DNA of 64,000 bases from Halioglobus sp. GTDB lineage: Bacteria > Pseudomonadota > Gammaproteobacteria > Pseudomonadales > Halieaceae. The DNA lies in the NCBI GenBank assembly GCA_020443425.1, contig JAGRIE010000004.1, positions 1-64,000 of the forward strand, given 5' to 3'. Both the position numbers and the translations under genes were made by a program. Below, piece after piece: positions 1 to 64,000 of this stretch. Numbering within the stretch: the first letter of the stretch is position 1; each line of letters begins with the position of its first letter. The notes beneath the pieces are model-generated. The model ran no database searches. It had not been told where the DNA came from and worked only from the letters and a program-made list of their open reading frames with translations.

Positions 1-35
1 CCAGCAGTGGGCCCTGTTTGGGACCTCGACGGGGA

Positions 36-665
36 TCAGGGGCGGCCCCGGAACGCCTTCGCCACCACGTAGACCTCCCGGGAGCGCGGCCTGGACGCCT
101 TCGGCTTGCGCGTCAGCACCTTGGCGAACGTCGTTTTGGCCTGCTGGAACACCTGGTCAAAGCCCTCTCCCTGGAACACCTTGGCGACAAAAGTGCCACC
201 CGGGGCCAATACCTGCTGCGCCATATCCAGCGCCAGATCCACCAGGTACATGGCCCGCGGCTGGTCCACCGCGAGCACACCGCTCATGTTCGGCGCCATA
301 TCGGAGATCACCAGGTCCACCGGTTTCCCGTCCAGCGCCTCGACGATGCGCTGGAACACCGCGTCCTCAGTGAAATCGCCCTCGATGAAGCTCACACCGT
401 CCAGCGCTTCCATCGGCAGGATATCCGAGGCTATCACCCTGCCGGTGTCGCCCAACAGCTGTATCGCCACCTGAGACCAGCCGCCCGGCGCGCTGCCGAG
501 ATCCAGCACCGTCATGCCGGGGTGGATCAGGTGGTCCTTCTCCTGCAACTCCAGCAGCTTGTAGCAGGCGCGTGAGCGGTATCCCTCGCGCTGCGCCTGC
601 TGCACATAGGGATCATCCCGGTGCTCTTTCATCCACGCCTTGCTGGAGGATTTCTTTTTCGCCAT
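36..665 (-). CDS. rlmE: 23S rRNA (uridine-2'-O)-methyltransferase RlmE (FtsJ/RrmJ)
   Basis: This enzyme methylates the ribose 2'-OH of a uridine in the 23S rRNA A-loop (U2552 in E. coli) using S-adenosylmethionine, late in 50S assembly. The 209-aa product has the usual family length. The SAM-binding motif [11 protein letters not shown] lies at about residues 54-64. The K-D-K-E catalytic tetrad is visible as K36 (RACYK), D122 (ISDMAPN), K162 (FVAKVFQG) and E197 (SREVYVV). It is transcribed divergently from yhbY, an arrangement common in gammaproteobacteria. The next gene downstream would be to the left of the window; ftsH is usual there but cannot be seen. Confidence 0.96.
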
Positions 666-756
666 GCTCGATCACTGTAATATCGGTTTCGTGTGCCGAA
701 CGCCTTGTGTAGAATGGCCGGCCCCGCGCTGGCGGGCATTGTACCTTGGAACTGTG

Positions 757-1074
757 ATGAGCAAGAAAGCAAATCAGGATATCAAACAACTGCGCGCAAT
801 CGGCCACAAGCTCAAGCCGGTGGTCACTGTCGCCGGCAACGGCCTCAGCGAGGGCGTCGCTGCGGAGCTGGACAGGGCGCTGACTGACCACGAGCTGATC
901 AAGGTCAAGCTGGCCGTGGGCTCGCGCGAGGCCCGGGTCGAGATGGCGGCGCAAATCAGCGCGCAGTTCGGCGCCGAGGTGGTCCAGAGTGTCGGCAATA
1001 TCCTGCTGCTGCTGCGCCGCTCCCCCTCCCCCGACCCGCGCCTCTCCAACCTGATCAAGATCAAGCCGGTCTAG
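757..1074 (+). CDS. yhbY: YhbY-type CRS1/CRM-domain RNA-binding protein
   Basis: The 105-aa protein is a stand-alone CRM domain that binds RNA and associates with pre-50S ribosomal particles. It begins MSKKANQDIKQLRAIGHKL and contains the family signature of a GNGL loop (TVAGNGLSEGV) followed by ALTDHELIKVKL. The frame is open upstream, but the ATG at 757 is where the family begins, so the longer version is not used. It is divergent from rlmE, which fits a shared role in large-subunit maturation. A short GC-rich inverted repeat (GCCTGC...GCAGGC, 1081-1097) follows the stop codon but has no T-run. Confidence 0.93.
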   Translation: MSKKANQDIKQLRAIGHKLKPVVTVAGNGLSEGVAAELDRALTDHELIKVKLAVGSREARVEMAAQISAQFGAEVVQSVGNILLLLRRSPSPDPRLSNLIKIKPV

Positions 1075-1167
1075 CAGGCGGCCTGCTGCCGGCAGGCTTG
1101 CGGATGTTCATTTGCCACAGTGGACACATTCGCTATTATGGAGTCCCTGCGTTGTGGACAGTGCGGC

Positions 1168-1512
1168 ATGGGTGACATTCTTGAATTTCCTTCCCAACAG
1201 GCCCAGGGCCTGGCGTTTCTCGACCGCCAGTTGCGCGAACTGCTGAGCAGCAAGGGAGCAGACGAGCAATTGGTTGATTTCGCGGCCGGTCAGCTGACGA
1301 AAATGTACGCGGCACTCAGCGAGTCAGAGCAGTACAGTTTTACCGTGAGCCTGCCTGGCCACCTCAACGACGCGGAGAAAGCGAGCCTCTACCAGCAGAT
1401 CAACGACGGGCTGGAAGGCATCCGCAAAGAGAATCACGCACTGCTGGTCGGCATGCTGGCACAGCTGGTGCTGGCACAGGTCAAGCTGTTCCAGCACGAG
1501 CGGCCCCGGTAG
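1168..1512 (+). CDS. Conserved-looking hypothetical protein, 114 aa
   Basis: I do not recognise this gene. It encodes a mostly alpha-helical acidic protein of about 114 residues starting MGDILEFPSQQAQG, without signal peptide or membrane segment. It follows yhbY on the same strand after a gap of about 90 bases and runs up to the convergent feoB end. The frame stays open to 1120, so an earlier start (for example at 1138) is possible. No convincing Shine-Dalgarno site decides the start; 1168 is chosen because the protein-like composition begins there. Its composition is like that of its neighbours, which supports a real gene, but no function can be given. Confidence 0.65.
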   Translation: MGDILEFPSQQAQGLAFLDRQLRELLSSKGADEQLVDFAAGQLTKMYAALSESEQYSFTVSLPGHLNDAEKASLYQQINDGLEGIRKENHALLVGMLAQLVLAQVKLFQHERPR

Positions 1513-1519
1513 CCGCGCC

Positions 1520-3355
1520 TCAGGTAAAGAGGTTGGTCAGCTGGTACACCGCGACCGCTGCGGCGTAGGCGAACAGGAAGTAGCCGGCAAACATTTTCAC
1601 CGCCAGTGAACTCGAGCCACTCTCCTTCGCCAGGATGGCCAGCGTCGAAATACACTGCAGCGCAATGGCGAAGAACACCAGCAGCGCGATACCGGAGCCC
1701 AGCGTCATATCACTGTTCTGGATGTGCTGCACCAGTGGCGCCATCTGCTCATCGGCGGATTCAATCCCGAAGATGGTGCCCAGCGTCCCGACGAATACCT
1801 CGCGCGCCAGGAAGGAGCTTAAAATCGCCACGCCGTAGCGCCAGTCCAGGCCCAGCGGCGCGAACAACGGCTCGATGATGTGCCCCAGATACCCCAGCCA
1901 TGAAGTGCCGAGGTCAGCGCCGAAATTGGGGAAATAGCCCAGCACCCAGACGCCAACGGTAACCGCAAAAATGATTTTCCCGGCCTTGGTGACAAAGTGC
2001 TTGGAGCGGTTCCAGCAGGTGCGCAGCAGCGGCTTCAGGCTGGGCAGCCGGTACGGCGGCAACTCCAGCACAAAGGGCAGGTCGCTGTGGTGATCCTTGC
2101 TGGTGCGCGACACCAGCGCTGTCACCAGCAGGCCGCAGAACATACCGAAAAAATAGATCATAAACATCGCCAGCCCCTGCCAGCCCACGAGGCCGCCGAG
2201 CGCGGTGGAGGCAGGTATAAACGCGGCGATCAACAGCGTATAGACGGGCAGGCGCGCGGAACAGGGCATCAGCGGTATCGCCATATAGGTCAGCAGCCGC
2301 TTGCGCGGGGAATCGATCGCGCGGGCGGCGTAGATCGCGGGGATCGCACAGGCCACCCCCGATAACATGGGGATGAAACTCTTGCCGGTCAGGCCGAACA
2401 GTCGCAGCGGCTTGTGGCAGATGAGGGCGGCCCGCGCCATATAGCCGGAGTCCTCCAGCAGCCCGATAACGAAGGTCAGGATGAAGATCTGCGGCACAAA
2501 CACCAGGAAGGCACCGACACCCCCGAACAGCGCATCGGCGGTGAAATCCCGCGCCGTCTGGTTCCCTATCTTCGGCACAATCCAGTCGGCCGCCACGCCC
2601 AGCACGGTCTCCACGGCATCCATCAGCGGCGCCGCCCAGGTGAATATACTCTGGAACAGCAGGTACATGATGAAAAAGAACGCGAAGCCACCTGTCACCG
2701 AATGCAAAAAGATGCCGTCCAGCCGGGTCTGGTTGCGGATCAGCACGTCGCCGCTGGTCCCGAAACGCTGCGCGAGTTTGTGAGCCTTGACGCGCAGCTG
2801 CTCGTCGGGCACATCCACAGACCGCTCTGTCGCCCAGGTCTGGGGCAGCACCATGTCACCCCTGAGTGCGGCGATGACCCTGTCAATGCCCTTGCCCGAC
2901 CGGCCCGATACGGGAACCACCGGCGCCTGCAGTTCCACGGCCAGCTGCTCGACATCGAGGCTGAGCTTATGTGACTCCAGCACGTCCATCATATTGGCCA
3001 GCACCGTCACCGGCTTGCCGTGGCGCGCACTCTCGCGGATCACCTGCAGGGTGAAATACAGGCTTTTCTCCAGCCGCGTCGCATCGACCACGCACAGCAC
3101 ATGGCTGACATCGGGATCGTCCAGCGAGCGCTCGAAGTAATCCACCGCCACCCGTTCATCGGCTGAAATGGCCTGCAGTGAGTAGGTGCCGGGGAAATCG
3201 ATCAGCTCCACATCGGGCAGGTCTGGCACGCGGCCGGTGCTGACGTCCACGGTGATGCCGGGAAAATTGGCGACCTTGTGGTGCAAGCCGGTCAACCGAT
3301 TGAAAAGCAGGCTTTTGCCCGAATTGGGGCTGCCTATCAGCAGGACTTTACTCAT
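1520..3355 (-). CDS. feoB: Ferrous iron transport protein B (FeoB)
   Basis: FeoB is the inner-membrane GTPase-linked Fe(II) uptake protein. The 611-aa product has an N-terminal G domain with G1 GSPNSGKS (residues 8-15), G3 DFPG (53-56) and G4 NMMD (121-124). A helical insert follows, and then the polytopic membrane part with the conserved gate regions, including EDSGYMARAA, CAIPAIYAARA and PCSARLPVY. It is shorter than the roughly 770-aa E. coli protein, mainly in the C-terminal region, but within the range of the family. The start overlaps the feoA stop by 8 bases, so the two are translationally coupled. A Fur-type site lies upstream of feoA. Confidence 0.96.
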   Translation of the reverse strand: MSKVLLIGSPNSGKSLLFNRLTGLHHKVANFPGITVDVSTGRVPDLPDVELIDFPGTYSLQAISADERVAVDYFERSLDDPDVSHVLCVVDATRLEKSLYFTLQVIRESARHGKPVTVLANMMDVLESHKLSLDVEQLAVELQAPVVPVSGRSGKGIDRVIAALRGDMVLPQTWATERSVDVPDEQLRVKAHKLAQRFGTSGDVLIRNQTRLDGIFLHSVTGGFAFFFIMYLLFQSIFTWAAPLMDAVETVLGVAADWIVPKIGNQTARDFTADALFGGVGAFLVFVPQIFILTFVIGLLEDSGYMARAALICHKPLRLFGLTGKSFIPMLSGVACAIPAIYAARAIDSPRKRLLTYMAIPLMPCSARLPVYTLLIAAFIPASTALGGLVGWQGLAMFMIYFFGMFCGLLVTALVSRTSKDHHSDLPFVLELPPYRLPSLKPLLRTCWNRSKHFVTKAGKIIFAVTVGVWVLGYFPNFGADLGTSWLGYLGHIIEPLFAPLGLDWRYGVAILSSFLAREVFVGTLGTIFGIESADEQMAPLVQHIQNSDMTLGSGIALLVFFAIALQCISTLAILAKESGSSSLAVKMFAGYFLFAYAAAVAVYQLTNLFT

Positions 3356-3596
3356 GGGGTGTGGCTATCCGGACCAGGACGTGAGAGGCGACTTCATCGT
3401 CCAGTGAAAAAACGGTATTGCTGACGCGGTAGACCTTGGGGGCGCCAAACGCAAGCGACTGCAGACAGGACACCGACTCGCCGGGATGAAAACCAAACTC
3501 CATCAGGCGGATGCGGTATTTTTCATCGAGGGCGTCGTCATAACCCACTATTTCGCAGCGGTCACCGGACTTCAGCGACCAGAGATTGGTGTTCAT
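3348..3596 (-). CDS. feoA: Ferrous iron transport protein A (FeoA)
   Basis: This 82-aa cytoplasmic SH3-like protein is the small partner of FeoB. Features seen are GDRCEIVGY, the RIRLMEFGFHPGE turn and the terminal VLVRI strand typical of FeoA. The start chosen is the ATG at 3596 (MNTNLWSLKSG). The frame is open further upstream, but that extension runs through the Fur box and has no FeoA character. The gene is first in a two-gene feoAB operon and overlaps feoB. No feoC follows feoB. Confidence 0.93.
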   Translation of the reverse strand: MNTNLWSLKSGDRCEIVGYDDALDEKYRIRLMEFGFHPGESVSCLQSLAFGAPKVYRVSNTVFSLDDEVASHVLVRIATPHE

Positions 3597-3637
3597 GGTG
3601 TTGCGATCACTCCAGTGGAAAACCCGATCATAGTCTA

Positions 3638-3656
3638 AATGAGAATTATTTTCATT
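3638..3656. promoter_or_regulatory. Fur box upstream of feoAB
   Basis: The sequence AATGAGAATTATTTTCATT is a near-palindrome. Its core TGAGAAT-T-ATTTTCA matches the 7-1-7 Fur consensus TGATAAT-N-ATTATCA at all but two positions. It lies 42-60 bases upstream of the feoA ATG, where a promoter is expected, in the divergent gap to the crotonase gene. Iron-dependent repression of feoAB by Fur is the natural reading; an effect on the divergent gene is possible. Confidence 0.88.
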
Positions 3657-3819
3657 GGTGTGGCAGAAATAAATCGCCCCCCACCACCGGCGTGCAACCG
3701 CACTGGAAGCGACGGCGGGCAGTGGCCGCTGCCCACGGCCACCGCGAGTTGCCAAAAATCAGCTGGAACCCCAGAATGGCGAACCTCACATTTTCACTGC
3801 CGGGAGCACAAAGGACAAC

Positions 3820-4662
3820 ATGGAAACCAAAGATTTCAGGGATATTCTCTACTCGAAAGACGACGCGGGGCTGGTGACACTGACGCTGAACACCCCGGCG
3901 CGGAAGAACGCGCTCAGCGCGCTGACGTTTCTCGAACTCTACCACGCTGTCGACCAGTTCCAGAGCGACGACTCCGCCCACGCGATGGTCCTGACCGGGG
4001 CCAAAGACCCGAAATCCGACGACCCGAGCCGGGAGGCCTTCAGCAGTGGTGGCTATTTCAACCCCGACGCCTATGAGGGTGTGGCGCCTGAGATCATGGC
4101 GGAGATCGATATGTCCGATATCGCCCAGAAGCGCACCACACTGAAATTCTATACCTGCGACAAGCCCGTGATCGCCGCAGTCAACGGGCTGGCCATCGGC
4201 GGCGCGGCCACCCTGTGTCTCGCGGCAGCGGACCAGATCTACCTGTCTGAACACGCCTGGCTGGACCTGCCCTTCGCCCGGCTGGGCATCGCAGCAGAGC
4301 TCGCGTCCACGTTCTTCCTGCCGCGCCTGCTGGGATTCCAGAGAGCCAAGGAGTTGCTGTTTTTCCCCGAGCGCATCAGCGCAACAGAAGCCGTCGAACT
4401 GGGCATTGCCAATAAAGTCCTGCCCCACGACGAGTTGCTCCCCTACGCCAGGGAGCGGGCGCTGAAGCTCATCCCCCCGCAGGGGCCGGCACTGTCCATT
4501 CGCGAGATGAAGCGCTGCCTGCACCAGCCCCATATCGACGCGCTCAGCGAGGCGCTGGACCAGGAGAACGCCGCGCTGGCAAAACTGATGGCGACCGAGG
4601 ATTTTGTCGAGGGCATGATGGCCCGGGTAGAGCGCAGGGCGCCGGTCTTCAAAGGGAAATAG
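3820..4662 (+). CDS. Enoyl-CoA hydratase/isomerase (crotonase) family protein
   Basis: The 280-aa protein has the crotonase fold. NTPARKNALSAL lies at residues 24-35, and the oxyanion-hole region IAAVNGLAIGGAATLCLAA lies around 118-136. The first catalytic Glu of classical hydratases (GGGCELA) is replaced here by Thr (GGAATLC). A Glu is present at position 160 in LGIAAELASTFFLPRLLG, where delta3-delta2-enoyl-CoA isomerases carry their single catalytic Glu. An isomerase-type role in oxidation of unsaturated acyl-CoAs is therefore inferred over hydration. A good AAAGGA site precedes the ATG. It is divergent from feoAB and convergent with greA. Confidence 0.88.
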   Translation: METKDFRDILYSKDDAGLVTLTLNTPARKNALSALTFLELYHAVDQFQSDDSAHAMVLTGAKDPKSDDPSREAFSSGGYFNPDAYEGVAPEIMAEIDMSDIAQKRTTLKFYTCDKPVIAAVNGLAIGGAATLCLAAADQIYLSEHAWLDLPFARLGIAAELASTFFLPRLLGFQRAKELLFFPERISATEAVELGIANKVLPHDELLPYARERALKLIPPQGPALSIREMKRCLHQPHIDALSEALDQENAALAKLMATEDFVEGMMARVERRAPVFKGK

Positions 4663-4686
4663 CGGCGGCGCCGACAGGCAAACCGA

Positions 4687-5163
4687 TCAGATATGCTGCA
4701 CCTGGTCGATCTCGTACTCGATATCGCCGCCGGGTGCTTTGACGATCACCACCTCGCCCTCTTCCTTGCCGATCAGGGCCCGCGCAATCGGCGAACCCAC
4801 CGAGATCATATGGTTCTTGATGTCGGCCTCGTCCTCACCGACGATGCGGTAGGTCACTGTTTCATCGGTTTCCAGGTTCACCAGATCCACCGTGGTGCCG
4901 AATATCACCTTGCCGGTTTTGGGGATGGTGGTGATGTCGATCACCTGGGCGTTGCTGAGCTTGCCCTCAATCTCCATGATGCGGCCCTCGGTGAAACTCT
5001 GCTGCTCACGCGCCGCGTGGTACTCTGCATTCTCCTTCAGGTCGCCGTGAGCACGCGCCTCCGCAATCGCCTCTGAGATGCGCGGGCGCTCCACCTTTTT
5101 CAGGCGATCCAGTTCCTCTCGCAGTGCCGTTTCGCCGGCTTTTGTCATCGGAAACTTGTTCAT
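4687..5163 (-). CDS. greA: Transcript cleavage factor GreA
   Basis: GreA rescues backtracked RNA polymerase by stimulating cleavage of the nascent RNA. The 158-aa length is canonical. The N-terminal coiled coil carries the tip acidic motif in [15 protein letters not shown], and the C-terminal FKBP-like domain ends with [17 protein letters not shown]. The start codon overlaps the carB stop (ATGA), so greA is the third gene of a carA-carB-greA operon, an order widespread in gammaproteobacteria. Confidence 0.97.
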
Positions 5164-8100
5164 GCATCAACTCTCCCGTGCAGGTCCTGCAAACGCCGCA
5201 CTGTCTTCTCTCCCTTGAATTTCAATGCCATACAGATCGCCTGCGCAGCCGTCAGGGTCGTAGTGTAGAACACCCTGTGGGCCTCTGCGCTGGCGCGGAT
5301 GGACGCGGAGTCCTCGATCGCGCGCCGCCCCTCGGTGGTATTGATAATGAAATCCGCCTCGTCGTTCTTGATCATATCGACGATATGGGGGCGACCCTCA
5401 TTGACCTTGTTGACGCGGCGCACAGTCAGCCCCGCCTCCTCCAGCACGGCGGCAGTGCCGCTGGTCGCCACCAGCGAGAACCCCAGCTCCGCGAGGTCGC
5501 GCGCCACACCGACAACACCGGGCTTGTCGACATCGCGGACGCTGATCAGCGCGGTACCTTCGGCGGGGGCTCCGCTGCCGGCTGCCAGTTCGGCTTTGGC
5601 GAAGGCCTCGGCAAAGGTGTCACCGACACCCATCACCTCACCGGTCGACTTCATTTCCGGGCCGAGAATCGGATCCACACCCGGGAATTTGTTAAACGGC
5701 AACACCGCTTCCTTGACACAGTAATAGGGAGGGATAATCTCGCGGGTGAAGCCCTGCGACGCCAGCGTCTGCCCGGCCATACAGCGCGCGGCCACCTTGG
5801 CCAGCGACACGCCGATGCATTTTGACACGAACGGCACCGTGCGCGACGCGCGCGGGTTCACCTCAATCACATAGATCTCATTGTCCTGCCAGGCCAACTG
5901 CACGTTCATCAGGCCCTTGACGCCCAGTTCCAGCGCCATCTTCTTGACCTGTTCGCGCATCTCATCCTGCAACTCTGCTCCCAGACTGTAGGGGGGCAGG
6001 GAACAGGCCGAGTCACCGGAGTGCACACCCGCCTGCTCGATATGCTGCATGATGGCGCCGATCACCACTTCCTCGCCATCGCTGACGGCATCGATATCGA
6101 CTTCAATCGCCGCGCTGAGAAAGCTGTCCAGCAGCACCGGCGAATCGTGGGACACCTGCACCGCATCGCGCATATAGCGCAGCAGATCCTCTTCCCGGTA
6201 CACGATCTCCATGGCGCGACCACCGAGCACATATGAGGGGCGCACAACCAGGGGATAGCCGATAGTATTGGCCGCCTCCAGCGCCTCCTCGACACTGCGC
6301 ACCGTGGTATTCACGGGCTGCCTGAGATCCAGTTTCTGGATCATCTGCTGGAAGCGCTCACGGTCCTCAGCCCGGTCGATAGCGTCCGGGGTGGTGCCGA
6401 TGATGGGTACGCCCTGGGCCTCCAGCGCGCGCGCCAGTTTCAGCGGCGTCTGGCCACCGAACTGCACGATCACACCGCTGGGTTTTTCCAGATCGACGAT
6501 TTCAAGCACATCCTCCAGCGTCACCGGCTCGAAGTAGAGGCGGTCCGAGGTGTCGTAGTCGGTGGACACCGTCTCCGGGTTGCAGTTCACCATGATGGTC
6601 TCGTAACCATCCTCACGCAGCGCCAGCGCTGCGTGTACACAGCAGTAATCAAACTCGATGCCCTGCCCGATCCGGTTCGGGCCGCCGCCGATGATCAGGA
6701 TCTTGTTGCGATCGGTGGGCGCAGCTTCACACTCCTCCTCGTAGGTGGAGTACATATAGGCCGTAGCGGAGGCGAATTCAGCGGCGCAGGTATCCACTCG
6801 CTTGTACACCGGACGCACACCCAGCGCATGGCGGTGCTGGCGCACCTGCGTCTCTGAGGTGTCCAGCAACACGGCCAGGCGCTCGTCGGCAAAGCCCTTG
6901 CGCTTGAGCGCGAACATCTGCGCGTGATCGATATCCTCCAGCCGCACGGTTTTCAGCTTGTCTTCCGTGTGGATGAGATCCTCAATCTGGACCAGGTACC
7001 ACGGGTCTACACCCGAGTACTGGTAGACCTCGTCCACGCTCATGCCCGCACGGAAGGCGTCGCCGATGTACCAGATGCGGTCCGGGCCGGGATTGGTCAA
7101 CTCCGCCACCAGTTCATCGCGCAGTTCCGGATCGTCCACATCGATCTGGTGCTCAAAGCCAGCCGAGCTGACTTCCAGCCCGCGCAGTGCTTTTTGCAGT
7201 GACTCCTGGAAAGTGCGGCCGATGGCCATAACCTCGCCGACAGATTTCATCTGGGTCGTGAGACGGGGATCGGCACCGGGAAATTTCTCGAACGCAAAAC
7301 GCGGGATCTTTGTCACCACGTAGTCGATCGAGGGTTCAAACGAGGCCGGTGTGGTACCGCCGGTAATATCGTTCTGCAGTTCGTCCAGCGTGTAACCGAC
7401 CGCCAGTTTTGCCGCCACCTTGGCGATGGGGAAGCCGGTCGCCTTGGACGCCAGTGCGGAGGAGCGCGACACCCGCGGGTTCATCTCAATGATCACCATG
7501 CGACCCGTTTTCGGGTCCTGCCCGAACTGAACGTTGGAGCCACCGGTTTCCACACCGATCTCACGCAGCACCGCCAGTGAGGCGTTGCGCATGATCTGGT
7601 ACTCCTTGTCCGTGAGTGTCTGCGCCGGCGCCACGGTAATGGAATCACCCGTGTGCACACCCATGGCGTCAAAGTTCTCGATGGAGCAGATGATGATGCA
7701 GTTGTCGTTCTTGTCCCGCACAACCTCCATCTCGTACTCTTTCCAGCCGATCAGCGACTCGTCGATCAACAGTTCGTTGGTCGGCGACAGATCCAGGCCG
7801 CGGCGGCAGATGGTTTCAAACTCGGTGCGGTTGTAGGCGATACCCCCGCCGGAGCCACCCATGGTGAAGGACGGGCGGATGATGCAGGGAAAGCCGATGG
7901 AGTCCTGCACCTGGAAAGCCTCTTCAAGGCTGTGCGCCGTGGCGGAGCGCGGCGTTGCCAGGCCGATGCGCTTCATCGCCTTGTCGAACAGCTGGCGATC
8001 CTCAGCCTTGTCGATGGCCTCTTTGGTGGCGCCGATCATCTCCACACCGTACATCTCAAGCACGCCCTCGCGCGCGAGATCCAGGGCGCAGTTGAGCGCG

Positions 8101-8381
8101 GTCTGGCCGCCCATCGTGGGCAGCAGGGCGTCGGGTCTTTCCACCTCGATGATGCGGGCTACAGTCTCCCACTCGATCGGCTCGATATAGGTGGCGTCAG
8201 CCATCGCCGGATCGGTCATGATCGTGGCCGGGTTGGAGTTCACCAGGATCACCCGGTAGCCCTCCTCACGCAGGGCCTTGCAGGCCTGGGCGCCGGAGTA
8301 GTCAAATTCACAGGCCTGCCCGATCACAATAGGGCCGGCGCCAATAATCAGGATGCTTTTTAAGTCAGTACGCTTCGGCAT
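5160..8381 (-). CDS. carB: Carbamoyl-phosphate synthase large subunit
   Basis: CarB makes carbamoyl phosphate from ammonia (supplied by CarA), bicarbonate and two ATP, feeding arginine and pyrimidine synthesis. The 1073-aa product has the usual duplicated structure. The N-terminal carboxyphosphate half begins [20 protein letters not shown], and the carbamoyl-phosphate half has the matching [19 protein letters not shown] around residue 560. Each half has an ATP-grasp domain. The C-terminal 130 residues form the MGS-like allosteric domain ([17 protein letters not shown]). It lies 6 bases after carA and overlaps greA. Confidence 0.98.
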
Positions 8382-8387
8382 GATGGC

Positions 8388-9530
8388 TTACTTCTTCTGG
8401 GCCCGTGCAGTTATCAATTCAATAAAGTGCGCAAACAGCGGCGCGGCGTCATGTGGACCGGGACTGGCTTCCGGATGGCCCTGAAAGCTGAACGCAGGCT
8501 TGTCGGTGCGGTGGATACCCTGCAGGCTGCCGTCGAACAGCGACTTGTGCGTGGCGCGCAACGTGGCGGGCAGACTCGCCTCGTCCACGGCAAAGCCGTG
8601 GTTCTGGCTGGTGATCAGCACCGTGCCGTCATCCAGGTTCTGCACCGGGTGGTTGGCGCCGTGATGACCGAATTTCATTTTCAGTGTGCGGGCGCCACTG
8701 GCGAGGGCGAGTAACTGGTGCCCGAGGCAGATACCGAACACCGGGATATCCGTTTCCAGGAACGCCTGGATCGCCTCGATGGCGTAGTCACAGGGTTCGG
8801 GGTCGCCGGGACCGTTGGACAGGAAAATACCGTCCGGATTCATCGCCAGCACCTCAGCGGCCGGGGTCTGCGCCGGAACCACCGTGAGGCGACAGCCCTG
8901 GTCGACCAGCATGCGCAGGATATTGCGCTTGACGCCGTAATCGTAGGCCACCACATGCCAGGGCAATTCATCTTCTGGCCGCTGCCCGTATCCGTCCTCC
9001 AGCGACCAACTGCCTTCCCGCCAAGTATACCCGGCGGCGGCACTGACCTCTTTTGCCAGATCCAGCCCCTTGAGCCCGCCAAACGCACGCGCCTGCTCCA
9101 GCGCCTGCGCCTCGTCCACCGTTTCACCCGCCATCAGGCAGCCGTTCAGCGCGCCCTTCTCCCGCAGGATTCGCGTCAGGCGGCGCGTGTCGATGTCGGC
9201 GATCGCGACGATATTGCGGCTTTTCAGGTAATCGGACAGACCCTGCTGGTTGCGGTAATTGCTCGCCATCAGCGGCAGGTCGCGGATCACCAGGCCTGCG
9301 GCCCAGATCTCAGGGGACTCCTCGTCCTCTTCGTTGGTGCCGGTGTTGCCGATATGCGGGTAAGTCAGGGTGACGATCTGTCGGGCGTAGGAGGGGTCGG
9401 TCAGTATTTCCTGATAACCGCTCATCGCGGTGTTGAATACCACCTCACCCACCGAGGAGCCGATAGCACCGATTGCCAAACCTTTAAAAATACTGCCGTC
9501 TTCAAGGGCTAGGATGGCCGGAATGGACAA
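8388..9530 (-). CDS. carA: Carbamoyl-phosphate synthase small (glutaminase) subunit
   Basis: CarA hydrolyses glutamine and channels ammonia to CarB. The 380-aa product has the N-terminal CPSase small-chain domain and a C-terminal class I amidotransferase domain. The nucleophile is Cys268 in FGICLGHQ, and the His352/Glu354 pair lies in GHPEASPGP. Translation starts at a rare TTG codon placed five bases after a GGAGG ribosome site. No ATG in the right place would keep the conserved N-terminus ([16 protein letters not shown]). A strong terminator-like hairpin lies only 46 bases upstream, so expression may be controlled in the leader. It is the first gene of carA-carB-greA. Confidence 0.97.
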
Positions 9531-9575
9531 GGAAACCTCCGTCGGTCAAGGGCAAAATGCCGGTCGCGCGCTCGC

Positions 9576-9612
9576 AAAAAAAGCGAGATGGGGAACCGCA
9601 TCTCGCCTTTTT
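9576..9612 (-). terminator. Intrinsic terminator-like hairpin in the carA leader (possible attenuator)
   Basis: A perfect 8-bp stem (GCGAGATG at 9583-9590, CATCTCGC at 9599-9606) encloses an 8-base loop. On the carA strand it is followed by seven T residues, and on the other strand by five, so it could act in both directions. No reverse-strand gene lies between it and the divergent SDR gene. Transcripts crossing it toward carA should therefore be carA messages, which suggests attenuation rather than the end of another gene. Confidence 0.75.
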
Positions 9613-9790
9613 CATATGAATACAACTCAGCTTATTCACAGGGGTACACTCAAGCCGGTGCGCTGGCCGGGTGCGTGTAATCTGGCGTGGCATTGTAGGG
9701 GAAGGCCCGGGAAGTGTCCAGACTCCATGCCGCCATTAACGCCCGGCATCGCGTATCCGGGCCGCCCCGACGCCGCCAAAAAAGTGCCGC

Positions 9791-9806
9791 TAAAGCAATT
9801 GCTTTA
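9791..9806. promoter_or_regulatory. 16-bp perfect palindrome, candidate TetR operator
   Basis: TAAAGCAATTGCTTTA is a perfect palindrome about 52 bases before the SDR start codon. It overlaps the proposed -35 element of that promoter. The operon it precedes encodes a TetR-family repressor as its second gene, so autoregulation through this site is the simplest hypothesis. Confidence 0.65.
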
Positions 9807-9826
9807 ACGAAAAAAGCGCCTATTAT
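9799..9826 (+). promoter_or_regulatory. Putative sigma70 promoter of the SDR-tetR-ACAD operon
   Basis: A -35-like TTGCTT (9799-9804) and a -10-like TATTAT (9821-9826) are separated by 16 bases, upstream of the SDR gene at 9859. The -35 half lies inside the palindrome, as expected for a repressed promoter. This is pattern recognition only. Confidence 0.5.
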
Positions 9827-9858
9827 TAGGCCACTCTTTCAGGCAGCGAGGTGTTCTC

Positions 9859-10683
9859 ATGGCGTATTCACAGGGCAAAATCGCGGTTATCACCGGCGCG
9901 GGGTCGGGCATAGGGCGCGCGCTGGCATTGCAGCTGAACGGCGAGGGCTGCGAACTGTTCCTCAGCGACATCAACACCGATGCTCTCAACGAGACCATCG
10001 CCATGCTGCGGCGCAAGGAGATCCCGGTAGATGGGCAAATGCTGGATGTGGCGAGCAAGGAAGGCGTGCACAGCTGGGCCGAGCGCATCGGCAACATCAA
10101 GGGGCATGTGGACATCGTCGTCAACAACGCCGGTGTGGCGCTGATGGCGACCGTCGAGGAGAGCGACTACGCAGACCAGGAGTGGCTGATGGGCATTAAT
10201 TTCTGGGGGGTGGTCTACGGCACACAGGCCTTCCTGCCGCTGCTGCGCAATTCCTCCCAGGGCCATCTCATCAATGTCTCCTCCGTGTTCGGCCTGATCG
10301 GTGTCCCGACCCAGTCTGCCTACAATGCCGCCAAATTCGCCGTGCGCGGCTATACCGAGGCACTGCGGCAGGAGATGGCGGGCACCAATGTCCACGTGTG
10401 TTGCGTCCACCCCGGCGGCATCAAAACCAATATCGCGCGGGTCGCGCGGGGCGGCGACCAGAGCCTGACCCCCGAGGAGCGCGGCCGGGAGTTTGAACGG
10501 CTTGCGAAAACCACGCCGGAAGTGGCGGCACAAAAAATCATCGGCGCGATCGAGAAGCGCAAAAAGCGACTGCTTATCGGCCTGGATGCCATCGTCATCT
10601 CCGCAATGAGCCGCCTGTTCCCGGTCAACTACACGCGTTTCATACTGGCGCTGGGCAACACCGAGATGCTCGGCAAGAAGTGA
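9859..10683 (+). CDS. Short-chain dehydrogenase/reductase (SDR) family oxidoreductase
   Basis: The 274-aa enzyme is a classical SDR. It has the NAD(P)-binding TGAGSGIG motif at residues 12-19, NNAG at 89-92, and the catalytic Ser142, Tyr155 and Lys159 (QSAYNAAKFAVRG). Its substrate cannot be told from sequence. It overlaps the downstream TetR gene by 4 bases (GTGA) and opens a seven-gene operon with two acyl-CoA dehydrogenases and a transporter. A role in oxidising or reducing an alcohol or ketone of a lipid-like substrate is likely. The promoter carries a 16-bp palindrome. Confidence 0.9.
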   Translation: MAYSQGKIAVITGAGSGIGRALALQLNGEGCELFLSDINTDALNETIAMLRRKEIPVDGQMLDVASKEGVHSWAERIGNIKGHVDIVVNNAGVALMATVEESDYADQEWLMGINFWGVVYGTQAFLPLLRNSSQGHLINVSSVFGLIGVPTQSAYNAAKFAVRGYTEALRQEMAGTNVHVCCVHPGGIKTNIARVARGGDQSLTPEERGREFERLAKTTPEVAAQKIIGAIEKRKKRLLIGLDAIVISAMSRLFPVNYTRFILALGNTEMLGKK

Positions 10684-11363
10684 CGATACCTGCGCGAACA
10701 ACGCTGGAGAAAGGCGGCGACACACGCGAGCGACTGCTGCTGACCGCGCTGCACCTCTATGCGACCGAAGGCCTGCACGCCGTATCCCTGCGGCGTATCA
10801 GTACCGAGGCGGGCTCGAAGAATTCCGCCGCCATGCACTACCACTTCCAGAACAAGCTCGGTGTGGTGCAGGCACTGGTGAAACTGATCGCCCGCGAGCT
10901 GCGCCACATCGCCACGGCCCTGCGCGCTGAGCAGGCACCGAACCGCTTGTTGCGCAGCGCCTGCCGTGACACCCTGCACCCGCTGGTGCTGCTGCCGGCG
11001 CGCCGGCCCTGGGGCGCCGATGCCGTGCAGTTCCTGTCGCGACTGGTGAGTGAAAACGATGCCGATATCGCCGCGATGGTGAATGCGATGTTCGCACCCT
11101 TCTGGCAACGCGTGGACCAGGCACTGGAGGCGCAGGTGCCGGAGCTACCGGCCCCGGTGCGCCGGCTGCGGCTGATGTTCATGACCACGAATGTCCTGCA
11201 CGGTGTTGCAGAAGTGGGCTGGCTCGCGCACACACCGCTGGGCGACCTCAGTGATTTTGATGAGGACACCCTGATCGACCATCTGGTGGACTACTTGATT
11301 GGCGGACTGCAGGCACCCTGCCTCACCGCTGTAACCCCACAACCCGAGAGACCATACCAATGA
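10680..11363 (+). CDS. TetR/AcrR family transcriptional regulator
   Basis: The 227-aa protein has an N-terminal TetR DNA-binding domain at about residues 14-60 (TRERLLLTALHLYATEGLHA, then SLRRISTEAG and MHYHFQNKLGVV). A helical ligand-binding domain follows. Translation starts at GTG overlapping the SDR stop, and the stop overlaps the next ATG, so it is coupled to enzymes on both sides. TetR proteins in acyl-CoA operons usually sense a CoA thioester or the free substrate. Control of its own operon through the palindrome at 9791-9806 is inferred. Confidence 0.92.
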   Translation: MTIPARTTLEKGGDTRERLLLTALHLYATEGLHAVSLRRISTEAGSKNSAAMHYHFQNKLGVVQALVKLIARELRHIATALRAEQAPNRLLRSACRDTLHPLVLLPARRPWGADAVQFLSRLVSENDADIAAMVNAMFAPFWQRVDQALEAQVPELPAPVRRLRLMFMTTNVLHGVAEVGWLAHTPLGDLSDFDEDTLIDHLVDYLIGGLQAPCLTAVTPQPERPYQ

Positions 11364-12475
11364 CTGATACCACCCCCGATCTGCTGTTCGACCTCACCCT
11401 GACGGATGAGCAGCGCATGAACCGCGAGAGCATGCAGCGTTTCGCCGCCGCTGAAATCCGCGCGCAGGCAAAACTTGTCGACGAAGGCGCCGGCAGCGCA
11501 CGCGATTTCTACCCCCGGACCGCCGAACTGGGCCTCACCCTGCTACCGATCCCCGAGGCACTGGGAGGTGCCGGTGTCGACCGCTCCCCCGTGTCAAACG
11601 CGCTGATATTCGAAGACCTGGCCCACGGCGATATGTCACTGGCGCTCGGCGCGATCAGTCCGATGGCCTTCGTCAACACACTGCTGGACCAGGGCTCGGA
11701 AGCGCAGCGCGAGAAATACCTGCCGCTGTTCTGTACCGGTGAATTCAAGGCAGCCACCACCGCGCTGCTGGAACCGCGCGCCACCTTCGACCCCGGCGCA
11801 CCGGCCACGACGGCCACCCGCACCGACAGCGGCTACACCCTGTCCGGCACCAAGGCCATGGTGCCGCTGGGCCTGGATGCGGAGCTGGTGCTGGTGATCG
11901 CGCGCCTGGACGGCGGCGAGTGCGCCGCGTTTATTGTCGAGGGCAGCCCTGCCGGCATGACCCGCACGGCGGAGTCCAATATGGGCCTGCTGGGCGCACA
12001 GCTGGCGACCCTGCAATTCGACGATGTGCAGCTGCCGGCGGATGCGCGCCTCGGCAGCGGCGCGTTTGACCTGCAGCGGTTTGTCGACCTGGCCCGACTC
12101 GGTATCTGCGCGCTGGCAGTGGGCACCTGCCAGGCGGTTCTCGATTACGTCAAGCCCTATGTCAACGAGCGCGTAGCGTTCGGCGAACCCATCAGCAACC
12201 GCCAGTCGGTGGCGTTTATGGTGGCGGATATGGCCATCGAACTGGAGGCGATGCGGCTGATGACCTGGCGCGCGGCCGCGCTGGCGGAACAGGGCGAGGA
12301 CTTCCACCAGCAGGCCTACCTGGCCAAGGTGTTCTGCGCTGAACACGCGATGAAAATCGGCACCGACGGGGTGCAACTGCTGGGCGGCCACGGTTTCTGC
12401 CGCGAACACCCGGTCGAAATGTGGTATCGCAACCTGCGTGCCATCGACATACTCGAAGGCATCGCCAGCGTCTGA
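11360..12475 (+). CDS. Acyl-CoA dehydrogenase family protein (short, first of a pair)
   Basis: The 371-aa FAD enzyme belongs to the acyl-CoA dehydrogenase superfamily and is expected to form a 2,3-trans double bond in an acyl-CoA. It has the N-terminal helical domain, the central beta domain (NMGLLGAQLATLQFDDVQLP) and the C-terminal helices with LLGGHGFCREHPVEMWYRNL and AIDILEGIASV at the end. It is immediately followed, after 32 bases, by a second and divergent acyl-CoA dehydrogenase. That pairing is typical of heteromeric alpha2beta2 enzymes acting on bulky substrates, although here the pairing is only inferred. Confidence 0.9.
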   Translation: MTDTTPDLLFDLTLTDEQRMNRESMQRFAAAEIRAQAKLVDEGAGSARDFYPRTAELGLTLLPIPEALGGAGVDRSPVSNALIFEDLAHGDMSLALGAISPMAFVNTLLDQGSEAQREKYLPLFCTGEFKAATTALLEPRATFDPGAPATTATRTDSGYTLSGTKAMVPLGLDAELVLVIARLDGGECAAFIVEGSPAGMTRTAESNMGLLGAQLATLQFDDVQLPADARLGSGAFDLQRFVDLARLGICALAVGTCQAVLDYVKPYVNERVAFGEPISNRQSVAFMVADMAIELEAMRLMTWRAAALAEQGEDFHQQAYLAKVFCAEHAMKIGTDGVQLLGGHGFCREHPVEMWYRNLRAIDILEGIASV

Positions 12476-12507
12476 GCCACGAGCCACCCAATTCAGGAGT
12501 ACACGTA

Positions 12508-13707
12508 ATGATCAATCTGGAACTCGCAAAAAAACACCGGGAAACCTTTGAACAGGTCATGATGCTGGCCGAGCACATGATGCGCCCCTACTCGCGCAAG
12601 TATGACAAGGAAGAGCACACCTACCCGAAAGAGATGGAGGAAGTGGCCAAGCTGATCGGCAGCGCGCGCTCCAACCCCGGCGGCACCCGCGAGGCCGTGC
12701 CCGAGGGCACGGTCGTCAACGGCGGCAATATGGGCTCGGTGGTCGGCCTGTTCGGCCTGTGCTGGGGTGACACCGGGCTGTTCCTGGGCATGCCCGGCAG
12801 CGGCCTGGGCAATGCCGCTATCAGCGCAGTCGGCACCCCCGAACAGAAGAAGAAGTTCGGCAGCAGCTATGCCGCCATGTGTATCACCGAGCCCGGCACC
12901 GGCTCCGACTCCGCCAATATCAGCACTACTGCGGTCCTCGACGGCGACGAGTGGGTGCTGAACGGCGAAAAAATATTCGTCACTGACGGCGAGCGCAGCG
13001 ACACACTGGTGGTGTGGGCCACGCTGGACAAGTCGCTGGGCAAAGCGGCGATCAAATCCTTTATCGTTGAGAAAGGCACTCCCGGTTGCGAAGTGACCCG
13101 CCTGGAACACAAACTCGGCATACGCGCATCGGATACCGCCTCCATCAGCTTCAACGACTGCCGTATCCCCAAGGACAATATCCTCGGCAGCGCGGAGGTG
13201 GCCACCGATGCCGAGGGCCGCAAGAAGGCGTTCGGCGGCGTGATGCAGACTTTTGACAACACGCGCCCACCCGTCGCTGCGATGGCGATCGGTGTCTCCC
13301 GCGCCGCGCTGGACCTGTGCCAGGAGCTGCTGCAAGCCGAGGGCGTGGCGCTCACATACGATAAAAAGCCCTGCAATCTCAGCGCCATAGAGGCCGAGTT
13401 GTGCCAGATGGAGGCCGAGTGGAACGCGGCCCGCCTGCTGGTCCTGAAAGCCGCCTGGATGGCGGACAACAAGACCCCGAACTCGATGGAGGCCTCCATG
13501 TGCAAGGCCAAGGCGGGCCGGGTCGGCAACCATATCACGCTGCGCTGTGTGGCGCTGTGCCAGAGCCTGGGTTACAGCGAGACCTATCTGCTGGAGAAAT
13601 TCGCGCGCGATTCCAAGATCCTGGACATCTTCGAGGGCACCCAGCAGATCCAGCAATTGATCGTCGCGCGCAGGGTGTTGGAAAAATCCTCTGCTGACCT
13701 GAAATAG
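12508..13707 (+). CDS. Acyl-CoA dehydrogenase family protein (second of a pair)
   Basis: The 399-aa protein starts at the ATG at 12508, preceded by CAGGAGT; the longer open frame upstream overlaps the preceding gene and is not used. FAD-contact motifs AAMCITEPGTGSDSANISTT (about residues 126-145) and the C-terminal LDIFEGTQQIQQLIVARRVL, which bears the usual catalytic Glu, are both present. It is therefore likely the active subunit if it pairs with the upstream protein. It resembles the medium-chain/ACADM-like branch more than the bulky-substrate branch. Nine bases separate it from the MFS gene. Confidence 0.92.
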   Translation: MINLELAKKHRETFEQVMMLAEHMMRPYSRKYDKEEHTYPKEMEEVAKLIGSARSNPGGTREAVPEGTVVNGGNMGSVVGLFGLCWGDTGLFLGMPGSGLGNAAISAVGTPEQKKKFGSSYAAMCITEPGTGSDSANISTTAVLDGDEWVLNGEKIFVTDGERSDTLVVWATLDKSLGKAAIKSFIVEKGTPGCEVTRLEHKLGIRASDTASISFNDCRIPKDNILGSAEVATDAEGRKKAFGGVMQTFDNTRPPVAAMAIGVSRAALDLCQELLQAEGVALTYDKKPCNLSAIEAELCQMEAEWNAARLLVLKAAWMADNKTPNSMEASMCKAKAGRVGNHITLRCVALCQSLGYSETYLLEKFARDSKILDIFEGTQQIQQLIVARRVLEKSSADLK

Positions 13708-13716
13708 CGGTATGCA

Positions 13717-14916
13717 GTGAGTACGGCAACACCGGGGCAACTCACACGACAGCAGCTGACCGTGCTGATCCTGGCACTGATGGCCACAGGGATGGGCCAG
13801 TCACTCGTGTTCGCGATCCTCGCCCCGCTGGGACGGGAGGTGAATCTGCGCGAGTTGCAGATCACCTCCATCATCGCGTTTTCGGCGCTTATCTTCGGGC
13901 TGGCCGCGCCGCGCTGGGGCCGCTACAGTGACCGCATCGGTCGCAAGCCCGTCATCATCACCGGGCTGGTGGGCTACACCGTGGGCACCGTGTTTTTTGC
14001 CAGCGTATTCTACGGCGGCCTCACCGGGCTGGTCAGCGGCGCCGCGCTGTACTGGGTGCTGCTGCTCACGCGGTGCAGCCAGTCCGTTGTCATGTCCGCC
14101 ACCGGCCCGGCGAGTATGGCCTACGCGGCGGACCACACCAGTCGCGACCAGCGCACCCGGACGATGGCGAAACTGGGCACCGCTAACAGTATGGGCACGA
14201 TTCTGGGGCCCGCTGTCAGTGGCGCACTGGCCACTTTCGGGCTGTTGGCGCCCCTGTATTTTGCCGGCGGGCTGGCGGCCGTGGCCGTGCTGGTGGTCTG
14301 GAAAAAGCTCCCCGCCACACCACCCGCCCAACTCACCAGCCGCACAACCGCCGTCAAGCTGCGCTATCGCGACAGCCGAATAGCGCTACTACTGCTGACC
14401 GCGGTAGGCTTGTTCGTGGGGTTTTCGGCGATACAGCAGACGCTGGGGTTTCAGCTGCAGGACAAACTGCACCTCAGCGGCATTGAAACCGCGCAGATGA
14501 CCGGCGCCGCCCTGATGGTGTCCGCGCTGTTTACCTTCGTGATCCAGGTGACAGTCATGCAGCGCGTCAACCTGCAGCCGATGCAACTCATTCGCATAGG
14601 CCTGTGCTCCATGAGCCTGGGCGCCGCCATTGTAGCGAGCTTTGAGACGTTCACGGTACTGGCATTCGGCATGGCGTTTCTGGGCACCGGACTGGCACTG
14701 TGCATGCCGTCGATCTCCGCCGGCGCCTCGCTCGCAGTCACACCCGAGGAACAGGGCGGCGCCGCCGGTCTCGTGAGCTCCTGCCCCGCGATCGGTTTTG
14801 TGCTGGGGCCCATCTGCGCAGGCGGCCTGTACCAGATCCACAGCCCGCTGGCGCCGCTGTTCAGCGTCGGGGTCTTTCTCGCGGTGCTGGCAGTCGTGGT
14901 TGTCAATGATCGCTGA
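13717..14916 (+). CDS. Major facilitator superfamily transporter
   Basis: The 399-aa protein has about twelve hydrophobic segments. The MFS signature GRYSDRIGRKPVII falls between helices 2 and 3 (residues about 68-81), and a more polar linker marks the middle of the protein. It starts with GTG, nine bases after the acyl-CoA dehydrogenase gene, and its end overlaps the lipid kinase gene. The drug-efflux-like subfamily pattern does not reveal a substrate. Context suggests uptake or export of the compound handled by this operon, or of a toxic intermediate. Confidence 0.9.
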   Translation: MSTATPGQLTRQQLTVLILALMATGMGQSLVFAILAPLGREVNLRELQITSIIAFSALIFGLAAPRWGRYSDRIGRKPVIITGLVGYTVGTVFFASVFYGGLTGLVSGAALYWVLLLTRCSQSVVMSATGPASMAYAADHTSRDQRTRTMAKLGTANSMGTILGPAVSGALATFGLLAPLYFAGGLAAVAVLVVWKKLPATPPAQLTSRTTAVKLRYRDSRIALLLLTAVGLFVGFSAIQQTLGFQLQDKLHLSGIETAQMTGAALMVSALFTFVIQVTVMQRVNLQPMQLIRIGLCSMSLGAAIVASFETFTVLAFGMAFLGTGLALCMPSISAGASLAVTPEEQGGAAGLVSSCPAIGFVLGPICAGGLYQIHSPLAPLFSVGVFLAVLAVVVVNDR

Positions 14917-15889
14917 CGATGCCACTGCGCACGCGCAGGCGCCCGCCAATTCTGCGGATACCGCGCTGTTCGTGATTTTCAATCCCGGCTCGGGCGCCGA
15001 GGATATCGCGGCACAGCGCAGGCGTATTGAGGAGGGGTGCGCGGCCGCCGGTCGCACCTTGCACCTGCTGACCGTTGACAGCACACAACAACTGGATGCA
15101 CTGATTGCCGAGGCGGTGGCCGCTGCGCGAGCCTGTGATGGTATTGTCGTCGCCGCCGGCGGCGACGGCACCATCAATGCGGTGGCGCAGGCGGTGCTGG
15201 GCAGCGGTTGCGCGTTCGGCGTACTGCCACAGGGCACGTTCAACTATTTCAGCCGCGCCCACCATATCCCGTTTGATACATCCGAGGCGCTGCAGGTGTT
15301 ACTCAGCGAGCAGCCGCAGGCGGTCCAGGTCGGCCTGGTGAACGACCGCGTATTCCTGGTAAACGCCAGCCTCGGGCTGTATCCGCAACTGCTGGAGGAA
15401 CGCGAAAACTGGAAGCACTACCTCGGGCGCAACCGCTTCGTCGCTTTTGTCGCCGCGTTTTTCACCCTGATGGGGGGCTACCGCACACTGCGCTTGCAGG
15501 TCAGCACGCCGCAGGTGCAGCGGAAGCTGCGCACCCCGACCCTGTTTGTCGGCAACAACGCCCTGCAGATGGAGCAGTTGGGCCTGCCACTGGCACAGGA
15601 CATCGACAGGGGCGAGTTGGCCGCTATCGTGCTGAAGCCGGTGCGCCGCCTCGCCATGCTGGGGTTGTTGCTGCGCGGCGCCCTGGGCCAGCTGGGCACA
15701 TCCGGCAGACTGCTCAGCTTTCCGGTTACGCGCCTCGATGTGACGACAGCGTGGCCGTTTCGCGGCCGGCGCATCAAGGTCGCAACCGACGGAGAGATTC
15801 GCTGGTTGCAACTGCCGCTGGACTTTCGCGTGTCACCGCAGCCGCTGTTCCTGATCCGGCCACCGGCTGCAGAGCGTGAACCCTCATGA
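14906..15889 (+). CDS. Diacylglycerol kinase/YegS-like lipid kinase family protein
   Basis: The 327-aa protein has the catalytic domain of the diacylglycerol/sphingosine kinase family: FVIFNPGSG near residue 22 and the nucleotide-binding VVAAGGDGTINAVAQA near residue 78, followed by GVLPQGTFNYFSR. The beta-rich C-terminal half ends with the GEIRWLQLPLDF region of the family. It likely phosphorylates a lipid alcohol with ATP. The ATG at 14906 overlaps the MFS stop by 11 bases, and its own stop overlaps the phosphoesterase gene by 4 bases, so it is part of the same operon. Confidence 0.9.
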   Translation: MIADDATAHAQAPANSADTALFVIFNPGSGAEDIAAQRRRIEEGCAAAGRTLHLLTVDSTQQLDALIAEAVAAARACDGIVVAAGGDGTINAVAQAVLGSGCAFGVLPQGTFNYFSRAHHIPFDTSEALQVLLSEQPQAVQVGLVNDRVFLVNASLGLYPQLLEERENWKHYLGRNRFVAFVAAFFTLMGGYRTLRLQVSTPQVQRKLRTPTLFVGNNALQMEQLGLPLAQDIDRGELAAIVLKPVRRLAMLGLLLRGALGQLGTSGRLLSFPVTRLDVTTAWPFRGRRIKVATDGEIRWLQLPLDFRVSPQPLFLIRPPAAEREPS

Positions 15890-16704
15890 CGTTACTACTT
15901 CAGGTGTCCGACCCCCATTTCGGCACCGAGCGCGCGCCTGTAGTGCAGGCGCTGCGACAACTGGTGCAGCAACAACAGCCGCAACTCCTCCTGTTATCCG
16001 GTGACATCACGCAGCGCGCGACGCGGCGGCAGTTTGCCCGTGCGCGCGAATTCGTCGATGCGCTCAATGTGCCGCAGGTAGTGGCGCTCCCGGGCAACCA
16101 TGACATCCCGCTTTTCAACCCTCTGGCGCGACTGCTGCGCCCCTATGCCAACTACACAGAGGCGTTCGGGCACAGCCTGGAGAACGAGTATGAGAATGAG
16201 GACGTACTGTTGCTGACACTGAATACCACACGCTGGTACCGGCATATCGACGGGGAAGTGAGCGACGAACAGATCGATCGTGTTGCGGCGCGCCTCAGGC
16301 AGGCACCTGCGGATCGCTGGCGCATCGTTGCCACCCACCAACCACTGGCGACGCCGAGCGCCGAGGAGTCCCACGATCTGCTGCACGGCCACGAGAAAGC
16401 CCTGCGCTGCTGGGCGGCGGCGGGCGCCGATGTCGTGATGGGTGGTCACATCCACCTGCCTTATGTCATGGCCATGCACCAGCGTGAACCGGTCTTGCCG
16501 GCGCCGCTGTGGGTTGTGCAGGCGGGTACGGCACTGAGCAACAGGGTCCGCGCCGGAGCACCGAATTCGGTCAACCTGTTGCGCATCGAAAGTGCGGGAA
16601 CCACTCCGCGTCAACTGCTGGTCGAACGCTGGGATTACAGCGGTGACGGGAAAAGCTTCGAGCTTGTTGCCACCGAGGAATTGCGTACTCCCGCTCCGCC
16701 CTAG
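15886..16704 (+). CDS. Calcineurin-like metallophosphoesterase
   Basis: The 272-aa protein has the full metal-binding set of the superfamily: D9-x-H11 (SDPHFG), D40 (LSGDIT), N71-H72 (PGNHD), a His in ATHQPL and the GGHIH motif. It resembles the cyclic-nucleotide/phospholipid type (3',5'-cAMP phosphodiesterase CpdA-like), but the substrate is unknown. It is the last gene of the seven-gene operon, and pairing with a lipid kinase suggests phospholipid turnover. The following 140 bases up to the convergent thioesterase gene show no gene and no clear terminator. Confidence 0.88.
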   Translation: MTLLLQVSDPHFGTERAPVVQALRQLVQQQQPQLLLLSGDITQRATRRQFARAREFVDALNVPQVVALPGNHDIPLFNPLARLLRPYANYTEAFGHSLENEYENEDVLLLTLNTTRWYRHIDGEVSDEQIDRVAARLRQAPADRWRIVATHQPLATPSAEESHDLLHGHEKALRCWAAAGADVVMGGHIHLPYVMAMHQREPVLPAPLWVVQAGTALSNRVRAGAPNSVNLLRIESAGTTPRQLLVERWDYSGDGKSFELVATEELRTPAPP

Positions 16705-16844
16705 GACGGCATCCGGCGGCAGCACGGCCAGTTCAGGCTCCGCCACTACCGCGGCTGGCAGGGACGCGGCGCGCGATCGCCCATAGACGGCCTTACCGAA
16801 GCATTTGCCACCGCGCCCGGACGCCCCGGACTGCAGCGGCGGTA

Positions 16845-17276
16845 CTAGGCCAACCGCTCCAGCGCAGCTCGCAGGGGTTGCGGAATTGGAACCGAGCGGT
16901 TTTCCGCGCGCTCTACAAACACATGCACGAAATGGCCATGCGCGGCAGCATCCTCTTCCCCCTCCCTGAAGATGGCGATGCCGTACTGCACTGAGCTGTT
17001 TCCGAGGCGATCCACTCTGATGCCGGCCTCAATCACGTCGGGGTAGGCAATGGGCGCATGGTACTCACAGCCGGAATTCACCACATAGCCGACAATACTG
17101 CCGTCGCTGATATCCAGCCCGCCCTCTTCGATCAGGTAGCGGTTGGCGGCTGTATCAAAGTAGGAGTAGTAGGTGACATTGTTCACATGGCCGTAAATAT
17201 CGTTGTCAGACCAGCGCGTGGTGATGGGATAGAACACCTTGTAATCGGCCCGGGTGGGGCGTCGCGCCTTACTCAT
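16845..17276 (-). CDS. 4-hydroxybenzoyl-CoA-type (hotdog) thioesterase
   Basis: The 143-aa protein is a single hotdog domain with the 4HBT signature WSDNDIYGHVNNVTYYSYFD (residues about 21-40), which carries the catalytic Asp and GHVNN turn. It would release free acids from acyl-CoA. It is the last gene of the reverse-strand operon that starts with the MaoC hydratase, overlapping the iron alcohol dehydrogenase stop by 4 bases. A role in recycling CoA or relieving stalled intermediates is inferred. Confidence 0.9.
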   Translation of the reverse strand: MSKARRPTRADYKVFYPITTRWSDNDIYGHVNNVTYYSYFDTAANRYLIEEGGLDISDGSIVGYVVNSGCEYHAPIAYPDVIEAGIRVDRLGNSSVQYGIAIFREGEEDAAAHGHFVHVFVERAENRSVPIPQPLRAALERLA

Positions 17277-18439
17277 GCTGCTGCTCCATAGGCGGCCTGA
17301 TAGATGGCCAGCGCATCCTCGTAGGCGACATCGCGGGGATTGTTTACCAACAGGCGCTGTTGCAGCATGGCATCGCTGGCGAGCAGTTCGAGATCGGCCG
17401 CTTTCACGCCCGCCTTCTGCAGCGTTGCAGGCAGCGCCACATCGTCAATCAATTGCCGCAGGGCGGCGATCAATGCTGTCGTTTTCGCCTCGGCACTCCC
17501 CGCTACCGGACGGCCCGTCACGGCTTCCGCCAGCTCGGCATAGAGCTCGCTGGCCGCTGGCGCGTTGAACTCCAGGACAGAGGGCAGGACCAGCGAGTTA
17601 CTCAGGCCGTGCGGGATATGGTAGTGGCCGCCCAACGGGTACGCCAGCGCATGGACCGCGGCCACGGGTGCATTGGCAAACGCCTGTCCGGCGAGGCAGG
17701 CGCCAAGCAACATATTTTCGCGGGCCTGCAGATTGCTGCCATCGAGCACAGCGGTGCGAATATTGCGCGATAGCAACTGCAGGGCCTGAATTGCGAGGTT
17801 GTCAGACAGGGGGTTCTTCTTGTGCCGGGAGGTATAGGCCTCAATAGCGTGCACCATGGCATCGACACCTGTCATGGCAGTGACGGCAGGCGGCAGCCCC
17901 AGGGTCAACGCGGCATCCAGCACTGCAACATCCGGCAGCAATACCGGCGAGGAAACACCCGCCTTGGTGGTCTCACCGGTGGTAATGACGGCAACCGGGG
18001 TGACCTCCGACCCTGTACCCGCAGTCGTCGGCACCAGAACCAGCGGCAGGCGGCCACCGCTCACCTGCCCCACACCGTAAATCTCTGGCAGCGCCTGCGT
18101 GCCGCCCAGTAGAACAGCCACCACCTTGGCGACATCCATCGAACTGCCGCCGCCGACCGCGATAACACCGTCGACCGCGCCATCTCGCGCCGCCTGGGCC
18201 GCCGCGTGCACTGTGGCCTCAGGCGGATCCTCGCGAACCTCGTCAAACACCAGCGGTTCGAGGCCCGCCTGCTGCAGCGCCGCCAATACCGGCTGCACCA
18301 GCCCGATCGCCACCAGGCCAGGGTCTGTCACCAACAGCGGCCGCTGCACACCCAGGTGCCGGCACTGCACGGCGAGCTCCAGGGCGCTACCTGCGCCATT
18401 GATGATTCGCGCTACCGTATTGAATTCAAAACCCTGCAT
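17273..18439 (-). CDS. Iron-containing alcohol dehydrogenase
   Basis: The 388-aa protein is a group III (Fe-dependent) alcohol dehydrogenase. The NAD(P) site appears as GVIAVGGGSSMDVAKVVAVL at about residues 94-113, followed by TTAGTGSEVTPVAVIT. Metal ligands lie in GVDAMVHAIEAYTS and GGHYHIPHGLSNSL. It likely interconverts an alcohol and aldehyde derived from the substrate. It overlaps the thioesterase and lies 12 bases from the quinone oxidoreductase gene. Confidence 0.93.
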   Translation of the reverse strand: MQGFEFNTVARIINGAGSALELAVQCRHLGVQRPLLVTDPGLVAIGLVQPVLAALQQAGLEPLVFDEVREDPPEATVHAAAQAARDGAVDGVIAVGGGSSMDVAKVVAVLLGGTQALPEIYGVGQVSGGRLPLVLVPTTAGTGSEVTPVAVITTGETTKAGVSSPVLLPDVAVLDAALTLGLPPAVTAMTGVDAMVHAIEAYTSRHKKNPLSDNLAIQALQLLSRNIRTAVLDGSNLQARENMLLGACLAGQAFANAPVAAVHALAYPLGGHYHIPHGLSNSLVLPSVLEFNAPAASELYAELAEAVTGRPVAGSAEAKTTALIAALRQLIDDVALPATLQKAGVKAADLELLASDAMLQQRLLVNNPRDVAYEDALAIYQAAYGAAA

Positions 18440-18451
18440 GGCGGATTACCT

Positions 18452-19429
18452 CTACATCGTAAGTATGACCTTGCCGCGTGCGCGGCGCTCAATCATACAG
18501 TTGAAAGCCTCTTCGTACTGCTCGAGCGGAAAACTGTCTGTGACTACAGGGCTGATTTTACCACTGGCGAACAGCTCCCACAGCGCCTCGATATTCCTCA
18601 GGTTTTCCTCCGGCTCCTCGCCCACAAACCGGCCCCAGAACACTCCCACCAGGGAACAGCCCTTGAGCAGTGTGAGGTTGAGTGCGATCTTGGGGATGGG
18701 ACCACTGGCAAAGCCGATCACCAGATAGCGGCCATTCCACGCCATGCCACGGATCGCCGGCTCGGCGTAATCGCCACCGACCGGGTCATACACCACATCC
18801 ACACCCCGGCCACCCGTCAGGTTCTTGATCGCATCCTTGAGGTTTTCCCGGCTGTAGTTGATGACTTCGTCAGCGCCCAGCTTCTTGCACAGTTCCAGTT
18901 TCTCGTCGGTACTGGCAGCCGCTATCACCTTGGCTCCCATCTGCTTGCCCAGCTCTATGGCGCTGGTGCCGACACCGCCGGCGGCGCCGAGTACCAGCAG
19001 TGTTTCACCAGGCTGCAGGGCAGCGCGCTGCTTGAGCGCATAGTAGGAGGTGAAATAGGTGATACTGACTCCGGCCGCCTGCTCAAAGCTCAACCCGGCG
19101 GGCATCGGGAACGCACCCAGCTCATGGACGGCAATTTTCTGGCAGAACGCGCCTGAGCCGCCTGCGGATATCACCTTGTCACCGACGTTGAAACGGCTGA
19201 CACCGGCACCGACGGCGGTCACCACGCCCGCGCATTCACCACCCGGCACAAACGGCATTTCCGGCTGCATCTGGTATTTCCCCTGAATCATCAGGACATC
19301 GGGAAAATTGAGGCCCGCCGCCCTCACGTCGATCAACACATCGTGTTCACCCACTTCCGGCTCCGGCCAGTCCTGCACCAGCTCCAGTTTGTCCGGCAAA
19401 CCGTGTTCCCTGCACACCACTGCTTTCAT
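18452..19429 (-). CDS. NADPH:quinone oxidoreductase-like MDR protein
   Basis: The 325-aa protein belongs to the zinc-free quinone reductase branch of the medium-chain dehydrogenase family. The start at MKAVVCREHGLPDKLELV is typical, and the upstream in-frame extension is not. The NADPH-binding motif LVLGAAGGVGTSAIELGKQM lies near residues 143-162. Members reduce quinones or enones with NADPH. Its place between the thiolase and alcohol dehydrogenase genes suggests enoyl reduction, but this cannot be read from sequence. Confidence 0.9.
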   Translation of the reverse strand: MKAVVCREHGLPDKLELVQDWPEPEVGEHDVLIDVRAAGLNFPDVLMIQGKYQMQPEMPFVPGGECAGVVTAVGAGVSRFNVGDKVISAGGSGAFCQKIAVHELGAFPMPAGLSFEQAAGVSITYFTSYYALKQRAALQPGETLLVLGAAGGVGTSAIELGKQMGAKVIAAASTDEKLELCKKLGADEVINYSRENLKDAIKNLTGGRGVDVVYDPVGGDYAEPAIRGMAWNGRYLVIGFASGPIPKIALNLTLLKGCSLVGVFWGRFVGEEPEENLRNIEALWELFASGKISPVVTDSFPLEQYEEAFNCMIERRARGKVILTM

Positions 19430-19475
19430 TGTCTTTCCTCCGCTCGCTGGCCGATATGACCAGGTCTCAAACAAG

Positions 19476-19497
19476 AACGGCGCCCGCAGGCGCCGTT
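19476..19497 (-). terminator. Perfect hairpin between the thiolase and quinone reductase genes
   Basis: AACGGCGCC and GGCGCCGTT form a perfect 9-bp stem around a 4-base loop, 16 bases after the thiolase stop. A weak T-rich stretch (CTTGTTT) follows. It may be a leaky terminator or an RNA-stabilising hairpin that makes upstream genes of the operon more abundant than downstream ones. Confidence 0.5.
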
Positions 19498-19512
19498 ACA
19501 ATCAGTTCAGGC

Positions 19513-20691
19513 TCAGGCCACTTCAAACAGGCCCGCTGCACCCATGCCACCGCCCACGCACATGGTGATCACCACATACTTGACGCCGCGGCGCTTGCCC
19601 TCGATCAGGGCGTGACCGATCATGCGGGAGCCGCTCATGCCGTAGGGGTGGCCGATGGAGATGGCACCGCCGTTGACATTGAGCTTGTCGTTGTCGATGC
19701 CCAGCTGGTCGCGACAGTACAGCACCTGCACAGCGAAGGCCTCATTCAGTTCCCACAGGCCGATATCATCCACTTTCAGGCCGTGCTGCTTGAGCAATTT
19801 GGGTACCGCGAACACCGGGCCGATGCCCATCTCGTCGGGCGCACATCCGGCCACCGCGATACCGCGGTAATAACCCAGTGGCTGCAGCCCTTCCTTCTCT
19901 GCGGTCTTGGCGTCCATGATCAGCTGCGCAGAGGAACCGTCGGACAGCTGCGAGGCATTGCCGGCGGTGATAGTGCCGCCCTCGACAACGGTCTTCAGGC
20001 CCTGCAGGCCCTCCAGCGTAGTGGCGCGCAGGCCTTCGTCCGCCGATACTGTGCCTTCAACCAGTGACGCCTCGCCGGTGGCCTTGTCCCATACCGTGCG
20101 CTGGCAGGTGACGGGCACCAGCTCGTCAGCGTATTTACCGGCCTCATAGGCGGCGGCTGTGCGCTGCTGCGACTGCAGGCCGTATTCATCCATCGCCTCG
20201 CGCGAAATATTGTAGCGCTTGGCGACGACTTCAGCCGTGTCCAGCATGGATACAAACATATTCGGCTCGATCGCCAGCAGTTCCTCATCGACCATACGAT
20301 GCAGGTTCATGTGCTCGTTCTGCACCAGGGTGATACATTCCAGGCCACCACCGATTACACAGTCCATGCCGTCGTACATGACCTGTTTGGCGGCTGTCGC
20401 CACCGCCATCAGCCCGGACGAGCACTGGCGATCCATGGTCATCCCGGAGGTGGTGATGGGCAAACCCGCGCGCAGTGCAATCTGGCGAGCGATGTTTGAG
20501 CCGGTGGCACCCTGTTCCAGAGCGCAACCCATGATGACGTCTTCAACTCGGGCCGGGTCAATGCCGGCCCGCTTGACGACTTCCGCCACCGATGCGGCAC
20601 CCAGGGTTGCACCCCCGAGGTTGTTGAAACCGCCGCGGAACGCTTTGGCGATGGGTGTACGCGCGGTGGATACGATTACTGCTTCTCTCAT
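19513..20691 (-). CDS. Acetyl-CoA C-acyltransferase (thiolase)
   Basis: The 392-aa protein is a degradative thiolase that cleaves 3-oxoacyl-CoA with CoA. It has the acyl-accepting Cys90 (MDRQCSSGL), the NEAF loop, His348 ([10 protein letters not shown]) and Cys378 (TMCVGGGMG). It resembles the FadA5/FadA-like group found in lipid and steroid side-chain degradation. It is third in the operon after the MaoC hydratase and the MFE-2-like SDR, which supply hydration and 3-hydroxyacyl oxidation, so this operon has the lower half of a beta-oxidation cycle. Confidence 0.95.
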
Positions 20692-20713
20692 GTCGTTACT
20701 CTCCGGATGTGAA

Positions 20714-20730
20714 GGCGCCCTGAAGGCGCC
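20714..20730. repeat. GGCGCC hairpin between the SDR and thiolase genes
   Basis: Two GGCGCC units (20714-20719 and 20725-20730) are separated by five bases and can pair as a short hairpin. The same GGCGCC core forms the larger hairpin at 19476-19497 between the next two genes. No T-run follows. Confidence 0.4.
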
Positions 20731-20743
20731 GCGGTATCTCTCA

Positions 20744-21661
20744 CTATTTGTTCAGGCCCAGGCCTTCCATTGCTTTACCGGTCAATTTCACGGTCTGCTC
20801 AAAGCCGGCCTGCGGCTGCGTCTCACCTACAGGCGATGCGATGGCGTCCCAGTGCGCGGCGATACCTTCCGGCGTCTGCTCGGCTGGTGGCAGCCAGACA
20901 CCGTCCGTCTCGATAATTTTCGCCACCGAGTAGGCTCCGGCTCCCGCACAGATGATGGTTTTGGTCGGCGCGTTCTCGCTCACCATGTACAGTACAGCCG
21001 GCGTCACCGTCTCCGGGGTCAGCAGTGCAAACGCCTCCTCGGGGATGAGGCCCTCGGTCATACGCGTGCCGGCGGTCGGCGCCAGCGCATTGATGTGGAT
21101 ATTGTATTTCGCGCCTTCCTGCGCCAGCGTATTCATCATTCCGATCACGCCCATCTTGGCGCTGCCGTAGTTGGTCTGGCCGAAGTTGCCGTACAGGCCG
21201 GAGGACGAGGTGGTCACCACGATGCGACCGTAGGACTGTTCCCGCATGATCTCCCAGCAGGCCTTGGTGCAATTCACACTGCCCATCAGGTGCACGTCCA
21301 GCACGAGCTTGAAATCCTCCAGGCTGCCTTTGGCGAAACTCTTGTCACGCAGGATGCCGGCGTTGTTGACCAGGATGTCCACCCGGCCCCATTTGTCCAT
21401 CGCCTGCTTCACCATCGCTTCCACTTCATCGTACTTGGCAACGTTCGCGCCGTTGGCGATGGCCTCACCACCGAGCGCCTCGATTTCAGCGACGACTGAT
21501 TTGGCGGCCTCCGATGAGCCGCCGGAACCGTCGACACCGCCGCCAAGATCGTTGATCACAACCTTGGCACCGCGCTTGGCCAGCTCGATTGCATGGCTGC
21601 GCCCCAGACCCTGGCCAGCGCCGGTCACGATGGCCACTTTTCCGTCGTATCGAATAGACAT
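20744..21661 (-). CDS. SDR family 3-hydroxyacyl-CoA dehydrogenase, MFE-2/HSD17B4-like
   Basis: The 305-aa protein has the N-terminal SDR fold of peroxisomal multifunctional enzyme 2: [12 protein letters not shown] near residues 13-24, [11 protein letters not shown] near 99-109, and catalytic Ser152, Tyr165 and Lys169 ([10 protein letters not shown]). The C-terminal extension (about residues 240-305) is typical of bacterial homologues that act on CoA-linked substrates. It likely oxidises (3R)-hydroxyacyl-CoA to 3-oxoacyl-CoA. This matches the stereochemistry of the MaoC hydratase encoded just upstream and the thiolase downstream. Confidence 0.9.
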
Positions 21662-21703
21662 TACTGATATCCCCTAATTCAAAGAAATAGATCTGTCGCC
21701 CGC

Positions 21704-22168
21704 TCAGGCACAGATAACCATGGTCAACCACTCGGCGATCAGCGCCGGCGTCTCCTCGCCTTCAATCTCCACCGAGATCGATTGCTTCACCAGGAAACGG
21801 TTGTCGTCCTTGCGCGTGACATCGGCGATTTCTGCATTGGCACGCACCCGCTTGCCGGATTTTACCGGTGCCAGGAAACGCACCTTGTCGAACCCGTAAT
21901 TCAATCCCATCACGATATTTTCCGGAATGACACCGCTGCCCTCGACCAGTTTGGATAGCAGGGAGAGCGTCAGGAACCCGTGGGCGATCGTGCCGCCAAA
22001 CGGCGTGTTCCTGGCCGCCTCCGGGTCCACATGGATGAACTGGTGATCCTCGGTGCAATCGGCGAACGTGTTGATCCGGTCCTGGGTGACCTCAATCCAG
22101 GGGCCCGGCTCAAACTTGGTGCCAATGGCATCCAGCATCTCTTCCTTGGGTACGATTTTTACTGCCAT
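21704..22168 (-). CDS. MaoC-like (R)-specific enoyl-CoA hydratase
   Basis: The 154-aa hotdog protein carries the hydratase 2 motif, with Asp41 and His46 in CTEDHQFIHVDPEAA and the downstream GGTIAHGFLTLSLL segment. It adds water to trans-2-enoyl-CoA to give the R-3-hydroxy product. The ATG at 22168 follows an AAGGAG site; the frame is open upstream to 22480 but that stretch covers the promoter and is not protein-like. It heads a six-gene operon ending with the thioesterase, under a promoter shared in sequence with the 30.4-kb operon. Confidence 0.92.
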   Translation of the reverse strand: MAVKIVPKEEMLDAIGTKFEPGPWIEVTQDRINTFADCTEDHQFIHVDPEAARNTPFGGTIAHGFLTLSLLSKLVEGSGVIPENIVMGLNYGFDKVRFLAPVKSGKRVRANAEIADVTRKDDNRFLVKQSISVEIEGEETPALIAEWLTMVICA

Positions 22169-22495
22169 GCTGCGCTCCTTCTCAAATGTGCTGCAACGGA
22201 AACCATCTAGTGTAGTCGAGCAATGCTGTTTCACCCAGCCCATTTCCACCCGGTACAGGCCATTCCGGCTGCCGGGGAAAGCGCACGCAAAAGCGGGTGA
22301 AGCGTGAGATAAACTGCCCAAAAAAGGGTTTTGAACATACAGTATGTATTTACGTCTTTCAAGTATTTTATGCCGAACCCGGGGCGCCGGAAGGGGTGAC
22401 GCCGTAACCGGGGAGCCGCGCGGGGCGCGGCGTCCAGCCCGGGGTGCGAGCGCCCGGCATCGGCCGCAGCGGGGCGCCACCCACGGCGCGCTGAG
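22169..22495. other. Intergenic region between MaoC and the broken TonB receptor
   Basis: This 327-base gap contains the MaoC operon promoter/operator (22334-22362) and a leader of about 160 bases toward MaoC. A very GC-rich stretch (22371-22495) with several short inverted GC repeats lies next to the receptor end. No gene is seen. No hairpin with a T-run was found, so a rho-independent terminator for the receptor is not evident. Confidence 0.6.
22334..22362 (-). promoter_or_regulatory. MaoC-operon promoter with palindromic operator (copy 1)
   Basis: On the reverse strand a -35 element TTGAAA (22357-22362) and a -10 element TATGTT (22334-22339) are separated by exactly 17 bases. The -10 is overlapped by a perfect 13-bp palindrome ACATACAGTATGT (22335-22347). 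The same arrangement with nearly the same bases recurs at 30571-30599 before another catabolic operon, so both promoter and operator assignment are stronger than for a single copy. Confidence 0.8.
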
Positions 22496-24922
22496 CTAGA
22501 AATTGTACTGCAATTTCAGGCCGTATATACGCGGGTCTGTCAGTGTGGTGACGGCGTTCTGCGTCACCGTACTGGGGCGATCGCGCCGCACAATCTCGCG
22601 ATCATCGGTGATGTTCTTGATGAACGCCGTCACTTCCCATGCCAGGTCAGGGGCCGCGACGTTCAGGCGCGCATCCCATCGATCCCAACTGCCGACCCGG
22701 TCATAGGTGGGGTTGTTGAAGGGGGTCATCCACTGCTCACTCTGGTAGTAATAAGTGGCCGTTGCCGACCAGTCCAGCTGGAACAGCTCCCAGAAATACG
22801 TTGCGTTCAGCGACACCTTGTTCTCAGGCGTCAGCGCGAATTCATTGCCGCTGAGATCCTGCTCCTCGGTACAGAGCGGCGCCTAGGTGTAGCCCTGAGC
22901 ATAGGGCCCGAGAGTACAGGCATTGGCATCCTTGCTGTAGAAATCCTTGAACTCAGTGCCATTGTAGGAGTAGGTCGCGCTCAGCATCACCTCCGGCACC
23001 GGCAGTGCACGCAGCTCCATTTCCACGCCCATCGCCCTGGCGTCATCGGCATTCTCGAAGGTGTTCAGTGCAATGCCGTTCTCCACATCCTGCTTGATCA
23101 CCTGTAAATCGGCATAGTCGTAGTAGTAAGCCGACAGCGACAGGTTCAGCCGGTTCTCGAGCATTGCACCCTTATATCCCACCTCGTAGGAAATGATTTC
23201 TTCCGGCTTCACCACATCGACCAGCGGGCTGGCGGTGGGTTTCTGGAAATTAAAGCCGCCGGAGCGGTAGCCGGTGGCGACAAACGCGTACAGGAACTGT
23301 TGCGGCGAAAGGAAGTGATCCACACCGAGTCGCCAGGTCCACTTGTCCCAGTCATCGTCCTGTTTCCGGTAGATGGTGGGATCAGTGGGATCGCCGACAA
23401 ACTGGACAAACGTATTGTCCTCGCCCTTTTTCTCATCGTAGGAATAGCGCAGGCCGAAGGTGAATGTTGTGTCTTCCGTCCAGTCCCACCCCAGCTGCCC
23501 GAACGTCGCGTAGGAGCGCGTGTCGACATGCGCATCGCCGCGATACAGGTAGTTATCGTCACTCACCACGTCGTTCACAAACGGCCCGAAGAACGCGTAC
23601 ATCGCCATCAGTTCGTCGTTCCACTCACGGTAACTGACCACCTGCTCTTCGTCGCTGTGGTAGTAATAGAGTCCGCCCAACAGCGAGTAATCGCTGTCCC
23701 ACTCCGAGGCGTACTGCAGTTCGTGTGACTCGAATGTGGCCTCCTGGTTCACCACGTAGGTCATTTCAGCGGGGGTCACATGGTAACCCAGCGAACCGGG
23801 CAGATTGGCAACAGGAATGCCGCTCAGCAACAGCTTGCTCCAGTCCACGCCGGAATCCTCAGCTGCACTGCCGTCGGCATCGGTATCGGAATCGAACCAG
23901 TAGCGGGAGTACCCCCCGGTGTATTTCAGGGAGAAGGTGTCCGCACTGTATTCACTGTTGATGAAGGTCGCCCAGCGCCGGATTTTTACCGAGGGGTCAT
24001 GATCCTGTTTCAGTTTGTTCTCGTTCGCCAGTGCCGGGTTTTCTATCGCCAGGCCCTGGCGCATGTTCACGAAATTCTGTGCGGGAAACATACCGGGAAG
24101 GCTTATCGGCGCACCGGTTTCCACGTCGGCGACCTGCTGGTTCAGTTCACGCGAAAAGGGCTCAAGGATGTAGCCGTTGGCCGGCCGGTAATCCTGGTCC
24201 GTCCCCAGCACCTTGAGCACGGTGTTCCAGCGGTCGCTGGTCTGGTGTTCCAAGCTGAAGGTACCGTAAGGCGTCTGCTGCTCCTGGTAGTCCTTGCCAT
24301 TGTAAATATTCTTCTGGTAGCCCTCATGGCTGATGTATGACGCTCCGGCCAGGAACTTGAGCTTGTCCGTGACGGGACCGCTGGCGAGAGCCTGTATCAA
24401 CCTGCCGTCATAGTTGGTCAACTGGGCAGTGGCGGTACCGCCCCACTCCTCATTGGCCCGCTTGCTGACAAAATTGATCGCACCGCCCACCGAGTTGCGC
24501 CCGTACAGGATGCCCTGCGGACCGCGCAACACCTCGACACGCTCAATATCCATGAATTCGGACAGGCCGAAAACGTCGTTCTCGGAGTTGTACACACCGT
24601 CCCAATAAATCCCGATCCCGGGCTCTGAGCCTACCGCGAGGTTCGGCCGCCCCACCCCCCGTATACTGACCCTGAACGTCGTGATGGACAGTGAGGGCGT
24701 GTGCACCACCAGGTCCTGGGCACCGGTGATGCCCAGTTGGTTCAGGGTGGCGCTGTCAAAGGCGCTGATCGAGGCGGCGCTGTCCATCAGCGATGCCTCC
24801 CGCTTGTTCGCGGTGACAATGATTTCTTCCAGCCTGTTGGCCTGGGACAGGGCCTGCGGGGTCAGCGCGGCGAGAACAAAGGCAACGGCTGCGACACGGC
24901 CTGACTTGCTGGCGATACACAT
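22496..24922 (-). pseudogene. TonB-dependent receptor interrupted by one in-frame TAG
   Basis: The gene encodes an outer-membrane TonB-dependent receptor: signal peptide, TonB-box region (RLEEIIVTANKREAS), plug motif VEVLRGPQGILYGRNSVGGA and a long beta-barrel. After residue 679 (…GPYAQGYT) a single TAG at 22883-22885 stops the frame. The same frame continues without a shift (APLCTEEQDLSGNEFALTPE) through the last barrel strands to a typical terminal Phe (…YGLKLQYNF). A CAG-to-TAG change would explain it. The full length would be about 808 residues. Without the end the barrel should fail to assemble. It lies beside the catabolic operons, so its ligand is probably their substrate. Confidence 0.85.
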
Positions 24923-25056
24923 CGGACTGCACTCTTATTATTCATTATTTTTCAGAGGCTACCGCAGAAAGGAACAATATTACAGAGGTGCGCGGAATAT
25001 AACGACCAGCGCCGGGCGGGCGCCAGTCGCGCCGCCCGACCCCGATCACGCGCCCA

Positions 25057-26304
25057 TCAACCATCCCTGAAGGTCGCGCGCACACCGTCCTGGGCAGTGT
25101 ACTTCTTCAGCTCTGCCCGGCCGACCACCATGCGGTGCACCGCATCGGGGCCATCCGCCAGCCGCAGGGTGCGCTGCGCCATATACATATTCGCCAGCGG
25201 TGTGTCCTGCGAGACACCCAGTGCACCGAACATCTGGATGGCCTCATCGACAATGCGAATGGAGACATTCGGCACGGCGGTCTTGATCATCGAGATCCAA
25301 ACCCGCGCCTCTTTCGCATCGACATTGTCCATCATCCACGCTGTTTTCAATGTCAACAGCCGCGCCTGCTCAATATCCATACGGGCGTCGGCGATGATAT
25401 CGATATTGCCGCCCAACCGCGCCAGCGGCTTGCCAAAGGCTGTGCGCGACACCGCGCGGCTGCACATCAGCTCCAGTGCTTTCTCGGCTGCACCGATGGC
25501 GCGCATGCAGTGATGTATGCGGCCCGGCCCGAGGCGCCCCTGGGAGATTTCGAACCCGCGGCCAGCGCCCAACAGGATATTCTCCTTAGGCACCCGCACA
25601 TTGGTAAACCGCTGGTGCATATGGCCGTGCGGCGCATCATCCATGGAAAACACATTCATCGGCCGGATGTTTTCAAACCCGGGAGTATCCATGGGCACCA
25701 GTATCTGCGATTGCTGCAAATGGGTGGCTGCATCGGGATCGGTCTTCACCATCACGATCATGACCTTGCAGCGGGGGTCGCCGGCACCGGAAACATAGTG
25801 CTTCTCGCCATTGATCACCCATTCGTCGCCATCCAGCACCGCGGACGTGGAGATATTGGTGGCATCGGACGATGCCACACCGGGTTCGGTCATCGCGAAG
25901 GCCGAACGGATCTCCCCGTTGAGCAGGGGTTCCAGCCACTGCTTTTTCTGCGCCTCAGTGCCGTACTTGTGCAGCACTTCCATGTTGCCGGTGTCCGGCG
26001 CCGAGCAGTTGAACACTTCGGCGGCCATATGCGACTTGCCCATCTCTTCGGCGAGATACGCATACTCCACGGTGGTCAGGCCGGAACCCGACTCCCCGGT
26101 GAGAAAGAAATTCCACAGCCCGCGCTCTTTCGCTTTCGCCTTGAGCCCCTCGCGAATGTCATTCTGGCGGTCGGTGAAGCTCCAGCGGTCACCCACGCCG
26201 ATATCCTCAAAGTACTCGTGCTCCACCGGGTGAATTTCAGTTTCTATAAACTGTTTCACTTCCTTCAACAGCGGTGCCACATTGGCGCTGATACCTAAAT
26301 CCAT
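25057..26304 (-). CDS. Acyl-CoA dehydrogenase, ACAD10/11-like
   Basis: The 415-aa FAD enzyme belongs to the branch related to ACAD10/ACAD11. It has FAMTEPGVASSDATNISTSA and the C-terminal MFGALGVSQDTPLANMYMAQ followed by LRLADGPDAVHRMVVGR, which are characteristic. The chosen ATG at 26304 has a GGGAG site at good spacing; a GTG six bases earlier is too close to that site. It is the last gene of the four-gene operon beginning at 30446. Substrates of this branch include branched, hydroxylated or long-chain acyl-CoAs. Confidence 0.92.
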   Translation of the reverse strand: MDLGISANVAPLLKEVKQFIETEIHPVEHEYFEDIGVGDRWSFTDRQNDIREGLKAKAKERGLWNFFLTGESGSGLTTVEYAYLAEEMGKSHMAAEVFNCSAPDTGNMEVLHKYGTEAQKKQWLEPLLNGEIRSAFAMTEPGVASSDATNISTSAVLDGDEWVINGEKHYVSGAGDPRCKVMIVMVKTDPDAATHLQQSQILVPMDTPGFENIRPMNVFSMDDAPHGHMHQRFTNVRVPKENILLGAGRGFEISQGRLGPGRIHHCMRAIGAAEKALELMCSRAVSRTAFGKPLARLGGNIDIIADARMDIEQARLLTLKTAWMMDNVDAKEARVWISMIKTAVPNVSIRIVDEAIQMFGALGVSQDTPLANMYMAQRTLRLADGPDAVHRMVVGRAELKKYTAQDGVRATFRDG

Positions 26305-26364
26305 AATCACTCTCCCTTACCGTTAATGTTCAATACCCGCGCTACCAAGCGGGGCTGTATGGCA

Positions 26365-28068
26365 CTACCGTGCGGCCAGTTCCGCGGCGTAGTCAGCCTT
26401 GAGCTGGCGCTTGAAAATCTTGCCCGAGGCAATGCGTGGCAACTGTTCGTCGTGGAACCAGATATGCGCCGGAATCTTGAATGAGGCGAGGTGGTCGCCG
26501 AGATAGGTGCGCAACGCCTCAGCGGTCACCTGCGCCCCCTCGCGCAACACCACAGCGGCGCCGACAATCTCGCCCAGCCTCTCGTCCGGCAGACCGAATA
26601 CGGCGACCTCATGCACACCGGGGTGCGCGTAAATGGCCGCCTCTACTTCAATGCAGCTGATGTTCTCACCGCCGCGAATAATAATGTCCTTGATACGGTC
26701 GACAATATAGAGAAAACCGTCTTCATCCAGATAGGCCACATCACCGGTGTGAAACCAGCCATCGACAAAGGCCTCTGCGGTTGCCTCCGGCTTGTTCCAG
26801 TACCCGAGAATATTGGCCGGGGACTTGATACACAGTTCACCCCGCTCACCGGCGGGCAGGGTATGGCCATCCGAATCGACAATACGGAATTCTGTGACCG
26901 CCGGCACCACCCTGCCAGAACTGTCGGGCTTGGCGATATAGAACGCGCCCGCATTCACCGCGCCCAGGGCATTGGTTTCAGTCAGTCCATAGCCGATACC
27001 CGGCGCTGACTTCTTGAACGTGCCGCTGATTTTTTTCACCTGCTCGGGCGGACGCGCCGCACCGCCGGCCATGATCTCCGTCAGCGAGGAGATATCCCGG
27101 TCGGTGGTCTCCGCCGCTGCCTGCAGTTCGGCGGACATGGTGGGCACGCCGTTGAACCAGGTGATGCGCTCCTTCTCGATCAACCGCAGTGCCTCCTGCG
27201 CATCCCACTTGTGCATGATCACCATCTTGCGGCCCACCACCAGCGACAACAGAAACGCAGAGTGACTGGCCGTGCAGTGGAACAGCGGAATCGTCACCAG
27301 CGCCGAGGGCGGCAGGCCCTCTTCACGAACAGCCTGACTCGCTGTCATTTTGGTGGCAACGCCCAGGCACATCCAGCTGTAGAGCGCGGACAAAACACCC
27401 CGGTGGGAGGACAGCGCTCCCTTGGGATGCCCGGTGGAACCGGAGGTGTACATAATCGTCGCATGGTCTTCCAGCGTCACCTCCACCTGCGGCATGGCGG
27501 CGCCGGCATAGGCCCGCAGCAACTCCGCAAACGGCGTGTGATCAACAGCCAGGCCGCTGCAGTCGTCGATGGTAATGAGTCGCAAACCATGCTTTTTGGC
27601 AATGGGGGCGAGTCGCTCCACCCGGGCGCGATCTGCGACCACCACGGTGGCACCGCTATCGGCCATGCCGTAATCGAGCTCCTCAGTCGTCCACCAGGCA
27701 TTCATCGGCACCGCCACCGCACCGATGGAGGTGATCGCAATCATCGCCATCATCCACTGCGGGTTGTTGCGGCTGAGAATGGCCACGCGGTCGCCTTTGC
27801 CAACGCCGAAGCGCTCAACCAGCGCCGCCCCCAGTTCGCAGCTGTGCTGGTAACCCTCGCCGAAGGTATAGCGCTCCTCCAGATACACCGCGAAGTCCTT
27901 GTCGGCGTGCTGTCGCATCACCTGGTAGTAAGCCCCCAGATTGGCCGGCAAGCCGACAAAGTTGCGGTACGCTATACCGCCCAGCTGCACGGTATTGACC
28001 TCAAAAGGCTGTCCGGGCGCCGTCAGACCGGCGACCACCTCATCGAATTTCGCAATATCAGGGTTCAT
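26365..28068 (-). CDS. AMP-forming acyl-CoA ligase (fatty-acid CoA ligase family)
   Basis: The 567-aa protein activates a carboxylic acid with ATP and CoA. All core motifs of the ANL family are present: IMYTSGSTGHPKGALSSHRG, GYGLTETNALG, WFHTGDVAYLDEDGFLYIVD followed by RIKDIIIRGGENIS, and the C-terminal catalytic Lys in PRIASGKIFKRQLK. It resembles long-chain and steroid/terpenoid acid CoA ligases more than acetyl-CoA synthetase. It stands between acyl-CoA dehydrogenase genes, so it likely supplies their thioester substrate after uptake. Confidence 0.93.
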   Translation of the reverse strand: MNPDIAKFDEVVAGLTAPGQPFEVNTVQLGGIAYRNFVGLPANLGAYYQVMRQHADKDFAVYLEERYTFGEGYQHSCELGAALVERFGVGKGDRVAILSRNNPQWMMAMIAITSIGAVAVPMNAWWTTEELDYGMADSGATVVVADRARVERLAPIAKKHGLRLITIDDCSGLAVDHTPFAELLRAYAGAAMPQVEVTLEDHATIMYTSGSTGHPKGALSSHRGVLSALYSWMCLGVATKMTASQAVREEGLPPSALVTIPLFHCTASHSAFLLSLVVGRKMVIMHKWDAQEALRLIEKERITWFNGVPTMSAELQAAAETTDRDISSLTEIMAGGAARPPEQVKKISGTFKKSAPGIGYGLTETNALGAVNAGAFYIAKPDSSGRVVPAVTEFRIVDSDGHTLPAGERGELCIKSPANILGYWNKPEATAEAFVDGWFHTGDVAYLDEDGFLYIVDRIKDIIIRGGENISCIEVEAAIYAHPGVHEVAVFGLPDERLGEIVGAAVVLREGAQVTAEALRTYLGDHLASFKIPAHIWFHDEQLPRIASGKIFKRQLKADYAAELAAR

Positions 28069-28098
28069 TATTATTGAGCGTCCCTTATCGGTAACTGG

Positions 28099-29238
28099 CT
28101 AGAAATGATTGAGCTGGGCAAAGCGGTCCAGGTGGTAGTTATAATCACCGAACAAGTGCTGCACAACCCGGGCTCGCTTGATGAAAAACCCGATCTCGTG
28201 TTCGTCCGTCATGCCGATACCACCGTGCATCTGGATGGCTTCATTGGTGACACGCTGGGCCACCTCACACAGCTTCGCTTTCGCTGCACTGGCCGGCAGG
28301 GACAGGTCCTCTTCGCCGGCATCAATCGCATGCAGCGCCTGCAATACGATGGAACGCGACAGCTCCAGCTCGGCGAACAACTCCGCGGCGCGGTGCTGCA
28401 GCCCCTGGAATGACCCGATCACCCGCCCGAACTGCTTGCGCTCCTTCAGGTAGGCGACCGTGCGCTCAAACGCCTCGGTGGACAGGCCGAGCAACTCGGC
28501 AGCGAGGCCGATATTGGCAATATCCAGCGCCCGTTTCAGTCCGCCCCAGGCTGCCCCCGGCTCGCCCAGCAGACTGTCGGCAGCTACCCGCACATTGTCC
28601 AGCGACAGTGCGCCGACACTGCGAGAATCCACCAGCTTGCGGCGCTCCACGGTAACACCGGCTGTCGCCGCATCCACCAGGAAGGCGCTCAGGCCCTGTT
28701 CGTCACCGGGCTGTGCGGCCGTGCGCGCGATCACAATGAACGCGTCTGCCGACACGGCGTCCAGCACCAGCACCTTGGCACCGTTGAGAATATATTCATT
28801 GCCCTGCGCCTGCGCGCCCAGCGCAGTGTGCAGCGGATCGTGATGGGCACCTTCCTGCAGCGCCAAACTCACCAGTTTCTCACCGCTGGCGATCGCGGCC
28901 AGCCACTGTTCTTTCTGCTGCTCACTGCCCAGTTCGCCGATAACCGTGGCGGCCACCAGCACGGTGGACTGCAAGGGGCTGGCGCTGAGATTGCGCCCAG
29001 CCTGCTCCAGCACCAGACCGAGACCGGTGTAACCGTACCCCAGCCCGCCAAAGGCCTCGGCGATAGCGATGCCGGCCCAACCCATCTCTGCCATCTCCCG
29101 CCACACGTCATCACTGAAGCCGCGTTCACTGTCGCTGTCGCGCAACGCCCGCAACTGGGCGACGGATGCCTTTTCGGCCAGAAAGCCCGCGGCCGATTCC
29201 TTGAGCATCACCTGTTCTTCATTCAATACCAATGCCAT
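28099..29238 (-). CDS. Acyl-CoA dehydrogenase family protein (beta-like partner of a pair)
   Basis: The 379-aa protein starts MALVLNEEQVMLKESAAGFL, with the family domains in order and the C-terminal MHGGIGMTDEHEIGFFIKRA. Part of the usual FAD-contact segment is altered (LVSLALQEGAHHDPLHTAL where active homologues have TEP..GSD). It is 26 bases downstream of a second, different acyl-CoA dehydrogenase. Such adjacent pairs form alpha2beta2 heterotetramers in steroid side-chain degradation (for example FadE28-FadE29), and this member looks like the less canonical subunit. The pairing is inference. Confidence 0.9.
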   Translation of the reverse strand: MALVLNEEQVMLKESAAGFLAEKASVAQLRALRDSDSERGFSDDVWREMAEMGWAGIAIAEAFGGLGYGYTGLGLVLEQAGRNLSASPLQSTVLVAATVIGELGSEQQKEQWLAAIASGEKLVSLALQEGAHHDPLHTALGAQAQGNEYILNGAKVLVLDAVSADAFIVIARTAAQPGDEQGLSAFLVDAATAGVTVERRKLVDSRSVGALSLDNVRVAADSLLGEPGAAWGGLKRALDIANIGLAAELLGLSTEAFERTVAYLKERKQFGRVIGSFQGLQHRAAELFAELELSRSIVLQALHAIDAGEEDLSLPASAAKAKLCEVAQRVTNEAIQMHGGIGMTDEHEIGFFIKRARVVQHLFGDYNYHLDRFAQLNHF

Positions 29239-29264
29239 GGTCTGTACCCTTCGTCTGGTTGGCG

Positions 29265-30446
29265 CTATGCGTCTGGAAGGCCAAGCACACGCTTGGCGAT
29301 AATGTTGAGTTGCACCTCGGTGGTCCCCCCCTCAATGGAGTTGCCCTTGGAGCGCAACCAGTCGCGACTGAGCATACCGTCGTGATACACCTCGCCCTCC
29401 CAGCCCAGCGCCTGCTCACCGCACACCGCGAGATTGAGTTCGTTACGCCGCTTATTCAACTCCGTGCCGTAGTATTTGAAGATCGAGGAGGCAGCGCCCA
29501 GCCCCTGCCCCGCCTTCGCCTCATCCCCGACCCGCGCCATGGTGGCGCCGAATACCAGGGTATCGAGCTGGTACTGCGCGATGGCCTGGCGCAATACAGG
29601 GCTCGCCAGGCGTCCGCTGGCATCGGTACCGATGGTATCCACCGCCACCTGTCCCACGGACTTTTTCGGCGCCGCACCGAAACCGGAGATCATCTCACGC
29701 TCGTGCGTCAGCAGGTATTTGGCAATGGTCCAGCCATTCCCCGCCTCCCCGACCAGGTTCCGCTTATCGGCGATCGCATCGTCGAAGAAGGTCTCGCAGA
29801 ACGGTGAACTGCCGCTGATCAGCTTGATAGGGCGCACGGTGACACCGGGCTGGTCCATATCAAACAACACAAAGCTGATGCCCTCGTGTTTGCTGCCGCT
29901 GTTGTCGGTGCGCACCAGGCAGAATATCCAGTCAGCTTTGTCGGCGTAGGATGTCCAGATCTTCTGGCCGTTGATCACATAGTGATCGCCCTTGTCCTCG
30001 GCCTTGGTGGCGAGGCTGGCGAGGTCCGATCCGGCATTGGGTTCGGAGTAGCCCTGACACCAGCGAATCTCCCCGCGCGCGATCTTCGGCAGGTGCTCCA
30101 GTTTTTGCTCCTCGCTGCCGAAGTGCAGCAGCGCCGGTCCCAGCATGGAGATGCCAAAGCTGTCCAGCGCCCGCCGCGCCCCTATCCTGGCCATCTCCTC
30201 ACTGAGGATCTTCACCTCGGCTGCATCCAGGCCGCCACCGCCGTAGGCCTTCGGCCAGTGCGGGACCGTCCAGCCGCGCTCGGCCATGCGGTCACACCAC
30301 AGCTTTTGGTCGGGATGCGCTATCTCCGGGTTCCGACCGCCGTTGTACAGGTCTTCAAAGCCCTTGACCGGCACGCGCATGGACTCGGGGCAATTACTCT
30401 CCAACCAGGTCCGGGTGTCCTGGCGGAATTGTTCAAGATCGCTCAC
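29265..30446 (-). CDS. Acyl-CoA dehydrogenase family protein (alpha-like partner of a pair)
   Basis: The 393-aa protein has the FAD-contact segment GYSEPNAGSDLASLATKAED (about residues 132-151) and KIWTSYADKADWIF. Its C-terminus LRSKGNSIEGGTTEVQLNII is characteristic of the FadE26/FadE29-like branch acting on bulky acyl-CoAs. It starts with GTG after a GAGGT site and is the first gene of a four-gene operon (two acyl-CoA dehydrogenases, ligase, ACAD10/11-like enzyme). The promoter with a 15-bp palindrome at 30571 lies about 125 bases upstream. Confidence 0.92.
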   Translation of the reverse strand: MSDLEQFRQDTRTWLESNCPESMRVPVKGFEDLYNGGRNPEIAHPDQKLWCDRMAERGWTVPHWPKAYGGGGLDAAEVKILSEEMARIGARRALDSFGISMLGPALLHFGSEEQKLEHLPKIARGEIRWCQGYSEPNAGSDLASLATKAEDKGDHYVINGQKIWTSYADKADWIFCLVRTDNSGSKHEGISFVLFDMDQPGVTVRPIKLISGSSPFCETFFDDAIADKRNLVGEAGNGWTIAKYLLTHEREMISGFGAAPKKSVGQVAVDTIGTDASGRLASPVLRQAIAQYQLDTLVFGATMARVGDEAKAGQGLGAASSIFKYYGTELNKRRNELNLAVCGEQALGWEGEVYHDGMLSRDWLRSKGNSIEGGTTEVQLNIIAKRVLGLPDA

Positions 30447-30570
30447 GGGGTTACCTCACAGTTCAATTGGCTCGCTGCCAGACGGTCTCACGACCGCCGG
30501 GAGAAGACCGCTTCAGTATAGACGCTGCAGGTGGATACGCCTTCGGCCCGCCACCTGGAAAACGGATTTG

Positions 30571-30599
30571 AACATACAGTATGTTTTGAGTGCGTTCAA
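30571..30599 (-). promoter_or_regulatory. Promoter with palindromic operator (copy 2), before the 30.4-kb operon
   Basis: On the reverse strand TTGAAC (30594-30599), a 17-base spacer and TATGTT (30571-30576) form a good sigma70 promoter. A perfect 15-bp palindrome AACATACAGTATGTT (30571-30585) covers the -10. Compared with copy 1 at 22334-22362, the palindrome, the -35 and the exact distance between them are conserved while the bases of the intervening spacer differ. That is the signature of selected regulatory elements. Confidence 0.82.
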
Positions 30600-30643
30600 G
30601 TATCTCCCTCGTGTCGCACAGTACCCGCCGGTGCGGCTGTCAG

Positions 30644-30675
30644 AAAAAAAAAGGGGGGCTGCCACTGGCGCCCCC
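30644..30675 (-). terminator. Rho-independent terminator of the second TonB receptor gene
   Basis: On the reverse strand a GGGGGC...GCCCCC stem with an inner GCC/GGC helix is followed by nine T residues (30644-30652). It lies about 45 bases after the receptor stop codon at 30720 and before the promoter of the next operon, a textbook position. Confidence 0.9.
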
Positions 30676-30719
30676 GTGAAACCGCCCCGCCGAGTGCACC
30701 TCGCGCACTGACGACACAG

Positions 30720-33017
30720 TCAGAACTCGAAAATCACCTCGCCGCCCCACATGGCGGGTGCCAGATAGGTGGTGGCCGTCGAGCCGATGCGGTAATTCAC
30801 ACTGTCCTCGTCGGTGATGTTTTTGCCCCACACGGCAAACTGCCAGCTGAGACCGCCCATCTCGACATCGGCCAGGCTGATGCGCGCATTGAGCAGGCCG
30901 TAATCGCCCACCTCCACTTTCCCGAACTCGGTATTGGCCAGCGCAAACTGGTCGTCCTGCCACGAGTAATCGAGGTGGAAGCGCAACTGCCCGATGCTGA
31001 TCGGCAGCTCGTAGTCAGCGGTGACCGAGTAGGCATTTTTCGGGGCCCATACCAGTTCCGTGGTATCGGTGTGATCGGTGCCATCCGGAAAGTCGACATT
31101 ACTGAAATCGTAGTCCAGGTAGGCGTAACTCAGCCCTACGAGAAACTGGTCTGTGACCGCCGCCTGCAGATCGATCTCCAGACCATAGACATCGGCATCA
31201 CCCGAGTTGAAGGATTCCACCAGCTGCGGACTGAGCACCGGGTCGGGCAGGTAGTCGAGGATGATATCGTTGATGCGCATGTAGTAGGCCGCGCCGTTGA
31301 AGCGGACTCGCTGGTCCAGCAGCTCCGATTTCCAGCCGATTTCACCGGAGGTCAGGTCCTCACTGTCAAACGGCTTGTTGAAGTCCACCCCGTTGCGACT
31401 GGAGCCCCCGGAGCGGAAGCCGGTGGACACCTTGGCGTAAGTCGAGAACGCTTCGGTCCAGTTGTAGTCGGCGATCGCAGTGTAATCGAAGCGGTCCTTG
31501 CTGGAGTCGGTGGCCCCGGGCGCAAACGAGTTCGCGTACCAGCCGTCATTGGTGCGACTCGCCTCGCGTTGATCGTCGGTGTAACGCAGCCCCAGTGTCA
31601 GGTCCAGTTTGTCATCGAGGATATCGGGCGTGTAGGTGGACTGGCCATACGCCGCCCAGGACTCGACATCGGTACTGACTTTGTACTCACCCAGGTAATT
31701 GGGCAGCGTGCCATTCACAAAATCAGTGCAGATCGGCCCCGGCCGGGTGCCGTCCGAGCAGGGCTTCATGGTAAAGAAGTCGAAGGCGTAGATGCCCATT
31801 TGATCGACTGCGGCGCGATCCAGGTACTGCCGCTCCATCTGGTCACCGTTTTCATTGAAATAGTACAGGCCACCGACGTACTGCAGGCGCTCGGCACTGC
31901 CCAGCAGCTGCAATTCCTGCGACCACTGGTCCTGCTGTGTCTTGGTGTAGACCTCGAGACTGCCGGCATCACCAAAGGCCTGGGCAAAGTTCTGCGAGAT
32001 TTCATCGTCGAAATCCCGGTAACCGGTGATCGACTTCAACGTCAGGTTGTCGCTGAGTTCATAGCTGATGGTGAGGTTATGCCCGTTGACCTCGGTGGTT
32101 GAGTCCGGCAGGTAGTAGGCGGTCTGCGCGCCACCGGTCGGGGAGCGGGTATGTTTCAACCGATCCGTGAAGCTGTTGGTAATCGGCAGGCCGGCCACCG
32201 TGGTGCCTCCGGTGGGCCCGCTGTACTGGAAGTACGGCGGCGATGAGGTCACATCCGAATAATCGTAGCTGTAATCCACCAGCAGTTTGTCAATACCGTC
32301 AAACCGCAGCGCCGCCCGGTAGCCCTCAGTCTCCTTTTTGTAGTAGTCGGTGTAATCGTAGCCGGGCACCTCATTCGCGCCCTCGTTCTGCACCCAGCCC
32401 TCACGATCGGAGAAGGCCGCTGTCAACTTGGCTTTAAAACCCGACACATCGGGCAGGTTCAGGTGGCTCACCGAGCGCCAGCTATCGTAGTTGCCGGCGC
32501 TGAGGGTCTGCTTGAAGCCCAGCTCACCCGTGGGTTTGGCATTGATGAAATTGATGGCACCGGCCATGGTGTTGCGCCCGTACAGGGTCCCCTGCGGGCC
32601 GCGAAGGATTTCCACTCGCTCCAGTTCAGACAGGTCCGACAACAGGCCGGTTGAGCGCGCCGCGTATACCCCGTCGTAGTACAGCCCGACAGTGGGATCC
32701 TTGGTGAGCACGATGGAATCGGCGTTGCCGATGCCGCGAATAAACAGCGCGAGATTGTTGGTCGCATTCGGGTAGGCCGGCATTTGCAGGTACGGGGATG
32801 CCGCGCCGATATCCTTGGCATCGATCAGTCCCATCGCCTCAATGCTCGCGCTGTCGTAGGCACTGATGGCGATCGGCGTATCCTGCAGCGACTCGGCACG
32901 TTTTTGCGCTGTGACAATAACCTCTTCCAACTGCTGTGCCATCGCTGCGTTCAGGGTCAGTCCCGAGGTCAGCATTACAGTAAGCGACAGTGTTGTTCGC
33001 GCGCATTTATGAAACAT
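30720..33017 (-). CDS. TonB-dependent receptor
   Basis: The 765-aa outer-membrane receptor starts at the ATG at 33017, which follows GGAGGGAA and gives a normal signal peptide (MFHKCARTTLSLTVMLTS... cleaved near AMA-QQ). An earlier in-frame start at 33044 lacks such a site. The TonB-box region LEEVIVTAQKRAES, the plug motif RVEILRGPQGTLYGRNTMAG and a terminal Phe (GGEVIFEF) are present, and the frame is intact. It has its own terminator and lies upstream of the acyl-CoA operon. It belongs to the large receptor group of marine Proteobacteria whose ligands are often hydrophobic compounds rather than siderophores. The ligand is unknown. Confidence 0.93.
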   Translation of the reverse strand: MFHKCARTTLSLTVMLTSGLTLNAAMAQQLEEVIVTAQKRAESLQDTPIAISAYDSASIEAMGLIDAKDIGAASPYLQMPAYPNATNNLALFIRGIGNADSIVLTKDPTVGLYYDGVYAARSTGLLSDLSELERVEILRGPQGTLYGRNTMAGAINFINAKPTGELGFKQTLSAGNYDSWRSVSHLNLPDVSGFKAKLTAAFSDREGWVQNEGANEVPGYDYTDYYKKETEGYRAALRFDGIDKLLVDYSYDYSDVTSSPPYFQYSGPTGGTTVAGLPITNSFTDRLKHTRSPTGGAQTAYYLPDSTTEVNGHNLTISYELSDNLTLKSITGYRDFDDEISQNFAQAFGDAGSLEVYTKTQQDQWSQELQLLGSAERLQYVGGLYYFNENGDQMERQYLDRAAVDQMGIYAFDFFTMKPCSDGTRPGPICTDFVNGTLPNYLGEYKVSTDVESWAAYGQSTYTPDILDDKLDLTLGLRYTDDQREASRTNDGWYANSFAPGATDSSKDRFDYTAIADYNWTEAFSTYAKVSTGFRSGGSSRNGVDFNKPFDSEDLTSGEIGWKSELLDQRVRFNGAAYYMRINDIILDYLPDPVLSPQLVESFNSGDADVYGLEIDLQAAVTDQFLVGLSYAYLDYDFSNVDFPDGTDHTDTTELVWAPKNAYSVTADYELPISIGQLRFHLDYSWQDDQFALANTEFGKVEVGDYGLLNARISLADVEMGGLSWQFAVWGKNITDEDSVNYRIGSTATTYLAPAMWGGEVIFEF

Positions 33018-33210
33018 GGCTTCCCTCCACTTTTTATAAATCAATAGCTGATTTGCCCTCCTGGCGATAAGGCAACCAACGGACTATAGGACGATTCTGC
33101 TCGCAGTAAGAGTGAACTATTTACTGAAGTTGGTATTTGCCGGTGATCCGCGCCTGCCACGCACAGTCGCCCCAACACCGCGACCCGAAGCCAGAGCCGC
33201 CACGGCCCGC

Positions 33211-34149
33211 CTAGTCCTTGAGGAATTCAGGCACCGGCTCCAGCGGCACGATGGATGCGGGATCAGCGTGAATGATGATTTCGGCAGCCGGGTAGCTTTC
33301 CTGCAACTGACTCACGACCTCATCCGAGATTTTGTGCGCCTGCAGCAGTGAGAGATTGTCATCGAGTTCGAGGTGCAACTGGATGAACGTCGCAATCCCC
33401 GAGCGGCGCGAGCGCAGGTCATGCAGTCCGCGCACACCGGGGTGTGCGTTGGCGATGCGCTTGATCTCCTCGCGTTCCTCCTCCGGCAGCTCCCTGTCCA
33501 TCAGGTCATCAAGCGACTGACGCACGATTGCCCAGGAGCTGTAGAGGATGTAGATCGCGATACCGATTGCGAACACCGCATCAAAGCCGTGCCAGCCTTC
33601 GATAGCGAGTATCAACGCGAGGATAACGGAGCCGTTGATCATGAAATCTGTCCGGTAGTGCAACGCGTCCGCCTTGATTGCGGTGGACCCGGTTTTGCGG
33701 ATCACATGCTGCTGGAAGGTGATCAGCGCCAGTGTCAGCGCTATCGAAAAACCCATGACGACGAGACCCGGCCCATAGGATTCAAGCGGTACGGGGTGCA
33801 TCAGTCGGCGCACCGATTCCAGCAGCAGGAAGCCGGCGGACCCGGCGATAAACGCGGACTGCCCGAGCCCGGCGAGCGCCTCTGCTTTACCGTGCCCGAA
33901 ACGGTGTTCCCTGTCAGCCGGCGTCACCGCGTGGCGCACTGCGAGCAGGTTGATCAGTGAGGCGATGGCGTCGAGGGCAGAGTCAATCAGCGTGGCGAGC
34001 AGCACAACCGAGTCGGTGACAGCCCAGGCGGCCGCTTTTGCCAGCACCAGTATGATGGCAACGCCCAGCGAGGCGTATGTCGCGCGACGCATCAGGCGGG
34101 CTGACTCCGGGACTGGGCCAGTCCCGGTATCGGGGGCAATATCTGTCAT
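33211..34149 (-). CDS. Cation diffusion facilitator, FieF-like metal exporter
   Basis: The 312-aa inner-membrane protein has six hydrophobic segments and a C-terminal cytoplasmic domain. The zinc/iron site of FieF (Asp-x3-Asp and His-x3-Asp) is complete, in LIDSALDAIAS and LHYRTDFMIN. FGHGKAEALAGL matches the family signature. It exports Zn(II) or Fe(II) in exchange for protons. It stands alone between the second TonB receptor and a small unknown gene; no metal-responsive operator was recognised. Confidence 0.93.
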   Translation of the reverse strand: MTDIAPDTGTGPVPESARLMRRATYASLGVAIILVLAKAAAWAVTDSVVLLATLIDSALDAIASLINLLAVRHAVTPADREHRFGHGKAEALAGLGQSAFIAGSAGFLLLESVRRLMHPVPLESYGPGLVVMGFSIALTLALITFQQHVIRKTGSTAIKADALHYRTDFMINGSVILALILAIEGWHGFDAVFAIGIAIYILYSSWAIVRQSLDDLMDRELPEEEREEIKRIANAHPGVRGLHDLRSRRSGIATFIQLHLELDDNLSLLQAHKISDEVVSQLQESYPAAEIIIHADPASIVPLEPVPEFLKD

Positions 34150-34258
34150 GAGGGGAATCGGGGCCGCTAAAGTGACCCCAGTCTAGCAAACTTCTACAGC
34201 GTGGGTACCCCAATGCGGAGGGGTCAACGTCATACGGCGAGCATTTCGCCAGTAGCGA

Positions 34259-34594
34259 TCAATCCTCGCAGGGACGACGCTCGCCGCCGTTGTTTGACCT
34301 GACCATGCGCACGGTCCGCTGGCAGGTGTCCAGCCACTGCTGCACGGTGTCCGTCTTCAGCGCCCGCACGTAGCCGCGCTCGGTGAGACAGGCAATACTG
34401 GTTTTGTTTGGCGTCCAGTCACCTTCCTTCGGACGCGGCTTGCGCGAACTGTAATACCAGAGCCCGCGCACGTCTTGCATTACATATCTGGCTTCGGCAG
34501 GCAGAAATACTTTTTTGCCACCGATTACGGCGAAAACTTCCGGTCCCTCGGCGGGAACCTGATCTACAACTGCCGTCGGAGTTATTGTCAACAT
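34259..34594 (-). CDS. Hypothetical protein, 111 aa
   Basis: I do not recognise this gene. It encodes a small soluble, basic protein starting MLTITPTAVVDQVPAEGPEV. It has a beta-rich N-terminal half (VFAVIGGKKVFLPAEARYVM) and two Cys near the C-terminal part. A GTG at 34609 would add five residues. It lies alone on the reverse strand downstream of an AT-rich island that may contain its promoter. Composition is less GC-rich than its neighbours, compatible with but not proof of transfer. Confidence 0.6.
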   Translation of the reverse strand: MLTITPTAVVDQVPAEGPEVFAVIGGKKVFLPAEARYVMQDVRGLWYYSSRKPRPKEGDWTPNKTSIACLTERGYVRALKTDTVQQWLDTCQRTVRMVRSNNGGERRPCED

Positions 34595-34792
34595 TGTTCC
34601 ATACCCCACTGATCTTCAGTTTTGACTCTGTTCGATTACCTGGAGGGGAGGGAGTCGCCGCAATCGACCAGACGTTCCCCGTCCACATCGCCACCCAATC
34701 GGGGGCGACAACCAAGTTATACGGCGGGGTGGGGGCGGCGACAACACACAGTGCGCCTTTTTTTAACACTATTAAAATGAAGGGCTGTTTTT

Positions 34793-34858
34793 ATGCCATT
34801 TTTTAATATTTTTTTCGTTTTAAAAGAGTTTTTTTGCTTAAAATGCCATTTTTTTAAT
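34793..34858. repeat. Imperfect direct repeat in the AT-rich island
   Basis: ATGCCATTTTTTAAT (34793-34807) is repeated as ATGCCATTTTTTTAAT (34843-34858), differing by one T in the run, 35 bases apart. Function unknown. Confidence 0.6.
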
Positions 34859-34915
34859 TATTATCGCCGTATATCAGTGTCACTTCTGGCATCAGACGGG
34901 GCTTGATGGGGAAGC

Positions 34916-34935
34916 GAGACCGCTGTTGCGGTCTC
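34916..34935 (-). terminator. Hairpin directly after the last gene of the chemosensory operon
   Basis: GAGACCGC and GCGGTCTC form a perfect 8-bp stem with a 4-base loop, adjoining the stop codon of the 128-aa gene. No T-run follows on the reverse strand, so it may be a transcript-end stabiliser or part of a rho-dependent end rather than a full intrinsic terminator. Confidence 0.55.
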
Positions 34936-35322
34936 TCAGTTGGTCACCAACTTGATGTAGGGCGGCTGCTTCGGGGCCGGCGCCAGCGGCTTCAGCCCCT
35001 CCGTATCACCGCTGACAAGCGGCAGATCCTTCGCCTCCTCGACTGAACTCATCAGCATGAACAGCGCCAGTGTCGCGCGACTGTCCTCTGACATCATCTG
35101 GGATGCGAAGGCGGCGAGCCCGCCCTCGGGAATCTCGCCCAACACCACAGCATTGGTCAGGTAGTCGCGAATAATCTGGCGATTGACCTGGTCCTTCAAA
35201 TAGCGCTGGAAGCCGGAGTCGCCAAAAATCCGCTTCAGGGCCTCTTCATCCCCCGGCGCGGGACGGGGTGCGGTATCGCCGAAAGCCGAATCAATCCAGC
35301 CGACTATCTCATCTAAATGCAA
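34936..35322 (-). CDS. Hypothetical protein at the end of the chemosensory operon, 128 aa
   Basis: I do not recognise the fold. The protein is acidic and helical, with no signal peptide or membrane segment. Both possible starts are TTG: the one at 35322 has a GGAGAG site seven bases upstream and is preferred, while the one at 35337 lacks a clear site. It follows the chpC-like gene by 21 bases and is followed by a hairpin, so it is the last gene of the operon. A role in the chemosensory system is inferred from position only. Confidence 0.7.
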   Translation of the reverse strand: MHLDEIVGWIDSAFGDTAPRPAPGDEEALKRIFGDSGFQRYLKDQVNRQIIRDYLTNAVVLGEIPEGGLAAFASQMMSEDSRATLALFMLMSSVEEAKDLPLVSGDTEGLKPLAPAPKQPPYIKLVTN

Positions 35323-35343
35323 CGGATTTCTCTCCAATATCTG

Positions 35344-35790
35344 TCAAGCGACCATCGAACTGACGGCGATTTTTTTCTGGAAACTGTCGAGGTCAGGCAC
35401 CTGGCAAAGCTGGCCATGGAACGTAAAGGCCGCTGTGGCGTAGTCGCGGGCCTGCCCCGGCGCATCCTCGACTTCGGCGGGCACCAGGGGGGCCACTTTC
35501 AGGCCGTCGCCCCGGATGGCAACCGCCCAGTACTCGCAGTCATCGCCCCGGAGACCGAGGAACACAGCCACGAGGCCGGCATCGCGGTGTGGCTGCTGCC
35601 ACTCGGGACCCTCCTCACCACCGAGGTCCAGCACCGGCACGGTGCGCTCACGCCAGATGATCTGTGCGGGCGGCTGCAGTGCATCCGTGTGCAGTGTCAC
35701 TATCTCCGCCAGGCAGTTCTGCGGTACCGCCCAGGTCTCGGTTCGGGAGCAGGGTATGAGCGCACACCACAGTTTTGTCTCGTCAGTCAT
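35344..35790 (-). CDS. CheW-like protein, ChpC-type
   Basis: The 148-aa protein looks like a single divergent CheW domain: LWCALIPCSRTETWAVPQNC at the start, then a strand pattern with VPVLDLGGEE where CheW proteins usually have the hydrophobic V-x-D-L motif. In Pseudomonas, ChpC is a second CheW-like adaptor encoded right after chpA. This gene has the same place, 11 bases after the ChpA-type kinase, with an AGGGGA site before its ATG. It would couple additional receptors to the kinase. Confidence 0.75.
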   Translation of the reverse strand: MTDETKLWCALIPCSRTETWAVPQNCLAEIVTLHTDALQPPAQIIWRERTVPVLDLGGEEGPEWQQPHRDAGLVAVFLGLRGDDCEYWAVAIRGDGLKVAPLVPAEVEDAPGQARDYATAAFTFHGQLCQVPDLDSFQKKIAVSSMVA

Positions 35791-35801
35791 TGAGTCGTCC
35801 C

Positions 35802-38800
35802 CTAGGTCAGCTGCAGGTCATGCCCGGTCAGCTCATTGATCCGCCGGACCAGTTCCGGGAAGTTGAAGGGTTTGCCCATATAGCCGTTGCAACCCGCCTC
35901 ACCCGCCAGCGCACGGTGTTTCGCACCGGTGCGCGACGTCACCATAATCACAGGCAGATGACCGTAGCGACGCGACTTGCGGATCTCACGCAGCGTCTGG
36001 ATACCGTCCTTGACCGGCATCTCCACATCCAGCAGCACTACATCCGGCAAGCGGTGCGTCGCATTCAGCAGGTCGATCGCCACCAGGCCATTTTCTGCGG
36101 TGATGGTCTCGACACCCACCGTATCCAGCTGACTGGTGGCCACCATGCGCTGCGTCCTGGAGTCATCGACAACCAGCGCCAGCAGTGTGGTCGACTTCTG
36201 CTGGCTGACCGCCACCGGCGCGATACCATCGGCGCCCACGGTGCTGACCAGCAGATTGAGGTCGAGCGCAATAATCGCCTCGCCCTCCGCTGTCGTCGCC
36301 GCGCCGGCGACACCGGGCACGGTTGAGAACTGCGAGCCCAGCGAGCGAACCACCAGTTCCAGCGCCTCCTCAAGGCTGTCGATGGCAATCGCCATATGGC
36401 GATCGGCGCCACCGGCCACGATAACCGGCACAAACTTGCCCCAGGTGCTGCGATCGGGAAGACCCACACCCTGGCACAGGGTGGCGAGGTAGGTCGGCTC
36501 GCACTGGATATCGGCGATCGACAGCGTTGTATGCCCCTCAATGGCGGCAAAAAAATCTTCGACTGAAACCTGCTCCACCGCGACCAGACCGTTCAGCGGA
36601 ATCGCATAGGACTCTCCCGCCGAACGCACCAGCAGCGCGCCGTTCACGGACACATTGCTGGGGATTCGGATTTCAAATGCCGTGCCCAGTCCGACAGCCG
36701 ACTGAATCTGGACATCACCGCCGATCTGCTGCAGCTCGGTCAGAACGATGTCCATGCCGACACCGCGACCGGAGATTTCACTCAGGGTGCTGGCTGTGGA
36801 GAAACCCTTGTGGAAGATCAGGCGTATAGCCTCCTCATCGCTGAGTGCGTCCACATCCACATCCAGACCTTTCTCGTAGGCGGACTCGCGAATCGCATCC
36901 GGATCGATACCCCGGCCATCATCGGCCAGCCGGACCAGGTAATCCGCTCCTGACTTGCGCACATCGATGGTAATGCGGCCCCCGGTGGGCTTGCCCATTG
37001 CCATCCGCTCCTCAGGCGTCTCAATACCGTGATCGAGCGCGTTGCGCACCATATGCTCCAGTATCACCTGCAAGCGGGCGTAGTGATCGCGGTCCAGGGC
37101 ACCGGTTTCATTCAGTGACTTGAACGAGACAATCTTGCCCAGGTCAGTGCTGACCGTGCGCACAATGCGGCGCAGGCCGGGCATGAGCCGCGACACCGGC
37201 ACCACCCTGGCGCCCTGGATAGACGATGAAATACTCGAGATGACCGAGGACTGCTGCTTCAGCAGGGTCTCGATCTGCATGTTCTGGCGACTGACCACGT
37301 CGACCAGGTCGGCGAGATCCTCAACACCCTCGCGCAGGATACTGGCGGCCTCCTGCAACTCTGAGTACTGATCCATCTCCAGCGCATCCATATCGGGCGT
37401 GGAACTGCCTGGACGGGCGTTGACATCAAGCAGGGCGCGGTCGGCAATCTTGCGGATATGCGTGCGCACCGATGATAGCCGCGCCTGCAGCTCAGCCGAC
37501 GAGCGCTTGCTGCGACTGGTGTTCTGCGATGCCCGCACCCCGAGTTGCTGGGCCTGGCTGGTCAGGTTCAGCAGGTGATCGAGTTTCTCGGAGGTGATTC
37601 GCACCGATTGCTGCGCCGCGAGCACCTTGGCACCCTCATCGGCCAACTGCTGATCGCGTTTTTTCTCCAGTGCGGAAAGCCCCACGGGTTTGGTCTCATC
37701 GCTGGCAATCGTGGTCTCGAATTGCTGCGGTGCCGTCTCGACAGGCTGCAGGGGGGCATGGCTCTCCTCAGCTGTGGCCGGGCGCGCCTGGGCGACGACG
37801 GGTACAGGAAACTCACTGGCCACGTCCGCCCGGTTCTCCTCGACGTACTCCACGCCGCGCACGATGGCGTCGAGCCAGGCGTTGACGATGCGAAAATAAT
37901 TCTGCTCCTCACCGCTGGCCGGTCTCGGCATCTTCTCCAGCAGTGTCTCAAAGTTGTGTACGAGCGTTCCCAGCCGCTGCAGCCCAACACCCTTTGCAAT
38001 GCCCTTCAGCGTGTGCAGGGTTCGCGACACGCTGGCGAAAAGCGGTTCGCTGGTAACGTTGCGCTCCCACTCCCCGACCTCATTCTCAAGCTTCTCTACC
38101 TCGTCAGACCCCTCTTCTATGAAGGCATCCAGGAAATCGGTGAAAATTTCCGCATTGCTCTGGGTGGAGTAGTTGAACGTGATGTAGTCGGGAACAAATC
38201 CGTCCACACAGGTACCATCAAAGGCCGCGGCATCCATTTCCTCGACCGGCTCGGTGCTGGCCGCTGCTGCGACCGGCTCTGGCTCCAGCCACTCCGGCTC
38301 AACCGCTGCGGCTTGCTGCTCCGCGGCGTACTGCAGCGGTGACTCGACGGGCGCCTCAACCGGGGCTACCGTCTCGAAGGCGTCGAAACCGACACCACAG
38401 ATTTCGTCGCGGTGGTCATCCAGTTGCGACAGGTCGGCAAAGACCGCCTCGATATCGGAGGCGGCCAGATCGCCATCGCCGGGCAGTGCCGCGGTAAACC
38501 CCTGGGCGAAGTCATCGCCGAAAATATCCTCACCAAACCCGGCGTCCAGTTCCACCGCTTCGAGGGACGGCAGGTCGTCGGCAGCCGCATGGAAGCCGTC
38601 CTGGTAGTCGCCGGACAGGTCTTCGCTGTACGGCACAGGCGGCAGTTCATCTGCGACGCTGGCCTCGATCGATTGCCCGTCAAATTCGCCCAGCGCCTGA
38701 AAGTCCTCGTGGTAGTCGATCAGGACATCGCTGGAAGGATCCACCGAGACGACGCCCTCCTCGCGCTGCCACACCAGGTCCTCGGGATCGGAGTCGCCGT

Positions 38801-39620
38801 CCGGCAGGTTCTGCCCGCCCAGCAAGTAGCTGTCGAACTCATCGTCGTCCATGGAGTCGGGCAGGGTTGCGACATAGTCACCCACATCCGAATAGTTCGC
38901 GGGTGGCGCAATGCTGTCGCCACCGCCGATCGGCGCTGGCGCGGCGTCAAAGACCGGCGCAGCGGCCACGGCATCGCCCACCGCGTCCGCAGTTGTAACC
39001 GGCGCTGTAAATAGCGCCTGGTCGGGTTCCGGCTGCTGCACCGCTTCGGGCGCAGCTTCCGGCGCTGCTATCCTGGCTTCCGAGCGCACGACGCTGCTAC
39101 TGTATGCCGGGACTGTCGCGACTTGCGCCGCGGGCTTGACCCGTTTGATGGATACAAACTTCTCACCGATGTCGTCATCACCGGCCAGGCCCAGAATATC
39201 GGCGCCCTCCTCCACGTGGACAGTGTTACCGCCCTGCAGACCGTCACGGCCGCTGGAGAAATCGATCGCCATAAAGCCGTCGCGCACCATGCGCGAGGAG
39301 GCGACCTCTGAGGTTGCCTCCTGGCGGTTGTAGATATCGGCGCCCGCACCGGCGGAGGAGACTACGATCTCCTCTTCGACATAGCTGGCCAGGTCGTCAC
39401 CCGCGGCGTTGCCGCGAACAAGCGGCCTGCCAGCCACTTCGGCCTCGAACGCAGAGAGTTCGGTATCGAGGTAATCATCACCGGCCACCGTGAACAATTT
39501 CTCCTCGGGCTCGGAGAGATCCATGTCCAACAGCCAGCGCAGGCTTTTTTCCTGATCACTCTCTTCTTGATCTGCGGCCGAACTGAAGTTCAGTTCGTCC
39601 AGATTCTTATCAGTATGCAC
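35802..39620 (-). CDS. ChpA/CheA-type hybrid histidine kinase with C-terminal receiver
   Basis: The 1272-aa protein is the kinase of the Pil-Chp system. In order it has an acidic, low-complexity N-terminal region of roughly 480 residues and one Hpt domain with His536 in RTLHTLKGIAKGVG. The dimerisation region and kinase follow, with N-box near 856-867 (HMVRNALDHGIE), DDGRGID and GRGVGMD. A CheW-like domain and a receiver with phospho-acceptor Asp1198 (VVLLDVEMP) complete it. It starts with GTG after AGGGAGA, 40 bases after the Hpt-protein stop and in another frame. So it is a separate gene, whereas Pseudomonas ChpA is one protein of about 2470 residues. Confidence 0.93.
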   Translation of the reverse strand: MHTDKNLDELNFSSAADQEESDQEKSLRWLLDMDLSEPEEKLFTVAGDDYLDTELSAFEAEVAGRPLVRGNAAGDDLASYVEEEIVVSSAGAGADIYNRQEATSEVASSRMVRDGFMAIDFSSGRDGLQGGNTVHVEEGADILGLAGDDDIGEKFVSIKRVKPAAQVATVPAYSSSVVRSEARIAAPEAAPEAVQQPEPDQALFTAPVTTADAVGDAVAAAPVFDAAPAPIGGGDSIAPPANYSDVGDYVATLPDSMDDDEFDSYLLGGQNLPDGDSDPEDLVWQREEGVVSVDPSSDVLIDYHEDFQALGEFDGQSIEASVADELPPVPYSEDLSGDYQDGFHAAADDLPSLEAVELDAGFGEDIFGDDFAQGFTAALPGDGDLAASDIEAVFADLSQLDDHRDEICGVGFDAFETVAPVEAPVESPLQYAAEQQAAAVEPEWLEPEPVAAAASTEPVEEMDAAAFDGTCVDGFVPDYITFNYSTQSNAEIFTDFLDAFIEEGSDEVEKLENEVGEWERNVTSEPLFASVSRTLHTLKGIAKGVGLQRLGTLVHNFETLLEKMPRPASGEEQNYFRIVNAWLDAIVRGVEYVEENRADVASEFPVPVVAQARPATAEESHAPLQPVETAPQQFETTIASDETKPVGLSALEKKRDQQLADEGAKVLAAQQSVRITSEKLDHLLNLTSQAQQLGVRASQNTSRSKRSSAELQARLSSVRTHIRKIADRALLDVNARPGSSTPDMDALEMDQYSELQEAASILREGVEDLADLVDVVSRQNMQIETLLKQQSSVISSISSSIQGARVVPVSRLMPGLRRIVRTVSTDLGKIVSFKSLNETGALDRDHYARLQVILEHMVRNALDHGIETPEERMAMGKPTGGRITIDVRKSGADYLVRLADDGRGIDPDAIRESAYEKGLDVDVDALSDEEAIRLIFHKGFSTASTLSEISGRGVGMDIVLTELQQIGGDVQIQSAVGLGTAFEIRIPSNVSVNGALLVRSAGESYAIPLNGLVAVEQVSVEDFFAAIEGHTTLSIADIQCEPTYLATLCQGVGLPDRSTWGKFVPVIVAGGADRHMAIAIDSLEEALELVVRSLGSQFSTVPGVAGAATTAEGEAIIALDLNLLVSTVGADGIAPVAVSQQKSTTLLALVVDDSRTQRMVATSQLDTVGVETITAENGLVAIDLLNATHRLPDVVLLDVEMPVKDGIQTLREIRKSRRYGHLPVIMVTSRTGAKHRALAGEAGCNGYMGKPFNFPELVRRINELTGHDLQLT

Positions 39621-39660
39621 AATCGTTCTCCCTATCCGGTGAGCCGTCAGTACTGCCGGA

Positions 39661-42093
39661 CTAATGTGTCAGATTGGTTGGGGCAGCCTGGCTCTCTGCC
39701 AATCCACCGGTTGCGTTGATCACTCCCGTGATCCCGGTTGAAGTGCCCTGTGCCTGTGGCTCGCCCGATGCGGCCACAGAGAAGCAGGCGTTGGTCAGCT
39801 CGCGAATGCGACCGATATCGGGGCCGGTCTCGTTGCTGTAGGACCGCACGAGGTCGGGCAGCGCACTGACCACCTCGTTGACCAGGGACTGCATAGTGGC
39901 ACCCGCGGCCAGCTCGCCGTCGAGCGAGCGATCCAGCATGTCCTGGGCAGCCCACCCCAACTCACCGAGGACGTTGGCGCCCACCGCGCGCCCATTGCCC
40001 TTGAAGGTGTGGAAGTGCCGGCGAATATCGCGCAGGACTTCGCGATTATTGGGGTCTCGCAGCCAGTCTGCCGTCAGCCTGCTCAGCTCGGCGACCATCT
40101 CCTCAGACTCCTCGATAAACACGTCGCGAAACTCCTCGGGAATCTCTACATCCTGCACCAGCAGCTCGTCCCTGACTTCACCCGCACCAGTCGTGGCGAC
40201 GATCTCTGCAATCTTGCGCCCGGGTGACAGTCGGGCTATACCCCTGCCCAGCTCCGCTGCCCGCTGCTCGGCCAGTGCAAGTATGTGCGAGGTATCATCC
40301 AGCGGATCCAGAATCGATCGCTGCAGGTGCATCTCGATCTGCGCAAAGGCGTCCGCAAAACAGCGGAACGCATCGTCTTCGCGCACACTGCCGGCATCGC
40401 TGGCCGCCGACAGCCACTTGGCACACTGTTCTATCACCGCGCCCTCGCGCGCCATGCCGGAAAAGTGCAGCGCACCGGCAATTTCATCGAGCAGCTGCAG
40501 GGATTCACTGATCGCCCTGCGATCGGGAATGGATTCCAGTTTACCGAGGTAGTCCAGTGACAGGCTGTAGAGCAGGTCGAGATCGGGGTCACCGTTGTCC
40601 GCATCCCTGATCGCCTGGCGCAACTCCTCATCGCCCTTGTCAGTTTTGTTCAGGTGCCGCTGCAGGGCAGTGGTCAGGCGCAGCACGCTATCCCTGTCGA
40701 ACGGCTTTTTGTCGAGCGCGCTCTTCAACGCCTTGCGCCGCAGGATCTGGTGCAGGTAATTCTCCACCAGGCCCATCTGGCGGAAGGTCGCTGTCGCCAC
40801 ACTCTCGCGCAACTCGAACTCTTTCCCGGCATAAGAGCTGTTCAAGCCGTGCTGCAGTTTGTGTTCGATATCCGTCTTCACGTCGGAGATACCGACTGTT
40901 ATCTCACGCACGCTCTCGGCGACTTTTTGCAGATCGGCAACACCGCCACCACTGAAGAAAGGCCTGAGTTGCTGCTGCACTTTTCGCAGTGAATCGGCAT
41001 GCAGCAGCTGTCCCGCTGCCACCAGGCGCTGCTCGGCGGCCTCAACCGCATCCAGCACACTGATATCCTTCTCCTCCTGCTTCTTCCTCGCCACAGCCAC
41101 CAGGTCGTGGACAGACAGGTACTCTACTGCCGTGTTGAGGTGGTGCAATGCGCCCTTCAGCGCAATCACGATGGCGTCGCTGTGCACCAGGCCCTGGCTG
41201 GCATCCATGATGGTATTGTCGGTGATGCCGAACGCCTGTCTAATGGCAGTGATATGCACCGGTCTGGAGCGACAGGATGCGACGTAGTAGAGCATTTGCT
41301 GCAGGTAGCTGTCGTAGTCGATGGAATCGTCTATCGCGCTGCCGTTCTCACGCGCGAACTTTATTGCGAAAGCGCCCGATTTGAATATTTGTGCAATACA
41401 TTCATCGGGAACAATCAGACCGCCAGCAATACCTTCGCACAGTCCTATCATCGTGAACCAGAATCGCTCCTGCTCACTACCGGCCATCAGAATCTGCATC
41501 TTCCTGGCGATCCGCGCCACGGTTTTCATGCTCTCGGTGACATTGCGCTTGCGCAGTGCCTGTTTCGCCATTTCGAGGTACAGCGCCAGCATCACATTGG
41601 CGCGGCTCCTGATCTCCTCGTCGGCGGCAGGCATCGCACCGGCGGTGATGCCGGCACGCGGATCGATCTCCATATAGAAAAAGAAGGCGGTCGGACGCGG
41701 GCGTTCACCCACCCAGCGCCGCAGATCGTTGACGAACTTCTCCAGCCCGCGACCGGTATCGACGCGCTGGTTCTGCGTGTGTTCCAGATAGGCGGGGATA
41801 ATCTTCAGCGCCTGCATCAACCCGCCCATGGCCAGCTTGCGACGCTCTCCGAGGACTTTGTCTTTGTACAGGAAGTTGAGACTGCGCTCCATCTCCAGCG
41901 TCAGCATCTCCGCCTTGCGCATGCCCAGTGCGCGCAGGGTTGAGGTTATCTGGTGCACTGACCACATGCAGCGCAGCAGAGCCTGCTTCTGCGCCGGGTC
42001 CTGGCCGTACTCAACCAGGGCCGCCTCGGCGGCATCGGCCTGTTCATTGATGAGGCCGATCACCCACTTCAGGGACACGATGTCCGGTTTCAT
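39661..42093 (-). CDS. ChpA N-terminal-like / FimL-like Hpt protein
   Basis: The 810-aa protein corresponds to the N-terminal part of Pseudomonas ChpA, which resembles FimL and is rich in Hpt modules. One well-formed Hpt is visible near the C-terminus, with phospho-acceptor His695 in RRHFHTFKGNGRAVGAN. The N-terminal helical region (VHQITSTLRALGMRKAEML) looks like a degenerate Hpt lacking the Lys-Gly after the His. The start at 42093 (MKPDIVSLKW) has GGAGG 14 bases upstream; the longer frame overlaps cheR. It could relay phosphate from the separate kinase or compete for the receiver. Confidence 0.88.
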   Translation of the reverse strand: MKPDIVSLKWVIGLINEQADAAEAALVEYGQDPAQKQALLRCMWSVHQITSTLRALGMRKAEMLTLEMERSLNFLYKDKVLGERRKLAMGGLMQALKIIPAYLEHTQNQRVDTGRGLEKFVNDLRRWVGERPRPTAFFFYMEIDPRAGITAGAMPAADEEIRSRANVMLALYLEMAKQALRKRNVTESMKTVARIARKMQILMAGSEQERFWFTMIGLCEGIAGGLIVPDECIAQIFKSGAFAIKFARENGSAIDDSIDYDSYLQQMLYYVASCRSRPVHITAIRQAFGITDNTIMDASQGLVHSDAIVIALKGALHHLNTAVEYLSVHDLVAVARKKQEEKDISVLDAVEAAEQRLVAAGQLLHADSLRKVQQQLRPFFSGGGVADLQKVAESVREITVGISDVKTDIEHKLQHGLNSSYAGKEFELRESVATATFRQMGLVENYLHQILRRKALKSALDKKPFDRDSVLRLTTALQRHLNKTDKGDEELRQAIRDADNGDPDLDLLYSLSLDYLGKLESIPDRRAISESLQLLDEIAGALHFSGMAREGAVIEQCAKWLSAASDAGSVREDDAFRCFADAFAQIEMHLQRSILDPLDDTSHILALAEQRAAELGRGIARLSPGRKIAEIVATTGAGEVRDELLVQDVEIPEEFRDVFIEESEEMVAELSRLTADWLRDPNNREVLRDIRRHFHTFKGNGRAVGANVLGELGWAAQDMLDRSLDGELAAGATMQSLVNEVVSALPDLVRSYSNETGPDIGRIRELTNACFSVAASGEPQAQGTSTGITGVINATGGLAESQAAPTNLTH

Positions 42094-42103
42094 ATTCACT
42101 CGC

Positions 42104-42958
42104 TCAACCTCCAGTTTTCTTATAGGCACATACACCCGGCCACTCCAGCCGGTGCACGTTCTGACCCAACCAGGACACATCTTCACCCGCACCCAGAATC
42201 AGCAAACCGCCGACGCGCAGGCGCTTGACCAACTGGTCGATGATCCAGCGCTGCCGCTCACGCTCGAAGTAGATCAAGGTGTTCTGGCAGAAAATAATAT
42301 TGAAATCGGCAAACGGGGCGCTGTCGACGTGCAGCAGATTACTGTGGAAAAAATGTGTTCGCGCACGAATCGCATCAGTCACCCGGCGGCGACCACCCAA
42401 CTTGTCATCCATGTAGCTATCGCAGTATTCGGCCGGGATGAAGCGCATCGCCTCCTCGGGATAGATCGCCTGCTGCGCCTGGCGAATGGCATTGAAGCTG
42501 ATATCGGTGCCGATACCGTGCCACTGCAGCCACGGCGTATGCCGCGATACGGCACTCTCCACCACCATCGCCATTGAGTACAGCTCCTGTCCATGCGAGC
42601 AACCCGCACTCCAGAAGGACAGTTCACTCGGTGTCGGGCCGGCGCAGAGCAACTCATCGACGTACTGCGCCAGGCATTCGTAGGCTTCGGGCTGGCGAAA
42701 GAAGCGTGTCTCCTTGACTGTGAGCAGGTCGATCAGCGCAAGCCACTCGGCTCGCGCACCGATGCTCTCATCAAAGATCGCCAGATAGCTGCCTACATCT
42801 GACAAACCGAGGTATGCCATACGGGACTGTATAGAACCGGCTATCACCGACCGCGTACTGTCGATCCTGATGCCTGCATGCGTGTGCAGCTTTTGCATCA
42901 GCAGTTCCAGCTGGCCGCTGCCGAGCTCGGGCGGGCGTTTGGAAGCCGCTGCGTTCAC
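42104..42958 (-). CDS. CheR-type chemoreceptor methyltransferase (PilK-like)
   Basis: The 284-aa protein methylates glutamates of the transducer using SAM. The N-terminal helical domain with LLTVKETRFFRQP (about residues 79-91), the SAM site SFWSAGCSHGQELYSMAM (115-130) and FNIIFCQNTLIYFERERQR match CheR. It lacks TPR repeats. Translation starts with GTG overlapping the transducer stop (GTGA), and the gene lies just before the ChpA N-terminal-like gene, as pilK does in Pseudomonas. Confidence 0.93.
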   Translation of the reverse strand: MNAAASKRPPELGSGQLELLMQKLHTHAGIRIDSTRSVIAGSIQSRMAYLGLSDVGSYLAIFDESIGARAEWLALIDLLTVKETRFFRQPEAYECLAQYVDELLCAGPTPSELSFWSAGCSHGQELYSMAMVVESAVSRHTPWLQWHGIGTDISFNAIRQAQQAIYPEEAMRFIPAEYCDSYMDDKLGGRRRVTDAIRARTHFFHSNLLHVDSAPFADFNIIFCQNTLIYFERERQRWIIDQLVKRLRVGGLLILGAGEDVSWLGQNVHRLEWPGVCAYKKTGG

Positions 42959-44274
42959 ACAGAAACCTGCGCCACTTTAGCCTGCTCCAGCGCGGTCATC
43001 TCTTCCTCTCGATAGACCTTTTTCGCGCCCTGGACTTTCTTCAGGTCTTCGATGGCCGCCAGTGTGCGCTCGGCCTCGGTCACCTCCTCAATACGGAACT
43101 GGCTGAGACTTTCCTCGACTTCGCGCATGGAGGCCTTGAGGCTGCTGACGCCGACCAGTGTCGACTCGCTGTACTCACTGATATCCAGGTTGCGCTCGCG
43201 AATCGCATCCATCGAGCTGTTCATATGGCGCGCGGTGGTCGCTGACTGGCCTGCCGCATCATCCACTGAGGTAATAATCTTGGTAATCGCGGAGGACCCG
43301 GCGTTGATCTCCTCCAGCGAGCTGTCCAAGCGGTCGATGTACTCCAGGATCGTCACCACAGTACCCACCGTGTTTTCCATGCTGGACAGGTTGTCGGCTG
43401 ACAGGTTCTGCAGCATCCGCACCTGCGAGATAATCTTGCGGCCCTCTTCCTCAGCCTCACGCATCAGGTCGCCGATGGCCTCGGCAATGCCCAGAAACGG
43501 CCGCCCGTGCTCACCGGCTTTCTCAGCCTCGATCCGGGTATTGATCGCCACCACCGAGATTTTCGTATTCAGCGCCTGGATATATTCCGCCGCCGCTGTC
43601 ACCGATTGAATCAGCTCGCCCTGGCGCTTGGCAGACTTGGAGGTCTCCTGCACGGACTCGCGCACATCGGCGGAGGCCTTGGACATATCCTTGGTCAGTT
43701 CATAGCCCTGGGCGACCCGCTGCCGGTTGCGCTCGGACGTCCTGGCCGCCTCCGCCGTCGACTGCTTGATCTCTTCTGCAGTGCGCACCATCTCCGTGGC
43801 AGCGGTGGTGGACTCAACCACAGAGCGTGTCAGCTCGCGCCCCTTTTCAACCTGCCCCTCCGCGATACCGCCAATCTTGTTGATGCCCTCGGTGGACACT
43901 TTGAAAGGGGTTTTGATGTTGCGGATCAACTCGCGCTGGCGCTGGGTGGATGCATTGATCTCCCTGGCGATGTCACGGGTGACCGAGTTGTCCTCCGGCA
44001 CACGCACCGTGAGATCGCCTTCGGCGATCTTCACCAGTGCGCTGTTGATCTCGGCGACACCGCGCTCGGTATACTCCACACGCCGTCGCTGCCCGCGGTA
44101 AGCCAGCAGTGCAACCGCCAACACGCCCGGCGCACCGATCAGCGCCGCCAGCGTACCCGCGTCCAACTGTGTCTTGGAGAGGGCGTAAGCCGCACCGGCA
44201 AGACACCCCAGAACCCCCAATCCCATGGCGGCCAGCCACAGGTTGGGAACACCTATTTTCAATGCCTTATTCAT
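42955..44274 (-). CDS. Methyl-accepting chemotaxis transducer (PilJ-like) without periplasmic domain
   Basis: The 439-aa protein starts MNKALKIGVPNLW and has two membrane segments at about residues 11-32 and 41-58, joined by only about ten residues. It therefore has no periplasmic sensor domain. A HAMP-like segment (RGVAEINSALVKIAEGDLTV) and a long coiled-coil signalling domain follow. The hairpin tip (VVAINTRIEAEKAGEHGRPF) is recognisable but divergent from the usual IALNAAIEAARAGEHGRGF. PilJ of Pseudomonas has a large periplasmic domain, so this is a clear difference. It lies between the CheW and CheR genes. Confidence 0.9.
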   Translation of the reverse strand: MNKALKIGVPNLWLAAMGLGVLGCLAGAAYALSKTQLDAGTLAALIGAPGVLAVALLAYRGQRRRVEYTERGVAEINSALVKIAEGDLTVRVPEDNSVTRDIAREINASTQRQRELIRNIKTPFKVSTEGINKIGGIAEGQVEKGRELTRSVVESTTAATEMVRTAEEIKQSTAEAARTSERNRQRVAQGYELTKDMSKASADVRESVQETSKSAKRQGELIQSVTAAAEYIQALNTKISVVAINTRIEAEKAGEHGRPFLGIAEAIGDLMREAEEEGRKIISQVRMLQNLSADNLSSMENTVGTVVTILEYIDRLDSSLEEINAGSSAITKIITSVDDAAGQSATTARHMNSSMDAIRERNLDISEYSESTLVGVSSLKASMREVEESLSQFRIEEVTEAERTLAAIEDLKKVQGAKKVYREEEMTALEQAKVAQVSV

Positions 44275-44833
44275 TGCTTTTCCCCTTAATGGAAGAAACT
44301 TTTCTGGCGGCGGCATTTGCCAACTCTTCATCCGCTACCAATTTGTCGATATCAAGAACTGCCAGGAACTCACCCTTGTACATAAAACCGCCAAGCGCGT
44401 ATTCGGCAAAATCCGGATCCACCGGGTGATCCATGATCCGCTCGTCGATCGGAAACCGCAGATCGCGCTGGACATGGCTCAAGGTGAGCCCGAAATACAT
44501 ACCGGGGCGACGTATAACCATGCACCAATCGCGCACCCGGCCGATGTAGGGGCGTTTGCGAAACAGTACGTCCCCACTGAATATGGGCAACAGCCCGCCC
44601 TTGTAGGCAGCCACGCCAAGCACCCAGGGTTTGGTGCCCGGAATGGTTGTCACCGCTGGTGTTTCAATAAGCTCGTCCATCTCTCCGGCACCGATGAGCA
44701 CCGGCACGCCGGCGATGCCCAGCGAACTCCCTACCCAGGTCACCGGCCGCGGGGCGACTTCGGGCGCCGGCACATTGTCATACGCGTGCAGGCGTTCCAG
44801 CAGTTCCAGCGATTGAAATGCGGAAAGTCCCAT
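44267..44833 (-). CDS. CheW-like adaptor (PilI-like)
   Basis: The 188-aa protein has a CheW domain (residues about 35-175) with GTKPWVLGVAAYKGGLLPIFSG, the region that contacts kinase and transducer, followed by RVRDWCMVIRRPGMYFGL. It links the transducer to the ChpA-type kinase. It overlaps the transducer start by 8 bases and follows the receiver gene by 2 bases, the order seen in pilG-pilI-pilJ-pilK-chpA. Confidence 0.9.
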   Translation of the reverse strand: MGLSAFQSLELLERLHAYDNVPAPEVAPRPVTWVGSSLGIAGVPVLIGAGEMDELIETPAVTTIPGTKPWVLGVAAYKGGLLPIFSGDVLFRKRPYIGRVRDWCMVIRRPGMYFGLTLSHVQRDLRFPIDERIMDHPVDPDFAEYALGGFMYKGEFLAVLDIDKLVADEELANAAARKVSSIKGKSNE

Positions 44834-44835
44834 GG

Positions 44836-45246
44836 TCAGGCGGCCGCCTTCCTGAGCGTGTGGTTGTAGATCAGTTCACGCAGCACAGACTCCGGCGGGA
44901 TTTTCGTGACGTGGGCTGTCGCGCCTCGAGCCTGCCCCTTGGCGATATCGAAAATTCCGTCTGAAGACGACAGCATCACCACCGGGGTGTGTCGCGTGTC
45001 CTCAGCATTGCGAATCAGGGTGCAGGTCTGGTAGCCGTCCAGTTCCGGCATGGTGATATCGAGAAAGATCAGGTCGGGCTTGAAACGGCGCAACATGCCC
45101 AGCGCCTTGTAGCCATCTTCCGCACATTCCACTTCACAGCCCATGCCGCGCAGGGTGTGGGACATCATCATGCGAATGGTCTTCGCATCATCGATAACCG
45201 CGATCTTCACTCCGCTGATATCAAGTTGTACTGTTTCGTTGTTCAT
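44836..45246 (-). CDS. Single-domain response regulator (PilG/PilH-like)
   Basis: The 136-aa receiver protein has the acidic pair in AVIDDAKTIR (Asp19/Asp20), phospho-acceptor Asp63 in LIFLDITMPELDG, Ser93/Ser94 at the switch and Lys115. It has no output domain, as in PilG/PilH/CheY. The ATG at 45246 follows GAGGGAAG; an earlier GTG/ATG in frame is less suited. Only one such receiver is encoded here, where Pseudomonas has two (pilG and pilH). The gene heads the operon reaching to 34.9 kb. Confidence 0.92.
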   Translation of the reverse strand: MNNETVQLDISGVKIAVIDDAKTIRMMMSHTLRGMGCEVECAEDGYKALGMLRRFKPDLIFLDITMPELDGYQTCTLIRNAEDTRHTPVVMLSSSDGIFDIAKGQARGATAHVTKIPPESVLRELIYNHTLRKAAA

Positions 45247-45513
45247 GACTTCCCTCATATCCTGAGTAGTTATTCCGCTTGGTTATGAGATAACAGTATT
45301 TCCATACCCCGCATTTCCAGCAAGTGAAAACTGGAGATTTCTCCAGAAAGTCGCTCGATTTCGGGGGCAAAAAAGCGGGTTCAACGGGGGGAATATCACG
45401 CTATCTTACTGATATAAATTGGTTTTTTATAAACAGAACAACTTGAAACAGAGCTTGCAATTCTGTGAAGCAGTTCCGCTGCGGTCGTCGGCCGTGACGT
45501 CTCACGAAGGGAA
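45247..45513 (-). promoter_or_regulatory. Presumed promoter region of the chemosensory operon
   Basis: This 267-base gap precedes the receiver gene and follows the CheB-like gene. It is locally AT-rich (about 45400-45440), the only such stretch in the locus, and probably holds the promoter. A confident -35/-10 pair could not be picked. No gene is seen. Confidence 0.45.
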
Positions 45514-46434
45514 TCAGGTGCTGTACAACGCCTCAAGCGCACTGGCCAAAGCGGCCGGATCAGCGACTCTCTGCACCCGGCCGCTGTCTATCGCCGCCTG
45601 CGGCATCGCCGGACACACCGCGCTGTCGGGGGACTGCGCCCAGACGCGGCCACCGGCGGCTTCAAAGACCGGCAGCGCTGCAGCGCCATCATTGCCCATA
45701 CCACTGAACACGATGACGCCCGGGGACGGCAATTGCGCTGCACTCAGAATCACCAGCAGTTCATTGATGTCTGGGGTGTGCGGACCCGTCCACTCCTCGC
45801 GCGTGCTCGACAGTCGCCCGAAGGCTGTGATCGCCACCTTGTGGCGCGGCGGAATCATCACCAGCCGGGCGGGCTGCAGTGTTTGTACACCGTCGGCGAT
45901 GCACAGCGTGAACTGGCTGTTCTGCACCGTAAAGTTGTGCAGCAAATGCTGCTGAGCCGGATCCAGGTGCTGGGCGTACAGAAAGGCCACCGGCGGTGGC
46001 TGCGCAAAACTGTTGAGAAAAGACTGTATCGCTGTTGTGGCACCGGCAGAACCCGCCAGCAACCAGACACCACGAATCTCCGACCAGCGATCGATGGCGT
46101 TGCATTGGGCGGCTGTCACGCCACTCGACAGGGCCATACCCAACTGTGTCAACAGGCCCTCCACCCAGCCACGGATGCCGGCAGCGGTCTGCGCCATGGG
46201 GATATTGTCCGCCGGCAGCAGAAAGCGGCCGGTGGGCAGCAGCAATTCCAACACATCCTCGGCCCTGGCATCGAATATCCACGCATCCACGATCTCGCGC
46301 GCAATCAGTGTGCGCACCCGCTCGAGACTGGCGGCGACATGCACCTCGTATCCGGCCTGTGACAGCGCCGCAACCACGGCGTCACGGGCGCCGCCTGACA
46401 GCACCAGGCCGATGTTCAGGGCCTGGTCAGGCAC
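45514..46434 (-). CDS. CheB-type methylesterase (ChpB-like) with receiver-like N-terminus
   Basis: The 306-aa protein has the CheB catalytic domain with the Ser129 (LLAGSAGATTA), His156 (YAQHLDPAQQ) and Asp249 (FSGMGNDGAAALP) triad, and would remove methyl groups from the transducer. The N-terminal 110 residues have a receiver-like strand/helix pattern (IGLVLSGGARDAVVAALSQA, VDAWIFDARAED). They lack the acidic pair and the switch Lys, so phosphorylation is unlikely. It overlaps the upstream 206-aa gene by 8 bases and precedes the receiver operon, whereas chpB follows chpA in Pseudomonas. Confidence 0.88.
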   Translation of the reverse strand: MPDQALNIGLVLSGGARDAVVAALSQAGYEVHVAASLERVRTLIAREIVDAWIFDARAEDVLELLLPTGRFLLPADNIPMAQTAAGIRGWVEGLLTQLGMALSSGVTAAQCNAIDRWSEIRGVWLLAGSAGATTAIQSFLNSFAQPPPVAFLYAQHLDPAQQHLLHNFTVQNSQFTLCIADGVQTLQPARLVMIPPRHKVAITAFGRLSSTREEWTGPHTPDINELLVILSAAQLPSPGVIVFSGMGNDGAAALPVFEAAGGRVWAQSPDSAVCPAMPQAAIDSGRVQRVADPAALASALEALYST

Positions 46435-47047
46435 CCGGGAACATCACGCTCTTGAAGGGTTCCAGATGCCCGGACTGAAAATCACGCAGCTCGTAGATAT
46501 TGAATTTGTGCATCAGGGTCAGGCAGCGCTGGAACACCTGGTCGGCCTCGTAGGCCGAGGGTGGGATACCGTATTCATCGGTGATCTGGGCAAAAATGGT
46601 GGAGGCGATCTCACGGCGTGTCTGGTCCTCGCGATACAGCGCCTGGTTGACCGGTGACGACACAATCGGTGAGCCGTAGACAAGAAACGCCTCCCAGCGC
46701 CGCACATCCTGCCCCTGGTCCAGTTGCGCGACAAGGAATGTCACCATATTGTGCAGATCGATACGCGGCGGCAGGACATCCTTCTGCAGCCACTTGCGCA
46801 CATCCGCCTCACGCCAGTCGCGGTTGATTCCCAGCACACTGATCACGCGCCCCTCGGTCTGCGGCGGCGCGGCGCCCGCGAGATCCCACAACATATTCAG
46901 GCGCGCCGAAAATCCCAGGCTGACGGGCAACTCATCCACGCGGCCCTGTTCAAACTCACGCGCGTAATCCTCGACGGTTTTGCCACTGCGCTGCGCGCCG
47001 CCGGTCGATCTCGCCGGTGAACCCTCGTTTGTCCGCTTTCCCGCCAT
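46427..47047 (-). CDS. Hypothetical protein, 206 aa, coupled to the CheB-like gene
   Basis: I do not recognise this protein. It has a basic, disordered first 25 residues, then a helical soluble domain (VEDYAREFEQGRVDELPVSL, RIDLHNMVTFLVAQLDQGQD). There is no signal peptide or membrane segment. The ATG follows AAGGGGAT. It lies 13 bases after the PAS/AAA+ gene and overlaps the CheB-like gene by 8 bases, so the three are one transcript. A regulatory or structural link to the chemosensory system is inferred from position. Confidence 0.75.
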   Translation of the reverse strand: MAGKRTNEGSPARSTGGAQRSGKTVEDYAREFEQGRVDELPVSLGFSARLNMLWDLAGAAPPQTEGRVISVLGINRDWREADVRKWLQKDVLPPRIDLHNMVTFLVAQLDQGQDVRRWEAFLVYGSPIVSSPVNQALYREDQTRREIASTIFAQITDEYGIPPSAYEADQVFQRCLTLMHKFNIYELRDFQSGHLEPFKSVMFPGA

Positions 47048-47060
47048 CGCTAATCCCCTT

Positions 47061-49223
47061 TCAGTTGTTCCCGGTCTCGCGGCAGCGCTTCAGGTAGGTC
47101 GGCGTGGACACACCCATGATGCGCGCGCGCGCCGCTGACCCGAGCGCACCACCCTGCTCGTTCACATGCGCCATGAGTTGGTCTGCCAGCAGTGTCAATG
47201 GAGACACCTCCAGCTGCGGTGACTCCCGGACCCACTCCCGCAACAGGCGGTGTGGTTTCTGCCACAATGCACTGCCACTGCGCTCGTCCTCGCGCGCGGC
47301 AATTTTCGGCAGCCAACGGCTGATATTCCGTGGTTTGGTGTGCAGGAACTCCCCTGTCTGCCGCAGGTCGCCGCGGTACCGATCCAGCGCCGCAAGCACC
47401 AGTTCGTCCTCCAGCCAGGTGCCCAGAGGCTTGGTCATGTCCAGGGCGAGCAAACTGTGTACGGCCTCACCCAGTGCGACATTCAGCGCTTCCGATGCGG
47501 AGGGTACATAGGTTGCGTCTTCACGGTCCTCGGCCGTCGCCGTGGCCAGAAACGGCTTCGGCTCGGGCTGGTACGGCACGCCGTCGGGATTGATCCCGGT
47601 GAACAGGCCGAGATCGACCGGAGTCAGCCAATCCTTGTCCGTTTTTTCCACCGCATCGTGAATCACCTGGCGCATTTCGCTGATATTGCCGGGCCAGTCA
47701 TACAACAGCATCGCCTGCTCGGCGTCGGGGGTAAAGCCCTTCATATCCCGGTCACGGGATATGCCCTCCTGCCCGAGAATCTTGTGCGCCCAGCGCAACA
47801 CCGCCTGCTTGCGATCCTTGATCGGCGGCACATTGATCGGATAACCGGCAAAGACGCTTGCCAGCGGCGCCGCCAGCTGGCCGCGACGGATCAGGACCTC
47901 CAGTTTCTCGGGAAACAGCGCAATCAGCTTGAGCTGGGGCAGGTAGCGCGGCGGACTGACATCGGCCAGCGTGCGGGTGCTGATCTGCCGGGCCAGTTTC
48001 AGCTGCACCTCCGCGTGCATCAGGTGCGGCGATTTGAACACCAGCGTTTTGCCCTCGCCCTGCGACAACTCGCGGGCAATGCGTGTATGCGCCGCATTGC
48101 GGTTGCGAAACTCGCGACAGTCGATGGCGACAAGCATATCGCCGGCAGCGCCGGTCTGCTCATGGATAACCCGCGCGACATACATCTTCCCGGTGCCGGC
48201 CGGGCCGATAATCGCCACTGGCACATCCAGTTGCGACAGGAAAATGGCCTGGTCGACCGCGCCCTCCATATTGTCGACCACATAGCCTTCAATGTCTTTC
48301 TCGATGGGCGCGACCGGGGGCGCGGCTTTCTTCAGGGTCGGCCTGGTCGGCGCCGCATCGCGCGCCCCACTGGCCGGCAGTTTGGGAGACACCGGGGGGC
48401 AGGGCTCACTGAAAATGCCAGCGCGATTCAGCTGCGTGCCGGTAATGCGCTTGTGATCGTCCTCCGAGGCCGCGCGAATCGGCTCCGCGCCGCCGACACT
48501 CTGCGCCTGCAACAGCGCATTGTTCGCCGCCACCAGTGTGGCCAGCGCACTGTCACCGCGACCGCCGTGGGCGAGGCCGACACAGATGCGGGCACCCGCA
48601 GTCACCGTACCCGGCAGTGTATGCTGGCGGCGGAGATGGGACAGCACGGCGCGGCAGATATCACGCGCGCCTTCGATACCCACATCCCGCAGCGTGATCA
48701 GTATAGAGTTTGCCATGGGCTGACTGACGCTGTCGCCGCTGCGCACGATTTCCAGCAGGCTGTCGTGGATATCCGCCATCAGTTGCGCGGCGTCAGCGGC
48801 GCCCCAGTGGGCGTCATAACAGAGCTGGTCAATGCCCAGCACGGCCAGTGTATCGGAGGGCGTAAAAGCGGCGGGGCCGCACAGCGGGCTGTCCTCGAAC
48901 CATTGCCACAACAGCAGCCGATAGACCCGGCGCGGGCTGGCCGACCCGGCGGGCAGCAATACCCCGCCAACCGCAATTTCTTGAGCGCCGGGTGGGCGCA
49001 GGACCAGCGGCGGCAACATCACGCGCCGCCCCGCCTGCAGCGCGTGCGTCAGGACATTGTGTGAGATGGCATCGCCGACAATGACGCGGTTCCAGGGCTC
49101 GCCTGCGAGGCTGGCTGGCGTCCCCCCGAGCAGTCGCGCCGCAGCGTCATTGCAATCAAGGATTTCACCGCTGTCGGCGTCAATCGAGAAGCACGCCTCG
49201 CTCAATTCATCGGACCCGGTCAT
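47061..49223 (-). CDS. PAS / GGDEF-like / degenerate sigma54-type AAA+ / Fis-HTH protein
   Basis: The 720-aa protein has a PAS-like domain (about residues 10-60) and a GGDEF-fold region (about 125-245) whose signature site reads PMANSI, so no cyclase activity is expected. A low-complexity linker follows, then an NtrC-type AAA+ domain with Walker A GPAGTGKM (340-347), and Fis-type helix-turn-helix motifs at the end (RQTGEFLHTKPRNISRWL and SAARARIMGVSTPTYLKRC). The GAFTGA loop needed to contact sigma54 is absent, and the Walker B region reads KTLVFKSPH, without the acidic pair. It is thus unlikely to be a standard sigma54 activator. The ATG at 49223 is preferred to a TTG two codons earlier. Confidence 0.85.
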   Translation of the reverse strand: MTGSDELSEACFSIDADSGEILDCNDAAARLLGGTPASLAGEPWNRVIVGDAISHNVLTHALQAGRRVMLPPLVLRPPGAQEIAVGGVLLPAGSASPRRVYRLLLWQWFEDSPLCGPAAFTPSDTLAVLGIDQLCYDAHWGAADAAQLMADIHDSLLEIVRSGDSVSQPMANSILITLRDVGIEGARDICRAVLSHLRRQHTLPGTVTAGARICVGLAHGGRGDSALATLVAANNALLQAQSVGGAEPIRAASEDDHKRITGTQLNRAGIFSEPCPPVSPKLPASGARDAAPTRPTLKKAAPPVAPIEKDIEGYVVDNMEGAVDQAIFLSQLDVPVAIIGPAGTGKMYVARVIHEQTGAAGDMLVAIDCREFRNRNAAHTRIARELSQGEGKTLVFKSPHLMHAEVQLKLARQISTRTLADVSPPRYLPQLKLIALFPEKLEVLIRRGQLAAPLASVFAGYPINVPPIKDRKQAVLRWAHKILGQEGISRDRDMKGFTPDAEQAMLLYDWPGNISEMRQVIHDAVEKTDKDWLTPVDLGLFTGINPDGVPYQPEPKPFLATATAEDREDATYVPSASEALNVALGEAVHSLLALDMTKPLGTWLEDELVLAALDRYRGDLRQTGEFLHTKPRNISRWLPKIAAREDERSGSALWQKPHRLLREWVRESPQLEVSPLTLLADQLMAHVNEQGGALGSAARARIMGVSTPTYLKRCRETGNN

Positions 49224-49259
49224 CGTCAACTACAGGTAACAGGGGCACGCCGCACCGCC

Positions 49260-50240
49260 CTACTCCGTCGCTGGCGCCGCCAGGTCCGGCTCGGCAAACT
49301 GGCGCATTACGTAGTCCACACGGTGTTCGGTGCGGAACCGCCGGTTCACCGTCATGTTTTCGATATGGCGCAGACGCGGCAGCAGACCCCGCCCGTTGGT
49401 AATCTGGATGGCCAGGCCGGGCCGGGCGTTGAGTTCCAGCAGCTGCGGCCCGGCGAACTTGTCCAGCACGATATCAGTGCCGATGTAGCCCAGGCCAGTC
49501 ATGTCATAGCACTGCGAGGACAGCAGCAGGATATCCCGCCAACCGGCGATATGGATATCGCTCAGCGGGCGACCGGTGTCCGGGTGCAGCTTGATCGGTC
49601 GACCGAATTGCGCGGCATTGAGACAGCGCCCGGTATCCAGGGCCAGCCCCACGCCAACGGCTCCCTGGTGCAGGTTGGCCTTGCCATCGGAAGCGGCCGT
49701 GGCGAGTCGCAGCATCGCCATCACTGGGTAGCCGCGGAACACGATAATGCGGATATCGGGTACGCCTTCATGGGAATAGCCGGCGAAACAATCATCGAAG
49801 GCGATAAGATCCTCGATGATCGCCACATCGGCGGTGCCACCCAGCGAATACAAACCGGCGAGAATATTGCTCATATGACGGCGGATATCGGCGATATCCA
49901 TCAGCGCGCCCGAGCTGCGCACAAATTTGTCGCCCTGGCGGCCAGTGATGACGAGTATGCCCTTGCCGCCCGAGCCCTTGGCCGGCTTGAGCGCGAAACT
50001 CTCGAGGTCCGCCAGTTCGCGTTCGATGTGACTGATCTCGTGCTGCTCGCGCACCACAAACTTCAGTGCCGGGGTCGGCACATCGTACTCCTGCGCCAGC
50101 AACTTCGTCTTCAGCTTGTTGTCGACCAGCGGAAACAGCTTGCGCTGGTTGTAGCGATTGATGAAATCGACATTGCGGCAGTTCATGCCCAGCATGCCGA
50201 ATTCCTTCAGGCGCCTGACTGAAACCCACGCTTTTGTCAT
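49260..50240 (-). CDS. RimK-like ATP-grasp ligase (alpha-L-glutamate ligase-like protein)
   Basis: The 326-aa protein has an ATP-grasp fold with ATP-binding FALKPAKGSGGKGILVI (about residues 102-118), IRIIVFRGYPVMAML and the metal-binding LLELNARPGLAIQ near 270-282. Such enzymes join an amino acid to a carboxylate through an acyl-phosphate. The start overlaps the membrane transglutaminase-like gene by 4 bases. With that gene and the retropepsin-like lipoprotein it forms a recurrent three-gene cassette known in Proteobacteria from comparative genomics; the substrate is not known to me. Confidence 0.9.
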   Translation of the reverse strand: MTKAWVSVRRLKEFGMLGMNCRNVDFINRYNQRKLFPLVDNKLKTKLLAQEYDVPTPALKFVVREQHEISHIERELADLESFALKPAKGSGGKGILVITGRQGDKFVRSSGALMDIADIRRHMSNILAGLYSLGGTADVAIIEDLIAFDDCFAGYSHEGVPDIRIIVFRGYPVMAMLRLATAASDGKANLHQGAVGVGLALDTGRCLNAAQFGRPIKLHPDTGRPLSDIHIAGWRDILLLSSQCYDMTGLGYIGTDIVLDKFAGPQLLELNARPGLAIQITNGRGLLPRLRHIENMTVNRRFRTEHRVDYVMRQFAEPDLAAPATE

Positions 50241-51757
50241 CCGAGATCATCCATCGAGCGGAAACGGCGCAGTTCCGACAGCTTGTACCCCGTGTACTGC
50301 CCCATCGCCAGGATCGAAGCCAACAGCACAAGATTGAGTTCGGGGAAGTTGAACGTCAGGTGCACAAAAATAGGGGTCTGCATCAGCAGGTATGCGAAGA
50401 CCGCGACCAACAGGCTGCCACCGCCCTGCCGCAACACCTCACTGGGACCGTCCTCCTCCCACAGTATCGACATCCGCTCTATCGTCCAGGCGATGATGAT
50501 CATCGGGAAGAAGGTGATCGTCATACCGGTGCTGTAACCCAGCTGGTACCCGATAATACTGAATGCCGAGATCATGAAGATCACCAGCACAATCAAGGTC
50601 GCAATCCGTGACACCAGCAGCAGGTTGAGTCGCGACAGATAACTGCGCAACGCGAGACCCGCGGCTACCACCAGCACAAAACTGATCAGGCCCGCCACCA
50701 GCGACGTCTGCAGGAACGCCAGCGCGATCAGCACCGGCATGAAAGTGCCCGAGGTCTTGAGGCCAATAATGACGCGCATGAACACCACCACCGCCGCCCC
50801 CAGCGGCAGCAGCAACAACAGCTTGAACATGCTCTGCTCTTCAATCGGCAGGTGCTGGACACCCAGCCGGGTGAATACGCTCTCGCTGTTCTTTACCTGT
50901 GCCAACTGCAGCGCAGGCACGGTCTGCCGGATCATCGAGAAGTGTACGCGCGAATTCTTGCCACCGGTGACATCCAGCACTGAAACACCGCCGCGATGCC
51001 ACAGCAGCAGGTTCGGCGGTACGCCGAATTCACCGGTGACCGGGTTGACCAGCAGCCACTTCTCCCCGGTGTAGATCTCCACCATAGGGGTCAGGGTCTG
51101 GCGCCGCCTGGCATCCTCCAGATAGAGCCCCATCACAGAGCGTGTCGCGATACCGGCGCGGTCCAGCAACAGCATCAACAGGTCAGCCTGGTCCGAGGTG
51201 TTGGAGCGCAGCAGCGCCGTGTTCTGGGAGCCGGGGCTATTGAGCAGCTTGACCAGTTCCCGTGTCAGGCTCTGGGGGGAGCTGGACTTTTCACGGGCGA
51301 GATCGAGCACTTCGCCGGCGGCCAGCTCCTGTGCCTCCTCCCAGTAGTCCGGTCGCACCTCGCCAATACCAGGGTCGTCGGCAGTATCGGCGGTGTCGCT
51401 ACCGGTCTCGACCAGCTGCGCCTTGTAGTACAGCGATTGCCCACCCTCTGCCGCGCGCTTGGTCCACTCGGCACGCCGGTTGCCGTTCTCGGTCAGGATG
51501 GCGAAGCCATAGCCCGGTGAGGCGGCCTGCTCCTCGTACACTTCAAACCCTGGCATCCGGGCATCCGGCAGACTCAGGTTGGCCGTGACCGGCCCCCCGT
51601 CCGCCTCAAAGTCGACCCGCGCCTCGACCAGCCACACCGACTGCTCCTGTCCGGGCAGGAACGGGATACCGGTAGCGAAATGCCGCAGCACCGCTATCAC
51701 GATACCGCTCAGCGCCATCAGAATGAGGATGCTGAAAAACGTCCGCTTCTGGTTCAC
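50237..51757 (-). CDS. Inactive transglutaminase-like domain fused to multi-pass membrane domain
   Basis: The 506-aa protein has an N-terminal membrane anchor (residues about 8-25) and an extracytoplasmic region of about 290 residues with a transglutaminase-like segment (TSDQADLLMLLLDRAGIATR, then WLLVNPVTGEFG). The expected catalytic Cys of transglutaminases is replaced, because no Cys is present in this segment, hence inactive. The last 190 residues have about seven hydrophobic helices. It starts with GTG and overlaps genes on both sides by 4 bases. It probably scaffolds a complex that links the cytoplasmic ligase and the periplasmic protease. Confidence 0.88.
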   Translation of the reverse strand: MNQKRTFFSILILMALSGIVIAVLRHFATGIPFLPGQEQSVWLVEARVDFEADGGPVTANLSLPDARMPGFEVYEEQAASPGYGFAILTENGNRRAEWTKRAAEGGQSLYYKAQLVETGSDTADTADDPGIGEVRPDYWEEAQELAAGEVLDLAREKSSSPQSLTRELVKLLNSPGSQNTALLRSNTSDQADLLMLLLDRAGIATRSVMGLYLEDARRRQTLTPMVEIYTGEKWLLVNPVTGEFGVPPNLLLWHRGGVSVLDVTGGKNSRVHFSMIRQTVPALQLAQVKNSESVFTRLGVQHLPIEEQSMFKLLLLLPLGAAVVVFMRVIIGLKTSGTFMPVLIALAFLQTSLVAGLISFVLVVAAGLALRSYLSRLNLLLVSRIATLIVLVIFMISAFSIIGYQLGYSTGMTITFFPMIIIAWTIERMSILWEEDGPSEVLRQGGGSLLVAVFAYLLMQTPIFVHLTFNFPELNLVLLASILAMGQYTGYKLSELRRFRSMDDLG

Positions 51758-52521
51758 TCTTTGTCTCCAGTGCTGACCGGTGTTTTCTCAGCTGTCGGGT
51801 AGGGTGCGATATTCTTCTTGCTGACATCCACAACCATGACGTCCTTGAGGATACTGCGGCCGATTTTTACCTGGTAGGTGGAATGCTTGCGATTGCTGAG
51901 GCCGAATTCCGCAGTCTGCTCGTTCTGGCCTATCGCAATGCCCATCTTGACCACTGGGCGCCGCGTCAGTTTGTCCGAGCCGACCTTCTGGATGCCGATG
52001 GTGCGCACCAGGCGGCGCTCCAGCACCTCCGGCTGGCCGGTTTCAGGGTTGGCGATGGAGAAACGCACCCAGGGCTTGCCATCCCGCTCAAACTCTTCGA
52101 TATCCTGTGCATCCAGCGAGGCGGTCGCCACGCCGGTGTCAATTCTGGCCGTCAGTGCCAGCCCCAACTCGGGAAACCACACCTGCTCCAATCCACCCAC
52201 CAACATTTTGCTGTAGGTTTCCGGTACCGCCGGACAGGCAACCGTCTCCGGACACTCTTTCACCTCGTCCTCGCTCAGGGCCTGTTTCAGGCGCGTGTTC
52301 AGGGCCAGCAGGTTTTGCTCCTGCTTCTCCAGTTGACGCTGCTGCGCCTGGAGCTGGGCCGTCGCCGACGCCTGGTTCGCCAGTGATTTATCCAGCTGCG
52401 AGACCACCAGGTCGAGACGCGAATCCTGTGCTTTTTCCTGTTGCGGCTGGGCGACACAGGCCGCCAAAAGCGGAAGCAGCGCAGTCGCCAGTATCAGTAC
52501 AGGTTTATTCCGATTTATCAT
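51754..52521 (-). CDS. Lipoprotein with retropepsin-like aspartic protease domain
   Basis: The 255-aa protein has a lipoprotein signal peptide with lipobox LAAC (Cys22) and a coiled-coil segment (about residues 35-85). The C-terminal domain of about 150 residues contains the retropepsin-type active site Asp128-Thr-Gly in LTARIDTGVATASL. One DTG per chain is normal for dimeric retropepsins. Two further Cys (90 and 96) may pair in the periplasm. It is the first gene of the cassette with the inactive transglutaminase and ATP-grasp genes, which it overlaps. Confidence 0.88.
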   Translation of the reverse strand: MINRNKPVLILATALLPLLAACVAQPQQEKAQDSRLDLVVSQLDKSLANQASATAQLQAQQRQLEKQEQNLLALNTRLKQALSEDEVKECPETVACPAVPETYSKMLVGGLEQVWFPELGLALTARIDTGVATASLDAQDIEEFERDGKPWVRFSIANPETGQPEVLERRLVRTIGIQKVGSDKLTRRPVVKMGIAIGQNEQTAEFGLSNRKHSTYQVKIGRSILKDVMVVDVSKKNIAPYPTAEKTPVSTGDKE

Positions 52522-52858
52522 AAAGACCCAAGTTTAACCGTGCTTTCATTATTTGAAGACGCAACTCTAGCGAGCGCGACCCATAAAGTAAATTACCGGT
52601 ACGGGTCGCCCTGGCAGGGCGACCGTCACCACATTGACCGCCCGCCGGTGCAGCGCCTCGACCCCGACACCCGGTGCGAGGACAGCGTCTGCGCCCCCGG
52701 ATCCCAGCTGCGCCGGGTTCCGCTGCACAATACGCCACACCGCTATGCTGCGCTGCAATCGATCCTGATAAATAATCCCCATTTCCGCCGGCCAGCCCTG
52801 CTCCGGTGACGTTTCACCGGGTTCGGCGGCACGCGCAGCCCGATAGGGCACTGCGCTG
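52522..52858. other. Intergenic region without confident gene
   Basis: This 337-base gap lies between the retropepsin-like lipoprotein gene and the DsbA-family gene, both on the reverse strand. It contains an open reverse-strand frame of 94 codons (52567-52851), eight bases after the DsbA-family stop, without convincing ribosome site or recognisable protein features. The promoter of the three-gene cassette should lie near 52530-52580, which is AT-richer. Confidence 0.5.
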
Positions 52859-53539
52859 TCAGGTCTGCGCCCGGGACTGGATTTTCTTCAGCAGACGCAA
52901 GAACGCCTCTGCCTCCTGGGCACCGGGGACGAGGTACTGGTGTTGAAATCGGAACGTCGGCACCGCGTAAACATCCTGCTGCAACCAGTACCGCTGCTCC
53001 TCCCGCACCGCCGCTGCATAGCGCTGGTCCGCCAGTACAGCGGCCGCCTCCATGCCATCCAGGCCAACCCGCTGCGCCACCGCTGACAAGATCGCCGGCG
53101 CATTGACATCCTCCCGGCGAGTGAAAAAAGATTCAAACAGCGCCAGCTTGAGCTCTGTCTGGCGCCCCTGTGTCGCAGCCCAGTGCAGCAGTTGGTGCGC
53201 GCGGAAGGTGTTCACCATGCGCATCCCCTCAAAGTAGTCGAAGGTGAAACCCAGCGCATCGCCGAGCGCCGTCATACGCGCCCTGGCGGCCCGGCTCTGC
53301 TCTGGCGTGGTGCCATACTTCTGCGCCAGGTGTTCGCGCAACTCCTGTCCCTCCATCGGCATCCCGGGGTTCAACTCGAACGGGTGCCAGCGCAGGGTCA
53401 CGTCAAACTGCGCGGGCACTGTCGCCAGCGCTTTCATCAGTTGCTTGTAGCCGATGATGCACCAGGGGCAGACAACATCGGACACGATATCCACATGCAG
53501 TGGTACTGGCGCTGATTCCGGCTGACCCTGTTGTGACAT
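52859..53539 (-). CDS. DsbA-family oxidoreductase (FrnE-like)
   Basis: The 226-aa cytoplasmic thioredoxin-fold protein has the active-site CPWC (Cys24-Cys27) in DIVSDVVCPWCIIG and the cis-Pro segment VYAVPTFRF near residue 190. It matches the FrnE/2-hydroxychromene-2-carboxylate isomerase-like DsbA group, thought to act as a thiol-disulfide oxidoreductase. The ATG at 53539 follows GGAGGGAG; the upstream in-frame extension overlaps the divergent promoter region and is not used. It has no signal peptide. Confidence 0.92.
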   Translation of the reverse strand: MSQQGQPESAPVPLHVDIVSDVVCPWCIIGYKQLMKALATVPAQFDVTLRWHPFELNPGMPMEGQELREHLAQKYGTTPEQSRAARARMTALGDALGFTFDYFEGMRMVNTFRAHQLLHWAATQGRQTELKLALFESFFTRREDVNAPAILSAVAQRVGLDGMEAAAVLADQRYAAAVREEQRYWLQQDVYAVPTFRFQHQYLVPGAQEAEAFLRLLKKIQSRAQT

Positions 53540-53663
53540 ACTCCCTCCGACATTTGCAGTGCACCCTGCTATCATAGGGCCATCGCGCACTGCAGGCGAG
53601 ACGTGGTTCGTCCAGTGCCCGCTCGCGGTCCCGCTCCTCGGCAAACACCTCAGGGGAAAATCA

Positions 53664-54863
53664 ATGGTCAGGCCTGTGCTCGCACTGTTACTGATTACGT
53701 CGCTGCTGCTGGGCGCGTGCAGCGATGGCGACAGCCCGCAGGAGTCCACCGCTGTGCCCTTCGCGGGTTACACCAGCGACCTTTACAGCGGCACACGGCA
53801 CTGGCTGTGCCACCCCGCACTGGGGGCTGCAGAGAATATCTGCGCCGCCAATCTGGACAGCACCAGGGTCTATGCTGACGGCACTACTGAAATCGAGCCG
53901 TTTACAGCCGCCGCCGAGCCCAGGGTGGACTGTTTCTATGTCTATCCCACCTACAGCACCGATCCGGGCGCAAACTCTGACCTGAACGAGGGCGCGGGTG
54001 AAATCTATGCCACCCTCAGCCAGGCGGCCCGCTACTCCCAGTTCTGCCGACTGTTTGTGCCGGTGTACCGGCAGACCACGATAGGCGCACTGTTCAGCGC
54101 CGAGGCGCCCGATTTCAGCCGCGCCTACATCGACGTGCTGGACAGCTTCAAACAGTACATCGCCAACGACAACCAGGGCAGGGGCTTTGTCCTGATCGGC
54201 CACTCACAGGGCAGCAGTCACCTGCGCCGCCTGATCGCTGAAGAGATAGAGACCGATGACTATCTGCTGCAGCACCTCATATCCGCACATTTATTAGGGA
54301 CTTCGATCACCAAACCCGAGGGTGTGGAGACAGGCAGCGAGTTTCGCCTGGTACCGGTTTGCCGCACGGCCGACCAGATCGGCTGCGTTGTCAGTTACGC
54401 CACTTTCCGCGACAGCGACCCCCATCTGGCCGCAGGACAGGCCTTTTTCGGCGCCGCCGTCAACGGTGAGCGGGCCATCTGCACACATCCCGCCGCCCTG
54501 TCCGGCGGCCGCGCCAACCTGTCCGGCTACTTTCCGTTGTCACCCGACCCCGTACTGGGCGCCCTCATCATCAAAAGGGCGGACGGCCCGTTCGCCGACG
54601 CCGCCAGTGCACCCGTGATCACCACTCCCTTCTACTCCCTGCCGGGACTGGTCAGCGGCGAGTGTGTCGTGGACAGCAACGGGGTCAGTTACCTGGAGGC
54701 CACTGTCCACGCCGACGTCAACGACCCGCGCGCGGATGATATCAACGGGGAATTCATGTTCGGGATCGGTTACGGCCTGCACCTGGTGGATATGACCCTG
54801 GCATTGGGGGACCTGGTCTCGCTGGGCGCGGTGGAGGCCAATGCCTGGCTGCAGAACCAGTAG
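53664..54863 (+). CDS. DUF3089-type alpha/beta hydrolase lipoprotein
   Basis: The 399-aa protein has a lipoprotein signal peptide (LITSLLLGACSDGDS, Cys at about 18) and an alpha/beta-hydrolase domain of the DUF3089 type. The family segment DCFYVYPTYSTD appears near residues 90-101, and the nucleophile elbow GFVLIGHSQGSSHLRRL near 173-189. A Cys-His pair (ICTHPAAL) occurs further on. It is probably an envelope-located esterase or lipase of unknown substrate. The ATG follows AGGGGA; an open frame upstream is ignored because the signal peptide starts here. Confidence 0.87.
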   Translation: MVRPVLALLLITSLLLGACSDGDSPQESTAVPFAGYTSDLYSGTRHWLCHPALGAAENICAANLDSTRVYADGTTEIEPFTAAAEPRVDCFYVYPTYSTDPGANSDLNEGAGEIYATLSQAARYSQFCRLFVPVYRQTTIGALFSAEAPDFSRAYIDVLDSFKQYIANDNQGRGFVLIGHSQGSSHLRRLIAEEIETDDYLLQHLISAHLLGTSITKPEGVETGSEFRLVPVCRTADQIGCVVSYATFRDSDPHLAAGQAFFGAAVNGERAICTHPAALSGGRANLSGYFPLSPDPVLGALIIKRADGPFADAASAPVITTPFYSLPGLVSGECVVDSNGVSYLEATVHADVNDPRADDINGEFMFGIGYGLHLVDMTLALGDLVSLGAVEANAWLQNQ

Positions 54864-55064
54864 CAACTACCGCCTATTCACCACCGGACCGGCACAGAGT
54901 CCACACTTCCACCGGCTTTCTGTACTTTTCTCCAGTTTTTGGTTTGATTTTCCGGAAGCCACTGTTAAAAACTACCTAGATCGGTATTTGCCGCCGTCCG
55001 CTATACTTGGAACGTTGCAGCCTGACACTGGTCTATGTTCTGTAATAGTTACGTGGAGATAGTG

Positions 55065-55337
55065 ATGATTAGCTTAATCGAACACAGCGCCCAGGGCGCG
55101 ACCATCCAGCTGGACCAGCGCGAATTGCTATTGGTGATGGCCCTGATCCAGGAGGGTCGCGAATCCTTTGGATGCACCACCGATACCGGAGAGGCACTGG
55201 ATCAATTCTTTTGTTCGGCCAATATCCAGGTCGAGGAGGCGCGCCGCAAGCAGTTGAAGAAGGCCATGATGCGCCAGAAAATCAGCGTGGTACCCAAGCG
55301 CACAACCCGGCCCCGCAAAGGTGTTTCCAACGGTTAA
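55065..55337 (+). CDS. Hypothetical protein, 90 aa
   Basis: I do not recognise a named family. The small protein starts MISLIEHSAQGATIQLDQRE with a GGAG site seven bases before the ATG, and has a helical middle (LLLVMALIQEGRESFGCTTD) and a strongly basic C-terminus (KRTTRPRKGV). A TATACT hexamer 58 bases upstream could be its -10 element. It is monocistronic, between the hydrolase and the DUF3014-type gene. The basic tail may bind nucleic acid, but this is a guess. Confidence 0.7.
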   Translation: MISLIEHSAQGATIQLDQRELLLVMALIQEGRESFGCTTDTGEALDQFFCSANIQVEEARRKQLKKAMMRQKISVVPKRTTRPRKGVSNG

Positions 55338-55564
55338 ACCCCGCCCCAGCCGCAGTACAGTACACGGCTTTGCCCCGAGCCGTGCCGAGTTCCAGCCCTG
55401 TGCAACCCCGGGGCGCGGCCGCTGATCATCTCACCACGTTCCCACGAAACATTTCCGCGCCACTGGCTGGTGAACCCGGCACAGAGTATTCTGTCATACA
55501 CTATGGTGCACGATAATCTTTGCGCTATCGCAATACAGCGTTACCCAGTGGAGGAGAACCGCAA

Positions 55565-56446
55565 ATGAGAGCAGAGCCGGAAGAAGTGTCACGTCACAAC
55601 GTCAAGCCCAGCAGATTCCCTTTTGTCGAGTTATTGCTCGCGCTGGGCGTCATCGCGGCGCTGGCGGCCTTCTGGTTCTGGTCAGAGGAGAAAAAACCGG
55701 AGGAAACGGCAGCCGCACTGCCTGAAGTCGTCGTTCCCGCGCAGCCGCCCGAGCTACCACCGACACCGGATATCCCGGTACGCGAGGAGGTGGTGACAGT
55801 AACAGAGACCACGGCGGTCGAAACCGACACCACTGAGCCGGTCGAAACCGAGGCACCGCCGCCTCTCACGGTTGCAGACGGCGATGCGATACTGCGCCAG
55901 CAACTGTCGGCGGCCGGCGCTGGCGCCCCACTCACCCGGCTGGTGAGCGGTGAACAACCGCTCGACCTGAGTGCAGCACTGATCGACGGGCTGGGCCGCG
56001 GTATCATCCTGCGCAAGATGCTGCCACTTGAGCGCCCCAAACAGGCGTTCAGCGTGGACCGGGAGGGCGACAGCCTGTACATGAGCCCCGCCAGCTACAA
56101 CCGCTACAACGCCTTTACAGACGCCGTCACCACCCTCAACACCAGCGTCCTGGTGGAGACGTTTCACACGCTGCGCCCGCTGTACCAGCAGACCTATGAG
56201 CAGCTGGGACTCGATCCCGAGGATTTTGACAATGCAATCATCCGCACGCTGGATATGGTGCTGGCGACACCGGAGATTGCCGAGCCGATCGCACTGAAAC
56301 CGAAGTCGGTCGTCTACGTCTACGCCGACCCCGCGCTGGAGAGCCTGCCCGCACTGCAGAAGCAATTGCTGCGCATGGGCCCGGACAACCTCCGCCGCAT
56401 CAAAAAACAGGCGCGAGTACTGCGTGAGGGCCTGCTGGCGCAGTGA
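55565..56446 (+). CDS. DUF3014-type single-pass membrane protein
   Basis: The 293-aa protein has a short cytoplasmic N-terminus, one membrane helix (FPFVELLLALGVIAALAAFW, about residues 18-37) and a Pro/Glu/Thr/Val-rich linker to about residue 95. The C-terminal globular domain matches what I know of DUF3014 (LVSGEQPLDLSAALIDGLGR, then RILLRK-like and YNRYNAFTDAV segments). The ATG at 55565 follows GGAGGAGA. Function is unknown; the domain should be periplasmic. It ends convergently, 34 bases from the FAD oxidoreductase gene. Confidence 0.85.
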   Translation: MRAEPEEVSRHNVKPSRFPFVELLLALGVIAALAAFWFWSEEKKPEETAAALPEVVVPAQPPELPPTPDIPVREEVVTVTETTAVETDTTEPVETEAPPPLTVADGDAILRQQLSAAGAGAPLTRLVSGEQPLDLSAALIDGLGRGIILRKMLPLERPKQAFSVDREGDSLYMSPASYNRYNAFTDAVTTLNTSVLVETFHTLRPLYQQTYEQLGLDPEDFDNAIIRTLDMVLATPEIAEPIALKPKSVVYVYADPALESLPALQKQLLRMGPDNLRRIKKQARVLREGLLAQ

Positions 56447-56480
56447 GTGCCGGCGCGGCCGGGTTCAGGGAACCGGGCCG

Positions 56481-57764
56481 CTACAGCCAGTCCCGCAGGC
56501 GGAAGTACAACATCCCCAGCGCAACCAGCTGCGCGCCCGCTCTCTGTCCAAACGGTAGCTTGCGGTGGGGGACGCGGGCGAACAGGTCCATCTCCTTCGA
56601 GCTGCCAGTGACAGCATCCGCCAGTACTTCGCCGAAGGCATGGCTCAAACTCACGCCGTGCCCGCTGTAACCGAGGGCGTAGAAGACATTCGCCCCGATG
56701 CGGCCAAGCAGTGGCACCCGGTTGACGACAATGCCGATTTTGCCGCCCCAGGCGTAGTCGATACGCCTGTGCGCCAGCTGCGGGTAGACTTGCCGCAACC
56801 GCGGCAGCATCGCCTTTTCAATACTGCGGGGCTCGCGGCCGGAATAATGGCAGCGGCCACCGAACAACAGCCGCCTGTCTGCGGACAGACGAAAGTAATC
56901 GAGCACCTCGTTCATGTCACAGACCGCCAGATCCTCCGCGTTGATGCTGGCAGCCTCATCCGGGCTCAGCGGCTCGGTCGCTATGATATAGCTGCCGGCG
57001 GGGAATACGAGGCCGGAGAACAGCGCCGGTTCGAGGTGCTGGTACCCGTTTCCGGCCAGCACCACGAAATCCGCCGTCACACTGCCGTGCGCAGTCCTCA
57101 CCACCGCCGGGGTACCGTGGTCGATGGCTGTCACCTCACTGCCCTCATAGATTGCCGCACCCAGCCCTGCTGCGGCCCGCGCCTGGCCGAGACAGAGGTT
57201 GAGCGGGTGCAGGTGTCCGTTGCGCATGTTGACCAGGCCACCGAGGTATTGGTCAGTGCCCAGCAGCACGGACAGGTCCGCCGCCGACACCAGTCGCAAC
57301 TGCGGCTCCATGCCCCTCTGGCAGAGCGACTCGTACATGCGCTGCTGTCGCTCCAGGTGGCGCGGCCGGAGCGCCACATCCAGCGCACCGTATTTGAGGT
57401 CGCAATCGATGCCGTACTGCTGCACGCGCCGCGCAATGATATCGTGCCCGCGATACCCCAGCTCAAACACGGAATCCGCATACGCCCCACTATCGAGTCG
57501 CTCCAGCCGGGCTTCCCCGGGAACACCACCGAGCATCTGGCCGCCGTTGCGCCCGGAGGCACCCCAGCCCACCCGGTGCTGCTCGAGCACCGTGACGCTG
57601 TACCCGCGCTCGGCGAGGGACAGCGCGGTGGCGATACCGGTGAAGCCCCCGCCCACCACACAGACATCGCTGCGCACGGTGTCGCACAGGGGCGAAAACG
57701 CCACGGTTTCCGAGCGGGTGGCGGCGTAATAGGATGGGGGATGTGGTGCGGCGGGTGAGTGCAT
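56481..57764 (-). CDS. FAD-dependent oxidoreductase (DAO/PuuB-like)
   Basis: The 427-aa protein is a D-amino-acid-oxidase-fold flavoenzyme. The dinucleotide-binding motif VVGGGFTGIATALSLAERG lies at residues 37-55, followed by GWGASGRNGGQML, and the C-terminal GYSGHGVSLSHAFGEVLADA is typical of gamma-glutamylputrescine oxidase-like (PuuB/OrdL) proteins. It probably oxidises a secondary or primary amine. No polyamine genes are adjacent, so the substrate is uncertain. It is alone on the reverse strand, upstream of an unknown gene. Confidence 0.88.
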   Translation of the reverse strand: MHSPAAPHPPSYYAATRSETVAFSPLCDTVRSDVCVVGGGFTGIATALSLAERGYSVTVLEQHRVGWGASGRNGGQMLGGVPGEARLERLDSGAYADSVFELGYRGHDIIARRVQQYGIDCDLKYGALDVALRPRHLERQQRMYESLCQRGMEPQLRLVSAADLSVLLGTDQYLGGLVNMRNGHLHPLNLCLGQARAAAGLGAAIYEGSEVTAIDHGTPAVVRTAHGSVTADFVVLAGNGYQHLEPALFSGLVFPAGSYIIATEPLSPDEAASINAEDLAVCDMNEVLDYFRLSADRRLLFGGRCHYSGREPRSIEKAMLPRLRQVYPQLAHRRIDYAWGGKIGIVVNRVPLLGRIGANVFYALGYSGHGVSLSHAFGEVLADAVTGSSKEMDLFARVPHRKLPFGQRAGAQLVALGMLYFRLRDWL

Positions 57765-57875
57765 GTGCCTAGGGACGCGCCACCTCCACCATTCCCGTGC
57801 TGACAGCGCCAGTCAGCATGGCGTCGGCCGGGCGCAGTCTATCCGTGGCGAAGGGAACAGCTGCACCGGCGCGAC

Positions 57876-58523
57876 TCACGCTACGTGAATAATATCTTCC
57901 GCTGCCAGGCCGGAGGGATTGTACTTCATATCAACCCTGGCACGCGCGATTCCGGAGTCCATATCCCAGTTCACACCACTGGAACTCACACCTATCTCGC
58001 AGCCGATCAATGCAGTGACCGAGCCATTCACATCATTGACCACCAGCCGCCCCGGCGCAAAACTGGCCAGCGGAGGCACTACGTCGGGCCAGTCCCGCCA
58101 GTGCCCCCGGCCCTTCGCCCCCAGCATCCGGGAGTGCGAGGCCACGATATCATGCGGCAGTTCCACCACGATCAGGTCGCTGCCGAAATCGTGGAGTTCA
58201 CCGCCCATCGGCGTCTTGGGTGGCTTCAGACCGGTAAGTCGAATAGCGTGGCTGCGGCGTCGCAGGCGACCGCGCCGAATCAGGGCGCGGACGAACTGTT
58301 CAATCTCTGCTGCAGGCGCATCGGTTTTCGCGGCAACGATTGATGCCAGCTCTGCCGGATCAGTGTGGTCCCCGCTCTGCACTTCGAACAGAGTGACAAG
58401 CTCATGAAATTGCAATTTCGGCGGGGTCGTGCCGTAGGGACTGTGGAGATGTAAGCCCTCCCGACCCAACTTCACTATGCACTTGGTAGTCAGCCTTAGC
58501 GGAAGATCGGCAAGTTTATCCAT
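57876..58523 (-). CDS. Hypothetical protein, 215 aa, with PqqD-like N-terminal winged-helix pattern
   Basis: I do not recognise the whole protein. Residues about 30-95 (KLQFHELVTLFEVQSGDHTD, then PAELASIVAAKTDAPAAEIE and QFVRALIRRGRL) show the helix spacing of PqqD-like peptide-recognition domains. The resemblance is by eye and weak. The C-terminal half is beta-rich with a Gly/Asp-rich end (DMDSGIARARVDMKYNPSGL). There is no signal peptide or membrane segment. It is monocistronic. Confidence 0.75.
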   Translation of the reverse strand: MDKLADLPLRLTTKCIVKLGREGLHLHSPYGTTPPKLQFHELVTLFEVQSGDHTDPAELASIVAAKTDAPAAEIEQFVRALIRRGRLRRRSHAIRLTGLKPPKTPMGGELHDFGSDLIVVELPHDIVASHSRMLGAKGRGHWRDWPDVVPPLASFAPGRLVVNDVNGSVTALIGCEIGVSSSGVNWDMDSGIARARVDMKYNPSGLAAEDIIHVA

Positions 58524-58928
58524 TGCAAGGTTCTCAAATTCCAGACGTGTTAAATCCTGCGAAGGAGTAAGGTTATTATGACTGCTTTCATCCTAAGCCC
58601 GTACCATAGTGTAGAGAAGAGTAAAGCGAAAGCCAGCAGTTTTTTCCGCCCGAGTTAAGACATGGCCCACATAAATCCTCAATACTGCCGTCCGTGAATC
58701 ACACAGCCGCCGGACGAGGGCTCGCCTCAGGCCCCGGCCATGCATCACCGCGCATGATCCCTGCGTAAATTGACACTACCGGTATCACGACTATCTTTTC
58801 ATTCAGGACTGGGATCAGCCCCTCTGCCATACCCGGGAATGGGAAGCGCGCAATCATCGCCTCACCCGCTGCGGGCAGCCCCAACCGGCTGGTGCCAGAA
58901 AGCGCAGGAACCACGCAAGGACACTGTC
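58524..58928. other. Divergent intergenic region
   Basis: This 405-base region lies between the 215-aa unknown gene (reverse) and the large hydrolase gene (forward) and must contain both promoters. Its left half (58550-58680) is less GC-rich than average. A reverse-strand frame of 71 codons (58699-58914) is open but not gene-like. I see no repeat, RNA gene or clear operator. Confidence 0.5.
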
Positions 58929-60554
58929 ATGCCCAAAGTAAAAGCACCGTACTACCCCATCATCTACGTGCGCGGCTTCGCCATGACCAGGGGCGAAATC
59001 GACGAGACCACAGCCGACCCGTTCTGCGGCTTCAACCTCGGCTCCACGGTGTTCCGGGCCGTGCCCGACGCCAGGCGGAAACCGCGGAAATATGTCTTTG
59101 AATCCCCGGTGGTGCGCCTCGCGTCGCAGCATGGCTACCGGGATGTCTATGAAGACGGCTATGACATTGTCGACCCGGAATGGGAAACGGATGCCGATGG
59201 CAAGCCCACCGGCAATACCATCGAGGGCAAATCCATTATTGTGTACCGCTATTACGATGCCGCATCCAGCCTGCTCGGCGACAGCAACACCCCGGACATT
59301 GAAACCTTTGCCAAAGGGCTCTCGAACCTGGTGTTCCGGGTGCGACAGCTGATCTGTGACAACAAGGCCAACGGCATCAGCGAAGCCGATTTCCGCTGCT
59401 ATCTGGTGGCGCACTCCATGGGGGGACTGGTATGCCGCGCGTTTTTGCAAAACCCGGCGCTGGACCCGAAAAAAATGCGCGACCACATCGACAAGTTTTT
59501 CACCTATGCCACGCCCCACAACGGCATAGACCTCGGCAGGTTCAATATACCGAGCGGCCTGTCCCTGTTCGACATCAACAATTTTGATCGCGACAAACGT
59601 ATGCCGGAGTACCTCGACCTGAAGACAGCGTGGAAGAAACACGGTCGCGTCGACCTCGTGCCCGAGAACCGTTTTTCATCGCGGCGCATCTTTTGCATGA
59701 TCGGAACCAATCGCATGGACTACGATGCCGGAGCCGGACTGTCGCGCACCTTTGTGGGCCACGGCAGTGATGGACTGGTGCGCATAAGCAATGCCACGGT
59801 GTGCGGTCTCAACGCCAACGGCAGCCTGGGTGAGCCCTGCGCCAAGGCTTTCACCTTCCGCTCGCACTCGGGCCCGTTCGGCATTGTCAACAGCGAAGAG
59901 GGCTACCAGAATCTCTCGCGCTTCCTGTTCGGGGATGTCCGCGTCGATATCTGGATGGATATCGAGGATATCCGCCTGCCCGACGCTGTCAAAGCACACG
60001 AGGACGCCGGGCGTGAAATCGGCGCGCTGTACCAGGTCGAGGTGCTGGCCTCCCCGCGCGGCAAGCTGTGGTATCTCACCCGCCGCACATCCGAAGAGGA
60101 TTCCGTCGCCTGCGTGACACACGCCGACTGGCGCAAAGCCCCATCGCTCTATCTCTCCAGCGTTTTTCTCGCCAACAGCGCCAGGGTCAACCCGAAACGG
60201 CGATCGCTGGCCTACAATATGACGCTGGGGGTGCGCGTGCCGGACTACGAGATTGAGAAAAAGCTCTGGATCAATGAGCACTACGAGGGTGGCTACCTGT
60301 ACCGCAACTCCATCATCCTGGAAATGGTGCCGCCGCGCAGCGCCCGCGAGAAATGGAAGGTGATGTACGCCTGGCAGGATTCCGGCGTATCCAGCGCCAG
60401 CACAGAGGTGGACGCCGAACAACTGAAAGGCGGCAGCGTTGCGGTGCCTATCCCGTTTGAGAGCCATACCCGTGCCCCCGATGGTACGCAGACGCCGACC
60501 AACCCGGGCATCAAAGGCCGACTGCGCTTCGTTATCTCGGCCTGGAATACCTAG
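58929..60554 (+). CDS. Lipase-like alpha/beta hydrolase, 541 aa
   Basis: The protein has an alpha/beta-hydrolase domain in its first 340 residues with a complete apparent triad: Ser163 in the elbow LVAHSMGGLVCR, Asp281 in GHGSDGLVRI and His313 in FRSHSGPFGIVN. The N-terminal PIIYVRGFAM is the usual first strand with oxyanion loop. About 200 extra C-terminal residues form a beta-rich domain (VRVDIWMDIEDIRLP onwards). No signal peptide is seen. The ATG at 58929 follows AAGGA. It probably cleaves an ester or lipid; the substrate is unknown. Confidence 0.87.
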   Translation: MPKVKAPYYPIIYVRGFAMTRGEIDETTADPFCGFNLGSTVFRAVPDARRKPRKYVFESPVVRLASQHGYRDVYEDGYDIVDPEWETDADGKPTGNTIEGKSIIVYRYYDAASSLLGDSNTPDIETFAKGLSNLVFRVRQLICDNKANGISEADFRCYLVAHSMGGLVCRAFLQNPALDPKKMRDHIDKFFTYATPHNGIDLGRFNIPSGLSLFDINNFDRDKRMPEYLDLKTAWKKHGRVDLVPENRFSSRRIFCMIGTNRMDYDAGAGLSRTFVGHGSDGLVRISNATVCGLNANGSLGEPCAKAFTFRSHSGPFGIVNSEEGYQNLSRFLFGDVRVDIWMDIEDIRLPDAVKAHEDAGREIGALYQVEVLASPRGKLWYLTRRTSEEDSVACVTHADWRKAPSLYLSSVFLANSARVNPKRRSLAYNMTLGVRVPDYEIEKKLWINEHYEGGYLYRNSIILEMVPPRSAREKWKVMYAWQDSGVSSASTEVDAEQLKGGSVAVPIPFESHTRAPDGTQTPTNPGIKGRLRFVISAWNT

Positions 60555-60739
60555 GGCAGTCAATCCCGATCGCTGTCGTGCAGTTGCCCTGACTCTCGGC
60601 ACAGTTCCGGAACCCCGTTACCACCCCCTGCGCGGCTGCCGGCACTGGCGCCCGGCCTGCGACAATTTGTCACATCCCGCACCACCGCCAACTTGTCTAC
60701 AATGCCGCCCCTGAAAATGAACCGGAATTGGAGAAATTC

Positions 60740-62941
60740 ATGGGCTTCAACGCACGCCCCCTCATCGTCGCCCTGGCAGCCTGCAGTTCAGCCCTCGCCA
60801 GCGCCGACCACGTCGAACACAGCGAGGAACTCAGCGAAGTACTGGTCACTGCGACCGAATGGGATTCGGCCAACGGCGCCACACGGCTCACCGCGGAGGA
60901 TTTGCGGCCGCAGCGTGCGGCCACCAGCGACAGCGCCGCGCTGCTGCGCGGATTGCCCGGCGTCACGGTCTACGGCGCCGGCGGTGTTTCCAGCCTGCCG
61001 GTGATTCGCGGTCTCGGCGATGACCGCCTGCGCATCAAGGTCGACGGCATGGACCTGGTCTCCGCCTGTGGCAACCATATGAACCCACCCATGTCCTATA
61101 TCGATCCCACCAATGTGGACAGCATCGAAGTGCTGGCCGGCATCACTCCCGTCAGCCAGGGTGGCGACAGCATTGGCGGCTCCATTATCGTGAAATCACC
61201 GGAGCCTGAATTCGCCGGCAATGGCGACACAGTCATCACAGACGGCGAGATAGGCTCTTTCTACCGCTCCAATGGCGACGCCTACGGCGGCAACCTGGCG
61301 CTGACGGCTGCCAATGACTGGATCAGTGTGCGCTACAGCGGCGCCTATGCCACCGCAAACAACTACAAGGCCGGCAAGAACTTCAAGGCCGCCGGACCCG
61401 CTGCGCCGGGGCGTGACTCACTGGCTGCTGACGAAGTCGGCTCCACCTACTACGAGACACAAAACCAGAGAGTCGGCGCCGCCGTAAAACTGGACAACCA
61501 CCTCATCGACCTCGAGGTGGGTTACCAGCACATTCCCGACCAGGGCTTCCCCAACCAGCGGATGGACATGCTGGACAACGAAAGCACCCAGATCGTCCTG
61601 AGACACAGCGCGGACTACACATGGGGCGAAATCAATTCCCGTGTGTTCCACGAAAAAACTGACCACGAAATGAATTTCGGGGACGACAAGCAGTACCGGT
61701 ACGGCGATGCGCCCGGCATGCCCATGAAAACCCGCGGCAAAAACGATGGCCTGGCGCTGTCGCTGGACTACAAACTGTCTGATCGCGACCTGCTGCGCGT
61801 GGGCGGTGAAGTGCAGCAGTACCAGCTGGATGACTGGTGGCCGCCATCGGGCACCGGCATGATGATGTCGCCGGAGACATTCTGGAACATCCGCGATGGC
61901 AAACGCGACCGCTACGCGCTTTTCGGCGAGTGGCAGGCGCAGTGGAACCCCGAGTGGATGACACTGGCCGGTGTGCGCTATGAGGCGGTACATATGGACA
62001 CCGGTGATGTCCAGGGCTACAGCATGATGTACCAGGCCGACGCCACCGCATTCAACGCCCGCGATCACAGCATCAACGACAACAACTGGGATGCCAGCGT
62101 GCAGGCGCGCTATATCCCCAGCGAGTACCTGAGCTGGGAATTTGGCGCGGCGCGCAAGACCCGCTCACCCAACCTCTACGAGCGCTACACCTGGTCGACC
62201 GTCGGCATGGCAATGCGGATGGTGAACCTGGCCGGCGACGGCAACGGGTATGTCGGCAACCTTGACCTGGACCCGGAAATCGCCAACACCGTGAGCGTAA
62301 CGCTGGACTGGCACGACCCTCGGCAGGAGCACTGGCAACTGGCCGTCTCACCCTACTACACCTATGTGGAAAGCTATATTGACGCTGCCACCTGTACCGC
62401 CATGATGTGCAATGAGTCCAACTCCGTACCGGGCTTCCGCTATCTCACCTTCGACAACGCCGACGCCTGGCTGTACGGCGTGGATATCTCGGGTTTCCGC
62501 CACCTCGGTGGCAGCGAGGCGCTGGGGGACTTCACGCTGCGCGGCACCGTCAGTTATGTCAGGGGAGAAAACGACTCAACCGGGGACAATCTCTACAACA
62601 TGATGCCCCTGAACGCCACGGCGACACTCGAGTACAACAGGCTGTCATGGACAGGTGCACTGGAGTGGCAGGTTGTCGATGACAAGGACAAGATCTCAGA
62701 GGTGCGCAATGAAGTGCCGACCTCCAGCTACAGCCTGCTCAATATTCGCGGCAGCTACACCTGGCGCGACGTGCGGCTGGACCTGGGCGTGGAGAACGCG
62801 CTCGACAAAGGCTACGACATGCCGCTGGGCGGCGCCTATGTCGGCCAGGGGCAAACCATGAGCCCGACCGGTGTACCCTGGGGCGTTGTTGTCCCGGGCA
62901 TGGGCAGGTCTTTGTACGTGGGCGTCAATTACAGCTTCTAG
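60740..62941 (+). CDS. TonB-dependent copper receptor, OprC/NosA-like
   Basis: The 733-aa outer-membrane receptor has a signal peptide (about residues 1-21), a plug domain and a barrel ending in Phe (LYVGVNYSF). Two copper-binding motifs known from Pseudomonas OprC are visible: Cys110-x3-Met114 in DLVSACGNHMNPPMSYIDP, and His309-x-Met311 in KTDHEMNFGDD. The barrel is also Met-rich (GTGMMMSPE, CTAMMCNES). It likely imports copper, as for cuproenzyme assembly. The ATG at 60740 has a GGAG site; an upstream TTG in frame does not. It is monocistronic. Confidence 0.9.
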   Translation: MGFNARPLIVALAACSSALASADHVEHSEELSEVLVTATEWDSANGATRLTAEDLRPQRAATSDSAALLRGLPGVTVYGAGGVSSLPVIRGLGDDRLRIKVDGMDLVSACGNHMNPPMSYIDPTNVDSIEVLAGITPVSQGGDSIGGSIIVKSPEPEFAGNGDTVITDGEIGSFYRSNGDAYGGNLALTAANDWISVRYSGAYATANNYKAGKNFKAAGPAAPGRDSLAADEVGSTYYETQNQRVGAAVKLDNHLIDLEVGYQHIPDQGFPNQRMDMLDNESTQIVLRHSADYTWGEINSRVFHEKTDHEMNFGDDKQYRYGDAPGMPMKTRGKNDGLALSLDYKLSDRDLLRVGGEVQQYQLDDWWPPSGTGMMMSPETFWNIRDGKRDRYALFGEWQAQWNPEWMTLAGVRYEAVHMDTGDVQGYSMMYQADATAFNARDHSINDNNWDASVQARYIPSEYLSWEFGAARKTRSPNLYERYTWSTVGMAMRMVNLAGDGNGYVGNLDLDPEIANTVSVTLDWHDPRQEHWQLAVSPYYTYVESYIDAATCTAMMCNESNSVPGFRYLTFDNADAWLYGVDISGFRHLGGSEALGDFTLRGTVSYVRGENDSTGDNLYNMMPLNATATLEYNRLSWTGALEWQVVDDKDKISEVRNEVPTSSYSLLNIRGSYTWRDVRLDLGVENALDKGYDMPLGGAYVGQGQTMSPTGVPWGVVVPGMGRSLYVGVNYSF

Positions 62942-63080
62942 TCCGCACCATCGGGCTGCCATGAGCCAGTATTGACATGGAATCCTGTGCTGTGGTCTCT
63001 GTCGTTTCAACGCGGTGGAGGCTGATGCTAAGATTGCGGCCTTCCGCACCCTTCAGCGCAGCGCAGGATACAGGCCCCAC

Positions 63081-64000
63081 TGATGGACAAACCCTGGTTA
63101 CTTGGCATCGATCTCGGCGGTAGCGGCGCGCGTTGCACGCTGGTCAACCCGCTGTCGACACAGCAGTTCAGCACGTGCGGGGACTGGGAGTTCGAGGCCG
63201 CTCCAGACACCTTCGGCACCGGATATGATATCGACCTGTCGCTGGTGTGGAAGGTGGTGGGACGCACCTGTCGCGAGGTACTGCACGTTGCCGGCATCGA
63301 CCCCGCCGCCGTCGCCGCCACCGCCGTCTGCGCCATGCGTTTCAGCACCGTCATCCTCGACGCCCGTGGTGACGCCCTGCTGGCGGTTGACAACCGCGAT
63401 GCGCGCGCCGTCGGCGAGTACTTTGACATCGCGGAGCAGCTGGGGCCGCGCCTGCTGCAGGAGACGGGCTCATGGCCCCTGCCGCTGCACGCATCAGCGC
63501 GCTTGTCATGGCTGCGCAACCAGCAGCCACAGACTTTTGGCCACGCCGCTACTGTCTTCGGTGTGGGTGAGTGGCTCAACTACCGGCTCACCGGTGTACG
63601 CGCTATCGATCCCACGCAGGCCAGCGCCAGCGGCTTGTTCCACCTGCACCAGATGCAGTGGTGCCGCGATATCATCGACGAATTGCGCCTGCCACTGGGT
63701 ATCTTCCCGCCAGTGTTAGCCGCGGGCAGTGCGCTGGGGACGCTGTCACCTGACAGCGCCGCGCATCTGGGCCTGCATCCAGGCACGATGGTGGCACTGG
63801 GTGGTGCCGACACCCAGTGCAGCCTGCTGGGCAGCGGCGCCACAGCACCCGGAACTGTCGCGGTTGTCGCCGGCACCACGGCCCCGGTGCAGGCAGTGCT
63901 GGCGCAACCGGTGCTCGATGTCGCCGGCGCCGCGCTGGGCAGCCACCACATCACACCCGGTCACTGGGTACTTGAAAGCAATGGCGGCGGCATGGGCTAC
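63081..64000 (+). CDS. FGGY-family carbohydrate kinase, 5' part
   Basis: The frame runs from the ATG at 63081 to the window edge without a stop, giving at least 306 residues. It begins with the phosphate-1 motif LLGIDLGGSGARCTLV and contains the FGGY N-domain (AVCAMRFSTVILDARGDALL, VDNRDARAVGEYF) and the VALGGADTQCSLLGSGATAP region that precedes the ATPase half. Xylulokinase- or gluconokinase-like activity on a sugar is likely, with ATP. The C-terminal FGGY signature lies outside. The 139 bases before it hold no other gene. Confidence 0.88.

Follow-up and report, generated by a model that had tools for sequence, protein, structure and literature searches.

The window, i.e. the whole stretch of 64,000 nucleotides of Halioglobus sp. 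DNA that was analysed, contains two sets of acyl-CoA catabolic genes on the minus strand, here called operon A (headed by MaoC) and operon B (headed by ACAD1). Their genes are as follows.

21704..22168, minus strand: operon A, MaoC-type hydratase of 154 aa (PF01575; 154 aa in many relatives)
20744..21661, minus strand: operon A, short-chain dehydrogenase, SDR (PF00106)
19513..20691, minus strand: operon A, thiolase, acetyl-CoA C-acyltransferase (PF00108/PF02803; NF005494 above cut-off)
18452..19474, minus strand: operon A, zinc-type (PIG3-like) oxidoreductase (PF00107; TIGR02824, 280 of 297 bits)
17273..18439, minus strand: operon A, iron-type alcohol dehydrogenase (PF00465)
16845..17276, minus strand: operon A, 4HBT thioesterase (PF13279)
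29265..30446, minus strand: operon B, ACAD1, large-subunit type of paired acyl-CoA dehydrogenase (Pfam; pimC_large below cut-off)
28099..29238, minus strand: operon B, ACAD2, partner acyl-CoA dehydrogenase (Pfam; pimD_small below cut-off)
26365..28068, minus strand: operon B, AMP-forming acyl-CoA ligase (PF00501)
25057..26310, minus strand: operon B, ACAD3, ACAD11-like acyl-CoA dehydrogenase (PDB 4hr3, 8v3u, 2wbi)
22883..24922, minus strand: TonB-dependent receptor between the operons (PF00593/PF07715)

The MaoC start was set from relatives; the list of open reading frames has it at 22480. The gene content given by a sequence-only reading of this DNA was borne out (MaoC, SDR, thiolase, zinc-type reductase, iron-type alcohol dehydrogenase and thioesterase; two dehydrogenases, an AMP-forming ligase and a further dehydrogenase). 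One correction to it is that operon B also continues into the TonB receptor gene (22883-24922). Among the regions fetched, a receptor at that place was found only in the same genus. ACAD1 and ACAD2 resemble heterotetrameric steroid side-chain acyl-CoA dehydrogenases, the best PDB matches of ACAD1 being 4x28 chain A and Tcur3483, with Tcur3481 and 4x28 chain D matched by ACAD2. The similarity is moderate, however, and ACAD2 is closer to several other dehydrogenases (best match 5ol2, Tcur3481 fifth, 4x28 chain D further down). We take 4x28 to be ChsE4-ChsE5, and both it and Tcur3481-Tcur3483 to be steroid enzymes. No steroid-specific equivalog model scored above its cut-off (steroid-24-oyl-CoA synthetase CasG, 432 of 750 bits for the ligase; steroid thiolase, 288 of 515 bits), and any substrate named for the pathway would be a guess.

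Each operon is preceded by a promoter-operator-like element, with the following parts.

22325..22369, minus strand: site A, full element before the MaoC operon (position weight matrix, PWM, 68.8 bits)
22335..22347, minus strand: palindrome ACATACTGTATGT of site A
22357..22362, minus strand: -35-like TTGAAA of site A
22334..22339, minus strand: -10-like TATGTT of site A
30562..30606, minus strand: site B, full element before the ACAD1 operon (PWM 69.3 bits)
30572..30584, minus strand: palindrome ACATACTGTATGT of site B
30594..30599, minus strand: -35-like TTGAAC of site B
30571..30576, minus strand: -10-like TATGTT of site B

The sequence ACATACNGTATGT was found at exactly two places in the 4.33 Mb genome assembly (reversed control: 0), both inside the window and both preceding minus-strand acyl-CoA operons. 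Sites A and B were also the only matches above 5 bits when the window was scanned with the PWM. At up to two mismatches, there were 4 strand matches in the window, these being the two sites each scored on both strands, against 0.48 expected, and 1 of 100 shuffles reached 4. A 16-base core at up to three mismatches gave 14 strand matches in the genome, four of which are sites A and B; the other 10 compare with 7 in the reversed control. The palindrome is present in all 18 genomes of the genus. The perfect palindromes (22335-22347 and 30572-30584) and the 17 bases between TTGAAA or TTGAAC and TATGTT had been noticed beforehand and are exact at both sites. The layout resembles that of a sigma-70 promoter, and the -10 hexamer shares bases with the promoter-proximal palindrome arm. 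The spacer had been thought mostly different, but the two sites also share ATACTTGAA, AAA/AAAT and the TTCAAA flanks.

A closer inspection of relatives revealed that the conserved unit is a larger, asymmetric element of about 40 bp, ATACTTGAaNG-N5-AAAACATACTGTATGTTCAAATcc, lying across the -35 and -10 (124 unique sites; the PWM left out 3 of 127 sites, which lack CTTG). It occurs across Halieaceae and two further families of the order (f32 and f41). A G at position +7 is kept in 116 of the 124 and is present in sites A and B, whose 45-bp elements comprise the palindrome, a ATACTTGAANG part and a TTCAAAT part. The palindrome is exact here but broken in f32, f41 and Halieaceae side-promoters, and the earlier description of the site as a palindrome holds only in part. 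Sigma-32, LysR and MerR-spacing classes were weighed against the aligned sites and set aside. In a literature search covering few subscription journals, no report of the site or of a double TetR in Halieaceae was seen among the matches listed, many of which were unrelated; the site letters occurred in no paper searched.

The two gene sets form one operon behind one site in eight other genera. An uninterrupted operon from ACAD1 to MaoC and onwards was found in 12 fetched regions from seven other genera (L062-L064, L066-L070, L072, L079, L084, L085), two of which (L066, L084) gave no detectable ligase, and five regions of genus g22 contain a shorter operon, starting ACAD3-MaoC, behind one site. 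Here, the TonB receptor splits the gene set, with a separate copy of the site in front of each part. Site A is probably the second copy, left by the splitting of an ancestral single operon, because operons with one site are found both in the outlying family f41 and in genera other than this one. Across all loci, 138 of 143 unique site sequences precede catabolic or uptake genes: ACAD1 (66), MaoC (29), ACAD3 (17), NMO (14), a paralogous ACAD (5), a TonB receptor (4) or an LLM oxidoreductase (3). The remaining five comprise three chance-like hits (L073, L180, L340) and two with too little downstream sequence (L100, L243). With two copies in this genome and a few per relative, the motif is not scattered away from acyl-CoA genes, and the single-site operons and the targets in relatives give good support to the proposal that one regulon serves one pathway.

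The sequence-only reading correctly saw no regulator gene adjoining either promoter and left the factor unidentified. There is now a strong candidate: sites A and B are most probably read by a double (tandem) TetR protein of about 430 aa whose gene lies at another place in the genome, with binding and repression inferred. The 28 TetR_N places in this genome were compared with those of three relatives, which exposed double-TetR open reading frames; no clear candidate emerged there among single-domain TetR orthologues. Two PF00440 stretches lie in one open chain (proteins of L315 and L239), and the two non-identical helix-turn-helix motifs (HTHs; LTKTSLYYYV and VSKGAFYYHI in the Halieaceae forms) are strongly conserved over three families. 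In the genome under study, contig C181 ends inside the gene, such that the last 45 residues and the adjacent TesB thioesterase gene are present and most of the protein lies beyond the contig end. Coevolution of recognition helix and site was considered and dropped: family f41 combines TKTC[V/L] with GTAAG sites, but no claim is made because in genus g22 TKTSL, too, goes with GTAAG at some sites.

The gene and the site occur together. At the level of the order (390 genomes), 20 genomes contain both, 2 the site only (G000, in which the gene is cut by the contig end, and G170), 1 the TetR only (G492, with no convincing site) and 367 neither. Among 78 Halieaceae genomes at least 90% complete the corresponding counts are 60, 3, 5 and 10; chance-like site hits in G006 and G028 are in one version of this family table and out of the other. 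The table is weaker (84, 12, 22 and 22) for all 140 Halieaceae genomes, incomplete ones included. Fisher p-values (3e-30 for the order, 6e-7 for the family) overstate the case because the genomes are related. Genus g10 lacks the double TetR in 8/8 genomes and the site in 7/8, the hit in G028 looking like chance. Exceptions occur in both directions: of the 65 genomes at least 90% complete that encode a double TetR, five (G137, G138, G082, G087, G097) yielded no site even at three mismatches, and in G041 (92% complete) and G170 (97%) sites were found but a double TetR was not detected anywhere.

The gene is also found near the site outside Halieaceae. In an f32 genome (G208) the double-TetR gene, with two PF00440 domains, adjoins the site and points away from it and from ACAD3. 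Five of the eight genomes of genus g117 (family f41) have the gene at a distance of about 4-7 kb from the site; in the other three (G334, G443, G353) it is on another contig or at least 70 kb away. In the two g117 regions read (L413, L414), it heads relatives of the iron-type alcohol dehydrogenase and 4HBT genes of operon A. In Halieaceae, 18 of 20 loci have a TesB gene directly after the double TetR, and in four f41 loci TesB is the site's neighbour on the divergent side; in three others (L241, L245, L246) that neighbour is a ZnADH-like gene. Moreover, the regulator's own promoter carries a site-like element. The PWM, trained on sites found independently of the regulator, placed the window just before the double-TetR gene at rank 1-3 in 25/26 Halieaceae loci (11,358-39,802 windows per locus). 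Column-permuted matrices reached 25 loci in 0/150 cases (mean 3.3, maximum 19), and the mirrored matrix gave 0. The two f41 loci tested, which were outside the permutation test, lack the element (ranks 23 and 174).

Another, undetected regulator might read the element, with the double TetR a passenger of the same lineages. Related genomes have many genes in common, the gene was away from the main catabolic operon in all 20 Halieaceae loci read, and the 5/65 genomes without a site are what a passenger might show. Against this stand the adjacency in f32, the f41 cluster with operon-A relatives, the TesB gene common to both, and the element on the regulator's own promoter in 25/26 loci. Thirty open reading frames near sites or site-like hits were also scanned with Pfam, giving enzymes, transporters, GGDEF, OmpA, JmjC, YebC and others, with two unmatched; YebC/TACO1, JmjC and GGDEF each occurred at one locus, and the only TetR was the double TetR of G208. 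We regard this alternative as unlikely.

That the element is simply a strong constitutive sigma-70 promoter, conserved for strength and with no operator role, fits TTGA-N17-TAtgTT and the A and G variants found at position 26, which preserve the TA...T of the -10. However, a promoter would not need the ACATAC that precedes the -10, the ATA ahead of the -35, the G at +7 or the spacer AAA, a genome contains the element only once or a few times, and the promoter variants of the double TetR and of the paralogous ACAD keep AAAA.ATAC...(G)T(T)..AA, mostly without the CTTG box, all of which make this very improbable. The TetR gene within the window (10680-11363), near operon A, very probably does not control both sites, despite its TetR_N match and acyl-CoA context (two more ACADs and an MFS gene). 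As had been remarked, it sits behind a different palindrome (CGCTAAAGCAA/TTGCTTTAACG); its promoter has no 16-base core at up to three mismatches, and the PWM lists only sites A and B in the window. Furthermore, SDRx and MFS adjoin with no TetR between them in site-carrying g22 and g11 relatives (L074, L086). The NCBIfam model does not make this protein PsrA (52.7 of 300 bits).

Returning to the double TetR, sites A and B would each be a copy of the same operator-promoter and would be recognised by this single regulator, its gene lying elsewhere beside TesB. With two non-identical HTHs, the protein would sit asymmetrically on the element of about 40 bp, over the -35 and -10, and block RNA polymerase. 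An inducer, for which an acyl-CoA or an acid from the pathway is the likeliest choice, would release it on binding and open the uptake, activation and beta-oxidation genes together. TetR proteins can also act as activators; direct binding, repression rather than activation, the assignment of HTHs to half-sites and the inducer are what we infer here. Tentatively, the protein may be a double-TetR repressor that Proteobacteria have independently of Mce3R, its element uniting operator and whole core promoter, with each HTH on its own part, one chain or a four-HTH dimer covering the -35 and -10, and the palindrome incidental.

PsrA and FadR consist of a single TetR unit. They share the TetR fold and acyl-CoA target genes with the candidate, but their NCBIfam models score far below cut-off on the L315 protein (FadR 60 of 200, PsrA 25 of 300 bits). 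The closest known system is Mce3R of Mycobacterium tuberculosis, presented as the first double-TetR regulator with a structure in a 2024 paper that describes such regulators as infrequent (PMC11667970). According to the same paper, Mce3R likewise combines two TetR units, whose HTHs differ, in a single chain, has an asymmetric, non-palindromic operator, as the element here appears to be, controls lipid and cholesterol genes, where the candidate's targets are acyl-CoA genes, and is autoregulated, comparable to the site-like element on the promoter here. In contrast, Mce3R has two 25-bp sites 53 bp apart, where one element of about 40 bp overlaps the promoter here (PMC11667970). The candidate belongs to another phylum and its gene is usually unlinked to the main target; a phmmer match to Mce3R (9b7y) covered only residues 231-315, the second HTH region (E 2.4e-10), rather than the full length.

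Growth on cholesterol is recorded for one Halieaceae isolate (PMC5790920). The orphan promoter pair thereby gains a candidate factor and becomes a regulon that can be tested, in a widespread marine family and two others. If true, a second, distant double-TetR group whose asymmetric site is sharply defined would reveal the way in which DNA is read by fused TetR units, and would offer a sensor for acyl-CoA catabolism in this family.

On inspection, the palindromes that the sequence-only reading had placed at 22335-22347 (site A, before the MaoC operon, operon A) and 30572-30584 (site B, before the ACAD1 operon, operon B) were both found there, each with the proposed TTGAA(A/C)-N17-TATGTT arrangement. 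The minus-strand reading common to the two is ATACTTGAA...ACATACTGTATGTTCAAA. Across the whole genome (4,334,610 bases), ACATACNGTATGT occurs in exactly two places, both inside the window (reversed control, 0). The gene content also held: site A is followed on the minus strand by genes for MaoC, an SDR, a thiolase, a Zn-type oxidoreductase, an Fe-ADH and a 4HBT thioesterase, and site B by two acyl-CoA dehydrogenases (ACAD1 and ACAD2), an AMP-ligase and a third dehydrogenase (ACAD3), with a TonB receptor also there. Sites A and B and their genes are a real, compact regulon. At 30645-30675 on the minus strand, a GC-rich hairpin with a T run behind it is likely the terminator of the TonB receptor gene at 30720-33044, shielding site B from read-through. 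On the plus strand, an SDR-TetR-ACAD-ACAD-MFS unit (9859-14916), with the palindrome CGCTAAAGCAA/TTGCTTTAACG ahead of it (9788-9809), is probably a second acyl-CoA operon under separate regulation, facing operon A.

The 13-mer palindrome was found in 83/140 genomes of the family (Halieaceae; reversed control 12/140) and in 18/18 genomes of the genus itself (control 2). When named genomes were scanned with CTTG-N12-ACATACTGTATGTTC, 97 stretches matched, of which 70 carry titles giving Halieaceae or one of its genera, the remainder being mostly titled just Gammaproteobacteria or Proteobacteria. Allowing up to two mismatches, 96/140 family genomes match (reversed control 5); at order level, with at most one mismatch, 22/390 do so (control 0), among them genomes of two additional families, f32 and f41, where the sites again lie ahead of ACAD1 or ACAD3. 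The 124 unique sites in which CTTG is exact have the consensus ATACTTGAaNG-N5-AAAACATACTGTATGTTCAAATcc, with CATAC invariant, T (110), A (12) or G (2) at position 26 of the opposite arm, and G at +7 in 116. These sites were picked with a motif of the consensus shape, so that selection accounts for part of the conservation within the search pattern; the ATA before the pattern, G at +7, the spacer AAA and the AAAT that follows the pattern are free of this effect. Six of the 97 stretches are titled as other groups (L102, L148, L151, L159, L167 and L180). L148 (contig JAGRFZ010000135.1), labelled Rhodocyclaceae bacterium HKST-UBA163, shares six genes with the window at a rounded identity of 100%, as well as a cut ACAD3 (94%), and is probably mis-binned or mis-named. 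L102, L151 and L159 have an exact site ahead of a TonB receptor on MAG contigs labelled Alphaproteobacteria and Xanthomonadales.

Over all loci, which were fetched because they bear a site and are therefore a non-random sample, the gene following 143 unique sites is ACAD1 (66), MaoC (29), ACAD3 (17), NMO (14), a paralogous ACAD (5), a TonB receptor (4), an LLM oxidoreductase (3) or none (5, two of which have too little downstream sequence). HMG-CoA reductase lies behind NMO in the loci read. In 12 fetched regions (genera g2, g5, g6, g7, g9, g17 and g20) one site is followed by an uninterrupted run from ACAD1 to MaoC and beyond; among these, the ligase was undetected in L066 and L084 and Fe-ADH in L066. 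Five regions from genus g22 have one site and then an uninterrupted run that starts at ACAD3 and likewise extends past MaoC. In about a dozen other regions ACAD3 and MaoC do not adjoin, and MaoC there has its own site. What lies between the two is a TonB receptor in the genus itself and, outside it, a Rieske oxygenase or other genes. Position 15 is A in 66/66 ACAD1-type sites and T in 26/29 MaoC-type sites; given this difference, both classes of site appear to be old and to have been inherited separately. An unexpected regulon member was seen in g22 (Luminiphilus-type; L087 7742-9900, L405, L406, L407 and L409), where a site precedes an NMO/FabK-like flavoprotein and HMG-CoA reductase.

Sequence comparisons strongly support, as candidate factor of the regulon, a double TetR with two TetR units in one chain. 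Relatives of ~430 aa occur in 106/140 family genomes (G080, G002 and G062 counted as fragments only, a weak single-unit match in G014 left out) and, as a strong match group (>240 bits), in 21/390 genomes of the order. Site and double TetR occur together, in counts inflated by phylogeny, in 20 of the 390 order genomes (site only 2, TetR only 1, neither 367), in 84 of the 140 family genomes (12, 22 and 22) and in 60 of the family genomes at least 90% complete (3, 5 and 10; 60/2/5/11 without a chance-like match in G028). Genus g10 lacks the double TetR in 8/8 genomes, and its sole site match is that in G028. The family-level search gave no double-TetR match in the Halioglobus sp. genome itself; its contig C181 (9101 bases) ends within a double-TetR gene, the last 45 residues of which align with a relative's C-terminus, and TesB, a thioesterase gene, is next. 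One match (G013:C3:361748-363028) has an internal TGA. A weaker second group in the order (G133:C10:177885, G048:C1:192556, G135:C28:18881, G328, G347, G379 and G244), 25-28% identical to the first along most of its length, probably consists of double-TetR proteins too.

Moreover, the neighbourhood of the double-TetR gene is conserved in Halieaceae, with TesB after it in 18/20 loci. In g117, a genus of f41, TesB is the site's divergent neighbour in four loci (Pfam scan), its place being taken by a ZnADH-like gene in L241, L245 and L246. In 5/8 g117 genomes ~4-7 kb separates the double TetR from the site; in the other three (G334, G353 and G443) it is distant or sits on a different contig. In both of the regions that were read, its gene stands first, with relatives of Fe-ADH and 4HBT behind it. 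In G208 (f32), the site's divergent neighbour is an ORF that encodes two TetR_N domains (Pfam) and is cut by the contig end.

A site-like element was also found on the regulator's own promoter. A matrix trained on site sequences, none of them a double-TetR promoter, gave rank 1-3 within the entire locus to a window ~50-82 bases upstream of the double-TetR gene (typically AAAAAATACTTAAAGTTGGAATT) in 25/26 Halieaceae loci. Such a window also precedes the paralogous ACAD gene in 11/16 loci, a test that is not fully independent because two strict paralogous-ACAD sites, L328 and L391, are among the training sites. For the double TetR and the paralogous ACAD respectively, column-permuted matrices reached at most 19 and 3 (150 trials each), and the mirrored matrix 0 and 2. 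Matches upstream of other genes were found for TesB in 1/27, AceK 0/22, the ACAD2-paralogue 0/17, the SDR-paralogue 0/18, Fe-ADH 0/2 and LLM 2/16. The enoyl-CoA hydratase on the regulator's other side gave 5/22, at least three being the regulator's own element from behind (L321, L329 and L330). In f41, the matrix did not reveal the element on either of two regulator promoters tested.

Polymerase exclusion is the usual TetR logic. We infer the same at sites A and B, where a bound protein would exclude polymerase because the element covers both -35 and -10. The two recognition helices differ (LTKTSLYYYV and VSKGAFYYHI in the Halieaceae forms) and are both strongly conserved across three families, which fits an asymmetric site. 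According to PMC11667970, the two units of Mce3R fold together and read a 25-bp non-palindromic site as one asymmetric whole. The double TetR shares its domain plan with Mce3R and probably also the asymmetry of the site; sequence comparison did not establish orthology.

ACAD1 and ACAD2 resemble the partner chains of paired dehydrogenases (4x28; Tcur3483/Tcur3481), and ACAD3 is ACAD11-like. For the AMP-ligase, steroid-24-oyl-CoA synthetase is the second-best NCBIfam model, below cut-off. The Halieaceae isolate BC51 appears in PMC5790920 as one of six that grew with cholesterol; a genome labelled 'Halioglobus japonicus isolate BC5_1', by its label possibly the same isolate, has both sites (L128 and L188). 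A steroid or other branched acyl chain is a tentative reading of the substrate, to which we give clearly less than even weight. The operon of g22 is reduced and is without ACAD1, ACAD2 and the ligase, which favours a core substrate of a more general kind.
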